DNA of 64,000 bases. Source: a bacterium. Its GTDB lineage: Bacteria; Armatimonadota; Zipacnadia; Zipacnadales; UBA11051. The stretch covers positions 1-64,000 of the forward strand of contig JAUVVY010000018.1 in the NCBI GenBank assembly GCA_030604405.1, written 5' to 3'. Of the stretch, positions 1-64,000 are shown one piece after another. The notes beneath the pieces were generated by a model. That model was not told the DNA's origin. It saw only the letters and a list, made by a program, of their open reading frames with translations, and ran no database searches. Made by a program: the position numbers and the translations under genes. Position 1 is the stretch's first letter. Every line of letters starts with the position of its first letter.

Positions 1-92
1 GACAGGCCCTTCCATTACGACTAACGACGCCACACCGTCAGCGTATAGGTTGACTTGCCCAGGATTTGCATAACTACAGTTTCTAGCCCGAC
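1..92 (+). repeat. Palindromic element family 1, copy A (right arm only)
   Basis: The window opens inside an intergenic element. Its right arm reads GACAGGCCCTTCCATTACGA, then an ACTAACGACGCCAC stretch, and ends in the terminal repeat TTTGCATAACTACAGT...AGCCCGAC. The same arm closes copies at 19338-19650 and 62172-62498 and, inverted, opens the copy at 7918. The left arm lies outside the window. No coding potential is visible. Confidence 0.8.
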
Positions 93-351
93 GCTGTTAC
101 GCGCCAGCCACCAGCCAGGCTAGAAAGACGCTGCTGCTTTTTGGGCTTGCTTGCTTAGCCGTCTAATACCTGCGGCGGGGTACAAGCCCCCGCCCTACAG
201 AACGCCGGCTGTTGTCAATAGGTTGTTGAAAGTTCCTAACAGATACGACGAGAATGTCGCGAAACAGCTATCACGCACTCCGACCTATTCAGGGCCTAGT
301 GGCGGACAGTCCCCCCATCCCGGCCTAATGCTACAGTAGGAGGTCGTCACG
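93..351. other. Intergenic leader of the secreted heparinase-like gene
   Basis: No supported gene. A 62-codon open frame at 151-339 has no convincing ribosome binding site and a low-complexity Pro/Arg-rich translation. The segment ends with a good Shine-Dalgarno sequence (TAGGAGG at 337-343) serving the ATG at 352. No clear promoter was identified. Confidence 0.5.
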
Positions 352-3300
352 ATGAAGTATGAAATATTCTTACTGCTTTCGATCCTGTGTGTAGCGCCAC
401 TGCAGGCTGTCGCGCAGAACGTCCCGCCGCAGGCAATCACACAGTTGAAGACGTATTACCCCGACACCACCCTGGTTGAAGCCGGCAAGGCGAACTGCAT
501 CATCGTTTATCCGGAAGAGGAGGGCTATGCGGAACTCGCCCAGGATATCGTCGCAGCCATCAAAGCAGCGACGGGGGCCACGGTGCCGACCAAGACGACT
601 GACGAATACACGGAAGCCGATCGCAACAGCAACCTCATCTGCCTGGGCCGAATGAACAACAATAAGCTGGCCCTGGACCTCTACATCTTCCACTACATCG
701 CCTGTGACGACTGGTTCCCCGGCCCCGGGGGCGATGAGCATCCGCCCGGCTTTGTAGTGCGCTCCTGCTGCGATCCGTGGGGCACCGGCAAGAATGTCAT
801 TATGCTCGGCGGCACGGAACTGGATGGTGTGAAGCTGGCGGTCGAGTATTTCAAGGGGCTGTTGCAGAAGGGCGACACCCTCACCATTCCGCGCACGGTC
901 AAAGTACAGTTCAAGGGCACGGAAAACCTCGAAGAATTCGCCAAGACGATAGAACCTTATTACCACGATAACTTCATTGACCTGAAGGCGCTTCCGTACG
1001 GTGCTGAGGCCAAGATGGTGGAGGCGGCTGAGCGCTATTTCCTGACCGGCCGCGACGAGTATCTCAAATGCTATGCGCTGATAATGCGCCGCTGGATGGA
1101 CGAGTATTACAAGTGGGCGCCCCATCGGCAGATTACCACCCCCAAGTACATCATCCCGGTGATGCTGCTCAGCTACGACCAGATCGAAGAAAGTCCGCTG
1201 CTGCCTGATGACCTGAAGCTGGAGATGACCAACTTGCTTTACGACTACACCTCGCGCATGAGCGTGCATAGCCGCATCACGCAGCTCAAGCCGGGCGTGC
1301 TCACGACCACCGGCCATCACGCCGTCTCCGAGACCGTGATCTACGGGGCGCGGTATTTCAAGAACTATTACCCTGACGTTGATTTCGAGCGGATGGACAA
1401 GGGCGTCGCATCGGTGCAGGTCGGGCAGGAGACCATCGCAAATTCCAATGGTTTCATGGACAATGACGGGGGCTATACGCGGTCCTACCCTCTCACCGCC
1501 ATGTTGCTGGCCCTGGCGATGGACAACTACGAGTATTTTGAGTCCGGCGCAGCCCGCAAATGGATGGAATACTGCCAGCTGATCAACAGTTCATGGGGCG
1601 GCTCGTTCTTTGGTCCCACGCTCACCTCTTCCATTGCTGCGTGGTATTACCAGGACCCGACCTACGTGTGGTTCAATAACTGGCGCAGAAAGAGATCCGA
1701 GTACTATCCGCAAATGACAGCGACCACCATCACCTGCTACCTGTGGACTTACCTGCCCAACATGGAGGAGCGCGTACCCGAGGAGATGGCCGGCGTTCGC
1801 TACATGACCGTGCATCCGACCAACTACGAGCAGATCAAAGGGCAGGGCAGCTTCGTCAACGTACCGCGCAAGCGCACCTTCCACCAGCTTGTCATGCGCG
1901 AGGGTTTTGAAAGAGACAACCAGTACCTGCGCCTTGATGGCATCAATGACGGTATTGCCAACGGCGGTGACGGCAATGCGATTGCGTGGCTGGCAGATGG
2001 CCGGCCCTGGTGCTTCAGCGCCAGCAGTTGGGGCGGCGGGCGTTCGATGAGGTATCACACCACCTGTCTGGTACTCAGAGACGGCCAGATGGCCGACAAG
2101 CGCGTGGCCTTTTGCGACCTGCAATTGGCCTCCGATCTTCCCGCAAGCGGCTTTGCGCGCAGCGTCATGCGTGAGTACAACGGCCTCGACTGGGCCCGCA
2201 ACATCGCCTGGATCAAGGGCAAGTACTGGGTAATCTTCGACCAGTTGCAGGTCCTGGAGCCGGCGGATTACAGCATCCTTTCCCAGTGGATGCGTATGGG
2301 GTCTTCGGTTGATGAGCAGTACCGCGCCATATCTACCAATCGCGACCATAGCCTCTACCTGCAGGCCGCCGGTGGCAGCAGGCCTGTGGTCACCACGATT
2401 GCGGGCGGAGCTACGGCTATCAGACAGGGCCTGCACGGTCAGCTCACGCCCGGGCAGGAGCTCACCTTCGTAAACCTGCTGTATGGTCACCACAAAGATC
2501 TGCCCCATGAGTATTCGATCAAGCGCATCAGCCAGAATATGTGCCTGGTCACCGAACCCGAGCGCCAGGTGCTCGTCGGCGTCGCGCCGCTGGGCAAGCC
2601 CGATGAGGCGATAGCCCTCGGCCCGCAGATGCAGATCAAGTGTACTATGTTCGCTCTGGCGTCTGATGAGATAGCACTGGCCGGGCTGACCAGCTTCGGC
2701 GGCCAGCAGCCGATGGTGGAAGCCGATAGACCCATTGACCTGGAAATTGATTTCGGCAACGGCCTGGTCACTGTCAACGCCCCGGAACCCACCGAACTCA
2801 TAATCCGCGGGCTTGCGGCGACAGAGGACAACATTACCGCGGCTGCGCCGACAGCCACGAATATTGTCCAACTCGAGGCCCGTGAGTACACACTGGAGGC
2901 CGACATTGCCACCGGCCCGCTTGCTGCCATCGCGGCGGCCGTGCGTGCCATCATAGACCAGGCAGCAGCGGTGCCGCCAGCGCCTATTGAAGTACAACGC
3001 CCCAGCTATCCCAAGAAGCTGACGCAACAATGGCAGTTGCAGGTGCCTGAGGGCGATGACGCTTCCATCCGCACCGTCGAAAGTGCTGACCTCGATGGCG
3101 ACGGCCGGGAGGAGGTCTTCGTCGGAGCATCCGACGGGCGGGCCTTCTGTCTGACGCCTGATGGCGCGCAGAAGTGGGAATTCGCCGCCGCAGGTGGCAT
3201 CAACGATATTGCGGTGGCCGACTTCGGCGACGGGCCACGGGTGCTGGTGGCAAGCGACGATGAATATCTCCACTGCCTGGATGCCAGCGGCAAGGAGCTG

Positions 3301-4200
3301 TGGAAATTCACCGGCGCAGGCATCGAGTGCACCAACCAGGCCCCCGGCACCTACGGTATTGGACGGTACATTGAAGGCGACGGCGAGATGATGGTCGTTG
3401 AGGTGGCCGACCTCAATGCCGACGCCACCAAGGAGATTCTGGTCGGCTCCAAGACCTTCAGACACGGCAGGAGTCGCGTGTTCGGAACGCTCTGGTGCCT
3501 GAACCCGGCCGGAGAGTTGCAGTGGCACCTGTACCAGTCTGCCGGTACCGTCACCAGCATCGCCGCCTTCGATGATACCGGCGACGGGCAGATGAAGATC
3601 GCCATCGAGAGCGGCGGTGGAACCTACGGCGTGGGTGGCTACATCGTGGACAACCAGGGCAATAACCTCAACAGGCAGGGCGCTGGCTACGGGGAAAGGT
3701 TCTGCAACGTAGCGAGGATTGCGCCCGACGGCTCCTACCGCAAGGTCCGTGTGGACCACCGAATTGGCACTACTGACGCCTTTCAGACGGTTGAGCCGTA
3801 CGAGAAGAAATGGTCCTACAAGGCGGGCGGGCTGTCGGCAGCGGGACCGGAAGTGGCCGATCTGAACGGTGACGGGATCGCGGAAGTGCTCATCGGCTCC
3901 GGCGGCGGTAGCCTCTACTGCCTCAACGAAGCCGAGGAGCCGCTGACGTGGCGGCTGAATCTAGGCGAACCGATCTCGGAACTGGCTAGCGGAGCGCTGG
4001 CGGGAAGCGGTGTGCAGGTGATCGCGGGCACAAACACAGGCGCTGTGTACGTGGTATCAGCCGAGGGGAAGCCTCTGGCCCGCGCTGAGATAGCTGGGCC
4101 GGTCAGTTGCGTTGCGACGGCCCGTGTCCAGGCCAATGGCAATGAGACTATCATCGCCGCAACGGAGGCAGGCAGCCTGGCAGCATTCAAACTTCAGTAG
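352..4200 (+). CDS. Secreted heparinase II/III-like protein with C-terminal FG-GAP/PQQ-type propeller
   Basis: 1282 aa. Residues 1-21 form a Sec signal peptide with cleavage after AVA, so the protein is exported. Residues about 25-190 resemble the small alpha/beta domain often found before glycan-active enzymes. Residues about 200-530 are helix-rich, as expected for an alpha/alpha toroid, and about 540-800 look like the beta-rich half of heparinase/alginate-lyase-like proteins (DGRPWCFSASSWGGG, then IKGKYWVIFDQLQ). From about residue 890 to the end, repeats with calcium-style loops occur (DLDGDGREE at 913, DLNADATKE at 1020, DLNGDGIAE at 1170) alternating with LYCLN/FCLTPDG strands, typical of FG-GAP/PQQ propellers. 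A role in uronic-acid polysaccharide cleavage is inferred; catalytic residues were not assigned. SD TAGGAGG supports the start. Confidence 0.7.
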   Translation: MKYEIFLLLSILCVAPLQAVAQNVPPQAITQLKTYYPDTTLVEAGKANCIIVYPEEEGYAELAQDIVAAIKAATGATVPTKTTDEYTEADRNSNLICLGRMNNNKLALDLYIFHYIACDDWFPGPGGDEHPPGFVVRSCCDPWGTGKNVIMLGGTELDGVKLAVEYFKGLLQKGDTLTIPRTVKVQFKGTENLEEFAKTIEPYYHDNFIDLKALPYGAEAKMVEAAERYFLTGRDEYLKCYALIMRRWMDEYYKWAPHRQITTPKYIIPVMLLSYDQIEESPLLPDDLKLEMTNLLYDYTSRMSVHSRITQLKPGVLTTTGHHAVSETVIYGARYFKNYYPDVDFERMDKGVASVQVGQETIANSNGFMDNDGGYTRSYPLTAMLLALAMDNYEYFESGAARKWMEYCQLINSSWGGSFFGPTLTSSIAAWYYQDPTYVWFNNWRRKRSEYYPQMTATTITCYLWTYLPNMEERVPEEMAGVRYMTVHPTNYEQIKGQGSFVNVPRKRTFHQLVMREGFERDNQYLRLDGINDGIANGGDGNAIAWLADGRPWCFSASSWGGGRSMRYHTTCLVLRDGQMADKRVAFCDLQLASDLPASGFARSVMREYNGLDWARNIAWIKGKYWVIFDQLQVLEPADYSILSQWMRMGSSVDEQYRAISTNRDHSLYLQAAGGSRPVVTTIAGGATAIRQGLHGQLTPGQELTFVNLLYGHHKDLPHEYSIKRISQNMCLVTEPERQVLVGVAPLGKPDEAIALGPQMQIKCTMFALASDEIALAGLTSFGGQQPMVEADRPIDLEIDFGNGLVTVNAPEPTELIIRGLAATEDNITAAAPTATNIVQLEAREYTLEADIATGPLAAIAAAVRAIIDQAAAVPPAPIEVQRPSYPKKLTQQWQLQVPEGDDASIRTVESADLDGDGREEVFVGASDGRAFCLTPDGAQKWEFAAAGGINDIAVADFGDGPRVLVASDDEYLHCLDASGKELWKFTGAGIECTNQAPGTYGIGRYIEGDGEMMVVEVADLNADATKEILVGSKTFRHGRSRVFGTLWCLNPAGELQWHLYQSAGTVTSIAAFDDTGDGQMKIAIESGGGTYGVGGYIVDNQGNNLNRQGAGYGERFCNVARIAPDGSYRKVRVDHRIGTTDAFQTVEPYEKKWSYKAGGLSAAGPEVADLNGDGIAEVLIGSGGGSLYCLNEAEEPLTWRLNLGEPISELASGALAGSGVQVIAGTNTGAVYVVSAEGKPLARAEIAGPVSCVATARVQANGNETIIAATEAGSLAAFKLQ

Positions 4201-4246
4201 CATCTCCACTGTGGACGGACACGAATTGCCGGCAAACAGGATGTGA

Positions 4247-5308
4247 TTGGCAATGAAGTTGTGGAACAGCAATCCCAAATGGCCGTGGCCCCACGACGAC
4301 GACATCAGCAAGTACATAGATGTCCCCGAGTGGTGGCTGGTCGGCTATGAGGAGGTCCGTGGGTTCTTACGGGGCCTGACGAAGGCACAACTCTCAACCG
4401 TGGGAAAAAGCGCCGGCGGTCGAGACCTGACCGTCGTTTACTATGGCCCCAAGAAGCCCGAGCGCACCCTTTGCGCCACCGGCGGCACCCACGGCACCGA
4501 GACAGAGGGTATCGCCTCGATAACCAACATTATCAAGCTGTTGGAATCCGGAGCGGACTTGCGCGGGAAGAAGTGGCCGGCGTTTCAGCGAGTAGCAAAG
4601 CGGGTCGGCTTCTATCTGATGCCCCTTTACAACCCTGACGCCGCGGCCCGCAGCCCCGTCAAGAGCTATGTCGGGATGCCCATAGACCTGAAAGACCCCA
4701 GCGACGGCGTTCACCATCTACACATCGGCTTCTGGAAGAATGGTAGGCTGCTTAACCGCAAGCGCGTCTTCGGCCCGTGGACGCCGCAGTCCGACGTTGC
4801 CGGCAGGCTTGACCGGATTGCATATCTGGGCCAGCGCTTCAACGACGCCGGCCGCCTCATCAACAGGCCTCGCTCGCGCAAAAAGTCCATGGCGGTCGAA
4901 ACCATGCAGATGCTGGACTACTTGAAGAACAATGAAATAGACTGCTACATGGACCTGCACTCGCACAGCTCTCCCCCGTGGCTGGGCATCTGTCCGCCGC
5001 AGCACACCAGCGGCGATCACGAGCAATTAGTCAAGCTGCACGAATTGACCGCGAAGATGACAAAGAGGGCCGGCGGCCCACAACTGGCGCTCTCCCAACA
5101 GGACCCCAGCCGCTGGTACAACAGCCATTTCTTCCCGGCGAACCTCGGCATCTATGCCGTCACGTACGAGGCAATGGCGGGCTTCAAGGGCAACTATCCG
5201 GATGACAAGCCTTGGCAGGAAATCTGGCTGGCGAATGCCTATAACGGCATGCACACCATCCTCGGCCTCGCCCAGGCGCTGCTGAAAGTCCCGTCACCGT
5301 GGAAATGA
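4247..5308 (+). CDS. M14-family zinc carboxypeptidase-like protein
   Basis: 353 aa from TTG 4247 (AGG six bases upstream); ATG 4253, two codons later, is an alternative start. The segment GGTHGTETEG supplies the His-x-x-Glu zinc pair of peptidase family M14, DLHSHSSPP the third zinc His, and VTYEAMAGF near the C terminus fits the catalytic Glu. No signal peptide is seen, so a cytoplasmic role in trimming peptides or amide-linked compounds is inferred. It starts 46 bases after the large secreted protein and is followed after 8 bases by folC, so the genes may be co-transcribed. The substrate cannot be told from sequence; M14-like deacylases of the AspA/AstE type are an alternative. Confidence 0.72.
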   Translation: MAMKLWNSNPKWPWPHDDDISKYIDVPEWWLVGYEEVRGFLRGLTKAQLSTVGKSAGGRDLTVVYYGPKKPERTLCATGGTHGTETEGIASITNIIKLLESGADLRGKKWPAFQRVAKRVGFYLMPLYNPDAAARSPVKSYVGMPIDLKDPSDGVHHLHIGFWKNGRLLNRKRVFGPWTPQSDVAGRLDRIAYLGQRFNDAGRLINRPRSRKKSMAVETMQMLDYLKNNEIDCYMDLHSHSSPPWLGICPPQHTSGDHEQLVKLHELTAKMTKRAGGPQLALSQQDPSRWYNSHFFPANLGIYAVTYEAMAGFKGNYPDDKPWQEIWLANAYNGMHTILGLAQALLKVPSPWK

Positions 5309-5316
5309 CGTAGCCC

Positions 5317-6675
5317 ATGGACTATGATGCCGCAATAGCATATCTGGACAGCCTGGTGAACTATGAGCGCACCGGCCTCCGCCGCGAGTTCGCTGACGAG
5401 GTCAGGCTGGACACCATCCGCCGGCTCTCCCAACTGCTGGGCAATCCGCACGAGCAGTTCGCAGCCGTCCATATCGCCGGCAGCAAGGGCAAGGGGTCCG
5501 TCGCAGCCACCGTCGAAGCCATGGCCCGAGCAGGAGCTTATCACACAGGGCTCTTCACCTCTCCCCATCTTGTCTCGCCTCGCGAGCGCATCCGCATAGA
5601 TGGCGAGATCATCTCCCGCGATACTTTGATCGAGCTGGTGGATACCGTAGAGCCCGCCGTGGAAAAAATCCGCGATGAGGGCGTCCCCTCTCCGCCGACG
5701 TTTTTCGAGGTCTATGCGGCAATGGCGTTCGTGCACTTTGCCGCAGAGAAGGTGGACCTGGGGATTCTTGAGACCGGTCTGGGCGGCCGCTTCGATGCCA
5801 CCAACATCATCAACCCGCTGGTTTGTGCCATTACCACACTGGGACTGGATCACACCGAAATACTTGGTGATACCATCGAGCAGATTGCCTTCGAGAAGGC
5901 CGGCATCATCAAGTCAGGCGTGCCGGTGGTGGTTGCCGACAATCCAACGTCAGCCAGGGAAGTGATATGCAAGCGTGCTGCGGAGGTCGGAGCGCCGCTC
6001 ATACCAGCCCCACAGATCGTGTCAAGCACACCGCCTCAGCGTCTGCCTGTGCCGGACGCCGACACGCCCCTGCCGAGGCCGTTGCAGACCGTTGTGGTGC
6101 GCCGCGACGCCGAGGAGTTGGCCGTGCAGTTGGCTTTGGCGGGCGCACATCAGGCGATAAACCTCGCGGCAGCCATCGGTCTCGCCGATGTGCTTGATGC
6201 GACGGGGTATGAGCGGATGGACGACGAAGCGATTCTGGCTGGCGCGCGGAGCGTCGAATGGCCGGCGCGGCTTGAGATCATCCAGGCGCGTCCGTGGGTG
6301 GTGCTCGACTGCGCTCACAACCCGCAGTCAGCAGAGGCGCTGGCCGAGGCCTTGCCAAGTCTGATAGAATATGACAAGCTCATAATGGTCCTTGGCGTCT
6401 CGGCCGACAAGGATGCCGCCGGCATCGCGGAGGCACTGGCTGCGATAACCGATATCGCCGTATTGACGCAGGCTGCGATGCCGCGCGCACTGCCCGTGCA
6501 GGAATTTCGGGCACAGACGGCGCAATCTTGGTCTGAGCACCATGCCGCAGCGACCACCGCTAAAGCGCTGAGGATGGCTCACGATTTCGCCGGCCCGCGC
6601 GATTGCATTGTGGTCACCGGCTCATTCTTTGTGATAGATGAGTTCCTGCAATTTGCAGGTGGGGCGACCGCATAA
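5317..6675 (+). CDS. folC: Bifunctional folylpolyglutamate synthase/dihydrofolate synthase
   Basis: 452 aa, the usual length for FolC. It adds glutamate to dihydropteroate and/or folates in the cytoplasm, using ATP. The P-loop HIAGSKGKGS (residues about 52-61), TGLFTSPHLVSPRERI, LETGLGGRFDATN, the LGLDHTEILG segment and the late VLDCAHNPQSAEAL motif are the classical Mur-ligase/FolC signatures in order. The ATG follows the M14 gene stop by 8 bases without a strong ribosome binding site, suggesting translational coupling. The residue run at about 235-265 is proline-rich and variable, as expected for a linker between the central and C-terminal domains. Confidence 0.93.
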   Translation: MDYDAAIAYLDSLVNYERTGLRREFADEVRLDTIRRLSQLLGNPHEQFAAVHIAGSKGKGSVAATVEAMARAGAYHTGLFTSPHLVSPRERIRIDGEIISRDTLIELVDTVEPAVEKIRDEGVPSPPTFFEVYAAMAFVHFAAEKVDLGILETGLGGRFDATNIINPLVCAITTLGLDHTEILGDTIEQIAFEKAGIIKSGVPVVVADNPTSAREVICKRAAEVGAPLIPAPQIVSSTPPQRLPVPDADTPLPRPLQTVVVRRDAEELAVQLALAGAHQAINLAAAIGLADVLDATGYERMDDEAILAGARSVEWPARLEIIQARPWVVLDCAHNPQSAEALAEALPSLIEYDKLIMVLGVSADKDAAGIAEALAAITDIAVLTQAAMPRALPVQEFRAQTAQSWSEHHAAATTAKALRMAHDFAGPRDCIVVTGSFFVIDEFLQFAGGATA

Positions 6676-6697
6676 CTCTGACACGGAGGGCGAGAAA

Positions 6698-7894
6698 ATG
6701 GACCCAAAGATCAGAAAGGAAATCCTCAAGCGCGGCGGAACGAGCATCGCCTGGCAGGGCGAGTCATACCTCGGCGGCGACTACGGCCAGGAGGAGATTG
6801 ACGCAGTCGTCAACTGCATCGAGGCCTCGATGGATTATAACGTCGGCTTCGGCTTCATGATGGAAGAGATTCTGAACTTCGAGGCGGCCTTTGCCGAGTA
6901 TTGCGGCACCAAGTACAGCGTCAGCATCAATGGCGCCGGCTCCGGTCTGGACATGGCAATGATGGTCCTGGAACTGGAGCCTGATGATGAGGTCATCGTG
7001 TCCGCACTGAACTTCAGAGCGGCCCCGCTGGCGGTCATCGGCCAGGGCGCAAAGCTGATACTCTGCGACTGCGATCCGCGCACGTTCCAGGACGATCCGG
7101 CCGATGTCGAAAAGCGCATCACCAAAAACACCCGCGCCATCTTCCCGGTGCACATGAATGGAATGTCCGCGCCGATGGATGACCTTTTGGAGGTCGCCAG
7201 CCGCCACCAGCATCACAAGCATGGCAAAATCGAACTCATCAGCGATGCGGCCCGCGCGCTCGGCGGCGGCTATAAGGACACTAAGATCGGCAAGCACGGC
7301 CTGATGACGGTCTTCAGCTTTCATACGATGAAGAACATGACCACGCTGGGCGAAGGCGGCGCAGTCACCACCGACGACGACCACACCTGCGAGTATCTGC
7401 GGGGCATCCGCCAGTTCGGCAACGAGACCAGCGGCTGGGGCACCAACTACAAGATGACGCGCGTGCAGGCGGCTGTGGGCCTGGTGCAGTTGCGCAGGCT
7501 TGACGACTTCATCGCCCGCCGGCGTGCGGTTGCCGCGGCGCGCAAGGAGATGCTCGACGGCATCCCGCACCTCACGATCCCCTACGAGCCGGATGATGTC
7601 ACCCACAGCTACTACCTCTACACGCTGCTGGTGCCGAAGGACTGGGCCGGCGCCAAGCGCGACAAGCTCATGGAGCTTCTGCGCGAGCAGTACGGCGTGG
7701 ACACGGTCGTCGCCAACCCGCCGGTCAACCAGATACGCGGCGTAATCGCGGAAGCGACCAAGGGCCAGGAAGTGCCGGTTTCTGAGGAGCTTGGCACGCG
7801 ACTTTTCTGTGCGGCGATACACCCGATGATGTCGCAGCAGGACAACGAGTACATCTGCGCCGCCCTCTGGGACGCGGTGGAGAAGATGAGCTAA
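6698..7894 (+). CDS. DegT/DnrJ/EryC1/StrS-family PLP aminotransferase
   Basis: 398 aa from ATG 6698, chosen because CGGAGGG sits 7 bases upstream; a longer frame reaches back to 6638 inside folC but lacks a site. The fold-type I signature is clear: NGAGSGLDMAMMVLE for phosphate binding, ISDAARALGG with the PLP-ring Asp, and FSFHTMKNMTTLGEGG with the Schiff-base lysine K212. This family transaminates keto-sugars or cyclitols for amino-sugar synthesis. It shares FSF-x-x-x-KNMTTLGEGGAVTTDD with the DegT protein at 19720-20877, so the two are paralogues. Substrate unknown. Confidence 0.9.
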   Translation: MDPKIRKEILKRGGTSIAWQGESYLGGDYGQEEIDAVVNCIEASMDYNVGFGFMMEEILNFEAAFAEYCGTKYSVSINGAGSGLDMAMMVLELEPDDEVIVSALNFRAAPLAVIGQGAKLILCDCDPRTFQDDPADVEKRITKNTRAIFPVHMNGMSAPMDDLLEVASRHQHHKHGKIELISDAARALGGGYKDTKIGKHGLMTVFSFHTMKNMTTLGEGGAVTTDDDHTCEYLRGIRQFGNETSGWGTNYKMTRVQAAVGLVQLRRLDDFIARRRAVAAARKEMLDGIPHLTIPYEPDDVTHSYYLYTLLVPKDWAGAKRDKLMELLREQYGVDTVVANPPVNQIRGVIAEATKGQEVPVSEELGTRLFCAAIHPMMSQQDNEYICAALWDAVEKMS

Positions 7895-7917
7895 CCGGTA
7901 TTATTCCCCAAGCCGTA

Positions 7918-8236
7918 GGTCGGGCTTTCTACAGTAGTTATGCAGATTTTGGGCAACTCAAGTTGTATGCCGATGGTGTGGTGTCGTTAGTCGTAATGGA
8001 AGGGCCTGTCGCAGGCTGTTTTGCGAAGCGAAACAGCCAAGGCTGGCCCAGCCGTTGTCGTTGGGCGTTTGGGTGTGGCGACTTTGCCTTGATAGCGTTC
8101 TGCGTGGGCCGGCCTCGTCGCGGAATCTTCGATTCCGCCACTCGACACGGCCCTTCCATTACGAGCAACGACTACAGGCCATTAGCCCGAAACTATGCTT
8201 ACTTGGAATTTGCATAAGTACAGTTTCTAGCCCGAC
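7918..8236 (-). repeat. Palindromic element family 1, copy B (inverted orientation)
   Basis: About 319 bp with imperfect terminal inverted repeats: left GTCGGGCTTTCTACAGTAGT then TATGCAGAT, right ATTTGCATAAGTACAGTTTC then TAGCCCGAC. The interior (AACGCTATC/CGCAGAAC block, GGCTGGGCCAGCC palindrome, GCGACAGGCCCTTCCA arm) matches copies C and F when reverse-complemented. Open frames inside it arise from the palindrome and are not genes. It fills most of the 417-base gap 7895-8311. Confidence 0.85.
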
Positions 8237-8311
8237 AGCATTGCCTTCCGCTTGGCATTGGGAGAGGCTTACCAAGCGACTGGCCCGGCCGTTTACATAG
8301 GAGTGATACTG

Positions 8312-9028
8312 ATGGCAGACCAAAAAATGCGCATTTTAGGCGTCGGGGCGCATCCCGACGATCTGGAGATACTCGGCGGCGGTACGCTCGCGAAATATGC
8401 CGCCCAGGGCCATCAGGTCTATATGGCAGTGGCCACCGATGGCAGCGCCGGTCATGCGGTGATCCCGCCCGACGAACTGGTCGAGATCCGCAAGCAGGAA
8501 TTGCACGCCTCGGCTGAAAAGATCGGTGCGCAGGTGCACTGGATCGGCGAGCCGGATGAATTCCTGTTCGAGGACTACGAAACGCGCATGAAGTTCATCG
8601 AGGCCATCCGCTGGGCCAACCCGCAGGTCATCATCACTCACAATCCGGACGATTACCATCCCGATCACCGTGCCACCTCGCAACTGGTTTTCGGCGCCGC
8701 GTTCGTAGCCACCATTCCTAACATCCAGACCGGCACTCCGCCTCCGGACGGCATGGCGGCGATCTTCTACATGGACTCTCTGGCCGGCGTGAATTTCCAG
8801 CCCGAGTTCTTAGTGGATATCACGGACACCTATGAGAAGAAGATCGAGATGATGAAGTGTCACGACAGCCAGGTGACGTGGCTGCTGGACCACGATGACA
8901 TTGACATACTCGACTTCATTGACGGCGTTGCGCAGATGCGGGGGTTGCAGTGCGGGGTCAAGTATGCCGAGGGTTTCCGGGCGGCGTGGGCCTGGCCGCG
9001 GGTACGCCCGGAGAGTCTGCTGCCGTAG
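8312..9028 (+). CDS. PIG-L/LmbE-family deacetylase
   Basis: 238 aa from ATG 8312, preceded by AGGAG at 8299-8303; an upstream in-frame start at 8252 is not needed. GVGAHPDDLEILGGGTL (A13-H-P-D-D17) and HNPDDYHPDHRATSQLV (from H110) are the two metal-binding motifs of zinc N-acetylglucosaminyl deacetylases such as MshB, BshB and PIG-L. It probably removes an acetyl group from a GlcNAc-type or thiol-conjugated substrate in the cytoplasm. It converges on the cysteine synthase gene, with a bidirectional terminator between them; a link to low-molecular-weight thiol metabolism is possible but speculative. Confidence 0.88.
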   Translation: MADQKMRILGVGAHPDDLEILGGGTLAKYAAQGHQVYMAVATDGSAGHAVIPPDELVEIRKQELHASAEKIGAQVHWIGEPDEFLFEDYETRMKFIEAIRWANPQVIITHNPDDYHPDHRATSQLVFGAAFVATIPNIQTGTPPPDGMAAIFYMDSLAGVNFQPEFLVDITDTYEKKIEMMKCHDSQVTWLLDHDDIDILDFIDGVAQMRGLQCGVKYAEGFRAAWAWPRVRPESLLP

Positions 9029-9056
9029 AAGAACGCCGTTGCGCTCCTCAGAACGA

Positions 9057-9087
9057 TAAGGCCACGACCTGCTTCGGTCGTGACCTT
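9057..9087. terminator. Bidirectional intrinsic terminator between PIG-L gene and cysteine synthase
   Basis: Stem AAGGCCACGACC / GGTCGTGACCTT (12 pairs, one G-T) around the loop TGCTTC, followed on the plus strand by TTTTC and on the minus strand by TTATCG. It sits between convergent genes and can stop transcription in both directions. Confidence 0.75.
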
Positions 9088-9111
9088 TTCATTCGTTCTC
9101 TATGGCGCCGC

Positions 9112-10008
9112 TCAGATGAGGCTGGTGCTAAAGTAGCGCTCGGCGCGGTCGGCCAGCACGGTGACCACGTTCCCGCCCCGGTGGCGCCGCGCGACTTCTA
9201 TGCCGGCCCACACATTCGCCCCCGAGGAGGTACCCACAAGCAGCCCTTCCACCCGCGCCAGCTTGCGGGCCATCCCGATGGCGTTGTCATCGGTGACCGT
9301 GACCACTTCGTCAATCAGATCAGTGTCCAGGATCGGGGGGATGAAGCCGTCCCCGATGCCCTGGATCTGGTGCAGCCCCGGCTCATCGCCCAGCAGCGCC
9401 GCCACACCCTCCGGCTCGACTGCCACAACGCGGATGGCGGCCTGCTTCCCCTTCAGGTAGCGACCGACGCCGGTGAGGGTGCCACCGCTGCCAACACCGG
9501 CTACAAATGCGCCGATATCACCAGCCATCTGGTCCCAGATCTCGACGGCAGTGGTCTCGAAATGGCACGCCGGGTTAGCCGGGTTCTCGAACTGCTGTGG
9601 CATGAAGAAGCCGGGCTGCGAGGCCAGCTCTCCCGCTCGCGCAGCCGCTCCCGAAATACTCTCATCCCCCGGCGTCAGCTCCAGCTCCGCCCCCAGCGCC
9701 CGTATGATCTTCTTCCGTTCCTCGCTCATGTTCTCCGGCATGCAGATTACGACCCGATAGCCCTTCTGCACGCCCACCAGCGCGATGCCGATGCCGGTGT
9801 TGCCGGACGTCGGCTCCACTATCGTATCGCCGGGTTTCAGCACGCCGGTCTGTTCCGCGCACTCGATCATCTGAAGCGCAACGCGGTCCTTGATGCTGCC
9901 GCCCGGGTTCAGGAACTCGGCCTTCGCGAACAGCGGCTGCTCTGTCACCTTACGCAGCCGCATCATTGGGGTATTGCCTATGAGCGAGAGGACGTTGTCA
10001 TGCCACAT
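9112..10008 (-). CDS. cysK: Cysteine synthase (O-acetylserine sulfhydrylase), PLP enzyme
   Basis: 298 aa. Start at ATG 10008 (MWHDNVLSLIGNTPMMRL), with AGGTGAT 10 bases upstream; longer in-frame extensions to 10179 do not resemble the family. PGGSIKDR carries the PLP lysine K40, EPTSGNTGIG (65-74) the substrate loop, and GVGSGGTLTGVG the phosphate-binding loop. It makes cysteine from O-acetylserine and sulfide in the cytoplasm. The chain is slightly shorter than the roughly 305-315 aa of typical CysK, so CysM or another beta-replacing member remains possible. Confidence 0.9.
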   Translation of the reverse strand: MWHDNVLSLIGNTPMMRLRKVTEQPLFAKAEFLNPGGSIKDRVALQMIECAEQTGVLKPGDTIVEPTSGNTGIGIALVGVQKGYRVVICMPENMSEERKKIIRALGAELELTPGDESISGAAARAGELASQPGFFMPQQFENPANPACHFETTAVEIWDQMAGDIGAFVAGVGSGGTLTGVGRYLKGKQAAIRVVAVEPEGVAALLGDEPGLHQIQGIGDGFIPPILDTDLIDEVVTVTDDNAIGMARKLARVEGLLVGTSSGANVWAGIEVARRHRGGNVVTVLADRAERYFSTSLI

Positions 10009-10019
10009 GCCACAGACCA

Positions 10020-10373
10020 TCACCTGTCGCAGAATTGGGCCCGCAATTCCCGCCATCTTAGCACGCGTTGCAGGCAAGCACAAGTGCCCGCGGGCTCGGT
10101 GGAGGGGGGCCAATCCCATGCCCACGCGCCGCTGATCGCAGCTCGCGCCCTCCCTGCCGGCATCGCTACATACAGCCACCTGGCACCGTGCTGCTCGCGC
10201 ACCACAGACTCCCCCGCCTGCCCATTTACCTCAACAGTCAGATCCCCTATCGGGCACAACATCTCGACGATGCAGCCGGCCGGATAATCGGTGTCCGTTT
10301 CGAAGGCCATCTTGCCTTCATCAATCCGTGGTCGCGCACTACCATCACCTCGTTGACCAAGAAGAGCTACGGA
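10020..10373 (-). pseudogene. Possible relic of a larger protein
   Basis: Between the Gfo/Idh gene and cysK on the same strand lies an open frame (ATG 10310, open upstream to a stop at 10374-10376). The segment CPIGDLTVEVNGQAGESV and RWLYVAMPAG has the alternating pattern of a beta-sandwich domain, but the C-terminal part decays into Trp/Pro/Arg-rich sequence and no ribosome binding site is evident. It looks like the eroded 3' end of a secreted-type beta domain. The rest of the 10009-10465 gap shows nothing I recognise. No function assigned. Confidence 0.25.
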
Positions 10374-10465
10374 CTACAACTTCGCCCTCACACGCCGGTT
10401 GCCTGCTGCCATTGTGTCAACCAAGCAAGCACGGCTGTCGGGGGTTCCGCCGGGCCAGCAAACGC

Positions 10466-11659
10466 TCAGTTCCGGCTCGATCCGCCGCCAAGATCCGGCA
10501 CGTCGAGCAGTTCGCCTTCTCGCTTGGCGGACTCGTGGGCTATCAGCCCGGGAACCAGGTACCGCGCCGCCTGCCAGATGTTGTTGGGCGGCTGCTGTCC
10601 GCTGATGCACGCCGTCACGAAATCGTCCACCAGGAACTGGTGGGAGCCCAGGTGACCGTTGGGCAGGCCGATGAACTCCCTGGGCAGGCGGCTGATGTCG
10701 TGGACACTGCAGACGCCCTCATGCGTCCCGTCGGCGGAGGTGACTGCCGCCATCTCGCCCTCGGGCTTTGCCGGTCGGCCCACCGGCGTCAACAGATCAC
10801 TTAGATCAATCATCTCGTCACGGTTCTTGGTAACCCACACCTTGGCGTTGGCCTGTTCCTCGTAGCTTCCCTCGGTGCCGTAAAGACTGAGGCCCACGGT
10901 GCCCGGGTGGCCGATGCGCCGGAACTCGTTGATGCGCATCATGCTGCCGTCGGACATCTTGAACAGAGCGCTTTCGTTGCTGAAGGCGTTATTCCACACG
11001 TTGACTTCGGGATCATAGATACCATCTTCGTGCTCATCCACGAAGCCGAAGCATGAGACGACAGTGGCGTGGGCGCCGGTGACCGAGACGATCATGCTCG
11101 TCGAGTGGGTCGGGTAGTACATCGGCGGGCCGCCCGCCAGTTCTCGCCACCTTTCCCCGCCGCGCCATTTCGCCACATCATAAAGCCCGTGGTCCCAATC
11201 GTGATAATACTCGCCCTCGCCATAAACAATCCTGCCGAAGTCGCCCTTTCGGAAACGCTCGCGGCAGTAGATGGCACAGGGATAGTAGTAGCTGGTCTCC
11301 CCGATCATGTATATCAGGCCGGTTGCCTCGACAGCGCGGACCAGTTCGGTGATCTCCTCGATGCTGGCCGCCGAGGGCACCGCCGAATAGACGTGCTTCC
11401 CTGACCGCAGGGCCTGCACCGCCTGCGGTCCGTGCATCCAGTGCTGGGTTATGACGGCTATCGCATCCACGTCAGTCTGGCACAGCTCGTCCAGCGACGG
11501 GCAGGTCTTCGGGATGTCGAACTTCTCGGACTTTGCTTTCAGCTTCTCTCCGTCCAGGTCGCACAGGATGACCTCATCCACCAGAGGGTGTGCGTTGAAC
11601 AGAGGAATAAACGAATTCGCGAAAGAGCCAACTCCACACATACCAACTTTGATACCCAT
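10466..11659 (-). CDS. Gfo/Idh/MocA-family NAD(P)-dependent oxidoreductase
   Basis: 397 aa. GIKVGMCGVGSFANSFIP is the Rossmann glycine-rich segment; SGKHVYSAVPSA replaces the usual GKHVxxEKP, so the canonical Glu-Lys pair is changed to Ala-Val and catalysis may differ. The C-terminal half (YGEGEYYHDWDHG, then YYPTHSTSMIVSVTGA) is the alpha/beta substrate domain. It shares the E-G-x-Y segment and length with the oxidoreductase at 18154-19332. The family oxidises or epimerises sugars and cyclitols, or cleaves glycosides with NAD cycling. It is divergent from the NodB-type gene at 11820, with a 160-base shared upstream region. Confidence 0.85.
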   Translation of the reverse strand: MGIKVGMCGVGSFANSFIPLFNAHPLVDEVILCDLDGEKLKAKSEKFDIPKTCPSLDELCQTDVDAIAVITQHWMHGPQAVQALRSGKHVYSAVPSAASIEEITELVRAVEATGLIYMIGETSYYYPCAIYCRERFRKGDFGRIVYGEGEYYHDWDHGLYDVAKWRGGERWRELAGGPPMYYPTHSTSMIVSVTGAHATVVSCFGFVDEHEDGIYDPEVNVWNNAFSNESALFKMSDGSMMRINEFRRIGHPGTVGLSLYGTEGSYEEQANAKVWVTKNRDEMIDLSDLLTPVGRPAKPEGEMAAVTSADGTHEGVCSVHDISRLPREFIGLPNGHLGSHQFLVDDFVTACISGQQPPNNIWQAARYLVPGLIAHESAKREGELLDVPDLGGGSSRN

Positions 11660-11819
11660 GATAGCCTACCTTTCCTGCGTCCAGCTTACGCTCACATTTC
11701 TCTTTTGCACGTGGGCTTTCCTGCCTTGAGCGAGCAGCCGGAAGGAATGAAACAAGCAAGCAGGGAAGGTTAAGCTATGAAATCAGGCTCAGCCTTCACA
11801 ATAGCGGAAGGAGCGCATC

Positions 11820-12740
11820 ATGGCTGACACAGAGGAGATCATTTACTTCAATCTGAGCACGGACTGCGAGGCCACGGATCCGGCTCTTAACGATGCGGCA
11901 CTTGGCGAGCGCGCTACGCGTGGCCTGAGGGATCTGCTTGAAGCAGAAGCCTGGCGCGCAACGTTCTATGTCATCCCCACCGATATGGAGGCACACCCAC
12001 AGTTATACAATGAACTGCACGACGCCGGACACGAGATCGGCCTCCACCTGCATCCTGCGGCCCAGGGCTACTCGCCGTTTTGCGGCATATACGGCCCGGA
12101 TATGCAGGAGAAGATAATGGACGAGGCGGCCGATCGCTTCGCGCAAGTGATGGGATGGCGCCCGCGTGCCCTGTGCATGGGCTATGGCTCTGCGAACGAC
12201 CATACCTATCCGATCCTCGCCAAGCTGGCCTTTACGCACGGTATGTGCTCCGTACCCGGGCGGATCTTGCCCGAATGCGCTTCTCTGTGGGGCGGTGCAC
12301 CGCTCTTTATGCACTACACCCACCCCTATAATCGCTGCCTAATCGGCGACCTGGACTTCGTGGAGGTGCCAGCGACGATAGACTGGGAAAGCCGCATGTG
12401 GGGAGGCAAACACCCCCAGGACCTGCGAGTGGAACTGGTTGATGCCAAGAATCATTTCTACACCATAGAGAAATCCGTTCGCCGGCAAATCGAAGAAGAC
12501 GTGCCCGTCAAACTGCTACATACAGTTACTCACAATATATTCGAATACGGCGATCCCGATGACTTCAGGCGGCAGACCCTCGAAGGAATAATCACGCACT
12601 ACAAGAATATCGTCGCCGATCGAGGCTATGGGCTCGCAGGAGCGACGGTCGCAGAGATCGCGGAGCTGTATCGCGCTGCAGTGCCGAGACAGGAAAGCGA
12701 ACTTGAACTGGACTTGCGCGGTTACCTGAGAGACAAATGA
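11820..12740 (+). CDS. Polysaccharide deacetylase (NodB-homology) family protein
   Basis: 306 aa; AAGGAG precedes ATG 11820 by about 7 bases. NLSTDCEA supplies the first-motif Asp, ATFYVIPTDME the strand-2 region, and GHEIGLHLHPAAQGY the His-rich metal motif of carbohydrate esterase family 4-like proteins; VKLLHTVTHNIFEYGDPDD is a late His-containing motif. No signal peptide, so it acts in the cytoplasm on a soluble N-acetyl sugar or a cell-envelope precursor. It is divergent from the oxidoreductase at 10466 and precedes the YD-fragment island. Confidence 0.8.
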   Translation: MADTEEIIYFNLSTDCEATDPALNDAALGERATRGLRDLLEAEAWRATFYVIPTDMEAHPQLYNELHDAGHEIGLHLHPAAQGYSPFCGIYGPDMQEKIMDEAADRFAQVMGWRPRALCMGYGSANDHTYPILAKLAFTHGMCSVPGRILPECASLWGGAPLFMHYTHPYNRCLIGDLDFVEVPATIDWESRMWGGKHPQDLRVELVDAKNHFYTIEKSVRRQIEEDVPVKLLHTVTHNIFEYGDPDDFRRQTLEGIITHYKNIVADRGYGLAGATVAEIAELYRAAVPRQESELELDLRGYLRDK

Positions 12741-12976
12741 GAGAGTCTACCGTTACGATGGGGGTTGGCTCGAAGAAGTATGCTCGCCCCGACCCGATTG
12801 TCATTGGCTGGCATGATGATCGATCAGTCGCCCCTGTCACCTATGAGGCGATCCAGGAATTCCTTTCTCTGGCGCCTTCGTACGGCGTGAGTGTCGTTGA
12901 CTATGACGCAAGCAAGAAAGGGGTTTACGGCTGGCCAGTGGACATTGAGCTCTCGTGGGCCCTCCTGAACTGCTGA
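12737..12976 (+). CDS. Small hypothetical protein overlapping the deacetylase stop
   Basis: 79 codons; its ATG overlaps the preceding TGA (ATGA at 12737-12740), consistent with translational coupling. The translation has a balanced composition (RPDPIVIGWHDDRSVAPVTY, VVDYDASKKGVYGWPVDIEL) but I recognise no family. It ends 14 bases before the GTG of the membrane protein at 12991. It may be a real small protein or a fragment left by rearrangement of the island. Confidence 0.35.
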   Translation: MRESTVTMGVGSKKYARPDPIVIGWHDDRSVAPVTYEAIQEFLSLAPSYGVSVVDYDASKKGVYGWPVDIELSWALLNC

Positions 12977-12990
12977 AAGGTTGGTGCATT

Positions 12991-13437
12991 GTGCTAGGAG
13001 CGAATTGTAGCGAACTTGGGCATGTCATCGCCCGATGGATAGTGATGGTGTTCAGCGGCATGTTCTCCTGCGTGGTTGTGGGGCTCCTGGAGTGCCGCAG
13101 CGCGGGCGAGCCCTGGCCTCTCATTGGATGGATGCTGGCGCCGTCGTTGGTCGGCGCGGCCATAGGCCTCGGGGCGATGCGGATCTGTCAGCTCGCCGCA
13201 CTCACATCAGACCCATGGCTCTGTCCGGTAGCGCTGATGTTTGCGGCTGCTGCGGCGCTCGTCGCAGGAGCCATCGTTGCGAATGCAACTTGGCCCCCTT
13301 CCACTGCTGGCTCGGATTGCGGAATACAGCTGGCGGCAGTCGGAGTTCTGGGTGCGATTCACGGAATATCTGGCGCCGCACTGAGCGGCCTGTTGTGGTT
13401 CGCTCTAGGTCCGTCCATCGGAACAGCTATGACTTGA
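12991..13437 (+). CDS. Small four-helix membrane protein (paralogue 1 in the YD island)
   Basis: 148 aa from GTG 12991 (AAAGG 10 bases upstream); the alignment of its first residues with the protein at 13658 supports this start over GTG 12955. Hydrophobic segments lie near residues 15-35, 45-65, 75-95 and 115-140. MLAPSLVGAAIGLGAMRICQL aligns with MLAPSIMGAALGVGAARVIQL of the next membrane gene, so the two are tandem paralogues on either side of a YD-repeat fragment. Function unknown; an immunity-type role is suggested only by position. Confidence 0.6.
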   Translation: MLGANCSELGHVIARWIVMVFSGMFSCVVVGLLECRSAGEPWPLIGWMLAPSLVGAAIGLGAMRICQLAALTSDPWLCPVALMFAAAAALVAGAIVANATWPPSTAGSDCGIQLAAVGVLGAIHGISGAALSGLLWFALGPSIGTAMT

Positions 13438-13452
13438 TGCCAACTGTTTGCG

Positions 13453-13643
13453 AGCGTGTGACGACGTACTACGAATACGATACCGCCAATGAGCTGACCG
13501 TGGAGACCACCGGCAGCGACACGACCTATTACTACTACGACCACAGCGGGAACACCACGGCCAAGCAGGAGCCGTCGGGGACGACATATTATCAGTATGA
13601 CCACGAGAACTTGATGACGCGGTGCATGCTAGGTTTGCTTTGA
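13453..13643 (+). pseudogene. YD-repeat (Rhs core) fragment 1
   Basis: An open reading frame begins after the membrane gene and encodes TTYYEYDTANELTVETTG, TTYYYYDHSGNT and TTYYQYDHENLMTR, three consecutive YD-repeat units, then ends abruptly with CMLGLL and a stop. There is no start signal of its own. The DNA of the last unit is almost identical to fragments 2 and 3. It is a displaced piece of an Rhs/YD-repeat gene cut just after LMTR. Confidence 0.8.
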
Positions 13644-13657
13644 AAGGAGACGTCAAC

Positions 13658-14110
13658 ATGTTGCCTTCACATGCAGAGTATCTCATCGGTGGGCATTTTC
13701 TCGCAAGAGTGCTGTGTATCGCAGGGACAGCCGTGTTGGCCTCTGTCATCCCCATCCTGGTCTGGTCGCGCGGCAGCGCATGCCTAGCGTTTTCCGAACA
13801 GATGTTAGCGCCAAGTATCATGGGAGCTGCACTGGGGGTTGGTGCCGCGCGCGTGATTCAGCTCTACGGGTCGGAAGTGGGGACGGAGCACATTGCAGCA
13901 GTGACGTGCCTGGCGCTCTTCGGTGCGGCTATCCTCTCAGGCGCATTGATTGGGGTGAGCCTCGGTCCGCCTGCGCCTCCCGGCTCAGAGCAGGGCATGC
14001 ACGTTCTATGGTTTGGCTTCTGGGGAACAATTCACGCGGTGACAGGAGCGATATTGGGGGGGGTCATGTGGCCCCTGGTGAGGGAATGGTTTGGGTTTCT
14101 CGCACGGTAG
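13658..14110 (+). CDS. Small four-helix membrane protein (paralogue 2 in the YD island)
   Basis: 150 aa; AAAGGAGA at 13643-13650 lies 7 bases before ATG 13658, a strong site placed at the end of YD fragment 1. Four hydrophobic segments; MLAPSIMGAALGVGAARVIQ and GTIHAVTGAILGGVMW match the protein at 12991 (MLAPSLVGAAIGLGAMRIC, GAIHGISGAALSGLLW). No catalytic motif. Placement right after a broken YD fragment is the arrangement expected of an immunity gene behind a toxin tip, but no toxin domain is present. Confidence 0.65.
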   Translation: MLPSHAEYLIGGHFLARVLCIAGTAVLASVIPILVWSRGSACLAFSEQMLAPSIMGAALGVGAARVIQLYGSEVGTEHIAAVTCLALFGAAILSGALIGVSLGPPAPPGSEQGMHVLWFGFWGTIHAVTGAILGGVMWPLVREWFGFLAR

Positions 14111-14302
14111 TTGGACTCGGTGATAGGGGTCGAGCAACCGGATAGAATGCGTAGCGCAAGGCCAATACTTCCGTGAGTCGCAGGCTCAATGCGAAACCAT
14201 CCGCGCTCGGCGATTTGATGAGCAGTGGTGCGCTGCGAGTGCGGCGGGAAGGGGTGCTGGCATCGACGGCTTCCCTTGGGAACCGAGAGCAACAGGCGCG
14301 TG

Positions 14303-14694
14303 TTCAGGAATAGGAATACGATACGGCGGGAAATGAAGCGTGATGAGCTATCTGTGGCTGGAAGGAGGGGTCTGAGGAGACCACCGGCGCGGGCACGACC
14401 TATTACTACTACGACCACAGCGGGAATACGGTTGCCAAACAGGAGCCGGCGGGGACGACGTATTATCAGTACGACCACGAGAACTTGATGACGCGGATTG
14501 ACTTTGCGGATGACAGCCACAACTACTTCGCATACAATGCCGACAGCAAGCGGGCAGGGAAGCCGGCTGGCTGGTCTCCACCGAGTTTGCTTGGCGTGGG
14601 AGTTCCGTGTCGAGCGAAAGACCACGATCCGCCTGGATCGCTAGGGCGTATGACGGTGCTAAGGGGAAACACGTTATCTGTGTCCCGATTGTGA
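14303..14694 (+). pseudogene. YD-repeat (Rhs core) fragment 2, degenerate
   Basis: The beginning (GGAATACGATACGGCGGGAA) resembles the YEYDTAN unit of fragment 1 but is frame-disrupted, and about 20 extra bases interrupt the ELTVETTG unit. From 14380 the frame is intact: TTYYYYDHSGNTVAK, TTYYQYDHENLMTRIDFADD, SHNYFAYNADSKR. After that it switches to a 45-residue unrelated tail and stops at 14694. The 190 bases before it (14111-14302) hold nothing I recognise. Confidence 0.75.
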
Positions 14695-14729
14695 GCCCGC
14701 AGCGAGTTCCTGCGCGTCAGAGAGGGGTG

Positions 14730-15098
14730 ATGCCTGTGCAGTCCTGGACAAGGCTCGTCCTACGCGGCAGTGGATGGGGTTTCCTGCTCGGCTTTGCACT
14801 GCCCGCCGCAGCAGGCATGGCCGCCGTGTATCTCGGTGTCTTTGAGTGGGCGCTCGTAGGCAGAGATAGTCCACCTCCAGCTCAGTTGGAGTGGTTCCAC
14901 GGGCCGCCCGACTACTTGCTGCATGTACTAGCAACATGGATGCTGCTCCCGGCGCTGCCCTTCGCTGGCCTTCTAGAGAATCAATATGACTTGTTTCTCG
15001 TGGCGCCGCTTCTGTGGCTTTTGGTTGGCGCAGCTTGCGGCGGCGTTGTGCACTTGTGGCGAACAATGCGCTTCCGATTGGATACAAAGCGAGAATGA
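14730..15098 (+). CDS. Small membrane protein of the YD island
   Basis: 122 aa from ATG 14730, with GAGAGGGG just upstream. Hydrophobic segments at about residues 10-33 (GWGFLLGFALPAAAGMAAVY), 60-80 and 88-108. Not obviously related to the two paralogues at 12991 and 13658. It starts 35 bases after YD fragment 2 and ends 3 bases before fragment 3, so it is a distinct cargo gene wedged between displaced YD pieces. Function unknown. Confidence 0.6.
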   Translation: MPVQSWTRLVLRGSGWGFLLGFALPAAAGMAAVYLGVFEWALVGRDSPPPAQLEWFHGPPDYLLHVLATWMLLPALPFAGLLENQYDLFLVAPLLWLLVGAACGGVVHLWRTMRFRLDTKRE

Positions 15099-15101
15099 GC
15101 T

Positions 15102-15563
15102 GTGACGAATAAGGGGGCGAGGAACACGATTGCCAAGCAGGCGCCAGCGGGGACGACGTATTACCAGTACGACCACGAGAACTTGATGACGCGGATTGAC
15201 TTTGCGGATGACAGCCACAACTACTTCGCATACAATGCCGACAGCAAGTGGGTGGAGAAGCGGGATAGTGAGGGTTATGCACGCTTCATCTATCAGGGGC
15301 CGGATATGCTGAAGCTGCTGCAGGAGCAGAACGAGAGCGAAGAGGCCGTGGTGCAGTACACGATCGGTAACAGCTTGGAAGCCATGCGCCGGGCCAACGG
15401 CGGAGGACTATCTGGCGGCGCGAGTTGCTTCTACCGCTTCGACGCATTGGGCTCGACGTTCGAGCTGACCGACATCGCCGAGATCATCGGCGATACGTAC
15501 CTCTACAACGCCTGCTCGCGAGAACTCGCCGCTCGATTCAGACTCGGAAGGGATGTGACATGA
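15102..15563 (+). pseudogene. YD-repeat (Rhs core) fragment 3 with core end
   Basis: 153 codons: NTIAKQAPAGTTYYQYDHEN, LMTRIDFADDSHNYFAYNAD, then WVEKRDSEGYARFIYQGPDM, then FYRFDALGSTFELTD and GDTYLYNA, which matches the end of Rhs cores just before the variable tip. The tip is only about 17 residues (SRELAARFRLGRDVT region), so no toxin domain remains. A GTG start is possible, but the piece lacks any N-terminal secretion part. Its TGA overlaps the ATG of the ankyrin gene (ATGA 15560-15563), coupling their translation. Confidence 0.8.
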
Positions 15564-17812
15564 CGCGGAGCCATCGGTCTTGGCTGCCTGCTGTGGCAGC
15601 GGCGATCATGGCACTGGCAGCAGTATGGTGGTTCTGGCCGCCGCAGTACGCCAGCATACAGTATGCCGCTCGCGTCGGAGACTTCGCGGACGTAAAGAGA
15701 CACCTCCGGCAGGGAGCGGATGTCAACGCCAGGGAGGAGTACGGGTTGACGCCACTGCACTGTGCGGCCCGGGCGGGGCGCGTCGAGATCGCGGAGTTCC
15801 TGGTGGCCGAGGGGGCCGACGTTGACGCCACAGCCAATGACGGTTGCACGCCTCTACACGGAGCGGCTTGCGAAGGCCATACCGAGGTCGCGAAGCTCCT
15901 CCTCGATAACGGGGCAGATGCAAACAGCCAGGGCCCCGAAGGCTGGACGGCATTGAGTGTCGCGGCCTTTGGCGGCCACACCGACGTCGTGACGCTGCTG
16001 CTGGAGAACGACGCGGACCTCCATGCCAAGACCGATCAGGGATCGACGGCACTGCATATCGCGGCCTACAGAGGCCACACCGACGTCGTGAAGCTGCTGC
16101 TGCTGCAGGGCGCTGACGTGGATGCCCAGAGCAGCAATAGTGCCTCCACGCCGCTGTGCTATGCGGCTCAAGAAGGCTACATCGAGGTCGTGAAGCTGCT
16201 GCTGGCAAAGGGTGCCGACGTCAGCGCCAGGACCCCTGACGGCGCCACGGCGCTGTATTTGGCGGCTCAAGACGGCCACGCCGAGGTCGTCAAGCTTCTA
16301 CTGGCAAAGGGTGCCGACGTCGAGGTGGCCAAGAAAGAAGGCTGGACGGCATTGAGTGCCGCGGCCCTTGGCGGCCACAGCGACGTCGTGAAGCTGCTGT
16401 TGGAGAACGACGCGGACCTCCATGCCAAGACCGATCATGGATCGACGGCACTGCATATCGCGGCCTACAGAGGTCACACCGACGTCGTGAAGCTGCTGCT
16501 GCTGCAGGGCGCCGACGTGGATGCCCAGAGCAGCAATAATGCCTGTACGCCGCTGTGCTATGCGGTTCAGGAAGGCTACATCGAGGTCGTGGAGCTGCTG
16601 CTGGCAAACGGCGCGAGTGTAAGCGTGAAGAACAAGAAAGGCGCGACCGCGCTGTACTTGGCCGCCCACGGGGGCAGGGCTGAAATCGCGAAGCTGCTGC
16701 TCGATGGCGCGGCAGACGTGAACACTGCGGGCCCCGAAGGGTGCACACCGCTGGCTGTTGCGGCCGAGAAAGGCCACACCGACGTCGTGAAGCTGCTACT
16801 GGAGAACGGCGCGCACCATCATGCTGAGAATGACAGGGGCTGGACTGCGCTGCGCGTGGCGGCTTCCCGAGGGCACGCCGATGTCGCGAAGCTGCTGCTC
16901 GATGGCGGGGCAGATGCAAACACTCAGGGCCCCGAAGGGTGCACGGCGCTGCATTTTGCGGCCGAAAAAGGCCACACCGAGGTCGTGAAGCTGCTGCTGG
17001 CAGATGGCGCCAGTGTAAGCGTGAACAGCAAGACACACGGAACCGCGCTGCACGCGGCGGCTTCATCTGGGTCCACCCAGATCGTGAAGCTGCTACTGGA
17101 CAACGGAGTAGACCTCCATGCTGAGACCGGTCAGGGCACCACGGCATTGCATGTTGCGGCCGAAAAGGGCCAGACCCAGGTTGTGAAGCTCCTGCTGGAA
17201 GACGGCGCCGACATCGAGGCGGGGGCCGATAGCATCGGTACCCCGCTGTCCCCGGCGGCTTACGGAGGCCACATCGAGGTCGTGAAGTTCCTGCTGCACG
17301 ATGGCGCCGAGGTCAATGCCCACAGCGATGACGGCGCCACGGCGCTGTGGTATGCGGCCCAAGAAGGCCACATCGAAGTCGTGAAGTTGCTGCTGGAGAA
17401 CGGGGCACGCGTCAACGGCCAGGGCCCGAAAGGCCACACGCCGCTGTATGTTGCGGCTTACGAGGGCCACACAGACGTAGTCGGAGCCTTGTTGGACAGG
17501 GGTGCCAGTGTCAATCCCACAGATAGCCATGGCACGACCGCGCTCGGCGCAGCGGCCTACCGAGGTCATGCCGACACAGTCGCGACATTGCTGGATCGAG
17601 GTGCGCGTACTGACGCAGTGGCTGATGAAGGTGCGACGCCCCTCCACATGGCGGCCGCTGGAGGTGACGTCGAGACTATTCGGGTGCTGTTGCGCCGAGG
17701 CGCGGACATCAATGCCAGGGATGCGGGCGGCCATACGCCGCTCGACCGCGCCCGCCGAAAAAGCCACACGGAGGCAGCAGACCTCCTGCGCCGGCACGCT
17801 GCGGAGCAATGA
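15560..17812 (+). CDS. Membrane-anchored ankyrin-repeat protein (22 repeats)
   Basis: 750 aa from ATG 15560, overlapping the stop of YD fragment 3, with AAGGGA six bases upstream. Residues about 8-25 (WLPAVAAAIMALAAVWWFWP) form an N-terminal membrane anchor; the remainder is 22 ankyrin repeats of 33 residues with the TPLHxAAxxGHxEVVKLLLxxGAD pattern. Repeats 4-7 and 8-11 are a near-identical duplicated block. No enzymatic domain. Ankyrin proteins are known among immunity proteins of polymorphic toxin loci and as generic binding scaffolds; the coupling to an Rhs core end favours the former here, as inference. Confidence 0.85.
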   Translation: MTRSHRSWLPAVAAAIMALAAVWWFWPPQYASIQYAARVGDFADVKRHLRQGADVNAREEYGLTPLHCAARAGRVEIAEFLVAEGADVDATANDGCTPLHGAACEGHTEVAKLLLDNGADANSQGPEGWTALSVAAFGGHTDVVTLLLENDADLHAKTDQGSTALHIAAYRGHTDVVKLLLLQGADVDAQSSNSASTPLCYAAQEGYIEVVKLLLAKGADVSARTPDGATALYLAAQDGHAEVVKLLLAKGADVEVAKKEGWTALSAAALGGHSDVVKLLLENDADLHAKTDHGSTALHIAAYRGHTDVVKLLLLQGADVDAQSSNNACTPLCYAVQEGYIEVVELLLANGASVSVKNKKGATALYLAAHGGRAEIAKLLLDGAADVNTAGPEGCTPLAVAAEKGHTDVVKLLLENGAHHHAENDRGWTALRVAASRGHADVAKLLLDGGADANTQGPEGCTALHFAAEKGHTEVVKLLLADGASVSVNSKTHGTALHAAASSGSTQIVKLLLDNGVDLHAETGQGTTALHVAAEKGQTQVVKLLLEDGADIEAGADSIGTPLSPAAYGGHIEVVKFLLHDGAEVNAHSDDGATALWYAAQEGHIEVVKLLLENGARVNGQGPKGHTPLYVAAYEGHTDVVGALLDRGASVNPTDSHGTTALGAAAYRGHADTVATLLDRGARTDAVADEGATPLHMAAAGGDVETIRVLLRRGADINARDAGGHTPLDRARRKSHTEAADLLRRHAAEQ
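15938..16735 (+). repeat. Tandem 399-bp duplication within the ankyrin gene
   Basis: Units 15938-16336 and 16337-16735 each encode four ankyrin repeats (EGWTALS, QGSTALH or HGSTALH, the QSSN insertion with TPLCYA, then GATALYLAA). Exact runs such as GGCTGGACGGCATTGAGTG and GATGCCCAGAGCAGCAATA occur 399 or about 399 bases apart. The shared one-residue insertion (33x4+1 codons) shows a block duplication rather than convergence. Confidence 0.85.
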
Positions 17813-17979
17813 CCAGCCAAGAGCACGTCCGGCACGGGCCGCCTGAACGGACACGATGCTGATGCTGGGCAATCCATGCGCAGTCGAAGGGGAGACGCGC
17901 AGATTGGATGTCTTGATAAGGATCAGCGAGGAGAAATGGTACTGGCCGGCGTTGGGGGCGGTGCCGGTAGCGCAGCGAC

Positions 17980-18135
17980 CAGAACTTGATGACGCGGATT
18001 GACTTTGCGGACGACAGCCACAATTACTTTGCCTATGATGCGGACAGAAAGCGGGTCGAGAAGCGGGCTTCCGCTGCGTGTATTCACCGCACTCGGAGAT
18101 CTATCATTATTCTACAGTTACCGCACAGGCCGTAG
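17980..18135 (+). pseudogene. YD-repeat (Rhs core) fragment 4
   Basis: Frame NLMTRIDFADDSHNYFAYDA then DRKRVEKR, after which the sequence leaves the YD pattern (ASAACIHRTRRS) and stops at 18135. The first 80 bases match fragments 2 and 3 closely. It begins abruptly in mid-unit. The 167 bases between the ankyrin stop and this piece show no gene. An oxidoreductase gene follows 18 bases later. Confidence 0.75.
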
Positions 18136-18153
18136 AGCAAAGCGAGGAGCACA

Positions 18154-19332
18154 ATGAAAGAAATCAAGATTGGCATCGTCGGTATGAGCGGGCGGGGCCA
18201 GGGCTGGGTCAACACGATCAACCTGGTGCCTGACTGCCGGCTGACCGCCGTGTGCGACAGGGTTGGGCCGCTGGTCGAGCAGGGCCTGGCGCGGGCCGAT
18301 GACCCCGGCGTGCGCGGATTTCGCGACTACGATGAAATGCTGGCAAATGCGGACATTGACGCCGTAGCCGTGATAGTTGAGCCGGAAGCCCTCGCCAGCC
18401 TGAGCGTGAGGGCACTGGAGGCGGGCAAGCACGCTATCTCCGAGGTGCCGCTGTGCTACACGATGGACGACTTGTGGCGGCTCATAGTGGCCGTCGAGCG
18501 GACCGGGCTGAAGTTCCAGCTTGCCGAGCAGACGGCATGGTCGCCGTGGGTATTCGCCTGGCGGGACATGGTGGAGCGCGGCGAACTTGGCAAAGTGCTG
18601 TTCGCGGAGGGGCAATACCTGCACGGCATGCCCGACTACGTCATGTGGGTTGACAGCGAAACCGGCCGCCGCATGGGCAGCGAGGAGGCCAAGGAGTGTC
18701 CCACCGCGATCAGGAGCCGGTACTGCAACCTGGGCACACCCATCAAGTACCACACGCACGACCTGAGCCCGCTGCTCAGAGTGCTGGATGACCGGGTGGA
18801 GCGGGTCTTTTGCATGGGCACGCGGCGCAGCGACAGCTATTACTACGACGACTTGTCCGGCTCCGACCTTCAGGTGGCGCTGATGCACACCGCGAAAGAC
18901 ACCATTATCCGGCTGGTGTGCGGCTTCAGCTTCCCGACGGCTCAGCCGGCTCACTGGTACCATCTGGTCGGCACCGGCGGAGATGTCGAGACAGCCCGAA
19001 GCGCCACATCGGCGGGAAGTGATCCGGGTGCATGGTGGCTGGCCGGCCGCCACATGAGGACCCGCACGCCGGTTGCGTGGGCCAATACAGATTTCCAGCC
19101 GGCTCCGGCTGCGGCAGTTGCCAGCGGACATGGAGGGCTTGACTATTACCCGATTGAGGATTTCGCCAACTGCATCCTCAATGACACCGAGCCCTTCAAC
19201 AATATCTACCGGGCCGCCGAGGTCCAGGCCCCCGGCATCCTGGCCGATATGTCTGCGGACACCGGAGAGCAGATTCAGGTCCCCGAGTTCCGGCCGAACG
19301 AGCAGCGCAAGGCCGGCCAGATGCCGGAGTAG
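18154..19332 (+). CDS. Gfo/Idh/MocA-family oxidoreductase
   Basis: 392 aa; GAGGAG lies 7 bases before ATG 18154. KIGIVGMSGRGQGWVNTI is the N-terminal nucleotide-binding loop; EAGKHAISEVPLCYTMDD corresponds to the GKHVxxEKP region with Lys replaced (SEVP). LFAEGQYLHGMPDYV and YHTHDLSPLLRVLDDRVERV build the substrate domain with its conserved His. It is close in layout to the protein at 10466-11659 (both have EG-x-Y), suggesting paralogues that act on related sugar derivatives. It lies just after the YD island and before a family 1 palindromic element. Confidence 0.85.
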   Translation: MKEIKIGIVGMSGRGQGWVNTINLVPDCRLTAVCDRVGPLVEQGLARADDPGVRGFRDYDEMLANADIDAVAVIVEPEALASLSVRALEAGKHAISEVPLCYTMDDLWRLIVAVERTGLKFQLAEQTAWSPWVFAWRDMVERGELGKVLFAEGQYLHGMPDYVMWVDSETGRRMGSEEAKECPTAIRSRYCNLGTPIKYHTHDLSPLLRVLDDRVERVFCMGTRRSDSYYYDDLSGSDLQVALMHTAKDTIIRLVCGFSFPTAQPAHWYHLVGTGGDVETARSATSAGSDPGAWWLAGRHMRTRTPVAWANTDFQPAPAAAVASGHGGLDYYPIEDFANCILNDTEPFNNIYRAAEVQAPGILADMSADTGEQIQVPEFRPNEQRKAGQMPE

Positions 19333-19337
19333 AATTT

Positions 19338-19650
19338 GTGGTTATGCAGATTTCTAATCGCAAAAGGAGTTTAGAGTCTTGGAGGGACCTCCCATTACAC
19401 GTCGTGGTCCTGTTGGAAGGGCCGCGTCGAGCTGCGCACGGTTGTTCCGTGCGCTGGGAGGCCGGCCCACGCAGAACGCTATCCTGGCGAGGTCGCCACA
19501 CGCAAACGGCCAATGACAACGGCTGGGCCAGCCTTGTCGGCTTCCAACGGCAAAGCCGACTGCGACAGGCCCTTCCAATACGACTAACGACGCCACAGCA
19601 TCGCCTTATGGCTTGAATTGCCCAATATTTGCATAACTACAGTAGAATAT
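19338..19650 (+). repeat. Palindromic element family 1, copy C
   Basis: Left end TTGTGGTTATGCAGATTTCT is eroded relative to other copies; the right end ATATTTGCATAACTACAGTA is intact. The interior AAAGGAGTTTAGAGTCT, GAAGGGCCGCGTCGA, CGCAGAACGCTATCCTGGCG and GCGACAGGCCCTTCCA matches copy F in the same orientation. It fills most of the gap 19333-19719, and spurious frames reading out of it extend the next gene upstream. Confidence 0.82.
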
Positions 19651-19719
19651 CAGACCGGCTTTGCGCGAGCAAACTCACCGGGACTGACAACGCGCCATAA
19701 GCGAGGAGTGAGGCATCTC

Positions 19720-20877
19720 GTGAAAATCCATCCTGTCCCCTTTAAGGCTCTGGGCGGCCTTTGCGAACAAGACGATGTGGACGCCGCCATGCGGGTTATA
19801 TCCAATGCCACCGAGCCGGAAGGCACCTTCTTCCCACTTCCTGAAGAGACCGATTTCCAGGATGCGTTCGCCGAGCACGAGGGCGCTAAACATGCAGTCG
19901 CGGTGAATAGCTGCGGGACCGGACTGGATGTGTGCATGATGGTGCTCGGCATACAGGCAGGCGATGAGGTCATCACTACGCCTCTCACGTTCGTATGCTC
20001 GGCTACATGTGCAGCGGCCCGCGGCGCCAAGGTCGTCTTCGCAGACATAGATCAGGAGACTATGAACCTCGACCCGGAAAAGGTCAGGGCCAAGATCAGC
20101 GACCGCACCCGCGCTATTGTTCCGGTCCACTACACCGGCCTGCCATGTGACCTGGACGCCTTCGACCAGATAAGCGGGGAGACAGGGATTCCGATCATCT
20201 ACGATGCAGCCCACATGGCAGGCGGGCTCTACCAGGGCAAGCCGGTCGGGGGACGCGGCCAGGCATCCTGCTATAGCTTCCAGAGCAACAAGAATATGAC
20301 GACTCTGGGTGAAGGTGGCGCCGTGACCACTGATGATCCAGAGTTCGCCGAAAAGGTCCGGCAGAAAAAGACCTTCGGATACGTCTATGGCGGGCCGCAA
20401 TTGCGAGTGGTGACCATCGGCTTCAACTACCGCATGACCAAGGTTCAGTACGCCGTGGGCCTGACCCAGGTCGCCAAGCTCGGCCGCGTCGTCTCCGAGC
20501 GTCGGGAGCGGATGCTCAGGATCAACGAGTTGCTGGCGGGTGTCGAGGAACTGATCCTGCCGGTCGGTCATGGCCCGGGCCATGCCAGCCACATGTACAG
20601 TGTGCGGCTTGACACCGACAAGGCCGGCTTCTCTGAAGCGGACCTCCGCGAGCACATGCAGGACGCCTATCAGGTCGGCAGCGCCAAGTGTTACGCGGTC
20701 GTGTGGAGCTGGGAGGCGTTCGCGGAAATTGATTACGACAACAGCGATTGTCCGATAGCGGAGAAGGCCTGCGAGCAGGTATTCCAGCTCCCCATTTTCC
20801 CCGATACGCCATTTGAGGACCTGGACTACATCGTCTGGACGCTGAAAGAATCAATAGCGGAGTTGCAGCGAAGTTGA
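19720..20877 (+). CDS. DegT/DnrJ/EryC1/StrS-family PLP aminotransferase
   Basis: 385 aa from GTG 19720 (GAGGAG 11 bases upstream); the longer frame from 19618 starts inside a palindromic element and is rejected. NSCGTGLDVCMMVLGIQAGD, IIYDAAHMAGG (PLP-ring Asp) and YSFQSNKNMTTLGEGGAV (Schiff-base Lys) define the family. Probably forms an amino sugar or amino cyclitol from a keto precursor. It is followed by a Gfo/Idh gene 26 bases downstream; DegT plus Gfo/Idh pairs are known from amino-sugar and 2,3-diamino-uronate pathways. Exact substrate unknown. Confidence 0.9.
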   Translation: MKIHPVPFKALGGLCEQDDVDAAMRVISNATEPEGTFFPLPEETDFQDAFAEHEGAKHAVAVNSCGTGLDVCMMVLGIQAGDEVITTPLTFVCSATCAAARGAKVVFADIDQETMNLDPEKVRAKISDRTRAIVPVHYTGLPCDLDAFDQISGETGIPIIYDAAHMAGGLYQGKPVGGRGQASCYSFQSNKNMTTLGEGGAVTTDDPEFAEKVRQKKTFGYVYGGPQLRVVTIGFNYRMTKVQYAVGLTQVAKLGRVVSERRERMLRINELLAGVEELILPVGHGPGHASHMYSVRLDTDKAGFSEADLREHMQDAYQVGSAKCYAVVWSWEAFAEIDYDNSDCPIAEKACEQVFQLPIFPDTPFEDLDYIVWTLKESIAELQRS

Positions 20878-20903
20878 CGCCACTTGCAGGGAGCAATGAA
20901 GCG

Positions 20904-21899
20904 ATGAACTGGTTGATAGTCGGAGCAGGTGACATCGTACACAAGCGTGTCGGCCCGGGGATCGCTGCCGAGCCGCGCAGCCGCATCGTCGCGGTCTGCG
21001 ATGTGGTGCAGCAACGTGCTGAAGATATTGCCCGGCAATATGACGCACGTGTGTTCACCGATCTGGATGAGGCGCTGCAGGACGGTGACGTTGAGGCGGT
21101 CTATGTCGCCACTCCGGTGTTCCTGCATGTCCCCCAGGCCGTCGCGGCCCTGGAGGCGGGCAAGCACGTTTTGGTGGAAAAGCCGGTGGGTGTGTCTTAT
21201 GCCCAGGCCTGCGAACTGGTAGAAGCCGCGCAAGCCGCAGATGGCACCTGCGGAGTGCCATACTATCGCAGGTTCTATCCTCGCTATGAAATGGCCGAGC
21301 AGATGCTGGACGCCGGCGAGTTCGGCCAGATTGTCCTGATCCGGCTTCATTTCTTCACGTGGCATGGTCCGACAGCAGACGACCCCAACGCCTGGCGACT
21401 AACATTTGACAAGTCGGGTGGTGGGGTACTGCCGGACATGGGCTCGCACATGTTTGACGTTATGATCGGGCTTTTCGGGCTACCTGCGCGCGTCTATGCC
21501 AAAGTCGCCACTCAGACCCATTCGTTCGAGGTGGAAGACTCGGCCGTGATGGTCATGGAGTACGAGGACGGCCCGCAGGTCATCGCCAGCTTCAACTGGA
21601 ACTCGAAGACCTGGTCGCATGAGTTCGAGATCATCGGCACTGAAGCCAAGGTGAAGTGGCATCCGTACGATGGGCCGAGTGTGCTGAAGACTGTGGGCCG
21701 GGATATTCAGGACATCGAGTCGCCGAATCACGAGAACATCCACTATCCGGTAATCGAGGATTTCGTCAGTGCGATAGAGCAGCGCCGTTGCCCGAGGGTG
21801 ACTGCACAGGAAGCGGCCAAGACCAATCTGCTGCTTGAGGCCGTTTATCTGTCCGCGCGTGAGAACCGTGAAGTTGCCCTGTCCGAAATAGAACACTAG
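20904..21899 (+). CDS. Gfo/Idh/MocA-family oxidoreductase
   Basis: 331 aa from ATG 20904 with GGGAG 10 bases upstream; TTG 20874 is an alternative overlapping the previous stop. WLIVGAGDIVHKRVGPGI binds NAD(P); GKHVLVEKPVGVSY is the canonical motif with the catalytic Lys; GVPYYRRFYPRYEMAEQML and GGVLPDMGSHMFDVMIGL with the conserved Asp-His follow. Unlike the two other Gfo/Idh proteins here it retains the EKP motif and is closer to sugar dehydrogenases. It is in line with the DegT gene before it and the unknown gene after it, whose possible TTG start directly abuts this stop. Confidence 0.9.
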   Translation: MNWLIVGAGDIVHKRVGPGIAAEPRSRIVAVCDVVQQRAEDIARQYDARVFTDLDEALQDGDVEAVYVATPVFLHVPQAVAALEAGKHVLVEKPVGVSYAQACELVEAAQAADGTCGVPYYRRFYPRYEMAEQMLDAGEFGQIVLIRLHFFTWHGPTADDPNAWRLTFDKSGGGVLPDMGSHMFDVMIGLFGLPARVYAKVATQTHSFEVEDSAVMVMEYEDGPQVIASFNWNSKTWSHEFEIIGTEAKVKWHPYDGPSVLKTVGRDIQDIESPNHENIHYPVIEDFVSAIEQRRCPRVTAQEAAKTNLLLEAVYLSARENREVALSEIEH

Positions 21900-23186
21900 T
21901 TGGCGCCCAACCTGATATTCAGGACACGGGAAGAAATGATTTTCGAACCTGCACCCCGAAACGATTTTGCAGAATTCATCGAAACCTACTACGAAGACTG
22001 CCGCCGTGGTATGCCCCAGATAGAGGCAATTGGCGGCAAGTGGACCTTCGAGGACCTCATCCCCGGCATGAGCGATTTCGATTATCGCTTCATCTGCGCC
22101 AATGGCATGAGCGCGGATGACTGGTGCCAAATGGCGTCTCTCGTGGGTCAGGTACACCTGGAACTGTCTAAGGCCCATCCGCACTGGGCGCGCAAGCTTG
22201 AACACCTGCCGGGAGCGAACCTCACCTGGGATGAGCTGACAGACCCGGGCGGCTACTGCACGGACTTCAGCCAGTGGACTTTTTACCACACTGCTCAACC
22301 CGAGCGGCTCAAGCAAGCCGGGCAAAGACTCGCCAGGCGACCGTGGAGTGAGGCGGATGAACTTTACCATCTCAACAAGTTCCTCACTTACTACACTCCG
22401 TACGACCGCGAGCTTGACCCGGCCATCAACCTCGGTCCCTACGAGAACAAGTACCCCCTGCACAGTCGGATCATGCACTACCTCCCGCCGCCGGTCCAGT
22501 CCGGGATATCCATTTTGCGGCGACAGACTCTGGCCGGCAAAATGGCAGCGCTGCGCCTGGCGTGCGAGATGTTCCCGGAGACAAGCGTATTCGAAGAGGC
22601 TCTCGACATAATTGATCGGCACTATGAGGCGCCCGAGTTGTACCATGACCCGGCACTGGCACAACTGGAGCAGCGGCTGTTTGAAGCAATAGAGATAGTG
22701 GGCCGCCATTTGGCCGATGCCATCACCATTGTGCCCGGTGCGGCCAGCACCTCGCCGGAGCAGTGGAAACAGGCGCTCAAGCAAATGCCGGTTGATCTGG
22801 CCCGCACTGTCTTCGTCAACGCCAAGTGGTCGCGGCTGACAAAAGGGCGCTTGTACTTCTACGCCCATGCCCCTTCTCATTTCGAGACACCGTGGCTGAT
22901 CCGAAACGAGTGCGAGTTGATCCGAACCATCTTTTTCCTCCCTCCGTTGACCGCGTTTTGGGAACTGACTCAAGGAGAGCAAGTTGGTGACCCGGCCGAG
23001 ATCATCCCTCAACTGGCGCCGGGGACTCTAACAGACGAGGAAGCGAAATGCTGTCTGACGGTCGGCGCCCTGACGAACAACTGCCAGGAGGGGCGGGAGA
23101 CAGAGGTTGCCAGGCAGCTAGTGGAGGTTTTTGACGGGTTCTACCACGCTCTGCACAAGCTATCCGCGATAGCCGTTGAATGGTAG
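21900..23186 (+). CDS. Unrecognised protein, possible nucleotidyltransferase fold
   Basis: 428 aa if TTG 21900 is used; ATG 21936 (12 codons later, after GGGAAG) may be the true start. I do not recognise the family. GKWTFEDLIPGMSDFDYRFI near residue 48-67 resembles the G-S-x(n)-D-x-D loop of nucleotidyltransferases, but the Gly-Ser pair is not canonical. The rest is helix-rich with many aromatic residues and a segment SGISILRRQTLAGKMAALRL. No signal peptide. Its position between a sugar oxidoreductase and amidohydrolases points to carbohydrate or amide metabolism. Confidence 0.6.
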   Translation: MAPNLIFRTREEMIFEPAPRNDFAEFIETYYEDCRRGMPQIEAIGGKWTFEDLIPGMSDFDYRFICANGMSADDWCQMASLVGQVHLELSKAHPHWARKLEHLPGANLTWDELTDPGGYCTDFSQWTFYHTAQPERLKQAGQRLARRPWSEADELYHLNKFLTYYTPYDRELDPAINLGPYENKYPLHSRIMHYLPPPVQSGISILRRQTLAGKMAALRLACEMFPETSVFEEALDIIDRHYEAPELYHDPALAQLEQRLFEAIEIVGRHLADAITIVPGAASTSPEQWKQALKQMPVDLARTVFVNAKWSRLTKGRLYFYAHAPSHFETPWLIRNECELIRTIFFLPPLTAFWELTQGEQVGDPAEIIPQLAPGTLTDEEAKCCLTVGALTNNCQEGRETEVARQLVEVFDGFYHALHKLSAIAVEW

Positions 23187-23234
23187 CGCCACCCGCTGCT
23201 GTATCAGACTGCGTTGAGTATGAGGTGATGCAAA

Positions 23235-23969
23235 TTGATAGTAGATTGTCACGTTCACATCGGGGAAGGCGTCTATCAAGCGTGCAAGCCGGAAAAGTTG
23301 CTTGCAGGCATGGATGCCTCGGGCGTGGATCGTGCTGTGGTCTGTCCGGTTGACCGGAACCTGGCAGTAGATAACGCGGAGGGCAATGACTACGTGTTGG
23401 ATGCAGTCGCAAGATACCCGGACCGGTTCATAGCGTTTGCCACAGCCAACCCGTGGTATGGCGCGCGAGCGATTGAGGAACTGCGGCGAGCGATACAAGC
23501 CGGGGCCCGCGGTCTCAAACTACACTCGAAGGTGCAGGGCTTCGCCATCAGTGACGACATTGTGAACCCTCTCATTGAGGTCGCCGGCGAACATAGCCTG
23601 CCCGTATTTGTCCATAGCGGCACAATGGTCTGTGCCGAGCCCCTGCAGCTAGCGATGCTGGCCAGACGCTACCCGTCCGTCAACTTCATAATGGGGCACT
23701 CGGGGGCCACTGACTTCTGGAACGACATGATCCCCGGCATAACAGGCGCAGAAAATATCTACCTGGACACGAGCCTGAATAACCCCGCCTCGATTGAGAG
23801 ATACTGCGATGCCATGGGGCCTGAGCGGCTCTGCTTCGGCACCGATTTCCCCCAGAATACGTACCCGGTTGAACTGGAGAAGATACAAAACGCCGTGCCA
23901 GATGACCAGCAGCGCAAAATCGTGCTGTGTGAGACCATTCTACGTCTGCTGGGCGAGGAGGTGGGTTAG
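23235..23969 (+). CDS. Amidohydrolase-related metal-dependent hydrolase (TIM barrel)
   Basis: 244 aa from TTG 23235, five bases after GAGGTGAT. IVDCHVHIGEG gives the H-x-H metal motif, GARGLKLHSKVQGF the strand-4 region, LPVFVHSG the next His, and MGHSGATDFWNDM and CFGTDFPQN the late His and the catalytic Asp. This is the amidohydrolase_2 (decarboxylase/lactonase-like) pattern. The next gene starts immediately after its stop and is a paralogue of the same length, indicating a tandem pair. Likely reaction: hydrolysis of a lactone or amide, or a decarboxylation. Confidence 0.85.
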   Translation: MIVDCHVHIGEGVYQACKPEKLLAGMDASGVDRAVVCPVDRNLAVDNAEGNDYVLDAVARYPDRFIAFATANPWYGARAIEELRRAIQAGARGLKLHSKVQGFAISDDIVNPLIEVAGEHSLPVFVHSGTMVCAEPLQLAMLARRYPSVNFIMGHSGATDFWNDMIPGITGAENIYLDTSLNNPASIERYCDAMGPERLCFGTDFPQNTYPVELEKIQNAVPDDQQRKIVLCETILRLLGEEVG

Positions 23970-24728
23970 ATGATCATAGACGCCCACATTCACTTTACTA
24001 TGCCACTCAGCGCGGGGGTTGACGAGGCTCGCAGGGCGATGGCGGAGGAGTTGGAGTTGATGGCTGAAGCGGGAGTTGACGGCGCCACCGGCTCTCTGAT
24101 TGACCCGCTGTACTCCAACTGCGATGCACACTCGCAGTACAATGACTTCTTTGCTGAGACAAGCAAAGGCTTCGAAGGGCGCTTCTGGCCGTGGTGCGTG
24201 GTCAACCCGCTCAACGATGACGCCGGCGACGAGGTCCGCCGCTGCTATGAAGTGCTGGGGATGAAAGCGCTCAAGCTCCACCCGTGGATGCAAGGATTCT
24301 CGTGCTCCGATGATTACTGCGACCCGGTGTATGAAGTCTGTGCGGAGCTGGGCATGCCCATCAACTTCCACGATGGCACGCCGGCCTATTCTTCCACACT
24401 GGGCTGCGCCGACGTGGCCCGGCGTTATCCCGAAGTAAAGGTCGTCCTCGCTCATGCCGGTCTCAACGACCAGTGGCGACAGGCCCGTGACATCGCCTGC
24501 GAGCTGCCCAACATTTACCTGACAATGTCGGGGCCCTCGATGCTGGCCATGCAGAGCATCGTGGATAGCGTCCCTGCCGCGCGGCTCATGTACGGCAGCG
24601 ACTACGGCGCAGGCGGCGTCAGCCTCATTGACTACCGGCTGCACAAGATTCAGCAGCTTGAAATGGACGACCGGACCCGCAAAATAATTCTGGGAGAGAA
24701 CGCGCTGCGGCTACTTGGTGTCAAGTAA
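23970..24728 (+). CDS. Amidohydrolase-related metal-dependent hydrolase (paralogue)
   Basis: 252 aa; ATG 23970 directly follows the stop of the preceding gene with no gap. IIDAHIHFTMPLSAG (H-x-H), MKALKLHPWMQGFSCSDDY, GMPINFHDGTP, LAHAGLNDQW and MYGSDYGAGG reproduce the same motif order as its neighbour, with the shared KLH-x-x-x-QGF segment. Probably a cytoplasmic partner enzyme acting on a related or successive substrate. It is the last gene of the plus-strand run from 18154 and converges on the URO-D gene. Confidence 0.85.
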   Translation: MIIDAHIHFTMPLSAGVDEARRAMAEELELMAEAGVDGATGSLIDPLYSNCDAHSQYNDFFAETSKGFEGRFWPWCVVNPLNDDAGDEVRRCYEVLGMKALKLHPWMQGFSCSDDYCDPVYEVCAELGMPINFHDGTPAYSSTLGCADVARRYPEVKVVLAHAGLNDQWRQARDIACELPNIYLTMSGPSMLAMQSIVDSVPAARLMYGSDYGAGGVSLIDYRLHKIQQLEMDDRTRKIILGENALRLLGVK

Positions 24729-24815
24729 GTGCGGCCTTCAAGCCTGCTGTGCGGCTTCTGGCCTGATGGCGAACTTGATCTGACCGTCATAGGCTGAGGA
24801 TCATATTGCGCAGGG

Positions 24816-25844
24816 TCAACTGTAGCGTCGCGCCTCGTCGAGCATGACCAGATAGTTGTCCAGCGGGATGTAGCTGGTTACCCAGTTTCCCAGTCCCAGG
24901 CAGTACCCGCCTCCCGGCATACAGATGTCGAGGACCTCCCGGACGCGCCTGCGTATGGAGGGCTCGTCCGCGCGGGCCATGAAGTCCACGTCCAGCCCGC
25001 CGAGCAGGCTGATGCGATCTCCCCACAGCCGCTTTGCCTCCGTCACCGGCGTGATGACGTCTTCGAAGGAGTGCTTTGCGTCAGCCTTAATGTCCTCGAT
25101 TATGTCATCCATTAACTCAGCGATCTGCCCGCAGGAGTGCAGGAAATAGAGCTTACCGTGCTCGTGCGCAATCTGTGCAAAACGCCTGTGCCATGGCAAA
25201 AACAGCCGCCGGAGATTGTCCGGATCAACGAGCAGAGAGGTCTTGAAGCCGAAATCGTCCGCCCCGTAGATCACGGCCACGCACTCATATTGGCATAGCT
25301 GCTCCACCAGATGGAGAGCGAAACTCCCGGCCCGCTCGCAGACCTCCGCGACAAACTCCGGCCGCTCATACAGCGCGATACACATGGTCTCAAAGCCCAT
25401 CAGATCGCGCACGATCTCAAACACATGAACCGTATGCACCACGCCCATGTCCTCAGGCATGTTCTGCTCGTGCCAGTCGAGCTGCGAGAAATCCACCTTG
25501 GCGATATCGGGCCATTCGTACTTTTCGATGTCCTCCGGCTGCTTGATCGGCGCGGTCTGGTCAGTCACCCATTCGTCGAAATAGATCGAGTACTTCGTCC
25601 CCGGCAGCCACACCCGCAGCAGTTCCAGTCCGACAAAGCGATGAATGGCGAGGTCGCGTTTCATGAGAAAAGCCGGGTCAGCAGGATTCACGTCTGCGAC
25701 CAGCGAGAACCGTTCTACTATCTCGGCCCTGACCACTTCGTCAATGGCATGTTCGAATATAAAGACGCGCTCCGGAGTTCCCTCCCGTCGCAGATTGCGA
25801 AAGAGAGCTTCCTTGCTGAGCGTTGGCTGCTCTGTCATCAGCAT
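24816..25844 (-). CDS. Uroporphyrinogen decarboxylase (URO-D)-family protein
   Basis: 342 aa from ATG 25844; ATG 25838 is equally possible, while the frame extension to 25994 enters a repeat and is rejected. GLELLRVWLPGTKYSIYFD, DWHEQNMPEDMGVVHTVHVF, YGADDFGFKTSLLVDP, KLYFLHSCGQIAELMDDII and LLGGLDVDFMA follow the order of URO-D/MtaA-type methyltransferase-like TIM barrels; the HSCG segment corresponds to their zinc ligands. No adjacent heme genes, so a corrinoid methyltransferase or other non-heme role is likelier than heme synthesis. This reading is inference. Confidence 0.8.
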   Translation of the reverse strand: MLMTEQPTLSKEALFRNLRREGTPERVFIFEHAIDEVVRAEIVERFSLVADVNPADPAFLMKRDLAIHRFVGLELLRVWLPGTKYSIYFDEWVTDQTAPIKQPEDIEKYEWPDIAKVDFSQLDWHEQNMPEDMGVVHTVHVFEIVRDLMGFETMCIALYERPEFVAEVCERAGSFALHLVEQLCQYECVAVIYGADDFGFKTSLLVDPDNLRRLFLPWHRRFAQIAHEHGKLYFLHSCGQIAELMDDIIEDIKADAKHSFEDVITPVTEAKRLWGDRISLLGGLDVDFMARADEPSIRRRVREVLDICMPGGGYCLGLGNWVTSYIPLDNYLVMLDEARRYS

Positions 25845-25971
25845 ATCTACATGTGCCTCTTCAAATCTTTCCGGCGGTTGGGTCCGCGTCGCGCACGAAT
25901 CCGTGCCTGGCGGCCGCTTCGGACCACCTGGAATCTTCTTCCCCGGTGGCGCGCAGATCCCGCCGCCACGC

Positions 25972-26100
25972 GGTCTAGTCTCAATACCGTTCACTTAAGC
26001 ACCTTAACACAGGTGGCGAAGTCTATCCGTGATGATTTCACTGTGCATCGGGCCGTATCGGGTATTTGCCGATTCTAAGTGAACAGTATTAGGTCTAGTC
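25972..26100. repeat. Short inverted-repeat element with 9-bp direct repeats
   Basis: Direct repeats GGTCTAGTC at 25972-25980 and 26092-26100 flank a 111-bp segment whose ends are inverted repeats: TCAATACCGTTCACTTAAG at 25981-25999 and CTAAGTGAACAGTATTA at 26075-26091. This is the signature of a small non-autonomous inserted element with a target duplication. It lies upstream of the URO-D gene and no coding sequence is inside. Confidence 0.6.
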
Positions 26101-26323
26101 TGGATTATTCATGAGTGAAATGGAATAACTAGCAAGATTGGACAGGGAGACCGTTCATGGGTACATAGAGCGGTCTTTGATAAGCGGCGGAAAATGACAC
26201 ACTGTAATCACCTCAACGACCTCGGGCTGGAAGCTGAGAATGCTTGCGCATTCTCACCTGAGCGTGGTAAGGAGGACACCACGCTCAGGCCGAGCCACGG
26301 CTTCATGAATAACGCGGTCTAGT
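26101..26323. repeat. Second hairpin-rich element beside the first, third GGTCTAGTC
   Basis: Between the GGTCTAGTC at 26092-26100 and another at 26315-26323, the ends read GATTATTCATGAG (26103-26115) and CTTCATGAATAAC (26301-26313), an inverted pair. Inside are GAGAATGC-TTGC-GCATTCTC and CTGAGCGTGG...CCACGCTCAG stems (26236-26288), also found in variant form at 34187-34265. It overlaps the last codons of the prepilin gene and probably serves as its transcription stop. Confidence 0.5.
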
Positions 26324-26951
26324 CATACGCCAAGGTGTACTGGTTCGGCGTGGTGGTCTTGTGCTTGTGCCACTTGACGTGACCATCGTAGAACATCACG
26401 TTGAAGCCGTCGTTGTGCCGCCGGTAGGCCCGCCAGTTGTTTATGTCCTGGTATGGCCTGTCGCCGTCGTCTTCCACGCCCATGTCGGCTTCCTCGCCGT
26501 CGAAGAAGACGATGGTATTAGCCGGGTCCTGGAAGTACGCGTCATGGGTACCCATCTGCCCGACTGCGACGTTGAAGCAGTAGCTCCACCAGCAAAGTCC
26601 GTCGTCCCGGGGTGTGGGTGGCTTGTGGTAGGCCGTTGCATCGGAGGGGCACTTGTAGATCTGCAGGTTGCGCACATAGGGCCGCAGGCGATACAGGATC
26701 GTGTCCCACCGCCAGTCGTAGGACGGTTGCGGAACAGGGCCGTCACAGTCGTGATGCGGCGGGATACACTCGTCGTGGTCCTGCGCGTACATCCGCAGCG
26801 CCAGCCCCCACTGGCGCAGGTTCGACGCACAGCTAGCCTGTCGCGCCTTCCCCCGAGCCTTCGCGAAAACCGGAAACAGGATCGCAGCGAGGATAGCTAT
26901 GATCGCAATAACGACGAGAAGCTCAATCAGCGTGAAGCCTAGGCGTCTCAT
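26319..26951 (-). CDS. Type IV prepilin-like protein with H-x9-DG C-terminal motif
   Basis: 210 aa. [19 protein letters not shown] shows the type III signal cut by prepilin peptidase after Gly5 with the conserved Glu at mature position 5. The downstream [17 protein letters not shown], the aromatic body, and [17 protein letters not shown] with the H-x9-DG signature place it in the large DUF1559-type family abundant in Planctomycetes and Armatimonadota. Exported and assembled into or near a pilus/pseudopilus, presumably using the PilB and GspF-like proteins at 55723-58384. The end overlaps a repeat. Confidence 0.9.
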
Positions 26952-26990
26952 GCAGATTCACGACATCCGTGCGGCAGTCTGATCGTGCCA

Positions 26991-26999
26991 ACTATAGCA
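26991..26999 (-). promoter_or_regulatory. Possible extended -10 promoter for the prepilin gene
   Basis: On the minus strand this reads TGCTATAGT, an extended -10 with a close match to TATAAT, about 40 bases before the prepilin ATG at 26951. No good -35 is seen, which is compatible with an extended -10 promoter. The remaining intergenic sequence to 27139 shows nothing else I recognise. Confidence 0.35.
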
Positions 27000-27139
27000 A
27001 GGTTCGGCGTCTGCCCGGTGGGTTCCTGCTGAACGATCTGCCTATTGTGCCAACTTGGCCGCCTCGACCGTATCCTGGTACGCGTGTAAGCTCCCGTCCA
27101 GCAATAGGTTCAGCGGCTCCATCTGCTACCTACCCCTCT

Positions 27140-27712
27140 TTAGTGGCTTTCCTTGGCGTCGCGGGCCGCGTTGAGCACCTTCATGAACTCGCGCATCCAC
27201 TCCGTGTTATCGTGGAAGGTGCGTGCAGTCACGATGTTGCCATCCACCACTACCGGCTCGTCCACATAAGTCGCCCCGCAGACTTGTGCATCATAGCGGC
27301 ATTTCGCTACCGTGGTGACCGTTTTGCCCTCGATAATTCCGGCCTTGGCAAGTATCTCGATGCCGTGGCAGACGGAAGCGATTGGCTTCCCCGCCGCCGC
27401 AAAATCCTGCGTGATCTGCATCAGGTCCTCATCGTAGCGGAGGTACTCCGGCGCACGTCCGCCGGAGACGACCAGTCCCAGGTACGCATCGGCGTTGACG
27501 TCACAAAACGCGATGTCGGATGCGAAGTTGTACCCCTTCGATTCTACGGTAATGTCCCAATCCGGATGCACATCGTGCTGCACCAGATGATAGACGCGCT
27601 TTTCCGGCCCAGCCACTACGATCTCGTAGCCGTCCTCCGGGATGCGGTAGTAGGGATACAGCGTATCGGTAACCTCTGCGGCATCGCCGATGACCAGCAG
27701 TACTTTCTCCAT
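27140..27712 (-). CDS. DJ-1/PfpI-family protein
   Basis: 190 aa from ATG 27712 with AAAGGGG eight bases upstream; a longer frame to 28237 runs through the next gene's antisense and is rejected. EKVLLVIGDAAEVTD carries the conserved Glu13, GLVVSGGRAPEYLR the central loop, and GKPIASVCHGIEILA the nucleophile elbow with Cys115-His116. Members are cysteine-dependent deglycases, glyoxalases or stress chaperone-like proteins of the cytoplasm. Which activity applies is not decided by sequence. Confidence 0.88.
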   Translation of the reverse strand: MEKVLLVIGDAAEVTDTLYPYYRIPEDGYEIVVAGPEKRVYHLVQHDVHPDWDITVESKGYNFASDIAFCDVNADAYLGLVVSGGRAPEYLRYDEDLMQITQDFAAAGKPIASVCHGIEILAKAGIIEGKTVTTVAKCRYDAQVCGATYVDEPVVVDGNIVTARTFHDNTEWMREFMKVLNAARDAKESH

Positions 27713-27921
27713 GGTCTTGCCCCTTTGGGAATGGGAATGTCTGCTCAAGAGAGATTCAACGCGGCACAACAGAATGCCTTCACGTGCCATCCTTACGCGC
27801 GCCCTGCGAATCCTAAATCCTTGTTTGCGCACAGACTGCTTGAGTTGCGAGTGATTGCAGGACAGAACAGGGCCTTCGGGGCCTGCTCTTCGATGCCGAC
27901 ATACGTGTGGACGCTCAGCGG

Positions 27922-28503
27922 CTACATACTGCTGCCTACGATGAGGAATACCAAGGCCGCCAGGTATCCGAACCCGAATAGTCCGCCCACGATGATTCCT
28001 ATCCAGGCGTGTGTTTTGCCCTTGGCCTCGGGGTGCTCTTTGACGTATCGCAGGCCCAGTATTCCCAGTACGAAGCCACCAATCCCGAGCAGTATGCCCA
28101 CGAAGGGAATTATAGAGAAGACCGCCAGATAGTACGCGATAAGTGCGTACATGTTCTTGTAGGGGATCAACCCGTCCATGGAGCTTTGGGTCTGCGGCGG
28201 CCCGCCAGGCTGTGCCAGGATATCCCTGACCGTACACTTCGTGGCTCCGTCGGAGCCCTCCCAGTCAACCAGAACGCGGCCCTCATTGACGTACTGCTGC
28301 AACTGTGCGCGGGTATAAGGGCCCCAGGGCTGCCCGCTTGGGTCAACGACCGTCCATAATTGCCCCGGTTGCGACTGGGGGCTTGGTTGGTCCCCGGCGG
28401 TGGTACGCAGCCCGCTCAGATCTGCGCCACAACCCACACAGATCGTGTCTGTGGGATGGACGCGCGCATCACACTTTGGACAGCGGAGCTCCTCTTTCGC
28501 CAT
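27922..28503 (-). CDS. Zinc-ribbon, GYF-domain membrane protein
   Basis: 193 aa from ATG 28503 with AGGAGG seven bases upstream. Order: zinc ribbon ELRCPKCDARV...CVGCGADL (residues 6-30), GYF_2-type domain LWTVVDPSGQPWGPYTRAQL with the GPY signature (about 48-105), then three hydrophobic helices in a DUF4190-like tail (GILLGIGGFVLGILGLRYVK, then a second pair after KTHAWIG). Such proteins sit in the inner membrane with a cytosolic adaptor domain that binds proline-rich peptides. The partner is unknown; the neighbour at 28635 shares the same domains. Confidence 0.8.
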   Translation of the reverse strand: MAKEELRCPKCDARVHPTDTICVGCGADLSGLRTTAGDQPSPQSQPGQLWTVVDPSGQPWGPYTRAQLQQYVNEGRVLVDWEGSDGATKCTVRDILAQPGGPPQTQSSMDGLIPYKNMYALIAYYLAVFSIIPFVGILLGIGGFVLGILGLRYVKEHPEAKGKTHAWIGIIVGGLFGFGYLAALVFLIVGSSM

Positions 28504-28634
28504 GTGGCTGCCTCCTGATGACTTCTGATGACTCACGGTACGCTACGCCCCACAGCCTTCCTCCGCGCGCATAATCCGGGCCCGGCCGAATCAACTTGCT
28601 CCGATAGTATGACGGGTGGGATGTGCCCGCGTGC

Positions 28635-29672
28635 TCAAAGCAACGCAAGCAAAGCGATGACAGTGCCGATGGCAAGCACGCTGAGCAGGCACCCAACCCC
28701 GGCGGCAACTTCCCAGTTTCTTTCCAGGTTCACATTCGAAAAGCTGCGGATGCGGTGTGAGGTGGGGTGCCGCAGGCAGATGAAGATGTCGCCGGGCTTG
28801 ACTACAATATCTATCGTCGCCCTGAAATCCAACAACGCTTCCCCGTCCCCGGTATTGATCTCATCGTATCTTATCTGCCATTTCTTTGTGGCTGTGGGGG
28901 CGGCAGAATAGCTTCCGTCGTCGTTGTAGTCCTTTTTCCATATAACATACCCACCTTTCGTCAGCACTTTGCCGATTAGACAGTCGTAGCTGGTACCACA
29001 GTCCAGGCAGGACACCTGTCTGGTAGCCGTCTCGATCGGAACTAGTATCGTTGTCTCGCAGTCCCTGGCCGGGCAAGGCACATGGGCGAACTGCGGGTCA
29101 GAGCGCGGCTCCGTCTCTTCTGGCTGCCAGAAGGATCTGACATCGGTGCTGCAGTACTGGCACGTCAGATGCCCCGCGCGGATTACCGCGCCGCAATTCG
29201 GGCACGATACATCATGTGGGACGCCCTGCTGGTCGAGCAGCCGCCCCGGCTGTGCAAGCGCCTCCAGGACCGTACAACTTCGGACGCCGTCAGAGGCCTG
29301 CCAATCGCAGCGTATGCGTCCCTCTATCAGATATCGCAGCAGCCAGCCCGGGCTGTAGGGCCCCCAGCTTCGGCCATTCGGATCCCGTACCGTCCAGACC
29401 CGTCCGTCGCCTTCTTGTGAGGCTGGTGGCTGGGCCCCCACTTCCCGCACCGCCTGCCAGATCACATCACGGACCGTGTGTTGTGTGAAACCGTCAGACG
29501 CGTACCAGTCGGGGTGAATCCGCAATTCAATGACATGCCGCTGCAGCCGCGAGGGACTGAACGGTCCCCACGTCTGGCCGCTGGTGTCGCGCACGGTCCA
29601 GCCGGCGCCGCGTGCGCCACGCCGGTCCGCTCTCATATCGCGCACTGTTTGTGGACTAACTCTGCGCGCCAC
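28635..29672 (-). CDS. Double GYF-domain, zinc-ribbon protein with C-terminal membrane anchor
   Basis: 345 aa from GTG 29672 (AAGGAG eight bases upstream). Two GYF_2 domains: GWTVRDTSGQTWGPFSPSRL and VWTVRDPNGRSWGPYSPGWL; a zinc ribbon CPNCGAVI...CQYCSTDV; a second Cys set PCPARDCE...SCLDCGTSYDC; a beta-rich region; and a final hydrophobic helix VGCLLSVLAIGTVIALLALL. The double GYF plus ribbon layout suggests a membrane-tethered adaptor. With the protein at 27922 it forms a likely co-transcribed pair of related adaptors. No enzymatic motif is seen. Confidence 0.75.
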   Translation of the reverse strand: MARRVSPQTVRDMRADRRGARGAGWTVRDTSGQTWGPFSPSRLQRHVIELRIHPDWYASDGFTQHTVRDVIWQAVREVGAQPPASQEGDGRVWTVRDPNGRSWGPYSPGWLLRYLIEGRIRCDWQASDGVRSCTVLEALAQPGRLLDQQGVPHDVSCPNCGAVIRAGHLTCQYCSTDVRSFWQPEETEPRSDPQFAHVPCPARDCETTILVPIETATRQVSCLDCGTSYDCLIGKVLTKGGYVIWKKDYNDDGSYSAAPTATKKWQIRYDEINTGDGEALLDFRATIDIVVKPGDIFICLRHPTSHRIRSFSNVNLERNWEVAAGVGCLLSVLAIGTVIALLALL

Positions 29673-29951
29673 TCATCCGGCTCCTTGGCTTGCCCATAAT
29701 GCGTCCAGTAGCTCAATACGCCCACATTCTTCGCTTGGCAGAAGCTTCTCGTAAGAGTCCGATGTTGCCGGGCTTCCCATACCACTATCTTATACCATAT
29801 TCGCCATTACGTCTGCAACCGAGAGCGGCGTGGGTCACATGCGCATCTTTCCACGCGGGACAAGCCGTGACACCCGCCAACCTTGGAGGACATCCTCACT
29901 CGCTGCGCGAATTAGCTCGCTGGCAAAGGTAGTACCATTGGAGGCAATCGT

Positions 29952-31256
29952 ATGGCAGCAAACGCCCGGCCTAACATCATCTACATCATCGTCCACGACA
30001 TCGGCCAGCATATCGGCTGTTACGGGGCCGGTGTGGACACGCCAAATATGGACCGACTCGCCGCCGATGGGGTGCGGTTCAACAACTACTTCTGCACCGC
30101 TGCCCAGTGCTCGCCCAGCCGCGCCAGCATCATGACCGGCCGCTACCCGCACCAGAATGGCGAGATGGGCCTGGCCCACATCGGCTGGGAGTTTCACTTC
30201 GGCGAAAAGACACTGCCGATGTACATGAACGAGGCGGGCTACGAGACCCACCTGTTCGGCCATCAGCACGAGCATTCCGACGCCTCAAAGCTCGGCTACC
30301 AGCACCTACATTCCCCGGAGCAGAGCCAGGCCAAGGTTGTCGGGGCGGAGTTGATGGAATTCCTGCGTGAGCATGCGGCCAATCCCGGCGACAAGCCCCT
30401 GCACATCTGCGCCGGCTTCAGCGAGCCGCACCGCCCGTACCAGCGCGAGGGCTACCCGATGGACGATCCGCAGACGGTGCAGATTCAGCCCTGGCTGCCC
30501 GACAGGCCGGGCATCCGCGAGGATACTGCCGGCCTCAATGGTCTGATCCGGGTGGTTGACGAGGTTGTCGGGGAAGTCAGGGCCGCGCTGCAGGAGACGG
30601 GCCTGGAGCAGGATACTCTGTTCATCTTCACCACCGACCACGGCACGGCGATGCCCAGAGCCAAGGGCACCTGCTACGATCCCGGCATAGAGACCGCCCT
30701 GATCATGCATCAGCCTGGCGCAATCGAGGGCGGCAGGCAGTATGATGAGCTGCTTATCAACTGTGACTTCATGCCGACGCTGCTGGAAATGGTCGGAGGA
30801 CCCGAGGCCGATAGCATCGCTGGCCGCAGCTTCTATCCCCTGTTGACCGGCCAGGACTACTCCCCCCACGATCACATCTTCACCGAGATGACCTGGCATG
30901 ACCGCTACAACCCGATGCGCTCGGTCCGCACCGAGAAATACAAGTACATCCGCAACTTCGGCGACCGGCCGCTGGTGTTCATGCCGCTGGATATATGGAA
31001 CGGCAAGGCCGGCCAGGAAATGGCCTGGGAATACTATACGCCGCGGCGACCCGAGCACCAGCTTTACGACCTCGAAAAGGACCCGCTGGAGATGAATGAT
31101 GTCGCCGAGGACCGCGAGTACGCCGATGTGCTCGCCGAGCTTTCCGGCATGGTTCAGCGGTGGATGGAAGATACCGATGACCCGCTGCTTTTGGGCGATG
31201 TCCCAGCGACGCCGCAGCAGGCCCATCGCGCCAGAACAACCTGGCAGACGAACTAG
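29952..31256 (+). CDS. Sulfatase (formylglycine-dependent)
   Basis: 434 aa; TTGGAGG precedes ATG 29952 by about 8 bases. RPNIIYIIVHDIGQHIGCYG holds the first metal site, with His-Asp in place of the usual Asp-Asp; CSPSRASIMTGRYPHQNG is the canonical C-x-P-S-R motif whose Cys53 becomes formylglycine; IFTTDHGTAMPRAKGTCYDP is the second metal region. It resembles heparan N-sulfatase-like S1 enzymes. No signal peptide is visible, so action on imported oligosaccharides in the cytoplasm is inferred. It is followed 27 bases later by a creatininase-family gene. Confidence 0.9.
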   Translation: MAANARPNIIYIIVHDIGQHIGCYGAGVDTPNMDRLAADGVRFNNYFCTAAQCSPSRASIMTGRYPHQNGEMGLAHIGWEFHFGEKTLPMYMNEAGYETHLFGHQHEHSDASKLGYQHLHSPEQSQAKVVGAELMEFLREHAANPGDKPLHICAGFSEPHRPYQREGYPMDDPQTVQIQPWLPDRPGIREDTAGLNGLIRVVDEVVGEVRAALQETGLEQDTLFIFTTDHGTAMPRAKGTCYDPGIETALIMHQPGAIEGGRQYDELLINCDFMPTLLEMVGGPEADSIAGRSFYPLLTGQDYSPHDHIFTEMTWHDRYNPMRSVRTEKYKYIRNFGDRPLVFMPLDIWNGKAGQEMAWEYYTPRRPEHQLYDLEKDPLEMNDVAEDREYADVLAELSGMVQRWMEDTDDPLLLGDVPATPQQAHRARTTWQTN

Positions 31257-31283
31257 AAGTGTCTGTCTGGAGGCAGAGCCGCC

Positions 31284-31997
31284 ATGAAGTACGAAGAATG
31301 TCTTCCGCACCAACTGGACAAGATCATCGAGGAATGCCCGTTCGCCATTATCCCCTGGGGCGCACACGAGTGGCACGGGCCGCACAACGCCCTCGGCCTG
31401 GATACCATCAAGGCCTATCACATGGCCCTGGACCTGTGCGACGAGGTCGGTGGGGTCGTGCTGCCGCCGGTCTATTGCGGCTACCAGACGATGAAGCCCT
31501 GGCGCGGCTTCCGTCTCACGCTTGAGTTCACGCGGGAGACTGTTTACAACCTGCTCCTGCAGCACCTGGAGCAGCTCTATGACGAGGGCTTTCTGCTGAT
31601 GCTGGTGCTGATGGGCCACTACGGCAACAAGCATGTGGAGGTTATCCAGGAGGCGGCGCAGCGGTTCAATGGTTGCCACAACCAAGCCCGCGCTGTGGCC
31701 TGGCAGGATTACCTGCCGGCGGGCTGGGTCAACGTTACAGGCGGCGACCACGCGGGCAAGAATGAGACTTCAATGCTCATGCACTACCGGCCTGACCTGG
31801 TGGAGTTGTCGCAACTGCCCGCCGACGGTGAGATTCTGTCGGGAATCTACGGAGTCAGTGGCGAGGACCCACGAGAGGCCACAGCGGAACATGGCAAGAT
31901 GCTCGCGGAACTGTTTGTCGAGCAGGCAGCTCCCAAGATCCGCGAAATGCTAGCCGAGGTCATGGAGATCCGCGACAATTCGCAGGGGCAACTCTAG
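31284..31997 (+). CDS. Creatininase-family metal-dependent amidohydrolase
   Basis: 237 aa. PWGAHEWHGPHNALGLDT (E29, H31) matches the PxGSxEQHGPHLPxxTD motif, LMGHYGNKH the NGHGGN loop and GDHAGKNETSMLM the HAGExETS motif, which together bind two divalent ions. The family includes creatininase, mycofactocin peptidase MftE and riboflavin-pathway formamide hydrolases. Position after the sulfatase suggests hydrolysis of a sugar-linked amide or lactam, which is inference. No signal peptide. Confidence 0.88.
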   Translation: MKYEECLPHQLDKIIEECPFAIIPWGAHEWHGPHNALGLDTIKAYHMALDLCDEVGGVVLPPVYCGYQTMKPWRGFRLTLEFTRETVYNLLLQHLEQLYDEGFLLMLVLMGHYGNKHVEVIQEAAQRFNGCHNQARAVAWQDYLPAGWVNVTGGDHAGKNETSMLMHYRPDLVELSQLPADGEILSGIYGVSGEDPREATAEHGKMLAELFVEQAAPKIREMLAEVMEIRDNSQGQL

Positions 31998-32064
31998 CTT
32001 ACATTGACACTGGGCAGGCCGTATCATTGTCACCGACCACCTGACCGAAGTGAGGAGCACGATG

Positions 32065-32964
32065 ATGGCAGAATTGACGCAACAGTTCAAGGAATTCGCC
32101 TCAAACGCCGGTGCCGACCTGGTCGGGATAGCCGGCATGGACCGTTTTGCCGGCTGGCCTCCCGAGCGCAGTCCTGTCTCGATATTTCCCGACGCCGAGG
32201 CAGTGGTCGCCGTTGGGCGTCGCATCACCCGGGGCACTCTTCGCGGCAACGAAGAGGGCACCAATTTCAACACCTACCAGAGCTTCGGCTACCACTGGCT
32301 GGACACTGAATTCCTCGCCCTGACAACATTCGAATGTGTGGAAACTCTCGAAGATGGAGGTTGGGAAGCCGTGCCGCTTTTCCCGTTCCCGCCCGAGGCG
32401 TGGCCCCAGGGCATCCCCGTCAGGCCGGATCTGCCCGCGCCAAATGTCTATCCCGATTTCAGCCATGTGGCGGTTGCCTGCGGCCTGGGCGAGATCGGCA
32501 TCAACGGAGACCTCCTGACACCCCGGTTTGGCCCGCGCCAGCGCATCCAGCTCATCCTCACCGACGCGCCCCTGCAGCCCGACCCGGTTTGCCAGAGGCG
32601 AATATGCCAGGACTGCATGGCCTGTGCTGAAAGCTGTCCACTGGGGGCCATCAGCAAAGACGAATTCGACGACCTTACCATCGCCGGCAAGACCATGCGC
32701 GTGGCGAAGATAGATTATCAAAAGTGCCGCAGTTGCCAAAACGGCGCCTGCCCCAACCGCTATCACCAGGCTGGCAAGCCCGACCGCCTGGGAGCCGTCT
32801 GTAACCGCACCTGTGTAGATGCCTTGGAAGCTCGCGGGGTCTTGAGCAACACATTCGAAAACCCCTTCCGCAAGCGCAACGCCTGGGGCATTGACCAGAC
32901 CGGCAACCCGATCGAAGTACCCGTCGAACCCGCCTCAAGCCGCAAGAGTGAGGAGGGGCAATAA
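32065..32964 (+). CDS. QueG-like iron-sulfur protein A
   Basis: 299 aa from ATG 32065 (GAGGAG upstream; MAELTQQ matches the start of the next protein). The N-terminal part (FPDAEAVVAVGRRI, then AVACGLGEIGINGDLLTP and FGPRQRIQLILTDA) resembles the corrinoid-binding fold of epoxyqueuosine reductase and reductive dehalogenases. CQDCMACAESCP is a 4Fe-4S motif; CRSCQNGACPNRYHQ adds more Cys. It lacks the C-terminal HEAT region of QueG. Its stop overlaps the next ATG by one base, so the two are co-translated and likely form a complex. Confidence 0.75.
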   Translation: MAELTQQFKEFASNAGADLVGIAGMDRFAGWPPERSPVSIFPDAEAVVAVGRRITRGTLRGNEEGTNFNTYQSFGYHWLDTEFLALTTFECVETLEDGGWEAVPLFPFPPEAWPQGIPVRPDLPAPNVYPDFSHVAVACGLGEIGINGDLLTPRFGPRQRIQLILTDAPLQPDPVCQRRICQDCMACAESCPLGAISKDEFDDLTIAGKTMRVAKIDYQKCRSCQNGACPNRYHQAGKPDRLGAVCNRTCVDALEARGVLSNTFENPFRKRNAWGIDQTGNPIEVPVEPASSRKSEEGQ

Positions 32965-34016
32965 TGGCCGAGCTTACGGCACAAGAGGTCAAGCGGGCCG
33001 GCCTTGAGGCCGGCCTCGACGGCGTGGGCATCGCCAACATTGAGCGGCTTGAAAACGCGCCTCCGCAGATGCAACTGGCCAACATCTTCCCCGAGTGCAA
33101 ATCCGTCATCGTCACCCTGCGGCGCATCCCGCGCGGCGTCTATCGCGGCATCGAAGAGGGCACCCACTGGAGCAATTACACCTTCTACGGCTACAACCGC
33201 CTCAACTCGCTTTTCCGGCCGCTTGGCACTTATCGCCTTGCCTGCTTGATTGAGGACCACGGCTGGGAGGCGGTGCCGATATACCCCGGCGTCCCGGAAG
33301 CTCAGCCCACGCGCGAGCCGGTTCGCACGGGCCAGGTTGGCGCTGATGTGTTCCCGGCCATCCGCATCGCCGCCATTGCCGCCGGCTTGGGCGAATGTGG
33401 TTGGTCCAAGGTCTTTTTGACGAAACGCTTCGGCCCGCGCCAGCGCCTGGGCATGATCCTTACCGATGCCGAGCTACAGCCCGATCCGCTGGTGGAGCCG
33501 GGCTCGATCTGCAGCCGCTGCATGGCCTGCGTGCGCGAATGTCGTGGCCATGCCATCCCCCATATCAGCGAGGGCAAGACCGTCAGGATACAGATTGAGG
33601 ACAAGGTGTACGAGTGGGCGGATGTGGACATGGGCAAGTGCTGTCTCACCCACCACGGCATGAACAAGGAGGTCTCACCCTTCCTGGCCCGCGATTTCCC
33701 AGGACTGAAGCTCAACGTGGCCGAGCAGGAGATGTCCGAGGAAGAGGCTTACAAGCTGTCCTATACGGTGGCAGGTGGCACCTGGCGCAAGACCGATGAG
33801 TTTCCCACCGGCAACCTGGTGGACTACTACAAGACGATGTTGAGCAGTACCGGCTATTACGCCGTGTGCGGTGCCGGCGGCTGTATCAGGGCATGCATGA
33901 TGAGTCTGGAAAAATCCGGCCGCATCGAGGCCACCTACAACGAGCCGTTCCGCAAGCGCCCCGCGTGGAAACTCGATTACCAAGGCCAGGTGCAGACCGA
34001 GGCCGACGCCGAATAA
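32964..34016 (+). CDS. QueG-like iron-sulfur protein B (paralogue)
   Basis: 350 aa, starting in the TAATG overlap with protein A. FPECKSVIVTLRRIPRGVYR, AAGLGECGWSKVFLTKRFGP and GMILTDAELQPDPL align with protein A. CSRCMACVRECRG is a single 4Fe-4S-type motif; the second cluster is not standard, but CCLTHHGM and VCGAGGCIRACM add Cys residues. It has an extra 45-residue insertion before the C terminus relative to A. Both end in a shared NEPFRKR/ENPFRKR segment. A redox role with a corrinoid or flavin is inferred. Whether the pair acts on the creatininase/sulfatase substrates is unknown. Confidence 0.72.
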   Translation: MAELTAQEVKRAGLEAGLDGVGIANIERLENAPPQMQLANIFPECKSVIVTLRRIPRGVYRGIEEGTHWSNYTFYGYNRLNSLFRPLGTYRLACLIEDHGWEAVPIYPGVPEAQPTREPVRTGQVGADVFPAIRIAAIAAGLGECGWSKVFLTKRFGPRQRLGMILTDAELQPDPLVEPGSICSRCMACVRECRGHAIPHISEGKTVRIQIEDKVYEWADVDMGKCCLTHHGMNKEVSPFLARDFPGLKLNVAEQEMSEEEAYKLSYTVAGGTWRKTDEFPTGNLVDYYKTMLSSTGYYAVCGAGGCIRACMMSLEKSGRIEATYNEPFRKRPAWKLDYQGQVQTEADAE

Positions 34017-34065
34017 AGCCACTCACTCGGCCAGCACTAACTGCGCAGTTGATACGGTTGGCATC

Positions 34066-34302
34066 GGGTGCGAGTTTAGATTGTCGGCAGTAACGCAAGG
34101 TACGCAGCCATCACCCTCACCCCCGGCCCCTCTCCCGCAGGGAGAGGGGAGAACGGCATACGGCAAAGGCAAATGCCATTGACGGCATTCTCGGGCTGGA
34201 AGCTGAGAACGCTGACCCCCACGTTCTCACCTGACCTGCTCCAGGCGCAGGTCAGGCCGAGCTACGCGTTTGTGACTTTGCCGACAATCTAAACTCGCAC
34301 CC
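34066..34302. mobile_element. 237-bp non-autonomous element, 24-bp perfect inverted ends, 8-bp target duplication
   Basis: The left end (34066-34089) begins GGGTGCGAGTTTAGATTG and is repeated perfectly inverted at 34279-34302 for 24 bases. TTGGCATC stands directly outside both ends (34058-34065 and 34303-34310), a clear target duplication. Inside are CCCCTCTCCCGCAGGGAGAG (34126-34145) and a structured module shared with 26218-26300. No coding frame. It sits between the iron-sulfur genes and a candidate small RNA. Confidence 0.8.
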
Positions 34303-34344
34303 TTGGCATCGTTGTTGCATTATGTTTCAGAAACTGTTAGGATA

Positions 34345-34494
34345 TGTTTGAGCAGATGTTGAGACGGGTAGTATGAGTGCGGATTGGTCGGGGTTGGAAT
34401 GTAGGGGTTGGGAGGATGCCCTGGGACGGTGGCAAGAAGCAGCCATTATTTATCTGACACAGATGCCCTGTTCCCGCAGGGCATCCTCTTTTTT
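34345..34494 (+). ncRNA. Candidate small RNA ending in an intrinsic terminator
   Basis: A weak promoter (TTGCAT 34315-34320, 17-base spacer, TAGGAT 34338-34343) precedes a G-rich 150-base segment that ends in a terminator. GAGGATGCCCTG at 34411-34422 is perfectly complementary to CAGGGCATCCTC at 34477-34488, while GATGCCCTG at 34463-34471 can pair with the same 3' strand, so two mutually exclusive stems are possible. It matches no RNA family I can name. Confidence 0.35.
34462..34494 (+). terminator. Rho-independent terminator
   Basis: Stem GATGCCCTG / CAGGGCATC with loop TTCCCG followed by CTCTTTTTT. It is well formed and lies upstream of the tRNA promoter, so it stops transcription entering from the left. 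Confidence 0.8.
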
Positions 34495-34557
34495 CGGCCG
34501 CCGCTTCAGGTAGTGCTGCCTCCCGCCGTGGGCGGGAGATGATTGGCGTGCCGTTGG

Positions 34558-34586
34558 TTGACAACACCTGTGACTGTGGGTAAAAT
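34558..34586 (+). promoter_or_regulatory. Near-consensus sigma-70 promoter of tRNA-Leu
   Basis: TTGACA at 34558-34563 and TAAAAT at 34581-34586 with an exact 17-base spacer. The tRNA starts 17 bases after the -10, giving a short leader. Confidence 0.85.
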
Positions 34587-34602
34587 GTTCCCACTGCCAG
34601 GT

Positions 34603-34689
34603 GCCGAAGTGGTGGAATTGGCAGACACGCTGTCCTCAGGAGGCAGTGGGCTCGCGCCCGTGCCGGTTCGAATCCGGCCTTCGGCACCA
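34603..34689 (+). tRNA. tRNA-Leu (anticodon CAG)
   Basis: 87 nt including the encoded CCA. Acceptor GCCGAAG (34603-34609) pairs with CTTCGGC (34679-34685); discriminator A then CCA. The anticodon stem CTGTC/GGCAG encloses CTCAGGA, giving anticodon CAG, which reads CUG. A long variable arm (TGGGCTCGCGCCC region) and the T arm GGTTCGAATCC confirm a class II leucine tRNA. Confidence 0.95.
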
Positions 34690-34797
34690 TAGTAGCGAAA
34701 TCCACTTGTGACCGGGTCGCTGCACCTTATCGGCGACCTTTTTCGTGCACGAGCGACAGCCCGGCCAAATACCCATATTCTCAGGACAGATGCCAAG

Positions 34798-35271
34798 ATG
34801 AGACACTCGATCCGCACAGGCTTCAGCTTCGGCTTGACTTCGGGCATTATCACCACCCTCGGAGTCATCGTTGGACTACATTCCAGTACCCATTCTAATA
34901 CACTTGTGATCGGCGGGATTCTGGTTGTCGCAGTGGCCGACGCGCTGTCTGACGCCATGGGAATCCACGTCGCCGAGGAGGCATCCGGGCACCATTCCGA
35001 GCGCGAGATCTGGGAGGCGACGGCGGCAACCTTTCTGTCCAAGTTGGTCTTCGCTTTGACATTCCTTATCCCGGTCGTGTTCCTGCCGCTCAGCACTGCC
35101 ATAGTTGTCAGCGTGGCCTGGGGCCTATTCTTGATAATCACCCTCAGTCTGTTCCTGGCCAGATTGCAGGGCCTGCGCCCCGTCTCGGTTATTGTAGAAC
35201 ACCTGGCCATTACGGTGGTGGTCATAGCGGCAACCCACTACATCGGCGACTGGGTGAGCACGTTAGGCTAG
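34798..35271 (+). CDS. VIT/CCC1-type membrane transporter-like protein
   Basis: 157 aa from ATG 34798; the reading frame is open back to 34708, just after the tRNA, but the family-like part begins here. Four to five hydrophobic helices: SFGLTSGIITTLGVIVGLHS, LVIGGILVVAVADALSDAMG, then a conserved amphipathic stretch HVAEEASGHHSEREIWEATA, and three later helices. This resembles VIT1/CCC1 iron-manganese transporters (DUF125) but is short and lacks the long metal-binding insertion. Metal export or storage across the inner membrane is inferred. An intrinsic terminator follows. Confidence 0.7.
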   Translation: MRHSIRTGFSFGLTSGIITTLGVIVGLHSSTHSNTLVIGGILVVAVADALSDAMGIHVAEEASGHHSEREIWEATAATFLSKLVFALTFLIPVVFLPLSTAIVVSVAWGLFLIITLSLFLARLQGLRPVSVIVEHLAITVVVIAATHYIGDWVSTLG

Positions 35272-35305
35272 AGCTATTGCCTGCCGTAGCCTGCGACGGA
35301 ACACG

Positions 35306-35335
35306 AGCCAGCGCACAGTGCGCTGGCTTATTCTC
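35306..35335 (+). terminator. Intrinsic terminator of the VIT-like gene
   Basis: Stem AGCCAGCGCAC / GTGCGCTGGCT followed by TATTCTCTTT. It is 35 bases after the VIT-like stop codon. Confidence 0.7.
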
Positions 35336-35361
35336 TTTCCGCAGCCCTCTCCCACGCGTAG

Positions 35362-35724
35362 GTCGGGCTTGCCACTGCAGTGATGCAATTTCCGGTAGGT
35401 GATGAGCCCTTGTTCGTAATAGGCAATGCTGGCGTGACAAGTCTTGGGCCGGATGGGGCCCGTCCTTCGCTTCGCTCAGGCCACCTGACCCACGCCTGCG
35501 GCGCGGGTACCCCGCCCCTCCGGACGACAACGGCTGTCGGGCTAGAAAGCCCGACCTACGCGCTCAAGGGTTTAGTCTTTCGGAGGGGCCAAATAGGGTG
35601 GATTTTGCGAAAGCAAAATTCGGGTTCCCTATCCGGCCCAAGGCCCATCACAGTACCAGCGCCTACAATTACAGATGGATGAGCTACAGACCAAAAATCT
35701 GCATAACTACAGTTCCAGCCCGAC
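35362..35724. repeat. Palindromic element family 1 ends with core type 2, copy D
   Basis: 363 bp. Ends GTCGGGCTTGCCACTGCAGT then GATGCAA, and CTGCATAACTACAGTTCCAG then CCCGAC match the terminal repeats of copies A, B, C and F, but the interior differs: TCACAGTACCAGCGCCTACA, then ATTACAGATGGATGAGCTAC. That core is shared with copy E. A small internal palindrome GTCGGGCTAGAAAGCCCGAC lies near 35537. It fills most of the gap 35272-35868; no gene. Confidence 0.82.
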
Positions 35725-35868
35725 ACGATTTGCACGCTCGAAGCGGCCGGCACACGGGTACTTTCTTGCGCGCGAATAAAAAAACACAATTTGATTAGAC
35801 AAAAAGCGGCCCACGGGGCACACTAAGGTGATGATACACAACCGTGTCCCAGGCCAGGGCGGTCGCAG

Positions 35869-36411
35869 ATGAGAACCGTAGGCCCAGCAGAAGATCGGCA
35901 TCTTCTGGCGGCGCTTGCCGGCGGCGACCTGACCGCCTTGCAGAAACTCTACGAAGCCTATGCGAGCCTGGTGTATCAGATACTGCTGTTGCACACGGCC
36001 AACACACAAGATGCCGAGGACCTGCTGCAGGAAGTATTCCTGTCGCTGATAGAGCTGGGGCGCGGCGTGACCAGAATTCGCAATGTCCGGGCGTACCTGC
36101 TGAAGGTGGCGCTGAACAAGGCCAGCCAACTGTACGCCAGGGGCAAGCCAATGCAGCTCGATCTCCACAATACTAATCTGGTGGACACTGACAATGTGCA
36201 GTCGCAAAGCCGTATGGGCGCATTGCGAGTGCAGGAAGCGCTCAGCCAACTGCCTGTGGAGCAGCGCGAAGCCGTCATCCTGAAGGTCTGGCACGAATGT
36301 ACTTTTGCTGAGATCGCCGAGATCTTTAATATTCCGATAAACACAGCAGCCAGCCGTTACCGGTACGGCCTGGAAAAGCTGCAGCAGATACTGGGTGATA
36401 GTGATGAATAG
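35869..36411 (+). CDS. ECF-type sigma factor
   Basis: 180 aa. Region 2 (LYEAYASLVYQILLLHT then DAEDLLQEVFLSLIE) binds the -10 element and core polymerase; region 4 (ALSQLPVEQREAVILKVWHE then TFAEIAEIFNIPINTAASRY) is the helix-turn-helix for the -35. It lacks regions 1 and 3, as in sigma-24/ECF factors. Its stop overlaps the start of a single-pass membrane protein, the usual sigma/anti-sigma arrangement. It probably directs transcription of the two secreted proteins and perhaps the propeller array downstream, which is inference. Confidence 0.9.
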   Translation: MRTVGPAEDRHLLAALAGGDLTALQKLYEAYASLVYQILLLHTANTQDAEDLLQEVFLSLIELGRGVTRIRNVRAYLLKVALNKASQLYARGKPMQLDLHNTNLVDTDNVQSQSRMGALRVQEALSQLPVEQREAVILKVWHECTFAEIAEIFNIPINTAASRYRYGLEKLQQILGDSDE

Positions 36412-37024
36412 CCAGCAAGGATTCGAACAGCGTCTGCGGCGGGCGCCGCTGCGACAGCCCTCCGCCGAGGTCGAAAGCGAGCTGTTGTGGCGCGCCGAGC
36501 GCCTGACACGCAGCAGGCGGCGGTGGCGCCAGATGACGGTCGCCGTCGTCGCCGCGGCGGCACTGCTGCTAGTGGTCAATGTGGTAGCGGACCAGATCCA
36601 TGCGCGAAATATCGCGACACTCACTGGACAGCCGACTATTGACGAGCCGCTGCGAACAACGCTGATCTTCGCCGAGAACCTCCGCGCCCGCAGGCAGCTC
36701 ATCACCAATAGCCTCGAACAGAACGACAACGGATCGGCCCAGTTTGATACGCTAGGTGTATCGGCCCCTGCCCGGCAGCCGGCCGTCACCAAGCCGCTGC
36801 AGATGAAGCCGATAACCATCGAGGCATTACGCGCCCGCAACCAACTCATCAATGATATCCTCGAACTCAACGGCGATGCCGCCATAACGGATAAGGAGGA
36901 CCGTCATGGAAAACACGACAGCAGTACGCACTCGTTCGGAGTGTGCAATCCGCAGATCTTGCCACAAGTTTGCGTGTGTATTCTTCGGGCTTGTTCTTGC
37001 GTGTGGCGTGGTGTGGGCCGCTGA
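36404..37024 (+). CDS. Probable anti-sigma factor (single-pass membrane protein)
   Basis: 206 aa from ATG 36404, overlapping the sigma-factor stop by 8 bases. The N-terminal 45 residues are charged and cytosolic, residues about 46-63 (MTVAVVAAAALLLVVNVV) span the membrane, and the rest is external. It carries two copies of an R-A-R-x-Q-L-I segment (RARRQLITNSLEQN, RARNQLINDILELN). The last 40 residues overlap the next gene by 119 bases and read as Cys-rich nonsense, so the true end may be near 36900 if a frameshift exists. No zinc anti-sigma motif is seen; assignment rests on position and topology. Confidence 0.6.
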   Translation: MNSQQGFEQRLRRAPLRQPSAEVESELLWRAERLTRSRRRWRQMTVAVVAAAALLLVVNVVADQIHARNIATLTGQPTIDEPLRTTLIFAENLRARRQLITNSLEQNDNGSAQFDTLGVSAPARQPAVTKPLQMKPITIEALRARNQLINDILELNGDAAITDKEDRHGKHDSSTHSFGVCNPQILPQVCVCILRACSCVWRGVGR

Positions 37025-38282
37025 CGAGACGCAGTGGAGCCAGCAACTGGCCGCAGAACTGGCAGAATTGAAGGCCCAGGGCATCCCGCTGACGATGGCG
37101 GAGCTTGTGTCAAAAGATGTCCCGGACGAACAGAACGCTGCGCCTCTGTACATGCAGGTATTCCACGTTCATTGGGATACCGAGCGGAGAAGGACTGGGG
37201 ACCAGGAAATAGGCGGAATCAGCGACGAAGAAGCGAACATGGTCGCGGACTACCTCAAGCCCGAGAACAGGGAGTTTATCGCCGCAGCGGTCCATGAGCT
37301 CTTCGAGCGGACGCAGGTGCAGTCCGCCATGAAAGCCCTGAGAATCGCGTCCCTGATGCCTCACGCGGTATTTCCCGTAAACTGGGATTGGGGCCTCGGT
37401 GCGTTGTTTCCGCACCTGACCAAGTTCAGGCAGGCTACACGCCTCGTCTTGGCGTATGCGCTGATGCTGCACGAGCAGGGCCAAACAGATGAGGCCCTGG
37501 AATGGTGCCAGGTCAACTTCAGAATGTCCCAGCACGCCGCCTCTGAGCCTATTTTCATATCCCAGTTGCTCGCAATTGCGATGCAGCAAATGACTCTCGA
37601 GACAGTTGAAGAAATCATCGCGAACCAGCCGCTCGAAGCAGCAACGGCCACCAGCTTCGCCGATTTCCTTGGCGAGGTGGACCTTCGCGAGGCCTACACT
37701 CGTGCCATAATCGGCGAAATGACCTTGGGCCGGTACATTTTCGAGCAACTTCGCCACTATCCGGCAGCTGGCAGAGAGATTGCTGCATCGATCTTGGGTC
37801 ACCAGCACAGCGACCTGCAGAAATATTGCAGCGAAGCCGGACGGTCGCTACGGGAGTTTGATGAATTAATATATCTGCGGGCGATGAGGCTGTGGATTGA
37901 GGCCAGCGAACTGCCGAGTCGGGAAGTTGAGGCCGCGTGGGATCACGCACAGACAGAGATAGATGCCGCCGGCCCCGGAGCCATTCTAGCCCGCGCTCTG
38001 GTACACGTGTTCCATAAACCGGACAGAAAGATAGACCTCGCACAGGCACGCATTGATGTGGCCAGGATTGCGTTCGCACTCAAGGCGCACAAGCACATCC
38101 ACGGCGCATATCCTGAAGACCTTGCTGAATTGCAGAAGGGCCTTTCCTGGCAGCTTCCCAAGGACGTCTTTGCGGGCGAGGACTTCGCTTACCAGATCGA
38201 CGCGGAGGGCTTCGTGCTCCACAGCGAGGCCCGCGATGACCTTGAAGGCCTTCTGCCGGTAGAATGGACCGCTGAAAACTAG
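36906..38282 (+). CDS. Secreted protein with pseudopilin-like C-terminal segment, paralogue 1
   Basis: 458 aa; AAGGAGGA six bases upstream of ATG 36906. Signal region residues 20-38 (HKFACVFFGLVLACGVVWA), possibly a lipoprotein at Cys33. A long helical body (DEQNAAPLYMQVFHVHWD, then GISDEEANMVADYL, then repeated AHxxP-type helices) is followed at about residue 385 by DVARIAFALKAHKHIHGAYP then LPKDVFAGEDFAYQI, matching the C-terminal part of GspG-type pseudopilins. Paralogue of the next gene. Function unknown; expected at the cell surface or periplasm and probably part of the sigma-factor operon. Confidence 0.65.
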   Translation: MENTTAVRTRSECAIRRSCHKFACVFFGLVLACGVVWAADETQWSQQLAAELAELKAQGIPLTMAELVSKDVPDEQNAAPLYMQVFHVHWDTERRRTGDQEIGGISDEEANMVADYLKPENREFIAAAVHELFERTQVQSAMKALRIASLMPHAVFPVNWDWGLGALFPHLTKFRQATRLVLAYALMLHEQGQTDEALEWCQVNFRMSQHAASEPIFISQLLAIAMQQMTLETVEEIIANQPLEAATATSFADFLGEVDLREAYTRAIIGEMTLGRYIFEQLRHYPAAGREIAASILGHQHSDLQKYCSEAGRSLREFDELIYLRAMRLWIEASELPSREVEAAWDHAQTEIDAAGPGAILARALVHVFHKPDRKIDLAQARIDVARIAFALKAHKHIHGAYPEDLAELQKGLSWQLPKDVFAGEDFAYQIDAEGFVLHSEARDDLEGLLPVEWTAEN

Positions 38283-38331
38283 GCGTTGGCGCCAGGAGAA
38301 CTCAGCTCCACATCTCTGAGGAGCGAATCCA

Positions 38332-39744
38332 ATGTCGCAAGAGCATCCAGCCACGACAGTACGCAGCGGCGACTGGCTGGCCCGCATCGTCCCGAAACTG
38401 CTGGTGGTGGTGCTGGCGCTGGCTGTGATGCCCGCTGGTGTGTGGACGTATTACAATGTCAAATGGGGCGGCGAGCTGTCAAGAGAGTTGGAGGCCTGGC
38501 AAGCTAAGGGCCTGCCCCTTTCGCTGTCCGAGGTAATCCCCCAGCCGGTGCCAGACAGCGAGAATGCGGCCCCCATATACCTGAGTGTGTTTCATGTCAG
38601 TTTCGATCCCGACGATCAGCCTTCCCCACAACGCAATCTTGCCGGCCTTTCTGATGAGGAAGAAGACCTCATTCACTACTACCGGCGTGGCAAAGACCGG
38701 GCCGCAAACATCGCCCGGGTGCGCGCCATCCTGAGCCGCCCTGAGGTGGTGCGGGCGCTGCAGACGCTCAAGCGTGCCTCCCAGCGCAAGAAATCGGTAT
38801 TCCCGGTGAAGTGGGAGGAGGGCTTTGCGGCGCTTTCTGCCCACCTGGCCCGCTTCCGTCACGGCGCGCGGCTCGTGGCGGCAAATGCGCTGATCCTGGC
38901 TGAGACCGGCCACGTGGACGAGGCCCTCGATTGGTGCCTCATCGGGCTGCGCATGGCAGACCATGCGGCAATGGACCCGAGGCTGATGGGCCAACTAGTC
39001 GCAACAGCAGTGCGTAACATGACTCTGGATGCACTCGAGGAGATAATATCGGACAGGCCGGTGCCGGCACGCGTAGGCCAGGCCCTCCAACAGCATTTGC
39101 AGGGCATTGATCTGTACAAGAGTTATACGCGGGCCATCACATTCGAAGCCGTGTTGGGGCATTCCGTGTTTCTGGAATTTCGTACCGAACCTGACAATCT
39201 TCGCAACCTGATGTTCCCAGACCTCGACGACGGTCAACTGCTGGGGCGTCTCTATTTCAGTTGGGTAGGGAGGCCTCTTCACAAGTCCGATGAGGCTAGA
39301 TATCTGCGGATCATGCGCGGGCAGATACAGGCCGCGGAAAGCCCGTGGGCGCAGATTAAGGGGACCAATGATGCAGTGAACGGGCAATTGCGCGAGGCGC
39401 CGCCAGCGTTGCTCAGCGCTGTTCTAGTTCCCGTAGTCGCTGCACTCGCTTCGAAACGCGACAGGGAAGCGGCCCGCCTGGACCTCTGCCGCATAGCCCT
39501 GGCGCTGAAGGCGTACAAGCAGCAGCACGGCCGGTATCCGGCAAGCCTTGGTGCGCTTGCGCAGAGCCGCAACACGCAGCTACCGAAGGATCCCTTCACC
39601 GGAAGGGACTATGTCTATAGGCAAGCAGGGCACGGATTCGTGGCATATAGCGTAGGCTCGGACGGTGACGATGACGGCGGCGTTGAACCAGAAAGCGGCA
39701 AGACCGACCCCGATGGCGACATCGTCTGGAGGGCAAAGATATAG
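38332..39744 (+). CDS. Membrane-anchored protein with pseudopilin-like C-terminal segment, paralogue 2
   Basis: 470 aa; GAGGAG precedes ATG 38332 by 8 bases. Residues about 20-42 (PKLLVVVLALAVMPAGVWTY) form an N-terminal anchor. ENAAPIYLSVFHVSFDPDDQ, GLSDEEEDLIHYYR, and near the end LDLCRIALALKAYKQQHGRY then LPKDPFTGRDYVYR followed by YSVGSDGDDDGG parallel the first paralogue and GspG-like proteins (the last with acidic calcium-type residues). It starts 49 bases after paralogue 1. Likely external; partner or substrate unknown. Confidence 0.65.
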   Translation: MSQEHPATTVRSGDWLARIVPKLLVVVLALAVMPAGVWTYYNVKWGGELSRELEAWQAKGLPLSLSEVIPQPVPDSENAAPIYLSVFHVSFDPDDQPSPQRNLAGLSDEEEDLIHYYRRGKDRAANIARVRAILSRPEVVRALQTLKRASQRKKSVFPVKWEEGFAALSAHLARFRHGARLVAANALILAETGHVDEALDWCLIGLRMADHAAMDPRLMGQLVATAVRNMTLDALEEIISDRPVPARVGQALQQHLQGIDLYKSYTRAITFEAVLGHSVFLEFRTEPDNLRNLMFPDLDDGQLLGRLYFSWVGRPLHKSDEARYLRIMRGQIQAAESPWAQIKGTNDAVNGQLREAPPALLSAVLVPVVAALASKRDREAARLDLCRIALALKAYKQQHGRYPASLGALAQSRNTQLPKDPFTGRDYVYRQAGHGFVAYSVGSDGDDDGGVEPESGKTDPDGDIVWRAKI

Positions 39745-39832
39745 CTGCACCGGCAGGTCACAGCTAGAACAACAGGGAAATGTAGCCCGTCCCAATGAGA
39801 AGCCAATTCTGATCTCACAAGGAGGGGCTACA

Positions 39833-42136
39833 TTGCGTATCCTATCTGTTGTTACGCTGGTTTGTGCTCTTGTGGCTGGCGGGGCGATGGCACAGGACGC
39901 CTTTGTTGATCACGGAGTGGGCGCGAAGGTCGCCGAATCCCGAGGCGTGGTCACCACCCAGACGGCCGACGGCAGGTGCCTGGTGATTGCCAACGCCCTG
40001 GACACAAGCCCGATCAGCTACGTGCTGGTCACCGACATTGACACGGGCGAGACCAAGCAGTACTTCTGCCCGGAGGATGTGCGCCAATCCGCGCCCTACG
40101 GCTCATTGATGCACAGTAACGGCAAGTTCTACACCACGCAGGGCAGCATCTTCCTGGAGTTCGACCCGGCGGCGGGAGAATGGACCTTCCAGGCCACAGG
40201 CTCCCCGATCGGAAGCGCTTACATCGGCTTCACCGAGGGCCCTGACGGAACGGTATGGGCGGGCTCGGTCTATCAAACCGGCCTGATATCGTTTGACCCG
40301 GAAACCAGAGAGATAACAGACCACGGCCGCATGGACCCCGAGGAGAGGTATCTCAACACTCTGGCCGTTGACGACGCGGGCTGGGTCTATTGCGGCATCG
40401 GGACGGCCAGGTGCAACATCATCGCCTATAACCCTGCCACCGGCGAAAAGCGGCAGCTCATAGATGAAGACGAGCGCGTCACCGGCTCCGGCAGCGTTTA
40501 TCCCACCGATGACGGTGCGGCTTACGGTACCGCCGTCGGGAAGCACTACCGTCTCTTTGAGGGGCAGGCGACACCGATTGAGAAAGCGGATGTCCCGCCG
40601 CGCAGGGACGTGCGCAACATCGGCTGGGGCGCGAAGACGGGAGCGTTCCCTGACGGCCGCCGGGTCCGCACCTATAACCTGCCGGATAAATGGCTTGAAG
40701 TCCATAACCCGGAGACCGACGAGACCAAGCGCATTGAATTCGACTACGAGACCGAGGGCGTAAGCATAACCAGTCTCGGTGCGGGGCCAAGCGGAGTGGT
40801 CTATGGCTCCACCTGCCATCCGATGCACTTCCTTGCGCTTGACACCAATACCGAGACGCTGCAGGACATGGGGGCCATACCCCAGGTCGGCGGCGGCAAC
40901 TTCTGCGCCATCGCCACGCAGGGCGACATCGTAATAGGCGCGCAGTACGCAGCGGGCTGCTTGTGGGCTTATGATGTCAATATGCCCTGGAATCCCACTC
41001 ACAGGCGCGAGGGCCTCAGAATATCCGCCCAGGACCTGATGAAGGTCAGCGAATGTAAGGACGGTCACTGGAGCTACCTGGCCGGACACGATATTGCGTT
41101 TCTCTGTGGCGACAAGTTCGGCGCAGAGGGAACGTTCAAACTCAATGCGCCTGAAGATGGCAAGTACTACCTCTACATCCAGCCCTTTCGGTCGGCGAGA
41201 TATTGCACCGTGCAGTTTCTCCTTGATGACAAAGAGATCGGAGAGCCGTATGTCGCAACCAACAATACTACACGAGCGGACGAGTTGCAGATCTATGGGC
41301 CGATCGACTTGCAAGCCGGCGAGCACCGTTTGACGGTCAGGACGCTGGAGTCAGAAGGCCAGGAGCCCTGGTGCGCGATATGTTCGGTTGACCTGACTCA
41401 GGAGAAGCGCGAGCAGCCGCTTGTCGCGGAGGAAGTCAATCCGCGTGTGCTGGGGCAGTGGAAGCGCGACGTATGCCGACCACGCACGGCACTGGCGCAT
41501 CCCGATGGCAAGCACGTGATGATGGCCGGTTATGCCGGCTACGGGCTGTGCGGCGGCGGCATCGGCATTGTCAACCTCGAGACCGGACAGGACACGCTGC
41601 TCACCGCGGAGGAGGACCTGCTGCCCGGGCACAGTTGCATTACGCTCAAGGCACTGCCGAACGGCGACCTCGTGGGCGGCACTACCATCGGCGCACCCGG
41701 CGGTGGACATCCTACGGCCACCGAGGCCGAATTGTTCATCCTCGACTGGGAAACCAAGAAGATAACCTTCCACACGGTGCCCGTACCTGGCGACGGCAGC
41801 ATCATCAGCATTCAGGTGGCCGCTGACGGGTTGGTCTATGGCCTTTCCAGCAACAGCACGTTCTTCGTCTTCGACCCCGACAAGCAGGAGATCGTGCACA
41901 GCGAAAGCTTCAAAGACTACGGTGGCGTGCCGCGTCATGCGCTGCAACTGGGCCCGGACGACAAACTCTACGCGATGCAGGGAGCGGCTATAGTGAGGAT
42001 AACTCCGGGCACTTTCGAGCACGAAAAGCTCGCCGACACGCCGGTGAACATAACTGCCGGCGGGGCGCTGGTCAATGGGCTTTTGTGCTTTGCCGGCGGC
42101 TCACACGTATGGACGTACCAGGTCCCCGGACTCTGA
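39833..42136 (+). CDS. Secreted two-propeller protein, array copy 1
   Basis: 767 aa from TTG 39833, with AAGGAGG seven bases upstream; the upstream frame to 39665 overlaps the previous gene. Signal peptide RILSVVTLVCALVAGGAMA ends before Gln. Domain order: a propeller-like half (about 25-390) with strands such as YVLVTDIDTGETKQYF, FYTTQGSIFLEFDPAAGEWTF and FTEGPDGTVWAG; a central sandwich-like domain (about 395-545; KYYLYIQPFRSARYCTVQF, LQAGEHRLTVRTLES); and a second half starting RPRTALAHPDGKHVMMAGYA. It resembles SMP-30/Vgb-type propellers of lyases but catalytic residues are not evident. Ligand unknown. Confidence 0.75.
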   Translation: MRILSVVTLVCALVAGGAMAQDAFVDHGVGAKVAESRGVVTTQTADGRCLVIANALDTSPISYVLVTDIDTGETKQYFCPEDVRQSAPYGSLMHSNGKFYTTQGSIFLEFDPAAGEWTFQATGSPIGSAYIGFTEGPDGTVWAGSVYQTGLISFDPETREITDHGRMDPEERYLNTLAVDDAGWVYCGIGTARCNIIAYNPATGEKRQLIDEDERVTGSGSVYPTDDGAAYGTAVGKHYRLFEGQATPIEKADVPPRRDVRNIGWGAKTGAFPDGRRVRTYNLPDKWLEVHNPETDETKRIEFDYETEGVSITSLGAGPSGVVYGSTCHPMHFLALDTNTETLQDMGAIPQVGGGNFCAIATQGDIVIGAQYAAGCLWAYDVNMPWNPTHRREGLRISAQDLMKVSECKDGHWSYLAGHDIAFLCGDKFGAEGTFKLNAPEDGKYYLYIQPFRSARYCTVQFLLDDKEIGEPYVATNNTTRADELQIYGPIDLQAGEHRLTVRTLESEGQEPWCAICSVDLTQEKREQPLVAEEVNPRVLGQWKRDVCRPRTALAHPDGKHVMMAGYAGYGLCGGGIGIVNLETGQDTLLTAEEDLLPGHSCITLKALPNGDLVGGTTIGAPGGGHPTATEAELFILDWETKKITFHTVPVPGDGSIISIQVAADGLVYGLSSNSTFFVFDPDKQEIVHSESFKDYGGVPRHALQLGPDDKLYAMQGAAIVRITPGTFEHEKLADTPVNITAGGALVNGLLCFAGGSHVWTYQVPGL

Positions 42137-42222
42137 GCCGCTTGGGGACGACGAGAATAACCGGACTGGGGCCGCACGCCTGTCCGGTCGGCCTTCGCAG
42201 ACGGCAGAAAGGATGATCTATC

Positions 42223-44508
42223 ATGAAAGTGCTGTGTTGTCTTACGCTGTTGACGGTGCCAGGTTCGATGGTTCTTGCCCAGAACGGGTTCACGGACCTC
42301 GGCATCGGCGCGCCCGTGATCGAGAGCCGTGGGGTTGTCGCGACCGTTGATGACAATGGCAACCACGTCGTGATCGCCCACGCCTCCGGCTTCGTACTGG
42401 TCACCGATGTTGATACCGGAGAGACCGTGCAGATCCCTACTCCGCCGGGCATGCCGGCGGCCTCGATGTATGGCTCCGTACTGGCCAGCAATCGCAAACA
42501 CTACGTGGGCCACGGCAATCACATCGCGGAATTCGATCCCACCAAGCGCGAATGGACGTACCACGAGCTGGGCGCGGCCGCCGACAGTTGCTACATAGGT
42601 GTGACGGAGGGCCCCGAGGGCGTCATCTGGGCCGGCGGCTATCCGCGCCTCCACCTGGTCTCATTCGACTTCAACACGCGGGAGATTAAGGACCACGGGC
42701 AGATGGACCCCACGGAGGCTTACATCTCAACCATCGCCGTTGATGACAGGGGCTGGGTGTACCTCGGCATCGGCACCGCCAGGTCCAACCTAGTCGCCTA
42801 CAATCCGGCTACCGGGGAACGCCGCCAACTGGTTGACGAAGAGGATCGCATCACCGGCGGCGGACACGTTTACCCGGGCGTGGATGGACAGGTGTACGGC
42901 TCCAACGCCGAGCAGTGGTACCGCATGTATGACGGGCAGGCCACTGAGATCCAGCAGGCCGATGCGGAGGAGGAGAAGGACGTCGGCAGTATCTACTGGC
43001 CCAACACGACGTTCGACCTCCCTGACGGCCGCCGCGTAATCGAGTACGCGATGCCTGAAAGCTACATGAAAATCTACGACCCCAAGACCGACGAGACCAA
43101 GACCATCACCTTTGCCTATGAGACCGAGGGGGCCCACATAAGCGGCACAGGCGTGGGCCCGGATGGCAAGATATACGCCTCGTCGGGCCACCCGATGCAC
43201 ATGATCGTCTATGATCCGACGACCGGCAAGTTGGGGGACCTCGGGCCAATACCGGACATCGGCAACGGCCACATCAACATGATCGCGCGTCAGAGCCAGT
43301 ACGTCCTCGGTGGCTCGTACGGTGGCGGACGGCTGTGGGCGTACGATACGACCAAGCCGTGGAACCCGAGCGGAGGGCGGCCGGCGTTCGCAATGTCTGC
43401 GGAGCAACTGGCGGACCGCGGACGGATACCCGACGGTGAGGTCAAGCACATCCCCGGACACGATGTGACGTTCTTCAAGGCCGCGGACTACGGCGTAGAG
43501 GCTACATTCACGCTCGATGTGCGCGCTGATGGGCAGTACTACCTCCACATTCTCCCCTACCTCGGCTCGGGCTATTGTACGCTGCAATTCTCATTCGACG
43601 GCAAGGAAGTGGGCGAGCCGTATGTGGCCACCGACCCGTACCTGCGACCGGGATCACCCGTTGTCATCGGACCGATGGAACTCAAGGCGGGGCAGCACCG
43701 GCTCGGCGTGCGGCTGATCGACAATGACTCGCCGAATCCATGGGGGGCGCTGTGCGGAGTTGACCTGACGACACAGAAGCGGGATGACTTGATCCAGGCC
43801 TCGGAGCCCAATCCCATCGCACTGGCCCAGTGGAGCGCAGACATCGGCCGGCCGCGCTACGTGCTGGCTCACCCCGACGGGCACACGGTACTGATGACCG
43901 GCTATCCCGGCTACGGACGCTGTGGGGGCGGTGTGGGCATCTATGATTTCCAGACCGGCGAGAGCTCGCTGCTGACGGCCGATGATGACCTGCTGCCCGG
44001 CCTCACGACTGTCGAGCTGAAGGCTCTCTCCGACGACATGCTCTTCGGCATCACCTCCGCGCTGGCTCTCACCGGCGGGCACAGGATAGCCGAGGAAGCC
44101 GAAATCTACATGCTCAAGTGGCCGGAGCGGGAAATCGTGTTCCACACGGTCCCCGTCAAGGGCGCCGACCGCATTGTCAGTTGCACGATCGGGCCGGACG
44201 GACTGGTTTACGCGCTGACGGATTCAGCCGTTGTGTTCGCCTTCGACCCGGCGAGTAAAGAGGTGGTCCGCACGGCAGATCTGTCAGAGTACGGCGGGGT
44301 GCCGCGGCTGTCGATGCACACCGGGCCGGACGGCAATATCTACGCGTTGATGTCCGGGGCGGTACTGAGACTCAAGCCGGGCACGCTCGAACACGAGAAG
44401 CTCGGACAGCCGCCGACAGGCGTCGGCAACGGCGGTGCGTTGCATGAGGGTGTGCTGTACTACAGTTCGGGCTCACATCTCTGGAGCTACCAGCTACCCG
44501 GGCTGTGA
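42223..44508 (+). CDS. Secreted two-propeller protein, array copy 2
   Basis: 761 aa. AAAGGA nine bases before ATG 42223. Signal peptide KVLCCLTLLTVPGSMVLA. Same domain order as copy 1: LLxDVDTGETVQ-type strands (VLVTDVDTGETVQIPTPPG), HYVGHGNHIAEFDPTKREWT, GVTEGPEGVIWAGG; central FRAxDYG-type region (DVTFFKAADYGVEATFTLDV, LKAGQHRLGVRLIDND); and RPRYVLAHPDGHTVLMTGYP in the second half. Differs in loops, so ligand specificity may differ. It begins 86 bases after copy 1. Confidence 0.75.
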   Translation: MKVLCCLTLLTVPGSMVLAQNGFTDLGIGAPVIESRGVVATVDDNGNHVVIAHASGFVLVTDVDTGETVQIPTPPGMPAASMYGSVLASNRKHYVGHGNHIAEFDPTKREWTYHELGAAADSCYIGVTEGPEGVIWAGGYPRLHLVSFDFNTREIKDHGQMDPTEAYISTIAVDDRGWVYLGIGTARSNLVAYNPATGERRQLVDEEDRITGGGHVYPGVDGQVYGSNAEQWYRMYDGQATEIQQADAEEEKDVGSIYWPNTTFDLPDGRRVIEYAMPESYMKIYDPKTDETKTITFAYETEGAHISGTGVGPDGKIYASSGHPMHMIVYDPTTGKLGDLGPIPDIGNGHINMIARQSQYVLGGSYGGGRLWAYDTTKPWNPSGGRPAFAMSAEQLADRGRIPDGEVKHIPGHDVTFFKAADYGVEATFTLDVRADGQYYLHILPYLGSGYCTLQFSFDGKEVGEPYVATDPYLRPGSPVVIGPMELKAGQHRLGVRLIDNDSPNPWGALCGVDLTTQKRDDLIQASEPNPIALAQWSADIGRPRYVLAHPDGHTVLMTGYPGYGRCGGGVGIYDFQTGESSLLTADDDLLPGLTTVELKALSDDMLFGITSALALTGGHRIAEEAEIYMLKWPEREIVFHTVPVKGADRIVSCTIGPDGLVYALTDSAVVFAFDPASKEVVRTADLSEYGGVPRLSMHTGPDGNIYALMSGAVLRLKPGTLEHEKLGQPPTGVGNGGALHEGVLYYSSGSHLWSYQLPGL

Positions 44509-44557
44509 CATACACCAGTGGCAGCAGAGAGACAGAACGCGAAAAGGAGCAAACAGA

Positions 44558-46876
44558 ATGAGGTGCGTTATGACCTACATGCTGATGTGCGTGCTGTGCG
44601 TGATGATGGTGTGCGCCACCGCGCAGGGCCAGAAGGCAGATGATAAGCTGATTGACCACGGAGTGGCCGTCCCGCTGGCCGAGCGCCGTGGCGTGGTGAC
44701 CACCCAGGACGCCAATGGTAAGAACCTGGCCATTGCCTGCAGTCTGGACTTGAATCCTCGCGGCTGGATCTTGGTCACTGACATTGACAGTGGCGAGACC
44801 ACACAGATTCAATGCCCCGAAGGTGTGGGCAATTCACCGCCCTACGGCTCGCTTATGCACACCAACGGCAAATTCTACACAACGCAGGGCAGCGTGCTGT
44901 TGGAATTTGATCCCACTTCGCGTGACTGGACTTTCCACGGCACTCCCTCTCCGGCGGCAAGCTGTTATCTGTCGTTCACCGAGGGCCCTGACGGCATGGT
45001 CTGGGCCGGCAACGCCTACACCGCCGGCCTGATCTCGTTTGACCCCGAGGCCCGGGAAGCGCAGGACCACGGGCGGCTCGACGAGGCGCAGAAGTATCTT
45101 TCGGCGCTGGCTGTTGATGACGCCGGCTGGGTCTATGGCGGCATCGGCACTGCTCGCTGCAACATCGTGGCCTACAACCCTGAGACCGGCGAAAAGATCC
45201 AGATTGTGGACGAGGCCAAGCGCAAGGTCGGCACTGCCAACGTATATCGCGGTGAGGACGGCAAGGTTTATGGGAGGGCCGAACTGGCGGACGGCGCACA
45301 ATTCTACCGCCTCTACGATGGCAAGGCCGAGGTCATACAAGAAGCCGACATGGGCCCCAAAGCGCCCACGGGAGCCATCGGCTGGGGTAACAAGCGCGGC
45401 AGCCTCCCCGACGGGAGGCAGCTAGTCAACTACAGCATGACAGATAAATGGCTGGAGGTGCGTGACCCCGAGACCGGCGAGACCAAACACATCGAATTCG
45501 ACTACGAATCAGAAGGCACCCACCTGCGGGTCATGACCGCCGGCCCCGACGGCAAGGTCTATGGCAACTCGGCGCATCCCTCGCGCGGAGTGACCTACGA
45601 TCCAGAGACTGATGTCCTGGAGTATCAGCGCGGGGCCATTGCACGAAAGGGCTTTGCAACACAGGGCAAGTACATCATCGGAGGCCACTACGGAGGCGGC
45701 AGGCTGTACGTGTTTGATACCACCATGCCGTGGAACATGGCTCCGGTTGCCGCGAGCCTGCGTGGCGGAATACCGGCTATGGAGCTGACAAAGCTGGCCG
45801 AAAGCGACGCAGGCAAGATTGATTACATCGAGAGCCACGACCTGGTACTATTCCGCGCAGACGATTACGGCGGCCAGATTCACTTCCCGCTGGAGGCAGG
45901 CGACGACGGACAATACTACCTGATTATCGCGCCCTACAAGTCGCCCGGCTATTGCACCGTGCAGTTTTCGCTTGACGGTACGGAGATCGGTGAACCGTAT
46001 CCAGGATATGCCAAGGCGGCAGAGTCCGGCCCCTTCCAGACATTCGGCCCCCTGCAGCTCAAGGCGGGCGAACACCGGCTCAGTGTCAAGACCATCAAAG
46101 CTGAGGCCGGCAATCCCTGGATCGGCATCAACGCCATCAGCCTGACCAAAGAGCAGCCGGACGGCGTGATAGCTGAGGCCCAACCGCCCAATCCCCGACT
46201 GGTTGCCACGTTCTCCCCTGACATCAACGTCCCCTGGGGCGCAGCCGCACATCCCGACGGCCAGCATGTGATGATATCAGGCCCACCCGGCTACGGCTAC
46301 CTTGGCGGCGGCATCGGCATCTACAACCTCGAGACCGATGAGGAAATGCTTCTGACCCACGAGCAACTCATCGAAAACCACTGTGTCACGGCGATGGCGC
46401 CGCTGGACAACGGGGACATTGTGTGCGGCAGCAGCGTAGGCGGCGGCCATGGCACCACAGCGGTGGCTAAGGAAGCTGTCCTGTTCGTTCTGGACTGGGA
46501 GACGAAAGAGATCAGCTTCCAGACCGTGCCGGTGGCCGGGGCCAGTGCAATCCGCCTGATGCGTACGGGCCCCGACGGCTTGGTATATTGCATAGCGGAC
46601 GCCTCGGGCTTCTTCGTCTTTGACCCCGGCAAGAAAGAGGTCGTGCATGACGAGAGCCTGGGCGAATATGGCGGCACACCGGTCAACGGCATGGAGCGCG
46701 GCCCCGACGGGAATATCTATGTGATCTTCTCAGAGGCGATACTGAAGATCGCGCCGGGCAGTTTCGAGGTCGAGAAGATCGCCGACACGCCGGCCTCTCC
46801 GACCGCCGGCATTGCCGTCGTCGGCGGGCGCGTCTATTTCGCGATAGGATCGCATCTGTGGAGCGCGAAATTGTAA
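44558..46876 (+). CDS. Secreted two-propeller protein, array copy 3
   Basis: 772 aa from ATG 44558 (AAGGAG upstream); the longer frame to 44435 lies in the tail of copy 2. Signal peptide region MRCVMTYMLMCVLCVMMVCA. Strand motifs WILVTDIDSGETTQIQC, FYTTQGSVLLEFDPTSRDWT; central FRADDYGGQIHFPLEAGDDG and LQLKAGEHRLSVKTIKAEAG; second half with AAHPDGQHVMISGPPGYGYL. It ends IGSHLWSAKL. With copy 5 it shares the start MR-V/CxM, PVNGMERGPD and IGSHLWS-x-KL, so copies 3 and 5 are the closest pair. Confidence 0.75.
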   Translation: MRCVMTYMLMCVLCVMMVCATAQGQKADDKLIDHGVAVPLAERRGVVTTQDANGKNLAIACSLDLNPRGWILVTDIDSGETTQIQCPEGVGNSPPYGSLMHTNGKFYTTQGSVLLEFDPTSRDWTFHGTPSPAASCYLSFTEGPDGMVWAGNAYTAGLISFDPEAREAQDHGRLDEAQKYLSALAVDDAGWVYGGIGTARCNIVAYNPETGEKIQIVDEAKRKVGTANVYRGEDGKVYGRAELADGAQFYRLYDGKAEVIQEADMGPKAPTGAIGWGNKRGSLPDGRQLVNYSMTDKWLEVRDPETGETKHIEFDYESEGTHLRVMTAGPDGKVYGNSAHPSRGVTYDPETDVLEYQRGAIARKGFATQGKYIIGGHYGGGRLYVFDTTMPWNMAPVAASLRGGIPAMELTKLAESDAGKIDYIESHDLVLFRADDYGGQIHFPLEAGDDGQYYLIIAPYKSPGYCTVQFSLDGTEIGEPYPGYAKAAESGPFQTFGPLQLKAGEHRLSVKTIKAEAGNPWIGINAISLTKEQPDGVIAEAQPPNPRLVATFSPDINVPWGAAAHPDGQHVMISGPPGYGYLGGGIGIYNLETDEEMLLTHEQLIENHCVTAMAPLDNGDIVCGSSVGGGHGTTAVAKEAVLFVLDWETKEISFQTVPVAGASAIRLMRTGPDGLVYCIADASGFFVFDPGKKEVVHDESLGEYGGTPVNGMERGPDGNIYVIFSEAILKIAPGSFEVEKIADTPASPTAGIAVVGGRVYFAIGSHLWSAKL

Positions 46877-46903
46877 GCTCCCGCATCAGCCAAGCTGCGG
46901 CTC

Positions 46904-46992
46904 CTGGAAGCGGCTTCAAAACCTCCTTTGCGGAGACTCACAGACCCAGGGACTGTCCCCCCATCCACACCGGGTTTTGAAACAGCTTCCAG
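46904..46992. repeat. Short inverted repeat after array copy 3
   Basis: CTGGAAGCGGCTTCAAAACC (46904-46923) and GGTTTTGAAACAGCTTCCAG (46973-46992) are inverted with two mismatches around a 49-base centre containing GGGACTGTCCCCCCATCC, a motif that recurs near 303-320. A small element or a structured terminator region. Confidence 0.5.
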
Positions 46993-47069
46993 TGTTACGA
47001 CAGCAGGGCAGCGCATAAAGTACAACCTGTCGTTTCGTACCGCCGCAGCTCGTAGAAAGGGTGAGTTAG

Positions 47070-48974
47070 ATGAAATGCGTGACAGACTTAATGATGATAG
47101 TCTTGCTTGGCTCCACGATTATCTTGGCCTGCGCTCAGCAGGCACAATATCCCAGAGATGCCGGCAACGGCTTCAAGGACTACGGCGTGGCCGCCCCGGC
47201 GCAAGAAAGCCGTGGTGTTGTCGCTTGCAAGGATGACAACGACCATTATCTGGTGCTGGGTAACACAATGGACTTCCTCCTCGTCACCGATATTGATACG
47301 GAAGAGACCACGCAGTACTGGATGCCTGAAGGCGTCGCCGGCTCCTATCCTTACGGCTCGATAATGGCAAGCAATGGCAAGTTTTACATCTGCCACGGCG
47401 CGACTTTCATGGAGTTCGACCCCACAGCCCGCGACTGGACCTTCCACGAGGTACCGGAGGGCAGGGATGGCTGCTATATCGGCTTCACGGAGGGCCCCGA
47501 CGGCGTTATCTGGTGCGGCGGATGCCCGAATACCCGCCTGGTCTCATTCAACCCGGAAACACGGGAATTGAAAGACTACGGTCAGATGGACGAAGCGGAG
47601 AAGTATCTTAGCAACCTAGCCGTGGACAGTTCCGGCTGGGTCTATGGCGGTATCGGTACGGCCAGGTGCAATATCGTCACCTGCAATCCCGCTACGGGCG
47701 AAATAATACAGCTCATGGACGAAGCGGATCGCAAGCACGGCACGGCAGTCGTTTACCCGGCGGAAGATGGCAAAGTGTACGCCAGCTACGGCGGGCAGCA
47801 TTATCGCTGCTTCGAGGGCAACATCGAAAAGATCGCCAAAGAAGCAGCCGGCAAGCAAAAGTCCGTTGGCAACATCGGCTGGGGCAACACGAAATTCGCT
47901 CTGCCCGACGGCCGCCGCGTCGCTGCCTACTCGATGCCCGAGCGCTATATGAAGATCCACAACCCCGAGACAGATGAAACCAAGACGATTACCTTCGACT
48001 ACGAGACCGTAGGCGCAAGCCTCACCAGCCTTGCCGCCGGTCCCGACGACAAGATTTACGGCTCCTCCTGTCACCCTATGCACTTCTTTGTGTACGACGT
48101 GGCCGAAGACAAGCTGGAAGACTGGGGCCCGGTGCCTGGCATCGGCGGCGGCAACTTCTGCGCTATCACCACCCAGGGCGCCCATCTAGTGGGCGCCGAA
48201 TACGCCGGTGGGCGACTGTATGATTATGATACTGCCAGGCCGTGGGATCCCGCCGGCGAAGGCGATGCCAAGAACCCGCGCATGTTGGCCAAGTGGCACC
48301 AGGACATCTGTCGGCCTCGCACCGCCCTGGCCCATCCGGACGGCAAGACCGTCATGATGGCCGGTTTCGCAGGCTATGGCCTCTGCGGCGGCGGCATCGG
48401 CATGTACGATCTTGAGACCGGCGAAGAGCTCCTGCTTGCTGCCGATGAGGATGTGCTGCCCGGCCACAGTACCATCACCCTGCAGGCGCTGCCGAACGGG
48501 AACCTGGTCGGCGGCACCAGCATCTCAGCCCCCGGCGGCGGCCACACCACAGCCACCGAGGCGGAGCTATACATTCTCGACTGGAAGACCAAGAAGGTAG
48601 CCTTCCGTACAGTGCCGGTGCCGGGTGACGGCAATATCATCAGCATCCAGGTCGCCAACGACGGTCTGGTCTATGGCCTGTCCGGTAATTCCACCTTTTT
48701 CGTCTTCGATCCCGACAAGCAGGAACTGGTCCACAGCGAGAGCTTTGCCGAGTACGGCGCTGTGCCGCGCCATGCTTTGCATGTAGGACCGGACGACAAC
48801 CTCTACGCTCTGATGAGCAGGACGATCGTCAAGCTAGCGATGGGCACATTCGAGCACGAGAAGTTGGCCGACACGCCTGTGCCTATCTCTGGCGGTGGTG
48901 CGCTGCATAAGGGCGTGCTCTACTACGCCTGTGATACACATTTCTGGAGCTATGATGTGCCCGGCCTGGACTAA
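47070..48974 (+). CDS. Secreted propeller protein, array copy 4 lacking the central domain
   Basis: 634 aa. AAAGGGTGA before ATG 47070. Signal MKCVTDLMMIVLLGSTIILAC has ILAC at the end, a possible lipobox, so this copy may be membrane-anchored unlike the others. First half as in the array (LLVTDIDTEETTQYWMPEGV, FTEGPDGVIWCGG). The sequence then jumps from TARPWDPAGEGDAKNPRM straight to ICRPRTALAHPDGKTVMMAG, omitting about 130 residues that form the central domain in the other four. Close to copy 1 in the second half (GLCGGGIGMYDLETGEELLL). Confidence 0.75.
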   Translation: MKCVTDLMMIVLLGSTIILACAQQAQYPRDAGNGFKDYGVAAPAQESRGVVACKDDNDHYLVLGNTMDFLLVTDIDTEETTQYWMPEGVAGSYPYGSIMASNGKFYICHGATFMEFDPTARDWTFHEVPEGRDGCYIGFTEGPDGVIWCGGCPNTRLVSFNPETRELKDYGQMDEAEKYLSNLAVDSSGWVYGGIGTARCNIVTCNPATGEIIQLMDEADRKHGTAVVYPAEDGKVYASYGGQHYRCFEGNIEKIAKEAAGKQKSVGNIGWGNTKFALPDGRRVAAYSMPERYMKIHNPETDETKTITFDYETVGASLTSLAAGPDDKIYGSSCHPMHFFVYDVAEDKLEDWGPVPGIGGGNFCAITTQGAHLVGAEYAGGRLYDYDTARPWDPAGEGDAKNPRMLAKWHQDICRPRTALAHPDGKTVMMAGFAGYGLCGGGIGMYDLETGEELLLAADEDVLPGHSTITLQALPNGNLVGGTSISAPGGGHTTATEAELYILDWKTKKVAFRTVPVPGDGNIISIQVANDGLVYGLSGNSTFFVFDPDKQELVHSESFAEYGAVPRHALHVGPDDNLYALMSRTIVKLAMGTFEHEKLADTPVPISGGGALHKGVLYYACDTHFWSYDVPGLD

Positions 48975-48988
48975 CTGACCGAATCAGG

Positions 48989-49111
48989 CCGGGTAGCTTC
49001 GAGGTCGAAGAAATCGCCGACCCGCCGGGGCCGATCGAGGTAGAACTCGCACTGGTCAAGGGGCGCGCCTATTTCGTCATAGGAACGCACCTGTGGAGCC
49101 CTGGAATATGA
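48989..49111 (+). pseudogene. C-terminal relic of a sixth array member
   Basis: Fifteen bases after the stop of copy 4, an open frame reads PGSFEVEEIADPPGPIEVEL, then VKGRAYFVIGTHLWSPGI and a stop. This aligns with the end of copy 3 (PGSFEVEKIADTPASPTAGI then FAIGSHLWSAKL). There is no start, so it is the remnant of another paralogue lost by deletion or unequal recombination. Confidence 0.75.
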
Positions 49112-49172
49112 GAGTGCGAGGCAACAACCCTTGCCGTAATCATGAAAACGCTGGCAACAAAGGAGAGAAAAG

Positions 49173-51476
49173 ATGAGGTACGTCATGAGTATCCTGGTAG
49201 CAGGTGTGATGTGCGTTGTGCTGACGCCTGCCTTTGCGCAGGAGGCCAGGCAGGACGAGAGGTTCATTGACCACGGCGTGCCCGTGCCGTTAGCCGAGTG
49301 CCGCGGTGTTTACGGCGCGCAGGATGAGAACGGCAACAGCCTCGTCATTGTCGGAAGTCTCGACCTCTCCCCTAGTGGCTGGATACTGGTCACCGACGTT
49401 GATACCGGCGAAACGCAGCAGATATACACGCCTGAGGGGGTGGCTAACTCCCCGCCCTATGGCTCACTGGTGGCCAGCAACGGCAAGTTCTACACCAGCC
49501 AGGGCGGCATATTTCTGGAGTTCGACCCGACCTCGCGCGAGTGGACTTTCCATGGCCGCGCGCCCGGCGTTGGCGCTATGATGTGTATCGCCGAAGCCCC
49601 CGACGGCACGATATGGGCAGGCAGCGTCTATCACGCCAATCTCACCTCCTTTGATCCAAAGACAAAAGAGATCAAAGACCACGGCAGCATGGACGAGCAG
49701 AAATACCTCTCCTACCTGGGCTTCGATGACGCCGGCTGGGTCTATTGCGGCATCGGCACAGCCAAATGCAACCTCATCGCGTATCACTCCGAGACCGGCG
49801 AAAAGCGCCAGCTTATCCCGGAGGATCAGCGCAGGGTCGAGAGCGGGCGTGTCTGGCGAGGCGCGGACGGCAAGCTCTACGGCACTGCGCCACTCAAGGA
49901 CGGCACCGTGTATTATCTGCTCGACAACGGCGAAAAGACCCTTGTTGACAAAGCTGACCTGCCGGCTCGGGCGGTGCCGCGCGGGACCAAACCCAAACTC
50001 CCCGACGGCCGCATAGTCAACACCTTCGACATGCTCGAAAAGTACATGGAGATCTACGACCCCGACACCGGCCTGACCAACCGCATCGAATTCGACTATG
50101 AATCTGAGGGCAGCATGGTACGCGTTCTGACTCATGGCCCGGACGGCAAAATCTACGCCAACTCATCTCACCCTTCCCGTTTCATCTCCTACGACCCGGA
50201 GACCGATGAGCTGAAGTATTACCCGGGTGCGATCGCGCTCAAGGGCATGGACACTCAGGGCAAGTATGTCTTCGGCGGCATGTACACAGGCGGCAGCCTC
50301 CACGTATTCGACACCACAAAGCCCGTCAACCTGCTCCCCGAACCGCCCAATATCGTAGGCGGCCTCTCTCCTGCCCAGCTCCTCGAAGTAGGCGCAACCG
50401 AGGCAGGCAAGCTCTTCCTGCACCAAGACCGCGATGTGCTGATGTTCAGGGCCGATGACTACGCCGGCAAAGCTGATTTCAAGGTCGCCGCGCCTGAGGA
50501 CGGCCAGTATTACGTCCTCGCCGCCATGTGGCAATCGCCCGGCTACTGCTATGTACGTTTTCTCCTGGACGGCGAAAAGATTAGCGGGGATATTCAGTGC
50601 AGGAGTTCAGCTCTCCAAGTCGCGCCGATAGTAACACTTGGCCCCTTTGACCTCAAAGCCGGCGAGCACCAGTTGACCATGCAGACGATCAAGGGTAAGA
50701 ACTCGAAGCATCCGTTACTCGCGCTCCGAGCAGTAACACTGACCCGCCAGGACCCCGAGGAAGTGACAAGCAAGCCCCGGGAGAACAACCCGCGACGCGT
50801 CATTGACCACTCCCGGCCCGACGTCAACGTGCCCTGGGGAGCTTTTGCCCACCCGGATGGAAAGCACATCCTGATCGCCGGCCTGCCCGGCTACGGCCGC
50901 GTCGGTGGCGGCATGGACATCTACAACCTGGAGACCGGCGAGACGCTGAAATTCACCCATGAGGACCTCATACAATACCACAGCACCATCCCGATGCAGG
51001 CTCTACCCAACGGTGACATAATCGCCGGCACCACCGTTTCAGGCACCCACGGCGGCGAAGCTGTCGAAAAAGACGCCGTCATCTGGGTCCTGGACTGGCA
51101 GACCAAGAAGGTCAAGTGGCAAACGGTGCCGATACCCGAAATGTCCGCCATTGGCCGCATGAAGATGGGCCCTGATGGCAAGCTCTATTGCACGGGCTCC
51201 GATGCGGTGTTCTTTGTCTTCGACCCGGAAAGCAGGACGGTTCTGCACCAGGAAAGCCTTGAAGAATACGGTGGTGTGCCTGTCAACGGCATGGAGCGTG
51301 GCCCCGATGACAATATCTATGTCGTGCTTACCAAGGCGATAGTGAAGATCACACCGGGCACGTATGAGGTTGAGAAGATCGCCGCCGCCCCGGGTGACAT
51401 CAGCGCCGGCATCGGCATCACTGGCGGCCGCATCTATTTCGCGATAGGCTCGCACCTCTGGAGCATAAAGCTATAG
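49173..51476 (+). CDS. Secreted two-propeller protein, array copy 5
   Basis: 767 aa. AAAGGAG seven bases before ATG 49173. Signal RYVMSILVAGVMCVVLTPAFA. First half: WILVTDVDTGETQQIYTPEG, FYTSQGGIFLEFDPTSREWT, IAEAPDGTIWAGSVYHANLT. Central: DVLMFRADDYAGKADFKVAA and LKAGEHQLTMQTIKGK. Second half: WGAFAHPDGKHILIAGLPGY and GVPVNGMERGPDDNIYVVLT, ending FAIGSHLWSIKL. Same architecture as copies 1-3; closest to copy 3. The last full member of the array. Confidence 0.75.
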   Translation: MRYVMSILVAGVMCVVLTPAFAQEARQDERFIDHGVPVPLAECRGVYGAQDENGNSLVIVGSLDLSPSGWILVTDVDTGETQQIYTPEGVANSPPYGSLVASNGKFYTSQGGIFLEFDPTSREWTFHGRAPGVGAMMCIAEAPDGTIWAGSVYHANLTSFDPKTKEIKDHGSMDEQKYLSYLGFDDAGWVYCGIGTAKCNLIAYHSETGEKRQLIPEDQRRVESGRVWRGADGKLYGTAPLKDGTVYYLLDNGEKTLVDKADLPARAVPRGTKPKLPDGRIVNTFDMLEKYMEIYDPDTGLTNRIEFDYESEGSMVRVLTHGPDGKIYANSSHPSRFISYDPETDELKYYPGAIALKGMDTQGKYVFGGMYTGGSLHVFDTTKPVNLLPEPPNIVGGLSPAQLLEVGATEAGKLFLHQDRDVLMFRADDYAGKADFKVAAPEDGQYYVLAAMWQSPGYCYVRFLLDGEKISGDIQCRSSALQVAPIVTLGPFDLKAGEHQLTMQTIKGKNSKHPLLALRAVTLTRQDPEEVTSKPRENNPRRVIDHSRPDVNVPWGAFAHPDGKHILIAGLPGYGRVGGGMDIYNLETGETLKFTHEDLIQYHSTIPMQALPNGDIIAGTTVSGTHGGEAVEKDAVIWVLDWQTKKVKWQTVPIPEMSAIGRMKMGPDGKLYCTGSDAVFFVFDPESRTVLHQESLEEYGGVPVNGMERGPDDNIYVVLTKAIVKITPGTYEVEKIAAAPGDISAGIGITGGRIYFAIGSHLWSIKL

Positions 51477-51512
51477 TGGAAAAACATCGGTGAACAGGAG
51501 ACTAGATAACAC

Positions 51513-52139
51513 ATGGCATCTTCTGATTATTGCCGATTTACCGATATTAGACTGGCAAACTGGCCGGTGTACTTGATAGGCGTCCATGTCATTTTGTCGA
51601 GTCTCCTCAATATCGGCGGCGGATGGCTCCCAATATATGTGGGTGCGTATTCTGGCTCCCAACTCGCCGACCCGGAGGTAGCACAGGAGATGACCGTGTG
51701 GGCTGAAGAGCGCCAGCGAAAGCACGGCCAAGATGCCAAATGGTGGGACAGAGTTGACTCGCGCCAACTATTACAGGAACTAGAGCAACTCGAAGACTTG
51801 CCGAGGCCACTGGATGTCGTTGTTCCCCTCGCACGCAGCTTCACATCCTATGCACCCATACTTACGTACATTTACGTACCCTTCGGCCTCCTTGCAGGTA
51901 TCGGCTTGATGATATTCAGAAGATGGGGATGGTGGTGCGCAGTACTGTGGCTTGGAACGTGGATGATCGTAACCATAATCATGGCTGTAGGGCTTCGAAG
52001 CATTGCTACTGTCTTGTCTGCATCTTTGATGGGAGTGAATCTGGTCATTACGGCCGTAGCCCTTTGGGCGCTTTTCGTTCACAGGCCCTTGTTCTCCCAC
52101 GTACCTGTTGAGCATACCCCGTTGACTAGCGATCACTAA
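51513..52139 (+). CDS. Four-helix membrane protein of unknown function
   Basis: 208 aa. GGAGAC lies upstream of ATG 51513. Hydrophobic segments about residues 18-42 (VYLIGVHVILSSLLNIGGGW), 110-130 (APILTYIYVPFGLLAGIGLM), 138-158 and 165-190. Between the first two lies a charged loop with many Gln/Glu. I recognise no family. Codon usage looks less GC-rich than the propeller array, suggesting separate ancestry. It is followed by a possible YD-repeat relic. Confidence 0.6.
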   Translation: MASSDYCRFTDIRLANWPVYLIGVHVILSSLLNIGGGWLPIYVGAYSGSQLADPEVAQEMTVWAEERQRKHGQDAKWWDRVDSRQLLQELEQLEDLPRPLDVVVPLARSFTSYAPILTYIYVPFGLLAGIGLMIFRRWGWWCAVLWLGTWMIVTIIMAVGLRSIATVLSASLMGVNLVITAVALWALFVHRPLFSHVPVEHTPLTSDH

Positions 52140-52199
52140 CGCTTCGGCAGGCGGCCGAACCATCATGATTGGGGCGGATGAGATTACGAGTCTGGGCAC

Positions 52200-52337
52200 G
52201 GCCTCTCGAACTGATAACTCTTTCCAAAGCACCAACAGCCGCGAGCTGCCCGTATGCTGTTACTCCTCGGCGTTTTACAGTGCCGGCAACATGACGCAAA
52301 CCAAGTCAAGTAGCTACTACATGACGGAAGGTGGATG
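52200..52337 (+). pseudogene. Possible YD-repeat relic
   Basis: A frame ending at TGA 52335-52337 reads RTDNSFQSTNSREL, then SSAFYSAGNMTQTKSSSYYM. The FYSAGNMTQT stretch resembles the YDAAGNMTQ unit of Rhs proteins. Only one unit is recognisable and it lacks a start. Its stop overlaps the ATG at 52335. Support is weak. Confidence 0.35.
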
Positions 52338-52340
52338 ACA

Positions 52341-53426
52341 ATGCCAAAAGCAGGCAATTTCGAGCACGGGGTGGTAGCTTCCCGCCCCGACCAGATGTAC
52401 GGCTGGCCGGGCATAACTCGCGTCCAGGGCGACCATATCCTGGTCAGCGCCTCGGAGCGCAAGTACCATGTTGATCCCATCGGAAGAGAGGTGGTCATCC
52501 ACTCATACGATGGCGGCAAAACCTGGGAACTGCCCCAGGAGGTCTTCAATGGCGAGCTCGACGACCGTGACGCCAACCTCCTGACCATGGCTGATGGCAC
52601 GCTCGTTCTCACCTGGTTCACGTCCATCGCCTTTCTCAGATGGCTCGAGGATGACGCGTGCCCGGAGCCGTGGCGAGAGCGCTGGCTGGCCCGCGTCGAG
52701 CGCCAGGGCATTACACCCGACACCCCTGTCGGCGGCTGGCTCATCCGCTCCACTGATGCCGGACGCACCTGGGAGGCGGCCCATGAGATACCCATCGGCC
52801 ACCATGCCGGCCCAAGTGTGCTCAGCGACGACCGGCTCATTTACATCGGTTCCGCCGGCGTCGCAGGCCTTGCGCCGGTTTGGGAATCGGCCGACAAGGG
52901 CGACACCTGGGCGCAGATAGGAGAGGTCCGCGGGCCTTGCGCCGGCGATTCTCCCCACGGGGCTTTCAACGAGAATCACGTGCTGGAGTTGTCTCCCGGA
53001 CGCCTCCTGGTCGTCTTTCGCACCGAGTTCGAAGACCGCGATGCACGATACCTCCACCAGTCGAATTCCGAAGACGGCGGCCACACCTGGTCCGACTTAA
53101 AGCCCATGCCGGTCTGGGGATGTCCCCCTCATCTTATCCGCCTCAGTTCAGGCCCGATCCTGTGCGTTTACGGCCATCGCCGCAATCCCTACGGCATCCG
53201 GGGCGTACTTTCCTACGATGACGGAGACACCTGGGACGACGAGAACATCATTACCATCTACGAGTTCGACCAGCCGTGGGACATCGGCTATCCGGTTTCG
53301 CTGGAGGTAACTGCCGGCCACATTCTGACCGTGTATTATTGCAACCGCAAGCAGAACGTGGGCCCCTCGCTGGCCTATTCCGACGATCCCGGAGGCATTC
53401 TCTACACGCGCTGGACTTTGCACTGA
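52341..53426 (+). CDS. BNR-repeat sialidase/neuraminidase-like protein
   Basis: 361 aa from ATG 52341 with AGGTGG six bases upstream; ATG 52335 is too near the site. Five Asp-box motifs: HSYDGGKTWE, RSTDAGRTWE, ESADKGDTWA, NSEDGGHTWS and SYDDGDTWDD, the hallmark of six-bladed sialidase-type propellers. NENHVLELSPGRLLVVFRTE and GYPVSLEVTAGHILTVYYCN (with a late Tyr) fit the fold. No signal peptide is visible, so it may act on imported glycans or may not be a true sialidase. The nucleophile pair is not certain. Confidence 0.8.
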   Translation: MPKAGNFEHGVVASRPDQMYGWPGITRVQGDHILVSASERKYHVDPIGREVVIHSYDGGKTWELPQEVFNGELDDRDANLLTMADGTLVLTWFTSIAFLRWLEDDACPEPWRERWLARVERQGITPDTPVGGWLIRSTDAGRTWEAAHEIPIGHHAGPSVLSDDRLIYIGSAGVAGLAPVWESADKGDTWAQIGEVRGPCAGDSPHGAFNENHVLELSPGRLLVVFRTEFEDRDARYLHQSNSEDGGHTWSDLKPMPVWGCPPHLIRLSSGPILCVYGHRRNPYGIRGVLSYDDGDTWDDENIITIYEFDQPWDIGYPVSLEVTAGHILTVYYCNRKQNVGPSLAYSDDPGGILYTRWTLH

Positions 53427-53460
53427 ACACCCTCAGTTCGGATTATCCTTGACCGCGTGG

Positions 53461-53787
53461 GTCGGGCTTTCCACTGTAGCTATGCAGGTTTTTGGTTTAT
53501 GACTAGCGCACGGCTGATCGTAGGCGATGGCGGGATGACAAGCCGTGGGCCGGATGGGGACCCCACCCACGCCTTGGGGCGTGGGTTGCCCCCATTCGGC
53601 CCCTCCGGAAGGCTACGGCAGTAGCAAGTAGCTGTTGCCGTCAGGAGGGGCCGAATGGGGATGAGAGTTTCGAAGAAACTCGAAGGGGCCCCCATCCGGC
53701 CCAAGGCGTATCACAGTACCAGCGCCTACAATTACAGATGGATGAGCCACAGACCAGAGATTTGCATAACTACAGTTCCAGCCCGAG
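53461..53787. repeat. Palindromic element family 1 ends with core type 2, copy E
   Basis: 327 bp. Ends GTCGGGCTTTCCACTGTAGC then TATGCAGG, and TTTGCATAACTACAGTTCCA then GCCCGA. The core TATCACAGTACCAGCGCCTA, then CAATTACAGATGGATGAGCC matches copy D, while the middle (GGGGCCGAATGGGGATGAGA region) differs and forms its own hairpin. It fills much of the gap 53427-53920. Confidence 0.85.
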
Positions 53788-53850
53788 TTGGTGGTGGGAC
53801 TTCTCTCACTTGCCGACATTCTTTGCATGTACCCACCCACCGGCCACAGG

Positions 53851-53880
53851 TTTACAACCCGGCGACTCTCTGGCTATAAT
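53851..53880 (+). promoter_or_regulatory. Sigma-70-type promoter for yebC
   Basis: TTTACA (53851-53856) and consensus TATAAT (53875-53880) with an 18-base spacer, 41 bases before the yebC ATG. It lies just outside copy E. Confidence 0.75.
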
Positions 53881-53920
53881 AGAGGCCACCAAAGCGTACA
53901 CCTCGGAGGACTGGATAAAC

Positions 53921-54682
53921 ATGGCTGGACATTCCAAATGGGCAAACCGGGTCCACCGCAAGAACCGTCAGGACGCGAAGCGTTCCAATGCATTCAGCAA
54001 GCTCTCCCGCATGATTGCCGTCGCAGCCCGCGACGGCGGCGGCGACCCGGACATGAACCCCGCCCTGCGCACATACATAGACAAGGCCAAAGACGCCGAA
54101 ATGCCCAAAGACAATATCGAGCGCGCCATCAAAATGGGCAGCGGCGACATCGAGGGCGTCACTTACGAGCCGGGATTGTATGAGGGCTACGGCCCGGCCG
54201 GCGTCGCGCTGATGGTTGGTGTGCTCACCGACAACAGCCAGCGCACCGTGGCCGACATACGCAACATCTTCAAGGAGCACGGCGGCAATTTGGGTGTAGC
54301 CGGCTGCGTGCAGTGGATGTTTGAGAGCAAGGGCGTCGTTGTACTGCCCGGCGACCAGGCGGATCTTGATGAGGTGTTCATGATTGCCGTGGATGCCGGC
54401 GCCGAAGACGTTGTCGAGGACGAGGAAGAGAATACCATCGAGGTCCAGACCGAGCCGAAGCAGTTCAGTGCGGTGTATGATGCCTTGAAGGCAGCCGGGA
54501 TGCCGACCGAGCGCGCCGAGGTGACGATGATCCCCACTGCTACTAATCCGGTTTCTGATCAAGACGCCGCCAGGGTCATCAGGCTTCTGGACCGGCTGAA
54601 TGATCACGAGGACGTGCAGCAGGTCCATTCCAACTTCGAGATTTCCGACGAAGCCCTCGACGCCCTGGAGGCCGCCTCTTAA
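53921..54682 (+). CDS. yebC: YebC/PmpR-family protein
   Basis: 253 aa, from ATG 53921 with GGAGGA ten bases upstream; the longer frame to 53738 begins in a repeat. AGHSKWANRVHRKNRQDAKR is the standard YebC N terminus (domain 1), followed by DMNPALRTYIDKAKDAEMPK, YEGYGPAGVALMVGVLTDNS and ADIRNIFKEHGGNLG, and later NFEISDEALDAL. YebC proteins bind DNA or assist ribosomes on proline-rich stretches, depending on subgroup. Length and motifs are typical. Confidence 0.95.
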   Translation: MAGHSKWANRVHRKNRQDAKRSNAFSKLSRMIAVAARDGGGDPDMNPALRTYIDKAKDAEMPKDNIERAIKMGSGDIEGVTYEPGLYEGYGPAGVALMVGVLTDNSQRTVADIRNIFKEHGGNLGVAGCVQWMFESKGVVVLPGDQADLDEVFMIAVDAGAEDVVEDEEENTIEVQTEPKQFSAVYDALKAAGMPTERAEVTMIPTATNPVSDQDAARVIRLLDRLNDHEDVQQVHSNFEISDEALDALEAAS

Positions 54683-54848
54683 GGCAAGCGGCACGAAGGC
54701 GCAAACGCCTTCCGAGAACGTGGGAAGTCAATAACTGAGTATGGCGTGCCCCCAGTTCCTGTCCTATGAGCGTGCCGGGGCTTGCGGAACGCCTGGTGGC
54801 GATGTCATGGGGCTTTTGGGAACCGGCCAAGGAAGGGGAGTGCCGACA

Positions 54849-55628
54849 GTGACTTCCATCAGAGACCGACAGATTTCCGAGCTGTTTGATGAAGAACGCG
54901 CGGAGGAGTACGGCAAGCGACTCGACGGCCTCTGGGAGCGACTTCACCGCGCGAATGACTCCATGTACGTGTTTGACCGAGTGGACGAGTTCCCATGGGA
55001 CCTGTTTTTTCCTCCTATGGATCGGATCTTCATGAGCCGTGTGCTGCGTAACTTCCTTGACGCAGTAGTATTGATCCTCGTTGATGCGCTCACCTCAAAG
55101 GACCCTAAGTCTGTGACGTTTAAAACCTTGAAGAGGTGGATCGTCACAAACTGCCGTTGCGAGGTTCGCAGCGACGTAAAGGCCCATTTGGCAGCCCTAC
55201 CCACGCCGGGGCAGATGTCGGAACTCCTCGATCGGGCCAGAGGAATCCGAGACAAGATGGTTGCTCACCTCGACAAGAAGCCTTTAGTTGATGCACCGAC
55301 ACGGGCGCATCTCCGCATCACTCGAAAGGAGCTCAGATACCTGGTGGATCAGGCGAACCAGATCTTCGTGGGGCTATGCTTCGGAGACGGCAAGGGCATG
55401 ACGTCCCTGTGGTACCACCCGGAACTCGAACATCCATCCCAGACGCGTCGTGGGTCTGACATTGAGCGCTTCCTTGACCTGTTGGCGGAACATAGCCAAC
55501 TGATGCACTGGCCTGAGGAACACAAGGAGTTGTGGGCTGGTCGAGCCCCAACGCTAACGAAGGAAGAAAGAAAGCAATTCAACTACTGGCGCACTCGAGT
55601 CGGCCTGCCGGAAGTGCCATTCGAATAG
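54849..55628 (+). CDS. HEPN-like (AbiU2-type) protein
   Basis: 259 aa from GTG 54849, with GGAAGGGGAG eight bases upstream. Helix-rich: SRVLRNFLDAVVLILVDALT early, and LLDRARGIRDKMVAHLDKKP with R134-x5-H140, which fits the Rx4-6H motif of HEPN RNases; the order matches AbiU2-like domains. The C-terminal 100 residues are less defined. No nucleotidyltransferase (MNT) partner gene is adjacent, so a toxin-antitoxin role is unproven. It lies downstream of yebC on the same strand. Confidence 0.5.
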   Translation: MTSIRDRQISELFDEERAEEYGKRLDGLWERLHRANDSMYVFDRVDEFPWDLFFPPMDRIFMSRVLRNFLDAVVLILVDALTSKDPKSVTFKTLKRWIVTNCRCEVRSDVKAHLAALPTPGQMSELLDRARGIRDKMVAHLDKKPLVDAPTRAHLRITRKELRYLVDQANQIFVGLCFGDGKGMTSLWYHPELEHPSQTRRGSDIERFLDLLAEHSQLMHWPEEHKELWAGRAPTLTKEERKQFNYWRTRVGLPEVPFE

Positions 55629-55722
55629 CATTCCCCGCCGTCACCACGCGTGGCGTGACACCCGAGAGTGTTTCGCACGCCTCGCTACGAGAGTTTCACT
55701 GCCTAGTCTACAAGCGTCCGCC

Positions 55723-57558
55723 TTACACCTCATCCCCGGCGAACATGACGCCGGCGACTTCGTGCGCGCTGGTGATGCCGTTGTGGATCTTCGCCAGCCC
55801 ATCGTACTTCAGCGTCCGCATCCCGGTCTTGATGGCGATCTGCCGAAGCTCGGCGGCGTTCATACCGGTCGTGATTGCCGTCCGGATTTCCGGATTCATC
55901 GGCATCAGCTCGTACACCGCGACCCGCCCCGAGTAGCCGGTATTGCGGCAGTGCTGGCAGCCGCGCGCCCGATGGAATTGTACCTTGGCGGCCTGCTCCT
56001 TGCTAAGCTGCAGCGCGTCCAGTTCGCCCTCGCTCGGGTCGCACGCCTCGCGGCAGCGCTTGCACAGTCTCCGCACCAGCCGCTGGGCCAGCACGCCGAT
56101 CAGCGAGGACGCGGTGATGTAGGGCGGAATACCGATGTCCACCAGACGCGTCGCCGCCGAGGGCGCGTCGTTGGTATGCAGCGTCGAGAGCACCAGGTGG
56201 CCGGTCAGCGAGGCCCGGAAGGCCATCTGGGCGGTGTCCAGGTCGCGGATCTCACCGATGAGGATGACATCAGGGTCCTGGCGCAGGATGCTGCGTAGTG
56301 CGGTGGCGAAGGTCAGGTCAACGGCCTCATTCACTGCGACCTGGTTCAGCCCCTCGACCTCATATTCGATCGGCTCTTCGACGGTCGTGATGTTCTTGGT
56401 GTCATCGTTGAGCTGGTGCAGGGAGGCGTAGAGGGTGGTCGTCTTGCCGCTGCCGGTGGGGCCGGTAACCAGAAGCATCCCCTGTCTTCTCGCTATAAGC
56501 GTGTCGAATTCTTTCTGCGTATCAGGCCGGAAGCCGAGCTGGTTTAGTGACACCAGGGTGCGACTCTTGTCCAGAATACGCAGCACCGCCTTCTCACCCC
56601 AGTAGGTGGGCAGTGTTGACACACGCAGGTCAATCGGCCGGTCGTCAACCACGGTGGCAAACCGCCCATCCTGCGGCTTGCGCGTTTCGGCGATGTCCTC
56701 GCCGGCCAGGATCTTAATCCGAGAAAGCACGTAGCGGTGCATGTCTGTCGGCAGCTCGGTGATGACGTTGAGCTGCCCGTCGAGGCGGTAGCGCACGGTG
56801 ACGTGCTCGCCGCGAGGCTCAACATGAATATCGGACGCGGCCAGTCGCACGGCGTCTTTGACGATCTCCTGCACGATGCGGACCACGGGAGCCTGATCCA
56901 GCATCTCGGCCAGTGTATCATCCACGCCCTCGACGCCTGCTGTCCCGACGGCGGCACCCAGATCCTGGGTGTCGGCCATCTTGACTTTCGAGCGGGCGTG
57001 AGTCGAATAGAACTGTTCGATGGCCTGTTTGAGTTCCTCTTCGTCCACCTCGATCGGCTCGACGCGCTTGCCGGTGCGGCTGCGCACCTCGTCCATGGCA
57101 AACACATCGGTAGAATCAGCCATAGCCACCAGTATGCGATCCTGGCTCACCTGGATCGGCAGCAGCGTGTACTGTTCGGCGACCGAGCGCGGCACGTCCT
57201 GCAGCGCTAGAGGGTCAATCTCGTAATCATCCAGCGATGCTTGCCCTTTGCGACGCTTTCGTCGCGGCGCGGCAGTAGACTCCGGAACGCCTTGGTCGAG
57301 CGCCTCCGTGGCTTCGAACGCTTCGCTTTCATCGGAGGCTTCCGGTTCCGGCTCTTGTGGCTCAGCGTCGGCCATTGTCTCGGTGGCCCGCGCTATGTCG
57401 TGAGCTGAAACCATCCCGCTGCCGAGCAAGGTCTGCACCAGGTTCTTGCCCTCGGCTTCCTGCATTTCGCGGGCCTGCTGAAGTTCGAGCACGCTGATAA
57501 CTCCGATCGAAACTAGCGCGCGTGCCAATTGTTCGTCATCAGGTGTGGCCATATTCAA
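55723..57558 (-). CDS. PilB/GspE-type assembly ATPase
   Basis: 611 aa from ATG 57558 (AAAGGGGTG upstream). N-terminal MshEN-like region, an Asp/Glu-rich linker (residues about 70-110), then N2 and the ATPase core: LLVTGPTGSGKTTTLYASLH (Walker A, near 360), VEEPIEYEVEGLNQVAVNEA (Asp box), DPDVILIGEIRDLDTAQMAF (Walker B) and HLVLSTLHTNDAPSA (His box). CKRCREAC and GCQHC provide the zinc tetracysteine. Powers pilus/pseudopilus extension at the cytoplasmic face. It is divergent from the GspF-like gene at 57815. Confidence 0.92.
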   Translation of the reverse strand: MNMATPDDEQLARALVSIGVISVLELQQAREMQEAEGKNLVQTLLGSGMVSAHDIARATETMADAEPQEPEPEASDESEAFEATEALDQGVPESTAAPRRKRRKGQASLDDYEIDPLALQDVPRSVAEQYTLLPIQVSQDRILVAMADSTDVFAMDEVRSRTGKRVEPIEVDEEELKQAIEQFYSTHARSKVKMADTQDLGAAVGTAGVEGVDDTLAEMLDQAPVVRIVQEIVKDAVRLAASDIHVEPRGEHVTVRYRLDGQLNVITELPTDMHRYVLSRIKILAGEDIAETRKPQDGRFATVVDDRPIDLRVSTLPTYWGEKAVLRILDKSRTLVSLNQLGFRPDTQKEFDTLIARRQGMLLVTGPTGSGKTTTLYASLHQLNDDTKNITTVEEPIEYEVEGLNQVAVNEAVDLTFATALRSILRQDPDVILIGEIRDLDTAQMAFRASLTGHLVLSTLHTNDAPSAATRLVDIGIPPYITASSLIGVLAQRLVRRLCKRCREACDPSEGELDALQLSKEQAAKVQFHRARGCQHCRNTGYSGRVAVYELMPMNPEIRTAITTGMNAAELRQIAIKTGMRTLKYDGLAKIHNGITSAHEVAGVMFAGDEV

Positions 57559-57814
57559 ACACCCCTTTTAGCAGCATCCGCGCGGGATGCTTATTCTCCT
57601 CGAGATCATTCCCGCTGCCCGCTTCCTGCCCTGTCTCCCGCCTTGTCGTTGACTGCTCCGACCGGCTTTGCTATACTCGGTACACGAGCCTGCCGCGTGG
57701 CTTTCTGGTTACCGGCCGCGACGGCACGCGGGCACATTCTCAGACAATATTCGCCGTCTCTACCCGAAACTCCTTGCTGTTTCTGAATTGCTTGCACATC
57801 AGGAGGTATGCGCA

Positions 57815-58384
57815 GTGACCAGAGAAGAGCCCGGGGTGACCAACACCGAGCTGGCAGCTTTCTGCCGGCAGTTCTCCAGCCTGATGCACGCCCAGATCAA
57901 CATCCTCGACATATTCGACGCTCTCAAGGAGCAATCCAACAACCCGCTGATGCGCGAGATAATTGACAGCGTGCGGGAAGACGTCGAGATGGGGCGCAGC
58001 CTCGCGACCGCCTTCAGCCGCTATCCCAACTGCTTTTCCCCATTTTTCATTACCATGATCCGCCAGGGCGAGTTGGAGGGAGAGTTGGACCGCGTGCTGG
58101 AGGACCTTACGAACCACTTCGCCAGCCGCATTGACGATACCGCCGACGTCACGGAGCGCAGTGCAGCGCTGTTTGACTGGGAGCGGGCGACGAACCTGTT
58201 CACGTGGGTTTTCACCTGGGTCACGGTGCTGGCCGCAGTCTGTGCACTGGGTGCGGGTGTTATCTGGTACGGCACCACGGAACTGGAGCTGCCCGGACGT
58301 CCGGGGCCAAACATTCTACTCTTCGTCGGACTCGTCTTGTTGCTGGGCGTGATCCTCTTCGCCCGCGGTAGACGCAAGCTCTAG
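57815..58384 (+). CDS. Single-domain GspF/PilC-like membrane protein
   Basis: 189 aa from GTG 57815 (AGGAGG eight bases upstream). Residues about 10-110 form one T2SSF domain (AAFCRQFSSLMHAQINILDI, VEMGRSLATAFSRYPNCFSP, MIRQGELEGELDRVLEDLT), followed by two hydrophobic helices (LFTWVFTWVTVLAAVCALGA and ILLFVGLVLLLGVILFARGR). Typical GspF/PilC proteins have two such domains and about 400 residues, so this is half length. It may act as a half-size platform protein, with the ATPase transcribed divergently next door. Confidence 0.75.
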   Translation: MTREEPGVTNTELAAFCRQFSSLMHAQINILDIFDALKEQSNNPLMREIIDSVREDVEMGRSLATAFSRYPNCFSPFFITMIRQGELEGELDRVLEDLTNHFASRIDDTADVTERSAALFDWERATNLFTWVFTWVTVLAAVCALGAGVIWYGTTELELPGRPGPNILLFVGLVLLLGVILFARGRRKL

Positions 58385-58532
58385 CCATCCCCGCTTTCAA
58401 CAAGCAATTCATCTAACCGCTCCCTTATGGCCTGGGATCATATTGCAACTTCGCCGTTGGTGCAACACGCTTGCGAGCCATTGCCATCGCGTACTTGTCG
58501 TCAGAACAGTTCCATCTAGGGGACGAATCGGC

Positions 58533-59555
58533 ATGGCGGTATTGATTGCGGGATTCATCCTGTTGCTCATCGCGGGGTTGTTCGCCGTCTGGCTGCTCCG
58601 GCGGAGCCCGCTCATGGTGGCCGTGAAGAAGAACAACTCACAGAAGGTAAGGGAACTCCTGGAAGCTTCTCCTGAGCTAGTTAGTGCCAAGGACAGCTAT
58701 GGAGCCACACCTCTACATATGGCAGCATCGAGCGGCGGCAAGGAAGTGGCCGCACTCCTCCTAGGCAGTGGCGCTGACGTCAACGCCGTGGACAGGGAAG
58801 GCGCTACACCTCTGCACACCGCTGCTCGCCGTGGCAGCAAAGAGGTGGCGGAACTGCTTCTGGCGAGAGGAGCCGAGGCCAACCGCGCTGACAACAACGG
58901 CAATACGGCGGTTTTCTATGCAGTTGCTCACAGCGAGGTTATCAAGCTGCTGCGAGAAAGAAACGCGGATGTCGATCTGCAGAACAGGGCCGGCCAGACG
59001 GCCCTGCACCACGCGGTGAATTGGGGGACCACTGATAGTGTGGCGCTCTTGGCCGATAATACTGCAAACATCAACGTACAGAACAACTGGGGCAGTACCC
59101 CCCTGCAAGAAGCGGCGCGAAAGGGCCGGACCGCCGCAATAAGCATCCTCCTGGACAGGGGTGCTGATATCAACGCGAGAGACGACGACGGTAGGACGCC
59201 ACTATACACGGCGGTTCGTCTCCGTCACAACGAAGTGGCAACGCTTCTCTTGCAGGCAGGGGCCGACGTCAATGCCCCGGAGGACAGGCGCCTCTGGACC
59301 CCACTCCACCAGGCGGCCATGTTTGGCTACGGCGACGCGACGAGTCTCTTGCTCCAGAAGCGAGCCAGAGTCAATGCACAGGACATTCTGGGGCTCACCC
59401 CGCTCCACTGGGCCGTCACTGGCGGCCACACCGAGGTTGTGCGACTTCTCCTCGAACACGGTGCCCACGTCAACATACCCAATGATGCAGGATGGACCCC
59501 GCTCGACATTGCGGTAGCCTCAGGACACACTGTCATGGAGGACCTTCTGCGCTAG
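58533..59555 (+). CDS. Membrane-anchored ankyrin-repeat protein (10 repeats)
   Basis: 340 aa from ATG 58533 (AGGGGA nine bases upstream); the frame extension to 58443 is Arg/Cys-rich. Residues 1-24 (AVLIAGFILLLIAGLFAVWL) are an N-terminal anchor, followed by ten ankyrin repeats (YGATPLHMAASSGGKEVAAL, EGATPLHTAARRGSKEVAEL and so on, to AGWTPLDIAVASGHTVMEDL). Same anchor-plus-ankyrin layout as the protein at 15560, but without YD fragments near it. Function unknown; probably a periplasmic or cytosolic binding scaffold. Confidence 0.8.
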   Translation: MAVLIAGFILLLIAGLFAVWLLRRSPLMVAVKKNNSQKVRELLEASPELVSAKDSYGATPLHMAASSGGKEVAALLLGSGADVNAVDREGATPLHTAARRGSKEVAELLLARGAEANRADNNGNTAVFYAVAHSEVIKLLRERNADVDLQNRAGQTALHHAVNWGTTDSVALLADNTANINVQNNWGSTPLQEAARKGRTAAISILLDRGADINARDDDGRTPLYTAVRLRHNEVATLLLQAGADVNAPEDRRLWTPLHQAAMFGYGDATSLLLQKRARVNAQDILGLTPLHWAVTGGHTEVVRLLLEHGAHVNIPNDAGWTPLDIAVASGHTVMEDLLR

Positions 59556-59725
59556 CACGCACGTCCAGGTCGTGCGGAGTGAGGATGCGGTCTTTGGGAA
59601 GCTGCTCAAGTCGACGAGGCTTCGGCTCGCCACTGCTGCAGCCGGAAGCTTCCCGAAGGGCTGAAGGCTATCGTGCGCCGGGAAACCGGCCCGCGCCTTC
59701 ACGCATCCCACTTGCCGGCCTCTGC

Positions 59726-59754
59726 TTGAAAATGCCTCCCGCAAGTGCTATAAT
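59726..59754 (+). promoter_or_regulatory. Sigma-70-type promoter for the presenilin-like gene
   Basis: TTGAAA (59726-59731), 17-base spacer, TATAAT (59749-59754). The gene starts 82 bases downstream; GCGAGG lies before GTG 59837. Confidence 0.75.
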
Positions 59755-59836
59755 TATCTTGAAACACGGTACTGCTGCCACTCCGGTGCAATTGAGGCCG
59801 GATTTTTTGTCAACTGTACTTTGCGAGGCCAAATCC

Positions 59837-60721
59837 GTGTCTGACAAAGCACAGGCCAAGAACACGCAAGACGCAACCGCCGCTGGGACAGCCCCGCTGG
59901 GCCGCGAAGCGCTGATTGCTGGCATTACTTATTACGGCATTCTGGCCGCGCTGCCGCATATCCGTGGTGTGCCGCCGGCGGTCGGCATCATCGCCGGCAC
60001 AATTCTGTTCCTGCTGCTGTCGCTGGCGGTGATTCGCAATATCGCGCTGTGGCAGATCAAGCCCCTGCACGAGTTCTTCCTGCTGGCGTACCCGCTGGCG
60101 GGATGGTATTCCGTCACCGTATGGGCGGAGCAGTACCAGCACGCCGCCCCGTTCATCTCGCCGCTGGAGTCGCTGCTATTCTTGGTGACCTGCGCATTCC
60201 TGGGCCGGCTGCTTTCGCGGCTGGTTCGCGAGGTCAACATGCTGGTGCCGATTGCCATTGTGCTGCTTTTGGTGGACATATTCACGGTGTTTCTCGGCCC
60301 CACCGGCGAGGCTCTGGACAAAGTCCCCGAACTGGTCAGCAGACTGTCCATCGGCTTGCCGGCGGTCGGCTCGGCGGTCGGGCCGGAGGGCGCCAGAGGC
60401 TTCGGCTTCATCGCTTCGGCGGGCCTGGGCGATTTCATATTTCTGGCCCTGTTCTTTGCAGCCACCTGGCGCTACGGCTTGCGTTTTGACAGGACATTTT
60501 GGTGCATCTTTGCATTGGTCGCGGTCGCCATGCTTGGATCCCTGGCTCTTCCCTTCCTGCCGGGCATCCCGCTGCTGCCATTTATTGCCATAGGTTTCCT
60601 GATCGCTAACACGGGCCAGTTCACCTTCACGCCGCAGGAAAAGCTCTACCTGCTGATCGCAGTAATCTTCATCGGCGCATTCATTGCCGTCGGCGTATTG
60701 CTCACGCAGTACCTGAAATGA
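59837..60721 (+). CDS. Presenilin/signal-peptide-peptidase-like intramembrane aspartyl protease (probable)
   Basis: 294 aa from GTG 59837; the open frame continues upstream to 59492 through the previous gene's end. About nine hydrophobic helices. VLLLVDIFTVFLGPTGEALD holds Asp147 in a position like the YD-x-x-x-V-F motif of presenilin/SPP proteases; ASAGLGDFIFLALFFA holds the G-L-G-D motif (Asp199); SLALPFLPGIPLLPFI resembles the PAL loop with Leu in place of Pro. Spacing and order of all three fit family A22. It would cleave membrane-embedded peptides. Bacterial members are rare, so confidence is moderate; a non-protease membrane protein with chance motifs is the alternative. Confidence 0.6.
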   Translation: MSDKAQAKNTQDATAAGTAPLGREALIAGITYYGILAALPHIRGVPPAVGIIAGTILFLLLSLAVIRNIALWQIKPLHEFFLLAYPLAGWYSVTVWAEQYQHAAPFISPLESLLFLVTCAFLGRLLSRLVREVNMLVPIAIVLLLVDIFTVFLGPTGEALDKVPELVSRLSIGLPAVGSAVGPEGARGFGFIASAGLGDFIFLALFFAATWRYGLRFDRTFWCIFALVAVAMLGSLALPFLPGIPLLPFIAIGFLIANTGQFTFTPQEKLYLLIAVIFIGAFIAVGVLLTQYLK

Positions 60722-60764
60722 TAGACTCAGACCGCATCATTCGCTAACGGGTTCTCAGCTTCCC

Positions 60765-60825
60765 GTTCGGCAGGCTCACGGCCCTGCCTGCCCTGAGCTT
60801 GTCGAAGGGAGCAACGTCGAAGGGC
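60765..60825. repeat. Short dispersed palindromic repeat unit
   Basis: GGCAGGCTCACGGCCCTGCC followed by TGCCCTGAGCTTGTCGAAGG and GTCGAAGGGC. The CTGAGCTTGTCGAAGG string is a widespread intergenic repeat in many bacterial genomes, from memory. It separates the protease-like gene from the next membrane gene. No gene in 60722-60869. Confidence 0.45.
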
Positions 60826-60869
60826 AGCGCGAGGAACCGATTACGACCGAGGCGATAGGAGCGGCTAAA

Positions 60870-61544
60870 TTGCGCGAACAGGGCGGGCCCGTAGGCGACA
60901 TCATTTGGTTCGCGATACGATATCTTATTGCCTTATTCCTAACGGCGCTGGTCTTCGTGGCTGCTCTGTTCATCTTCGCGGACTTACTTGAAGATGTCAG
61001 CAACGGTTTCGGGCCCACACTGCTGGTATTGCTTTTTGCAGTGTTCCTTATCGCGCTGGCTGGCTACTACGGATACGCCGCCGCTCGCCAGGCAAGAGGC
61101 GGAACCAAGATTGGCTTGGCCACCGGCATCACGGTGGTCGCCATTGTAGCGGGAGTGGAAATAATAGCTACAGTGATACACAGCCTCGTACCCAGCGCCT
61201 ACGTGGCGCGGGCCTGGGGGTGGAAGGGACTGGAACACGCCCTCTTCAGCATGCTATTCGGGGCCTGGGTGGTCTTAGCTTTCACCATCGGCGGGTACGT
61301 GCACGGCCGCTGGCCGACCAAACGCCCGCCAGTGCAGCCTGCAGCCGAACCAGACGACAGGGATGTATTATTTGCGCTGGGATGGGCGTGGCCGACCAGG
61401 CGCCGGGCAGCCCCGCAGGATGACGATGAAGAATTAGACGATCTGGACCCTGACTGGATATTCCGTACCCAGCTTTACCTGAAATACGGTCGTTACGCAG
61501 ACGAGACGGACGACCTTAACAACACTCCCTCCGCACAGCGCTGA
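60870..61544 (+). CDS. Multi-pass membrane protein with acidic C-terminal tail
   Basis: 224 aa from TTG 60870, with AGGAG eight bases upstream. Four hydrophobic helices (FAIRYLIALFLTALVFVAAL, LLVLLFAVFLIALAGYYGYA, GLATGITVVAIVAGVEIIAT, MLFGAWVVLAFTIGGYVHGR) and a cytosolic tail rich in Asp/Glu from residue 145 (DDDEELDDLDPDW). The fold resembles TIGR04086/YrzE-like small membrane proteins but I cannot assign a family. In line with the next membrane gene. Confidence 0.65.
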   Translation: MREQGGPVGDIIWFAIRYLIALFLTALVFVAALFIFADLLEDVSNGFGPTLLVLLFAVFLIALAGYYGYAAARQARGGTKIGLATGITVVAIVAGVEIIATVIHSLVPSAYVARAWGWKGLEHALFSMLFGAWVVLAFTIGGYVHGRWPTKRPPVQPAAEPDDRDVLFALGWAWPTRRRAAPQDDDEELDDLDPDWIFRTQLYLKYGRYADETDDLNNTPSAQR

Positions 61545-61578
61545 GTCGGTAGCGACTGAAGTGATGGGAGGGTTCACT

Positions 61579-62055
61579 TTGCTTAGGAAACTGAAGCTTG
61601 TCGCCTATGTCGTCGGCTTTGCGGTGCTATACATGATAGCTTGTCCCGTGCTGTTACTGGTCATGGTGTTTCTGTGGAGCCTGGTTGATTATGCCTATGG
61701 GGCCGAAGTTGCCATCTTGTCCTCCCCCTTCGTACTGGCGCTCTTATTGGGATATGCGGCGGGTCGGTCCATGCGCACGGGGGCGCTGATGAGTCTGGCT
61801 GTCGGGATAGTTGTGGTCATGCTGACGCACTTGGGGTCGGCTTCGGGGCTATTTGCGGCCGTATTTGGGGGCGTCGATATACCACCAATCTCAGTGTTAG
61901 TCCTACTTGCTGTGGGAATAATTGCGGCATTTGCGGTAGGCGGATACATGGCCGGAAGACGGTTGCGCAGAAGCCAGCAAGTGGACCCCGACACAGAAAC
62001 CAATCAGGCTGACGCGGCAGAACCAGACCATGCCGTCGAACGAAACCAGAGTTAG
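61579..62055 (+). CDS. Small four-helix membrane protein
   Basis: 158 aa. TTG 61579 is chosen because GGGAGGG lies 6 bases before it; ATG 61564 and GTG 61561 are upstream alternatives with no site. Helices: LVAYVVGFAVLYMIACPVLL, FVLALLLGYAAGRSMRTGAL, MSLAVGIVVVMLTHLG and VLVLLAVGIIAAFAVGGYMA, then a polar acidic tail. Similar in size and topology to the gene before it and to TIGR04086-like proteins. Function unknown. Confidence 0.6.
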   Translation: MLRKLKLVAYVVGFAVLYMIACPVLLLVMVFLWSLVDYAYGAEVAILSSPFVLALLLGYAAGRSMRTGALMSLAVGIVVVMLTHLGSASGLFAAVFGGVDIPPISVLVLLAVGIIAAFAVGGYMAGRRLRRSQQVDPDTETNQADAAEPDHAVERNQS

Positions 62056-62128
62056 CTGCGTGTAGCTGAAGCCTTGACACATTGACCCATTTCGACGCAA
62101 GATTGTTTGTCTCCACACACAAACGGAG

Positions 62129-62171
62129 TCGGGCTGGAAGCCCGACCTACGCGACGAGGGTATCGGGGGAC
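62129..62171. repeat. Small palindrome and flanking direct repeat left of copy F
   Basis: GTCGGGCTGGAAGCCCGAC is a perfect short hairpin. It is followed by CCTACGCGACGAGGGTATCG, which recurs with small changes at 62499-62522 (CCTACGCGACAAGGCTATTG), directly flanking copy F on the other side. Confidence 0.6.
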
Positions 62172-62498
62172 TCGGGCTGGAACAGTAGTTCTGCAGATCT
62201 CTAGTTCTGAAAGGAGTTTAGAGCTCTGCAAGCAGTCCCATTGCAGGTTGCGTCGCCGTTGGAGGGGCCGCGTCGAACGTCGGACGTTGTTTGTCCGACG
62301 TGAGCCCGGCCCGCGCAGAACGCTATCCTGGCGAGCTCTGGATGCTGAAGCGGCCAACGCCAACGGCTGGGCCAGGCTTGCAGGCTTCGCAATGCGAAGC
62401 TTGCTGCGACAGGCCCCTCCATTACAACTAACGACGCCACACCGTCGCCCTACAGCTTCAGTTGTCCAGAATTTGCATGACTACAGTGGAAGCCCGAC
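62172..62498 (+). repeat. Palindromic element family 1, copy F
   Basis: 327 bp. Left TCGGGCTGGAACAGTAGTTC then TGCAGATC; right AATTTGCATGACTACAGTGG then AAGCCCGAC. Interior AAAGGAGTTTAGAGCTC, GAGGGGCCGCGTCGAACGTC and CGCAGAACGCTATCCTGGCG as in copy C. It lies immediately upstream of the leuS ribosome binding site. Confidence 0.87.
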
Positions 62499-62530
62499 CT
62501 ACGCGACAAGGCTATTGGGGAGTTTTGAAA

Positions 62531-64000
62531 GTGGCACAACCTTACGACTTTCCGACCATCGAGCGCAAATGGCAGGCCTACTGGGCCGACAACGCGCTCT
62601 TCGAGACCGACAATGACGCCGCCGGCGAGAAATTCTACCTCCTGGTGATGTTCCCGTACCCCTCGGGCAAGCTGCACATGGGCCATGTCCGCAACTACAT
62701 CATCGCCGACGTCATCGCCCGCTACAAGTCAATGCGCGGCTACAATGTCCTGCAGCCGATGGGCTGGGACGCCTTCGGACTGCCCGCCGAGAACGCCGCC
62801 ATCGAGAACCAGGTCCACCCCAACGACTGGACGCAGCGCTGCGTTGAGCAGATGAAGGAGCAGTTCGACGATCTCGGCATCACCTACGACTGGAGCCGCG
62901 AAATCAACGCCTCGCAGCCCGATTATTACAAGTGGACCCAGTGGCTCTTTTTGCAGATGTATCACAACGGCCTGGCGTACATGGGCGAGGCCACGGTCAA
63001 CTGGTGCCCCTCGTGCGCGACGGTGCTGGCCAACGAGGAGCTGGATGGCGACACTTGCGAGCGCTGTGGGAGCGTGGTCGAGCCGCGGGCGGTGCCGGGA
63101 CAGTGGTTCTTCAAGATAACCGATTTCGCCGACGACCTGCTGGACGACCTGGCTCAACTCGACAGGTGGCCGGAGTCGGTGCGCATTCAGCAGGCCAACT
63201 GGATCGGCCGCTCCGAGGGCGTCAGCTTCAGCCTCGATATAGACGGCTGCGACGAGCAGATGGAGGTCTTCACCACCCGCATTGACACCGTCTATGGGGT
63301 CACCTTCATGGTGCTGGCTCCGGAGCACCCGCTGGTGGCGGAGCTGACCGAGGCCACCGCCTATGAGCAGCCGGTGCGCGAGTTCGTCAAGCAGGCCATG
63401 CGCGAGGACGAGATCGAGCGCGCCGCTGTGGACACGGAAAAGCGCGGCATCTTCACCGGCGCCTACGCGGTCCATCCGCTGACCGGCGAGCGCGTCCCCA
63501 TCTGGGTGGCCAACTACGTGATGATGGGCTATGGCACCGGCGCGATCATGGCCGTGCCCGCCCACGACCAGCGCGACTTCGAATTCGCCCGCAAGTACGA
63601 CCTGCCTGTCCGGGTAGTCATCCAGCCCGAGGGCGAGAGCTTCGATGGCGAGACGATGGAGCAATCCTTCGAAGCCGTCGGCGTCCAGGTCAACTCGCAG
63701 GAGTTCGATGGCATGCCCTGCACCGAGGCCGCCGCGATGATCGCCGACCGCATGGAGGCCGAGGGCATCGGCCACCGTGACATCCACTACCGGTTGCTTG
63801 ACTGGCTGATCTCGCGGCAGCGCTACTGGGGCGCGCCGATCCCGATTGTCCACTGCGAAAAGTGCGGCCCGGTGCCGGTGCCTTATGAGGACCTGCCGGT
63901 GCTGCTGCCCACCGATGCCGAATTCAAGCCCACCGGCGAGTCACCGCTGGCCCTGCACGAGAGCTTCGTCAACACGACCTGCCCAAAGTGCGGCCAGCCG
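62531..64000 (+). CDS. leuS: Leucyl-tRNA synthetase, 5' part (runs off the window)
   Basis: GTG 62531 with GGGGAG eight bases upstream; 490 codons are visible and the frame is open at the edge. It charges tRNA-Leu. PYPSGKLHMGHVRNY holds the class I HIGH motif as H49-M-G-H52; QPMGWDAFGLPAENAAIENQ follows; NWCPSCATVL and CERCGSVVEP form a zinc-binding module; YGTGAIMAVPAHDQRDFEFA belongs to the CP1 editing domain. The KMSKS loop lies beyond the window. Confidence 0.95.
   Translation, partial: MAQPYDFPTIERKWQAYWADNALFETDNDAAGEKFYLLVMFPYPSGKLHMGHVRNYIIADVIARYKSMRGYNVLQPMGWDAFGLPAENAAIENQVHPNDWTQRCVEQMKEQFDDLGITYDWSREINASQPDYYKWTQWLFLQMYHNGLAYMGEATVNWCPSCATVLANEELDGDTCERCGSVVEPRAVPGQWFFKITDFADDLLDDLAQLDRWPESVRIQQANWIGRSEGVSFSLDIDGCDEQMEVFTTRIDTVYGVTFMVLAPEHPLVAELTEATAYEQPVREFVKQAMREDEIERAAVDTEKRGIFTGAYAVHPLTGERVPIWVANYVMMGYGTGAIMAVPAHDQRDFEFARKYDLPVRVVIQPEGESFDGETMEQSFEAVGVQVNSQEFDGMPCTEAAAMIADRMEAEGIGHRDIHYRLLDWLISRQRYWGAPIPIVHCEKCGPVPVPYEDLPVLLPTDAEFKPTGESPLALHESFVNTTCPKCGQP

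Follow-up and report, generated by a model that had tools for sequence, protein, structure and literature searches.

Exported tandem double-propeller proteins of a Zipacnadia bacterium as possible accessory binding proteins for acidic-polysaccharide breakdown

What do five consecutive genes for exported propeller proteins do next to an ECF sigma factor, and do they belong with that regulator or with the breakdown of polysaccharides? The question is raised by contig C9 of a 4.37-Mb genome (G000), of which a stretch of 64,000 nucleotides, here called the window, was analysed. A first-pass annotation had described five tandem secreted paralogues with a single domain order, each gene with its own Shine-Dalgarno sequence and separated from the next by a short gap, and had proposed a role in sensing or in glycan capture. 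The proteins belong to a family of about 615-770 residues that is shared by most of the related Armatimonadota/WS1 genomes, reaches into several other phyla and is nameless in Pfam and NCBIfam. As family members lie both beside and inside heparinase-type systems, a direct biochemical test of their role is possible. A paper on the Zipacnadia makes no mention of propellers and reports few extracellular CAZymes.

The array, P1 to P5, spans positions 39833-51476 and its features are collected in Table 1. All five genes run in the same direction on the + strand and encode an N-terminal hydrophobic export sequence, which bears out the description of tandem secreted paralogues. Compared with P1, identity is about 48, 51, 61 and 45% for P2, P3, P4 and P5, respectively (44-61% overall). 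Every gene is preceded by a Shine-Dalgarno-like sequence, that of P4 being the weakest, and the gaps from the preceding gene are 88, 86, 49, 193 and 198 nt before P1, P2, P3, P4 and P5, so the account of the spacing (49-198 nt) also stands. The single domain order does not, since P4 entirely lacks the central domain. In each protein the propeller ends a few residues before the stop codon, and no surface-anchoring domain was found in the array proteins. A phage origin of the array was considered and set aside, as phage records gave no match.

Table 1. Features of the array, its 3' side and the sigma operon upstream of it, with positions counted along the window.
Feature	Position	Strand	Remarks
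ECF promoter TAGACAAA-N16-ACACT	35796..35824	+	upstream of the sigma gene; sole exact copy in the window
ECF sigma factor	35869..36411	+	180 aa; Pfam Sigma70_r2 and r4; present in 25 of the 61 related genomes
Candidate anti-sigma	36395..37024	+	one TM segment; 119-nt overlap of its 3' part with the following gene
First paralogue, helical part and GspG-like C-terminus	36906..38282	+	38% identity to the next product
Second paralogue, GspG-like C-terminus	38332..39744	+	PF08334 at residues 375-449, weak, E=1.3e-6
P1	39833..42136	+	767 aa, TTG start; double propeller, CBM-like insert present
CBM-like domain of P1 (XBM/CBM35/CBM6 type)	41003..41437	+	inserted within the eighth blade hairpin
P2	42223..44508	+	761 aa; CBM-like insert present
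P3	44558..46876	+	772 aa; CBM-like insert present
P4	47070..48974	+	634 aa; CBM-like insert lacking
Remnant of a sixth copy, C-terminal end	48980..49102	+	41 aa; reads RIRPGSFEVEEIADPPG...GTHLWSP
P5	49173..51476	+	767 aa; CBM-like insert present
BNR/sialidase-like gene 3' of the array	52335..53426	+	also follows the P5 orthologue in G001 (L047)

An AlphaFold2 model of P1, for which the alignment input was 61 family members, was confident throughout (pLDDT 94.4, pTM 0.86) and nearly all beta. The top solved matches in Foldseek were tandem WD40-type double propellers and HTCS sensor domains. The TM-scores of the full model were low (0.2-0.35), and these matches therefore support the fold class and no specific relative; at such scores the modelled placement of the two propellers relative to each other is supported by no solved relative. 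When compared with itself, the family profile gave a repeat period of about 43 residues over almost the entire core. Thirteen blade hairpins were counted in P1 by reading its hairpin motifs, which suggests about 13 blades in one continuous series, and the ends of this series most likely close on each other, the first strand (FVDHG) completing the last blade. Both boundaries of the central domain fall within the eighth hairpin (PWNP ... NPR), which makes this domain an insert of the second half. The two propellers of the first-pass annotation are thus retained, but the domain that it had placed between them is inserted in one hairpin of a continuous series.

It had also been noted that no named family fits these proteins, and this holds for Pfam and NCBIfam, in which no model covered the whole architecture of the five array proteins or the 61 family members. 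The family resembles the Pfam propellers DUF5074, SGL, Vgb and Kelch in giving weak single-blade matches to them, but none of these models spans the architecture of the array proteins, and the DUF5074 cut-off was passed by one of the five across just 76 residues. Among solved structures, the best match of the family profile was an HTCS periplasmic sensor domain (4a2l, E=1.6e-8), a value that sums weak repeats of the kind typical for any propeller. The HTCS sensors (BT4663/BT4673; PDB 4a2l, 4a2m, 3ott, 3va6) also place two consecutive beta-propellers outside the cytoplasm, a tandem arrangement that P1 shares at the level of fold class, and the PDB entry for BT4663 describes the sensing of heparin/heparan sulphate. 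However, HTCS proteins continue into a Y_Y_Y domain, a TM helix, a kinase and an AraC-type output, whereas Pfam and NCBIfam scans found no Y_Y_Y domain, TM helix or histidine kinase/AraC output in P1-P5, which instead have a CBM inserted.

For the central domain, a profile of 30 members matched the xanthan-binding module MiXBM (PDB 7ehg, E=2.5e-11, about 90 residues), an entry listed under the PL8 xanthan lyase MXL (PMC10881899), as well as a Paenibacillus xanthan lyase (6f2p, E=5e-4). Modelled alone, the domain reached a pLDDT of 92.7 and aligned to 7ehg with TM 0.64/0.69; it also matched CBM35/CBM6 structures, some of them bearing uronic-acid ligands. The Pfam model CBM_35 matched weakly, in 4 of the 30 members (best E=0.0015). 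With both sequence homology and a beta-sandwich fold in common with such modules, the domain is, judging by profile and model, a carbohydrate-binding module of the xanthan-binding module/CBM35/CBM6 type, for which binding itself is predicted. MiXBM lies at the end of its enzyme, the array module instead inside a propeller hairpin, and the two share about 14% identity when aligned by structure. Structure prediction of whole P1 and of the central domain returned propellers and a CBM, and no single known enzyme family. A heparinase-like protein of 1342 aa encoded in G000 carries the same CBM (48% identical). The CBM is missing from 35 of the 61 aligned family members and, in the tree, has been gained or lost at least four times within the family; as the larger part of the family does without it, it cannot account for the core function.

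The family is widespread: 46 of the 61 related genomes have members, G000 about a dozen, and others occur in Lentisphaerota, Verrucomicrobiota, Gemmatimonadota and one Neobacillus (Neobacillus citreus). G000 has 54 Hepar_II_III_C matches and about 28 BNR_2 genes, an abundance that makes proximity within a few kb to one of them weakly informative, and an enrichment of Hepar genes near family loci is not claimed against so high a background. Because loose proximity proves little, weight was placed on fusion, domain sharing and tight gaps. In G010 a P1-type member has, at a distance of 23 nt upstream, a gene that matches the heparin/heparan-sulfate lyase HepB (NF045571, E=1.9e-133, under the equivalog cut-off); in G022 about 170 nt separate a family member from the DUF4962/Hepar_II_III_C gene upstream of it. 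Two Lentisphaerota proteins (L064:1055-5245 and L065:9245-13369) fuse LamG, the double propeller, a heparinase-like sandwich and the same CBM. In two Opitutaceae proteins with no evident signal peptide (L062:3874-6801 and L066:8939-11851), a DLH/glucuronyl-esterase-like alpha/beta hydrolase (GHSLGG) is fused N-terminally to the double propeller. Furthermore, BNR genes lie next to family members on C9, C91 and C57 of G000 and in L057, where they precede a Lentisphaerota relative, and GH32, GH95 and beta-helix genes lie near other members. Heparinase II/III-type lyases (HepB-like, DUF4962/Hepar_II_III_C) are thus neighbours or fusion partners of the family and in G000 share the CBM with the array proteins. 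The array proteins, in contrast, are without the alpha/alpha toroid and the heparinase catalytic domain: in Pfam, Hepar_II_III_C or a catalytic toroid domain was absent from P1-P5 and present only in neighbours and fusion partners. The earlier suggestion of glycan capture gains support from a central domain that is a CBM and from relatives that adjoin or fuse to polysaccharide-degradation genes.

A further set of neighbours was observed at 31284-34016 of the window, where a creatininase-like gene is followed by two reductive-dehalogenase/QueG-like 4Fe-4S genes. Creatininase and paired RDH/QueG-like genes also lie beside family members in G003 and G004, and one 4Fe-4S gene does so in G042. Some of the homologues found in relatives are interrupted by an in-frame stop. 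A conserved operon was rejected, as the association is limited to few genomes (G000, G003, G004 and G042, with creatininase also in G016 and G020) and most orthologues of these genes lie away from family members; we keep the link as synteny.

Taken together, we put first, with about even confidence, the reading that P1-P5 are accessory binding proteins for the breakdown of acidic polysaccharides. They would be exported, non-anchored double propellers, four of them with a CBM35/XBM-like domain that protrudes from a second-half hairpin, and outside the cytoplasmic membrane they would bind a polysaccharide that is acidic (uronate-rich, possibly sulfated), either whole or in fragments. In doing so they may help lyases of the heparinase superfamily and sialidase-like enzymes, which the cell has in large numbers, to capture or process the polysaccharide, with targeting supplied by the CBM and a paralogue-specific specificity by the propeller faces.

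The main rival reading, which we consider somewhat unlikely, makes the double propeller catalytic in its own right: it would be a new lyase, hydrolase or lactonase of propeller fold, with oligosaccharides or sugar acids as substrates, and the CBM would be its targeting module. The propeller fold is common among polysaccharide lyases and glycosidases, and many residues are invariant across the family (D48, Y80, Y153, Y166 and Y352, with R195 and H536 nearly so; A2 numbering). The conserved residues, however, lie mainly in blade-turn motifs (FDP, PDG), an invariant pair that would clearly be catalytic was not found, and no catalytic-family model of Pfam or NCBIfam rose above its cut-off in the five array proteins or the 61 members. 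The alpha/beta hydrolase fusion of the Opitutaceae members speaks for an enzyme, as does the member of Neobacillus citreus (L072:9998-11836), which has no signal peptide, is apparently cytoplasmic and lies in a sugar-uptake operon with a sugar ABC system (including its binding protein), an FGGY kinase, a sugar-binding regulator and a DegT aminotransferase. This setting keeps an enzymatic role in play; it fits an enzyme inside the cell no less well than a binding protein and so counts against an accessory function, and it offers a way into a culturable organism. The more far-reaching proposal, in which the double propeller represents a new class of catalytic fold for acidic polysaccharides or their oligosaccharides, itself a lyase, hydrolase or esterase partner with a hairpin-borne CBM, unnamed, spread over several phyla and multiplied in arrays, is in our view unlikely.

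The sigma cassette upstream must be considered separately. The sigma factor has the hallmarks of the ECF group, namely regions 2 and 4 without region 3, an adjacent candidate membrane protein and its own promoter. The candidate anti-sigma and the first GspG-like product gave no Pfam family. The first-pass annotation of this segment is upheld for the sigma factor, the anti-sigma candidate and the two paralogues, but not for the label pseudopilin-like: both paralogues are about 460-470 aa long, GspG-like only in their C-terminal part, and by eye their N-termini contain no prepilin cleavage motif, so that they fall outside the T2SS major pseudopilin GspG, which is defined by an N-terminal prepilin cleavage motif, a hydrophobic helix after it and a C-terminal beta domain.

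The promoter of the sigma gene is conserved across the order (14 sites compared). In G000 it has eight exact copies, against about 0.04 expected from base composition, and 14 sites with at most one mismatch, against two for a reversed control; in the window, sites with three mismatches are at chance level. Besides the one at 35796, the sites of G000 lie on contigs C6, C18, C28, C44, C61 and C67 (L176-L184). They precede a secretin gene (C6), GspF (C61), three GspG-domain genes (C44 twice, C61) and, on C28 and C18, carboxypeptidase-regulatory-like repeat proteins. The secretin and GspF sites were found again in G003, and G004 has neither a sigma orthologue nor a promoter site. From the distribution of these sites, the ECF sigma appears to direct a secretion/pseudopilin-type gene set to which the propeller array does not belong. 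The order-wide promoter makes this a well-supported pairing, set apart from the tempting but wrong one of propellers as sigma partners; a literature search found no paper on such an ECF regulon. Near-identical copies of the promoter were also seen at 1376, 3888 and 6298 of L176 (C28) and at 1432 of L180 (C67), in front of an apparent tandem family of carboxypeptidase-regulatory-like repeat proteins, where two of the four clearly precede ORFs of 793-818 aa.

Several observations separate the array from this regulon. The cassette of sigma, anti-sigma and GspG-like genes occurs in about 25 of the 61 genomes, including three (G008, G018, G026) without any propeller family member. A linkage between cassette and array, as had been supposed, does exist, in G000 and G003, but is confined to this one genus; in G004 the array genes stand at the syntenic place and the cassette is absent. 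The idea that the neighbouring sigma has the propellers as its regulon was rejected, as none of the other propeller family loci of G000 is on a contig with a promoter site and the window has one exact site. The array has no copy of the promoter of its own and its contiguity with the cassette is limited to this genus, so sigma control would act only through read-through. Read-through from 35796 is plausible because no terminator-like sites were found in the gaps between the sigma-operon and array genes, the overall count of such sites being at chance level. In this genus, the position of the array downstream of a presumably autoregulated ECF operon, whose other targets would be the secretin, GspF and GspG-domain genes, makes co-transcription with the secretion/pseudopilin-type regulon possible, and the array proteins may be cargo of that system.

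A surface-type set of sigma targets (secretin, GspF and carboxypeptidase-regulatory-like repeat proteins) would suit P1-P5 as components of a cell-surface scaffold, adhesion system or matrix with no specific role in polysaccharide breakdown. We regard this as improbable, as the proteins lack a surface-anchoring domain, their insert is homologous to the CBM of a polysaccharide lyase, and other members are fused to catabolic domains or lie scattered in catabolic neighbourhoods. The sensing role first proposed, in which the propellers would be extracellular sensors or co-receptors that pass a glycan signal to the adjacent anti-sigma, could appeal to the contiguity with the sigma operon and to the HTCS domains, which are the best profile match among solved structures and rank high by fold, but is very improbable given a cassette kept without propellers, a G004 array with neither cassette nor promoter motif, and proteins without Y_Y_Y, TM and kinase parts.

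Duplication had rightly been held to have diversified the array, but it is old: in the tree, each of P1-P5 has separate orthologues in sister genomes, as expected of old paralogues. The orthologue of P4 in the sister genome G001 (L047:101-2446; 85% DNA identity) retains the central domain and differs from P4 there by 441 nt in frame, so P4 lost its domain recently. The C-terminal halves of P1 and P4 are 73% identical; gene conversion between them was considered and dropped, as the C-terminal half of P4 is nearer to that of its orthologue (DNA identity about 79-89%). In G001 a gene for a secreted protein of 451 aa (L047:2502-3857) separates the orthologues of P4 and P5, at the place where the window has the short remnant of a family member; its assignment to GH30 was a motif impression only and was not retained, Pfam, NCBIfam and PDB having given no match. 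In G003 (C121:14204-18862; L136), copies of the sister array are in pieces, with frameshifts or stops that possibly reflect decay or assembly error.
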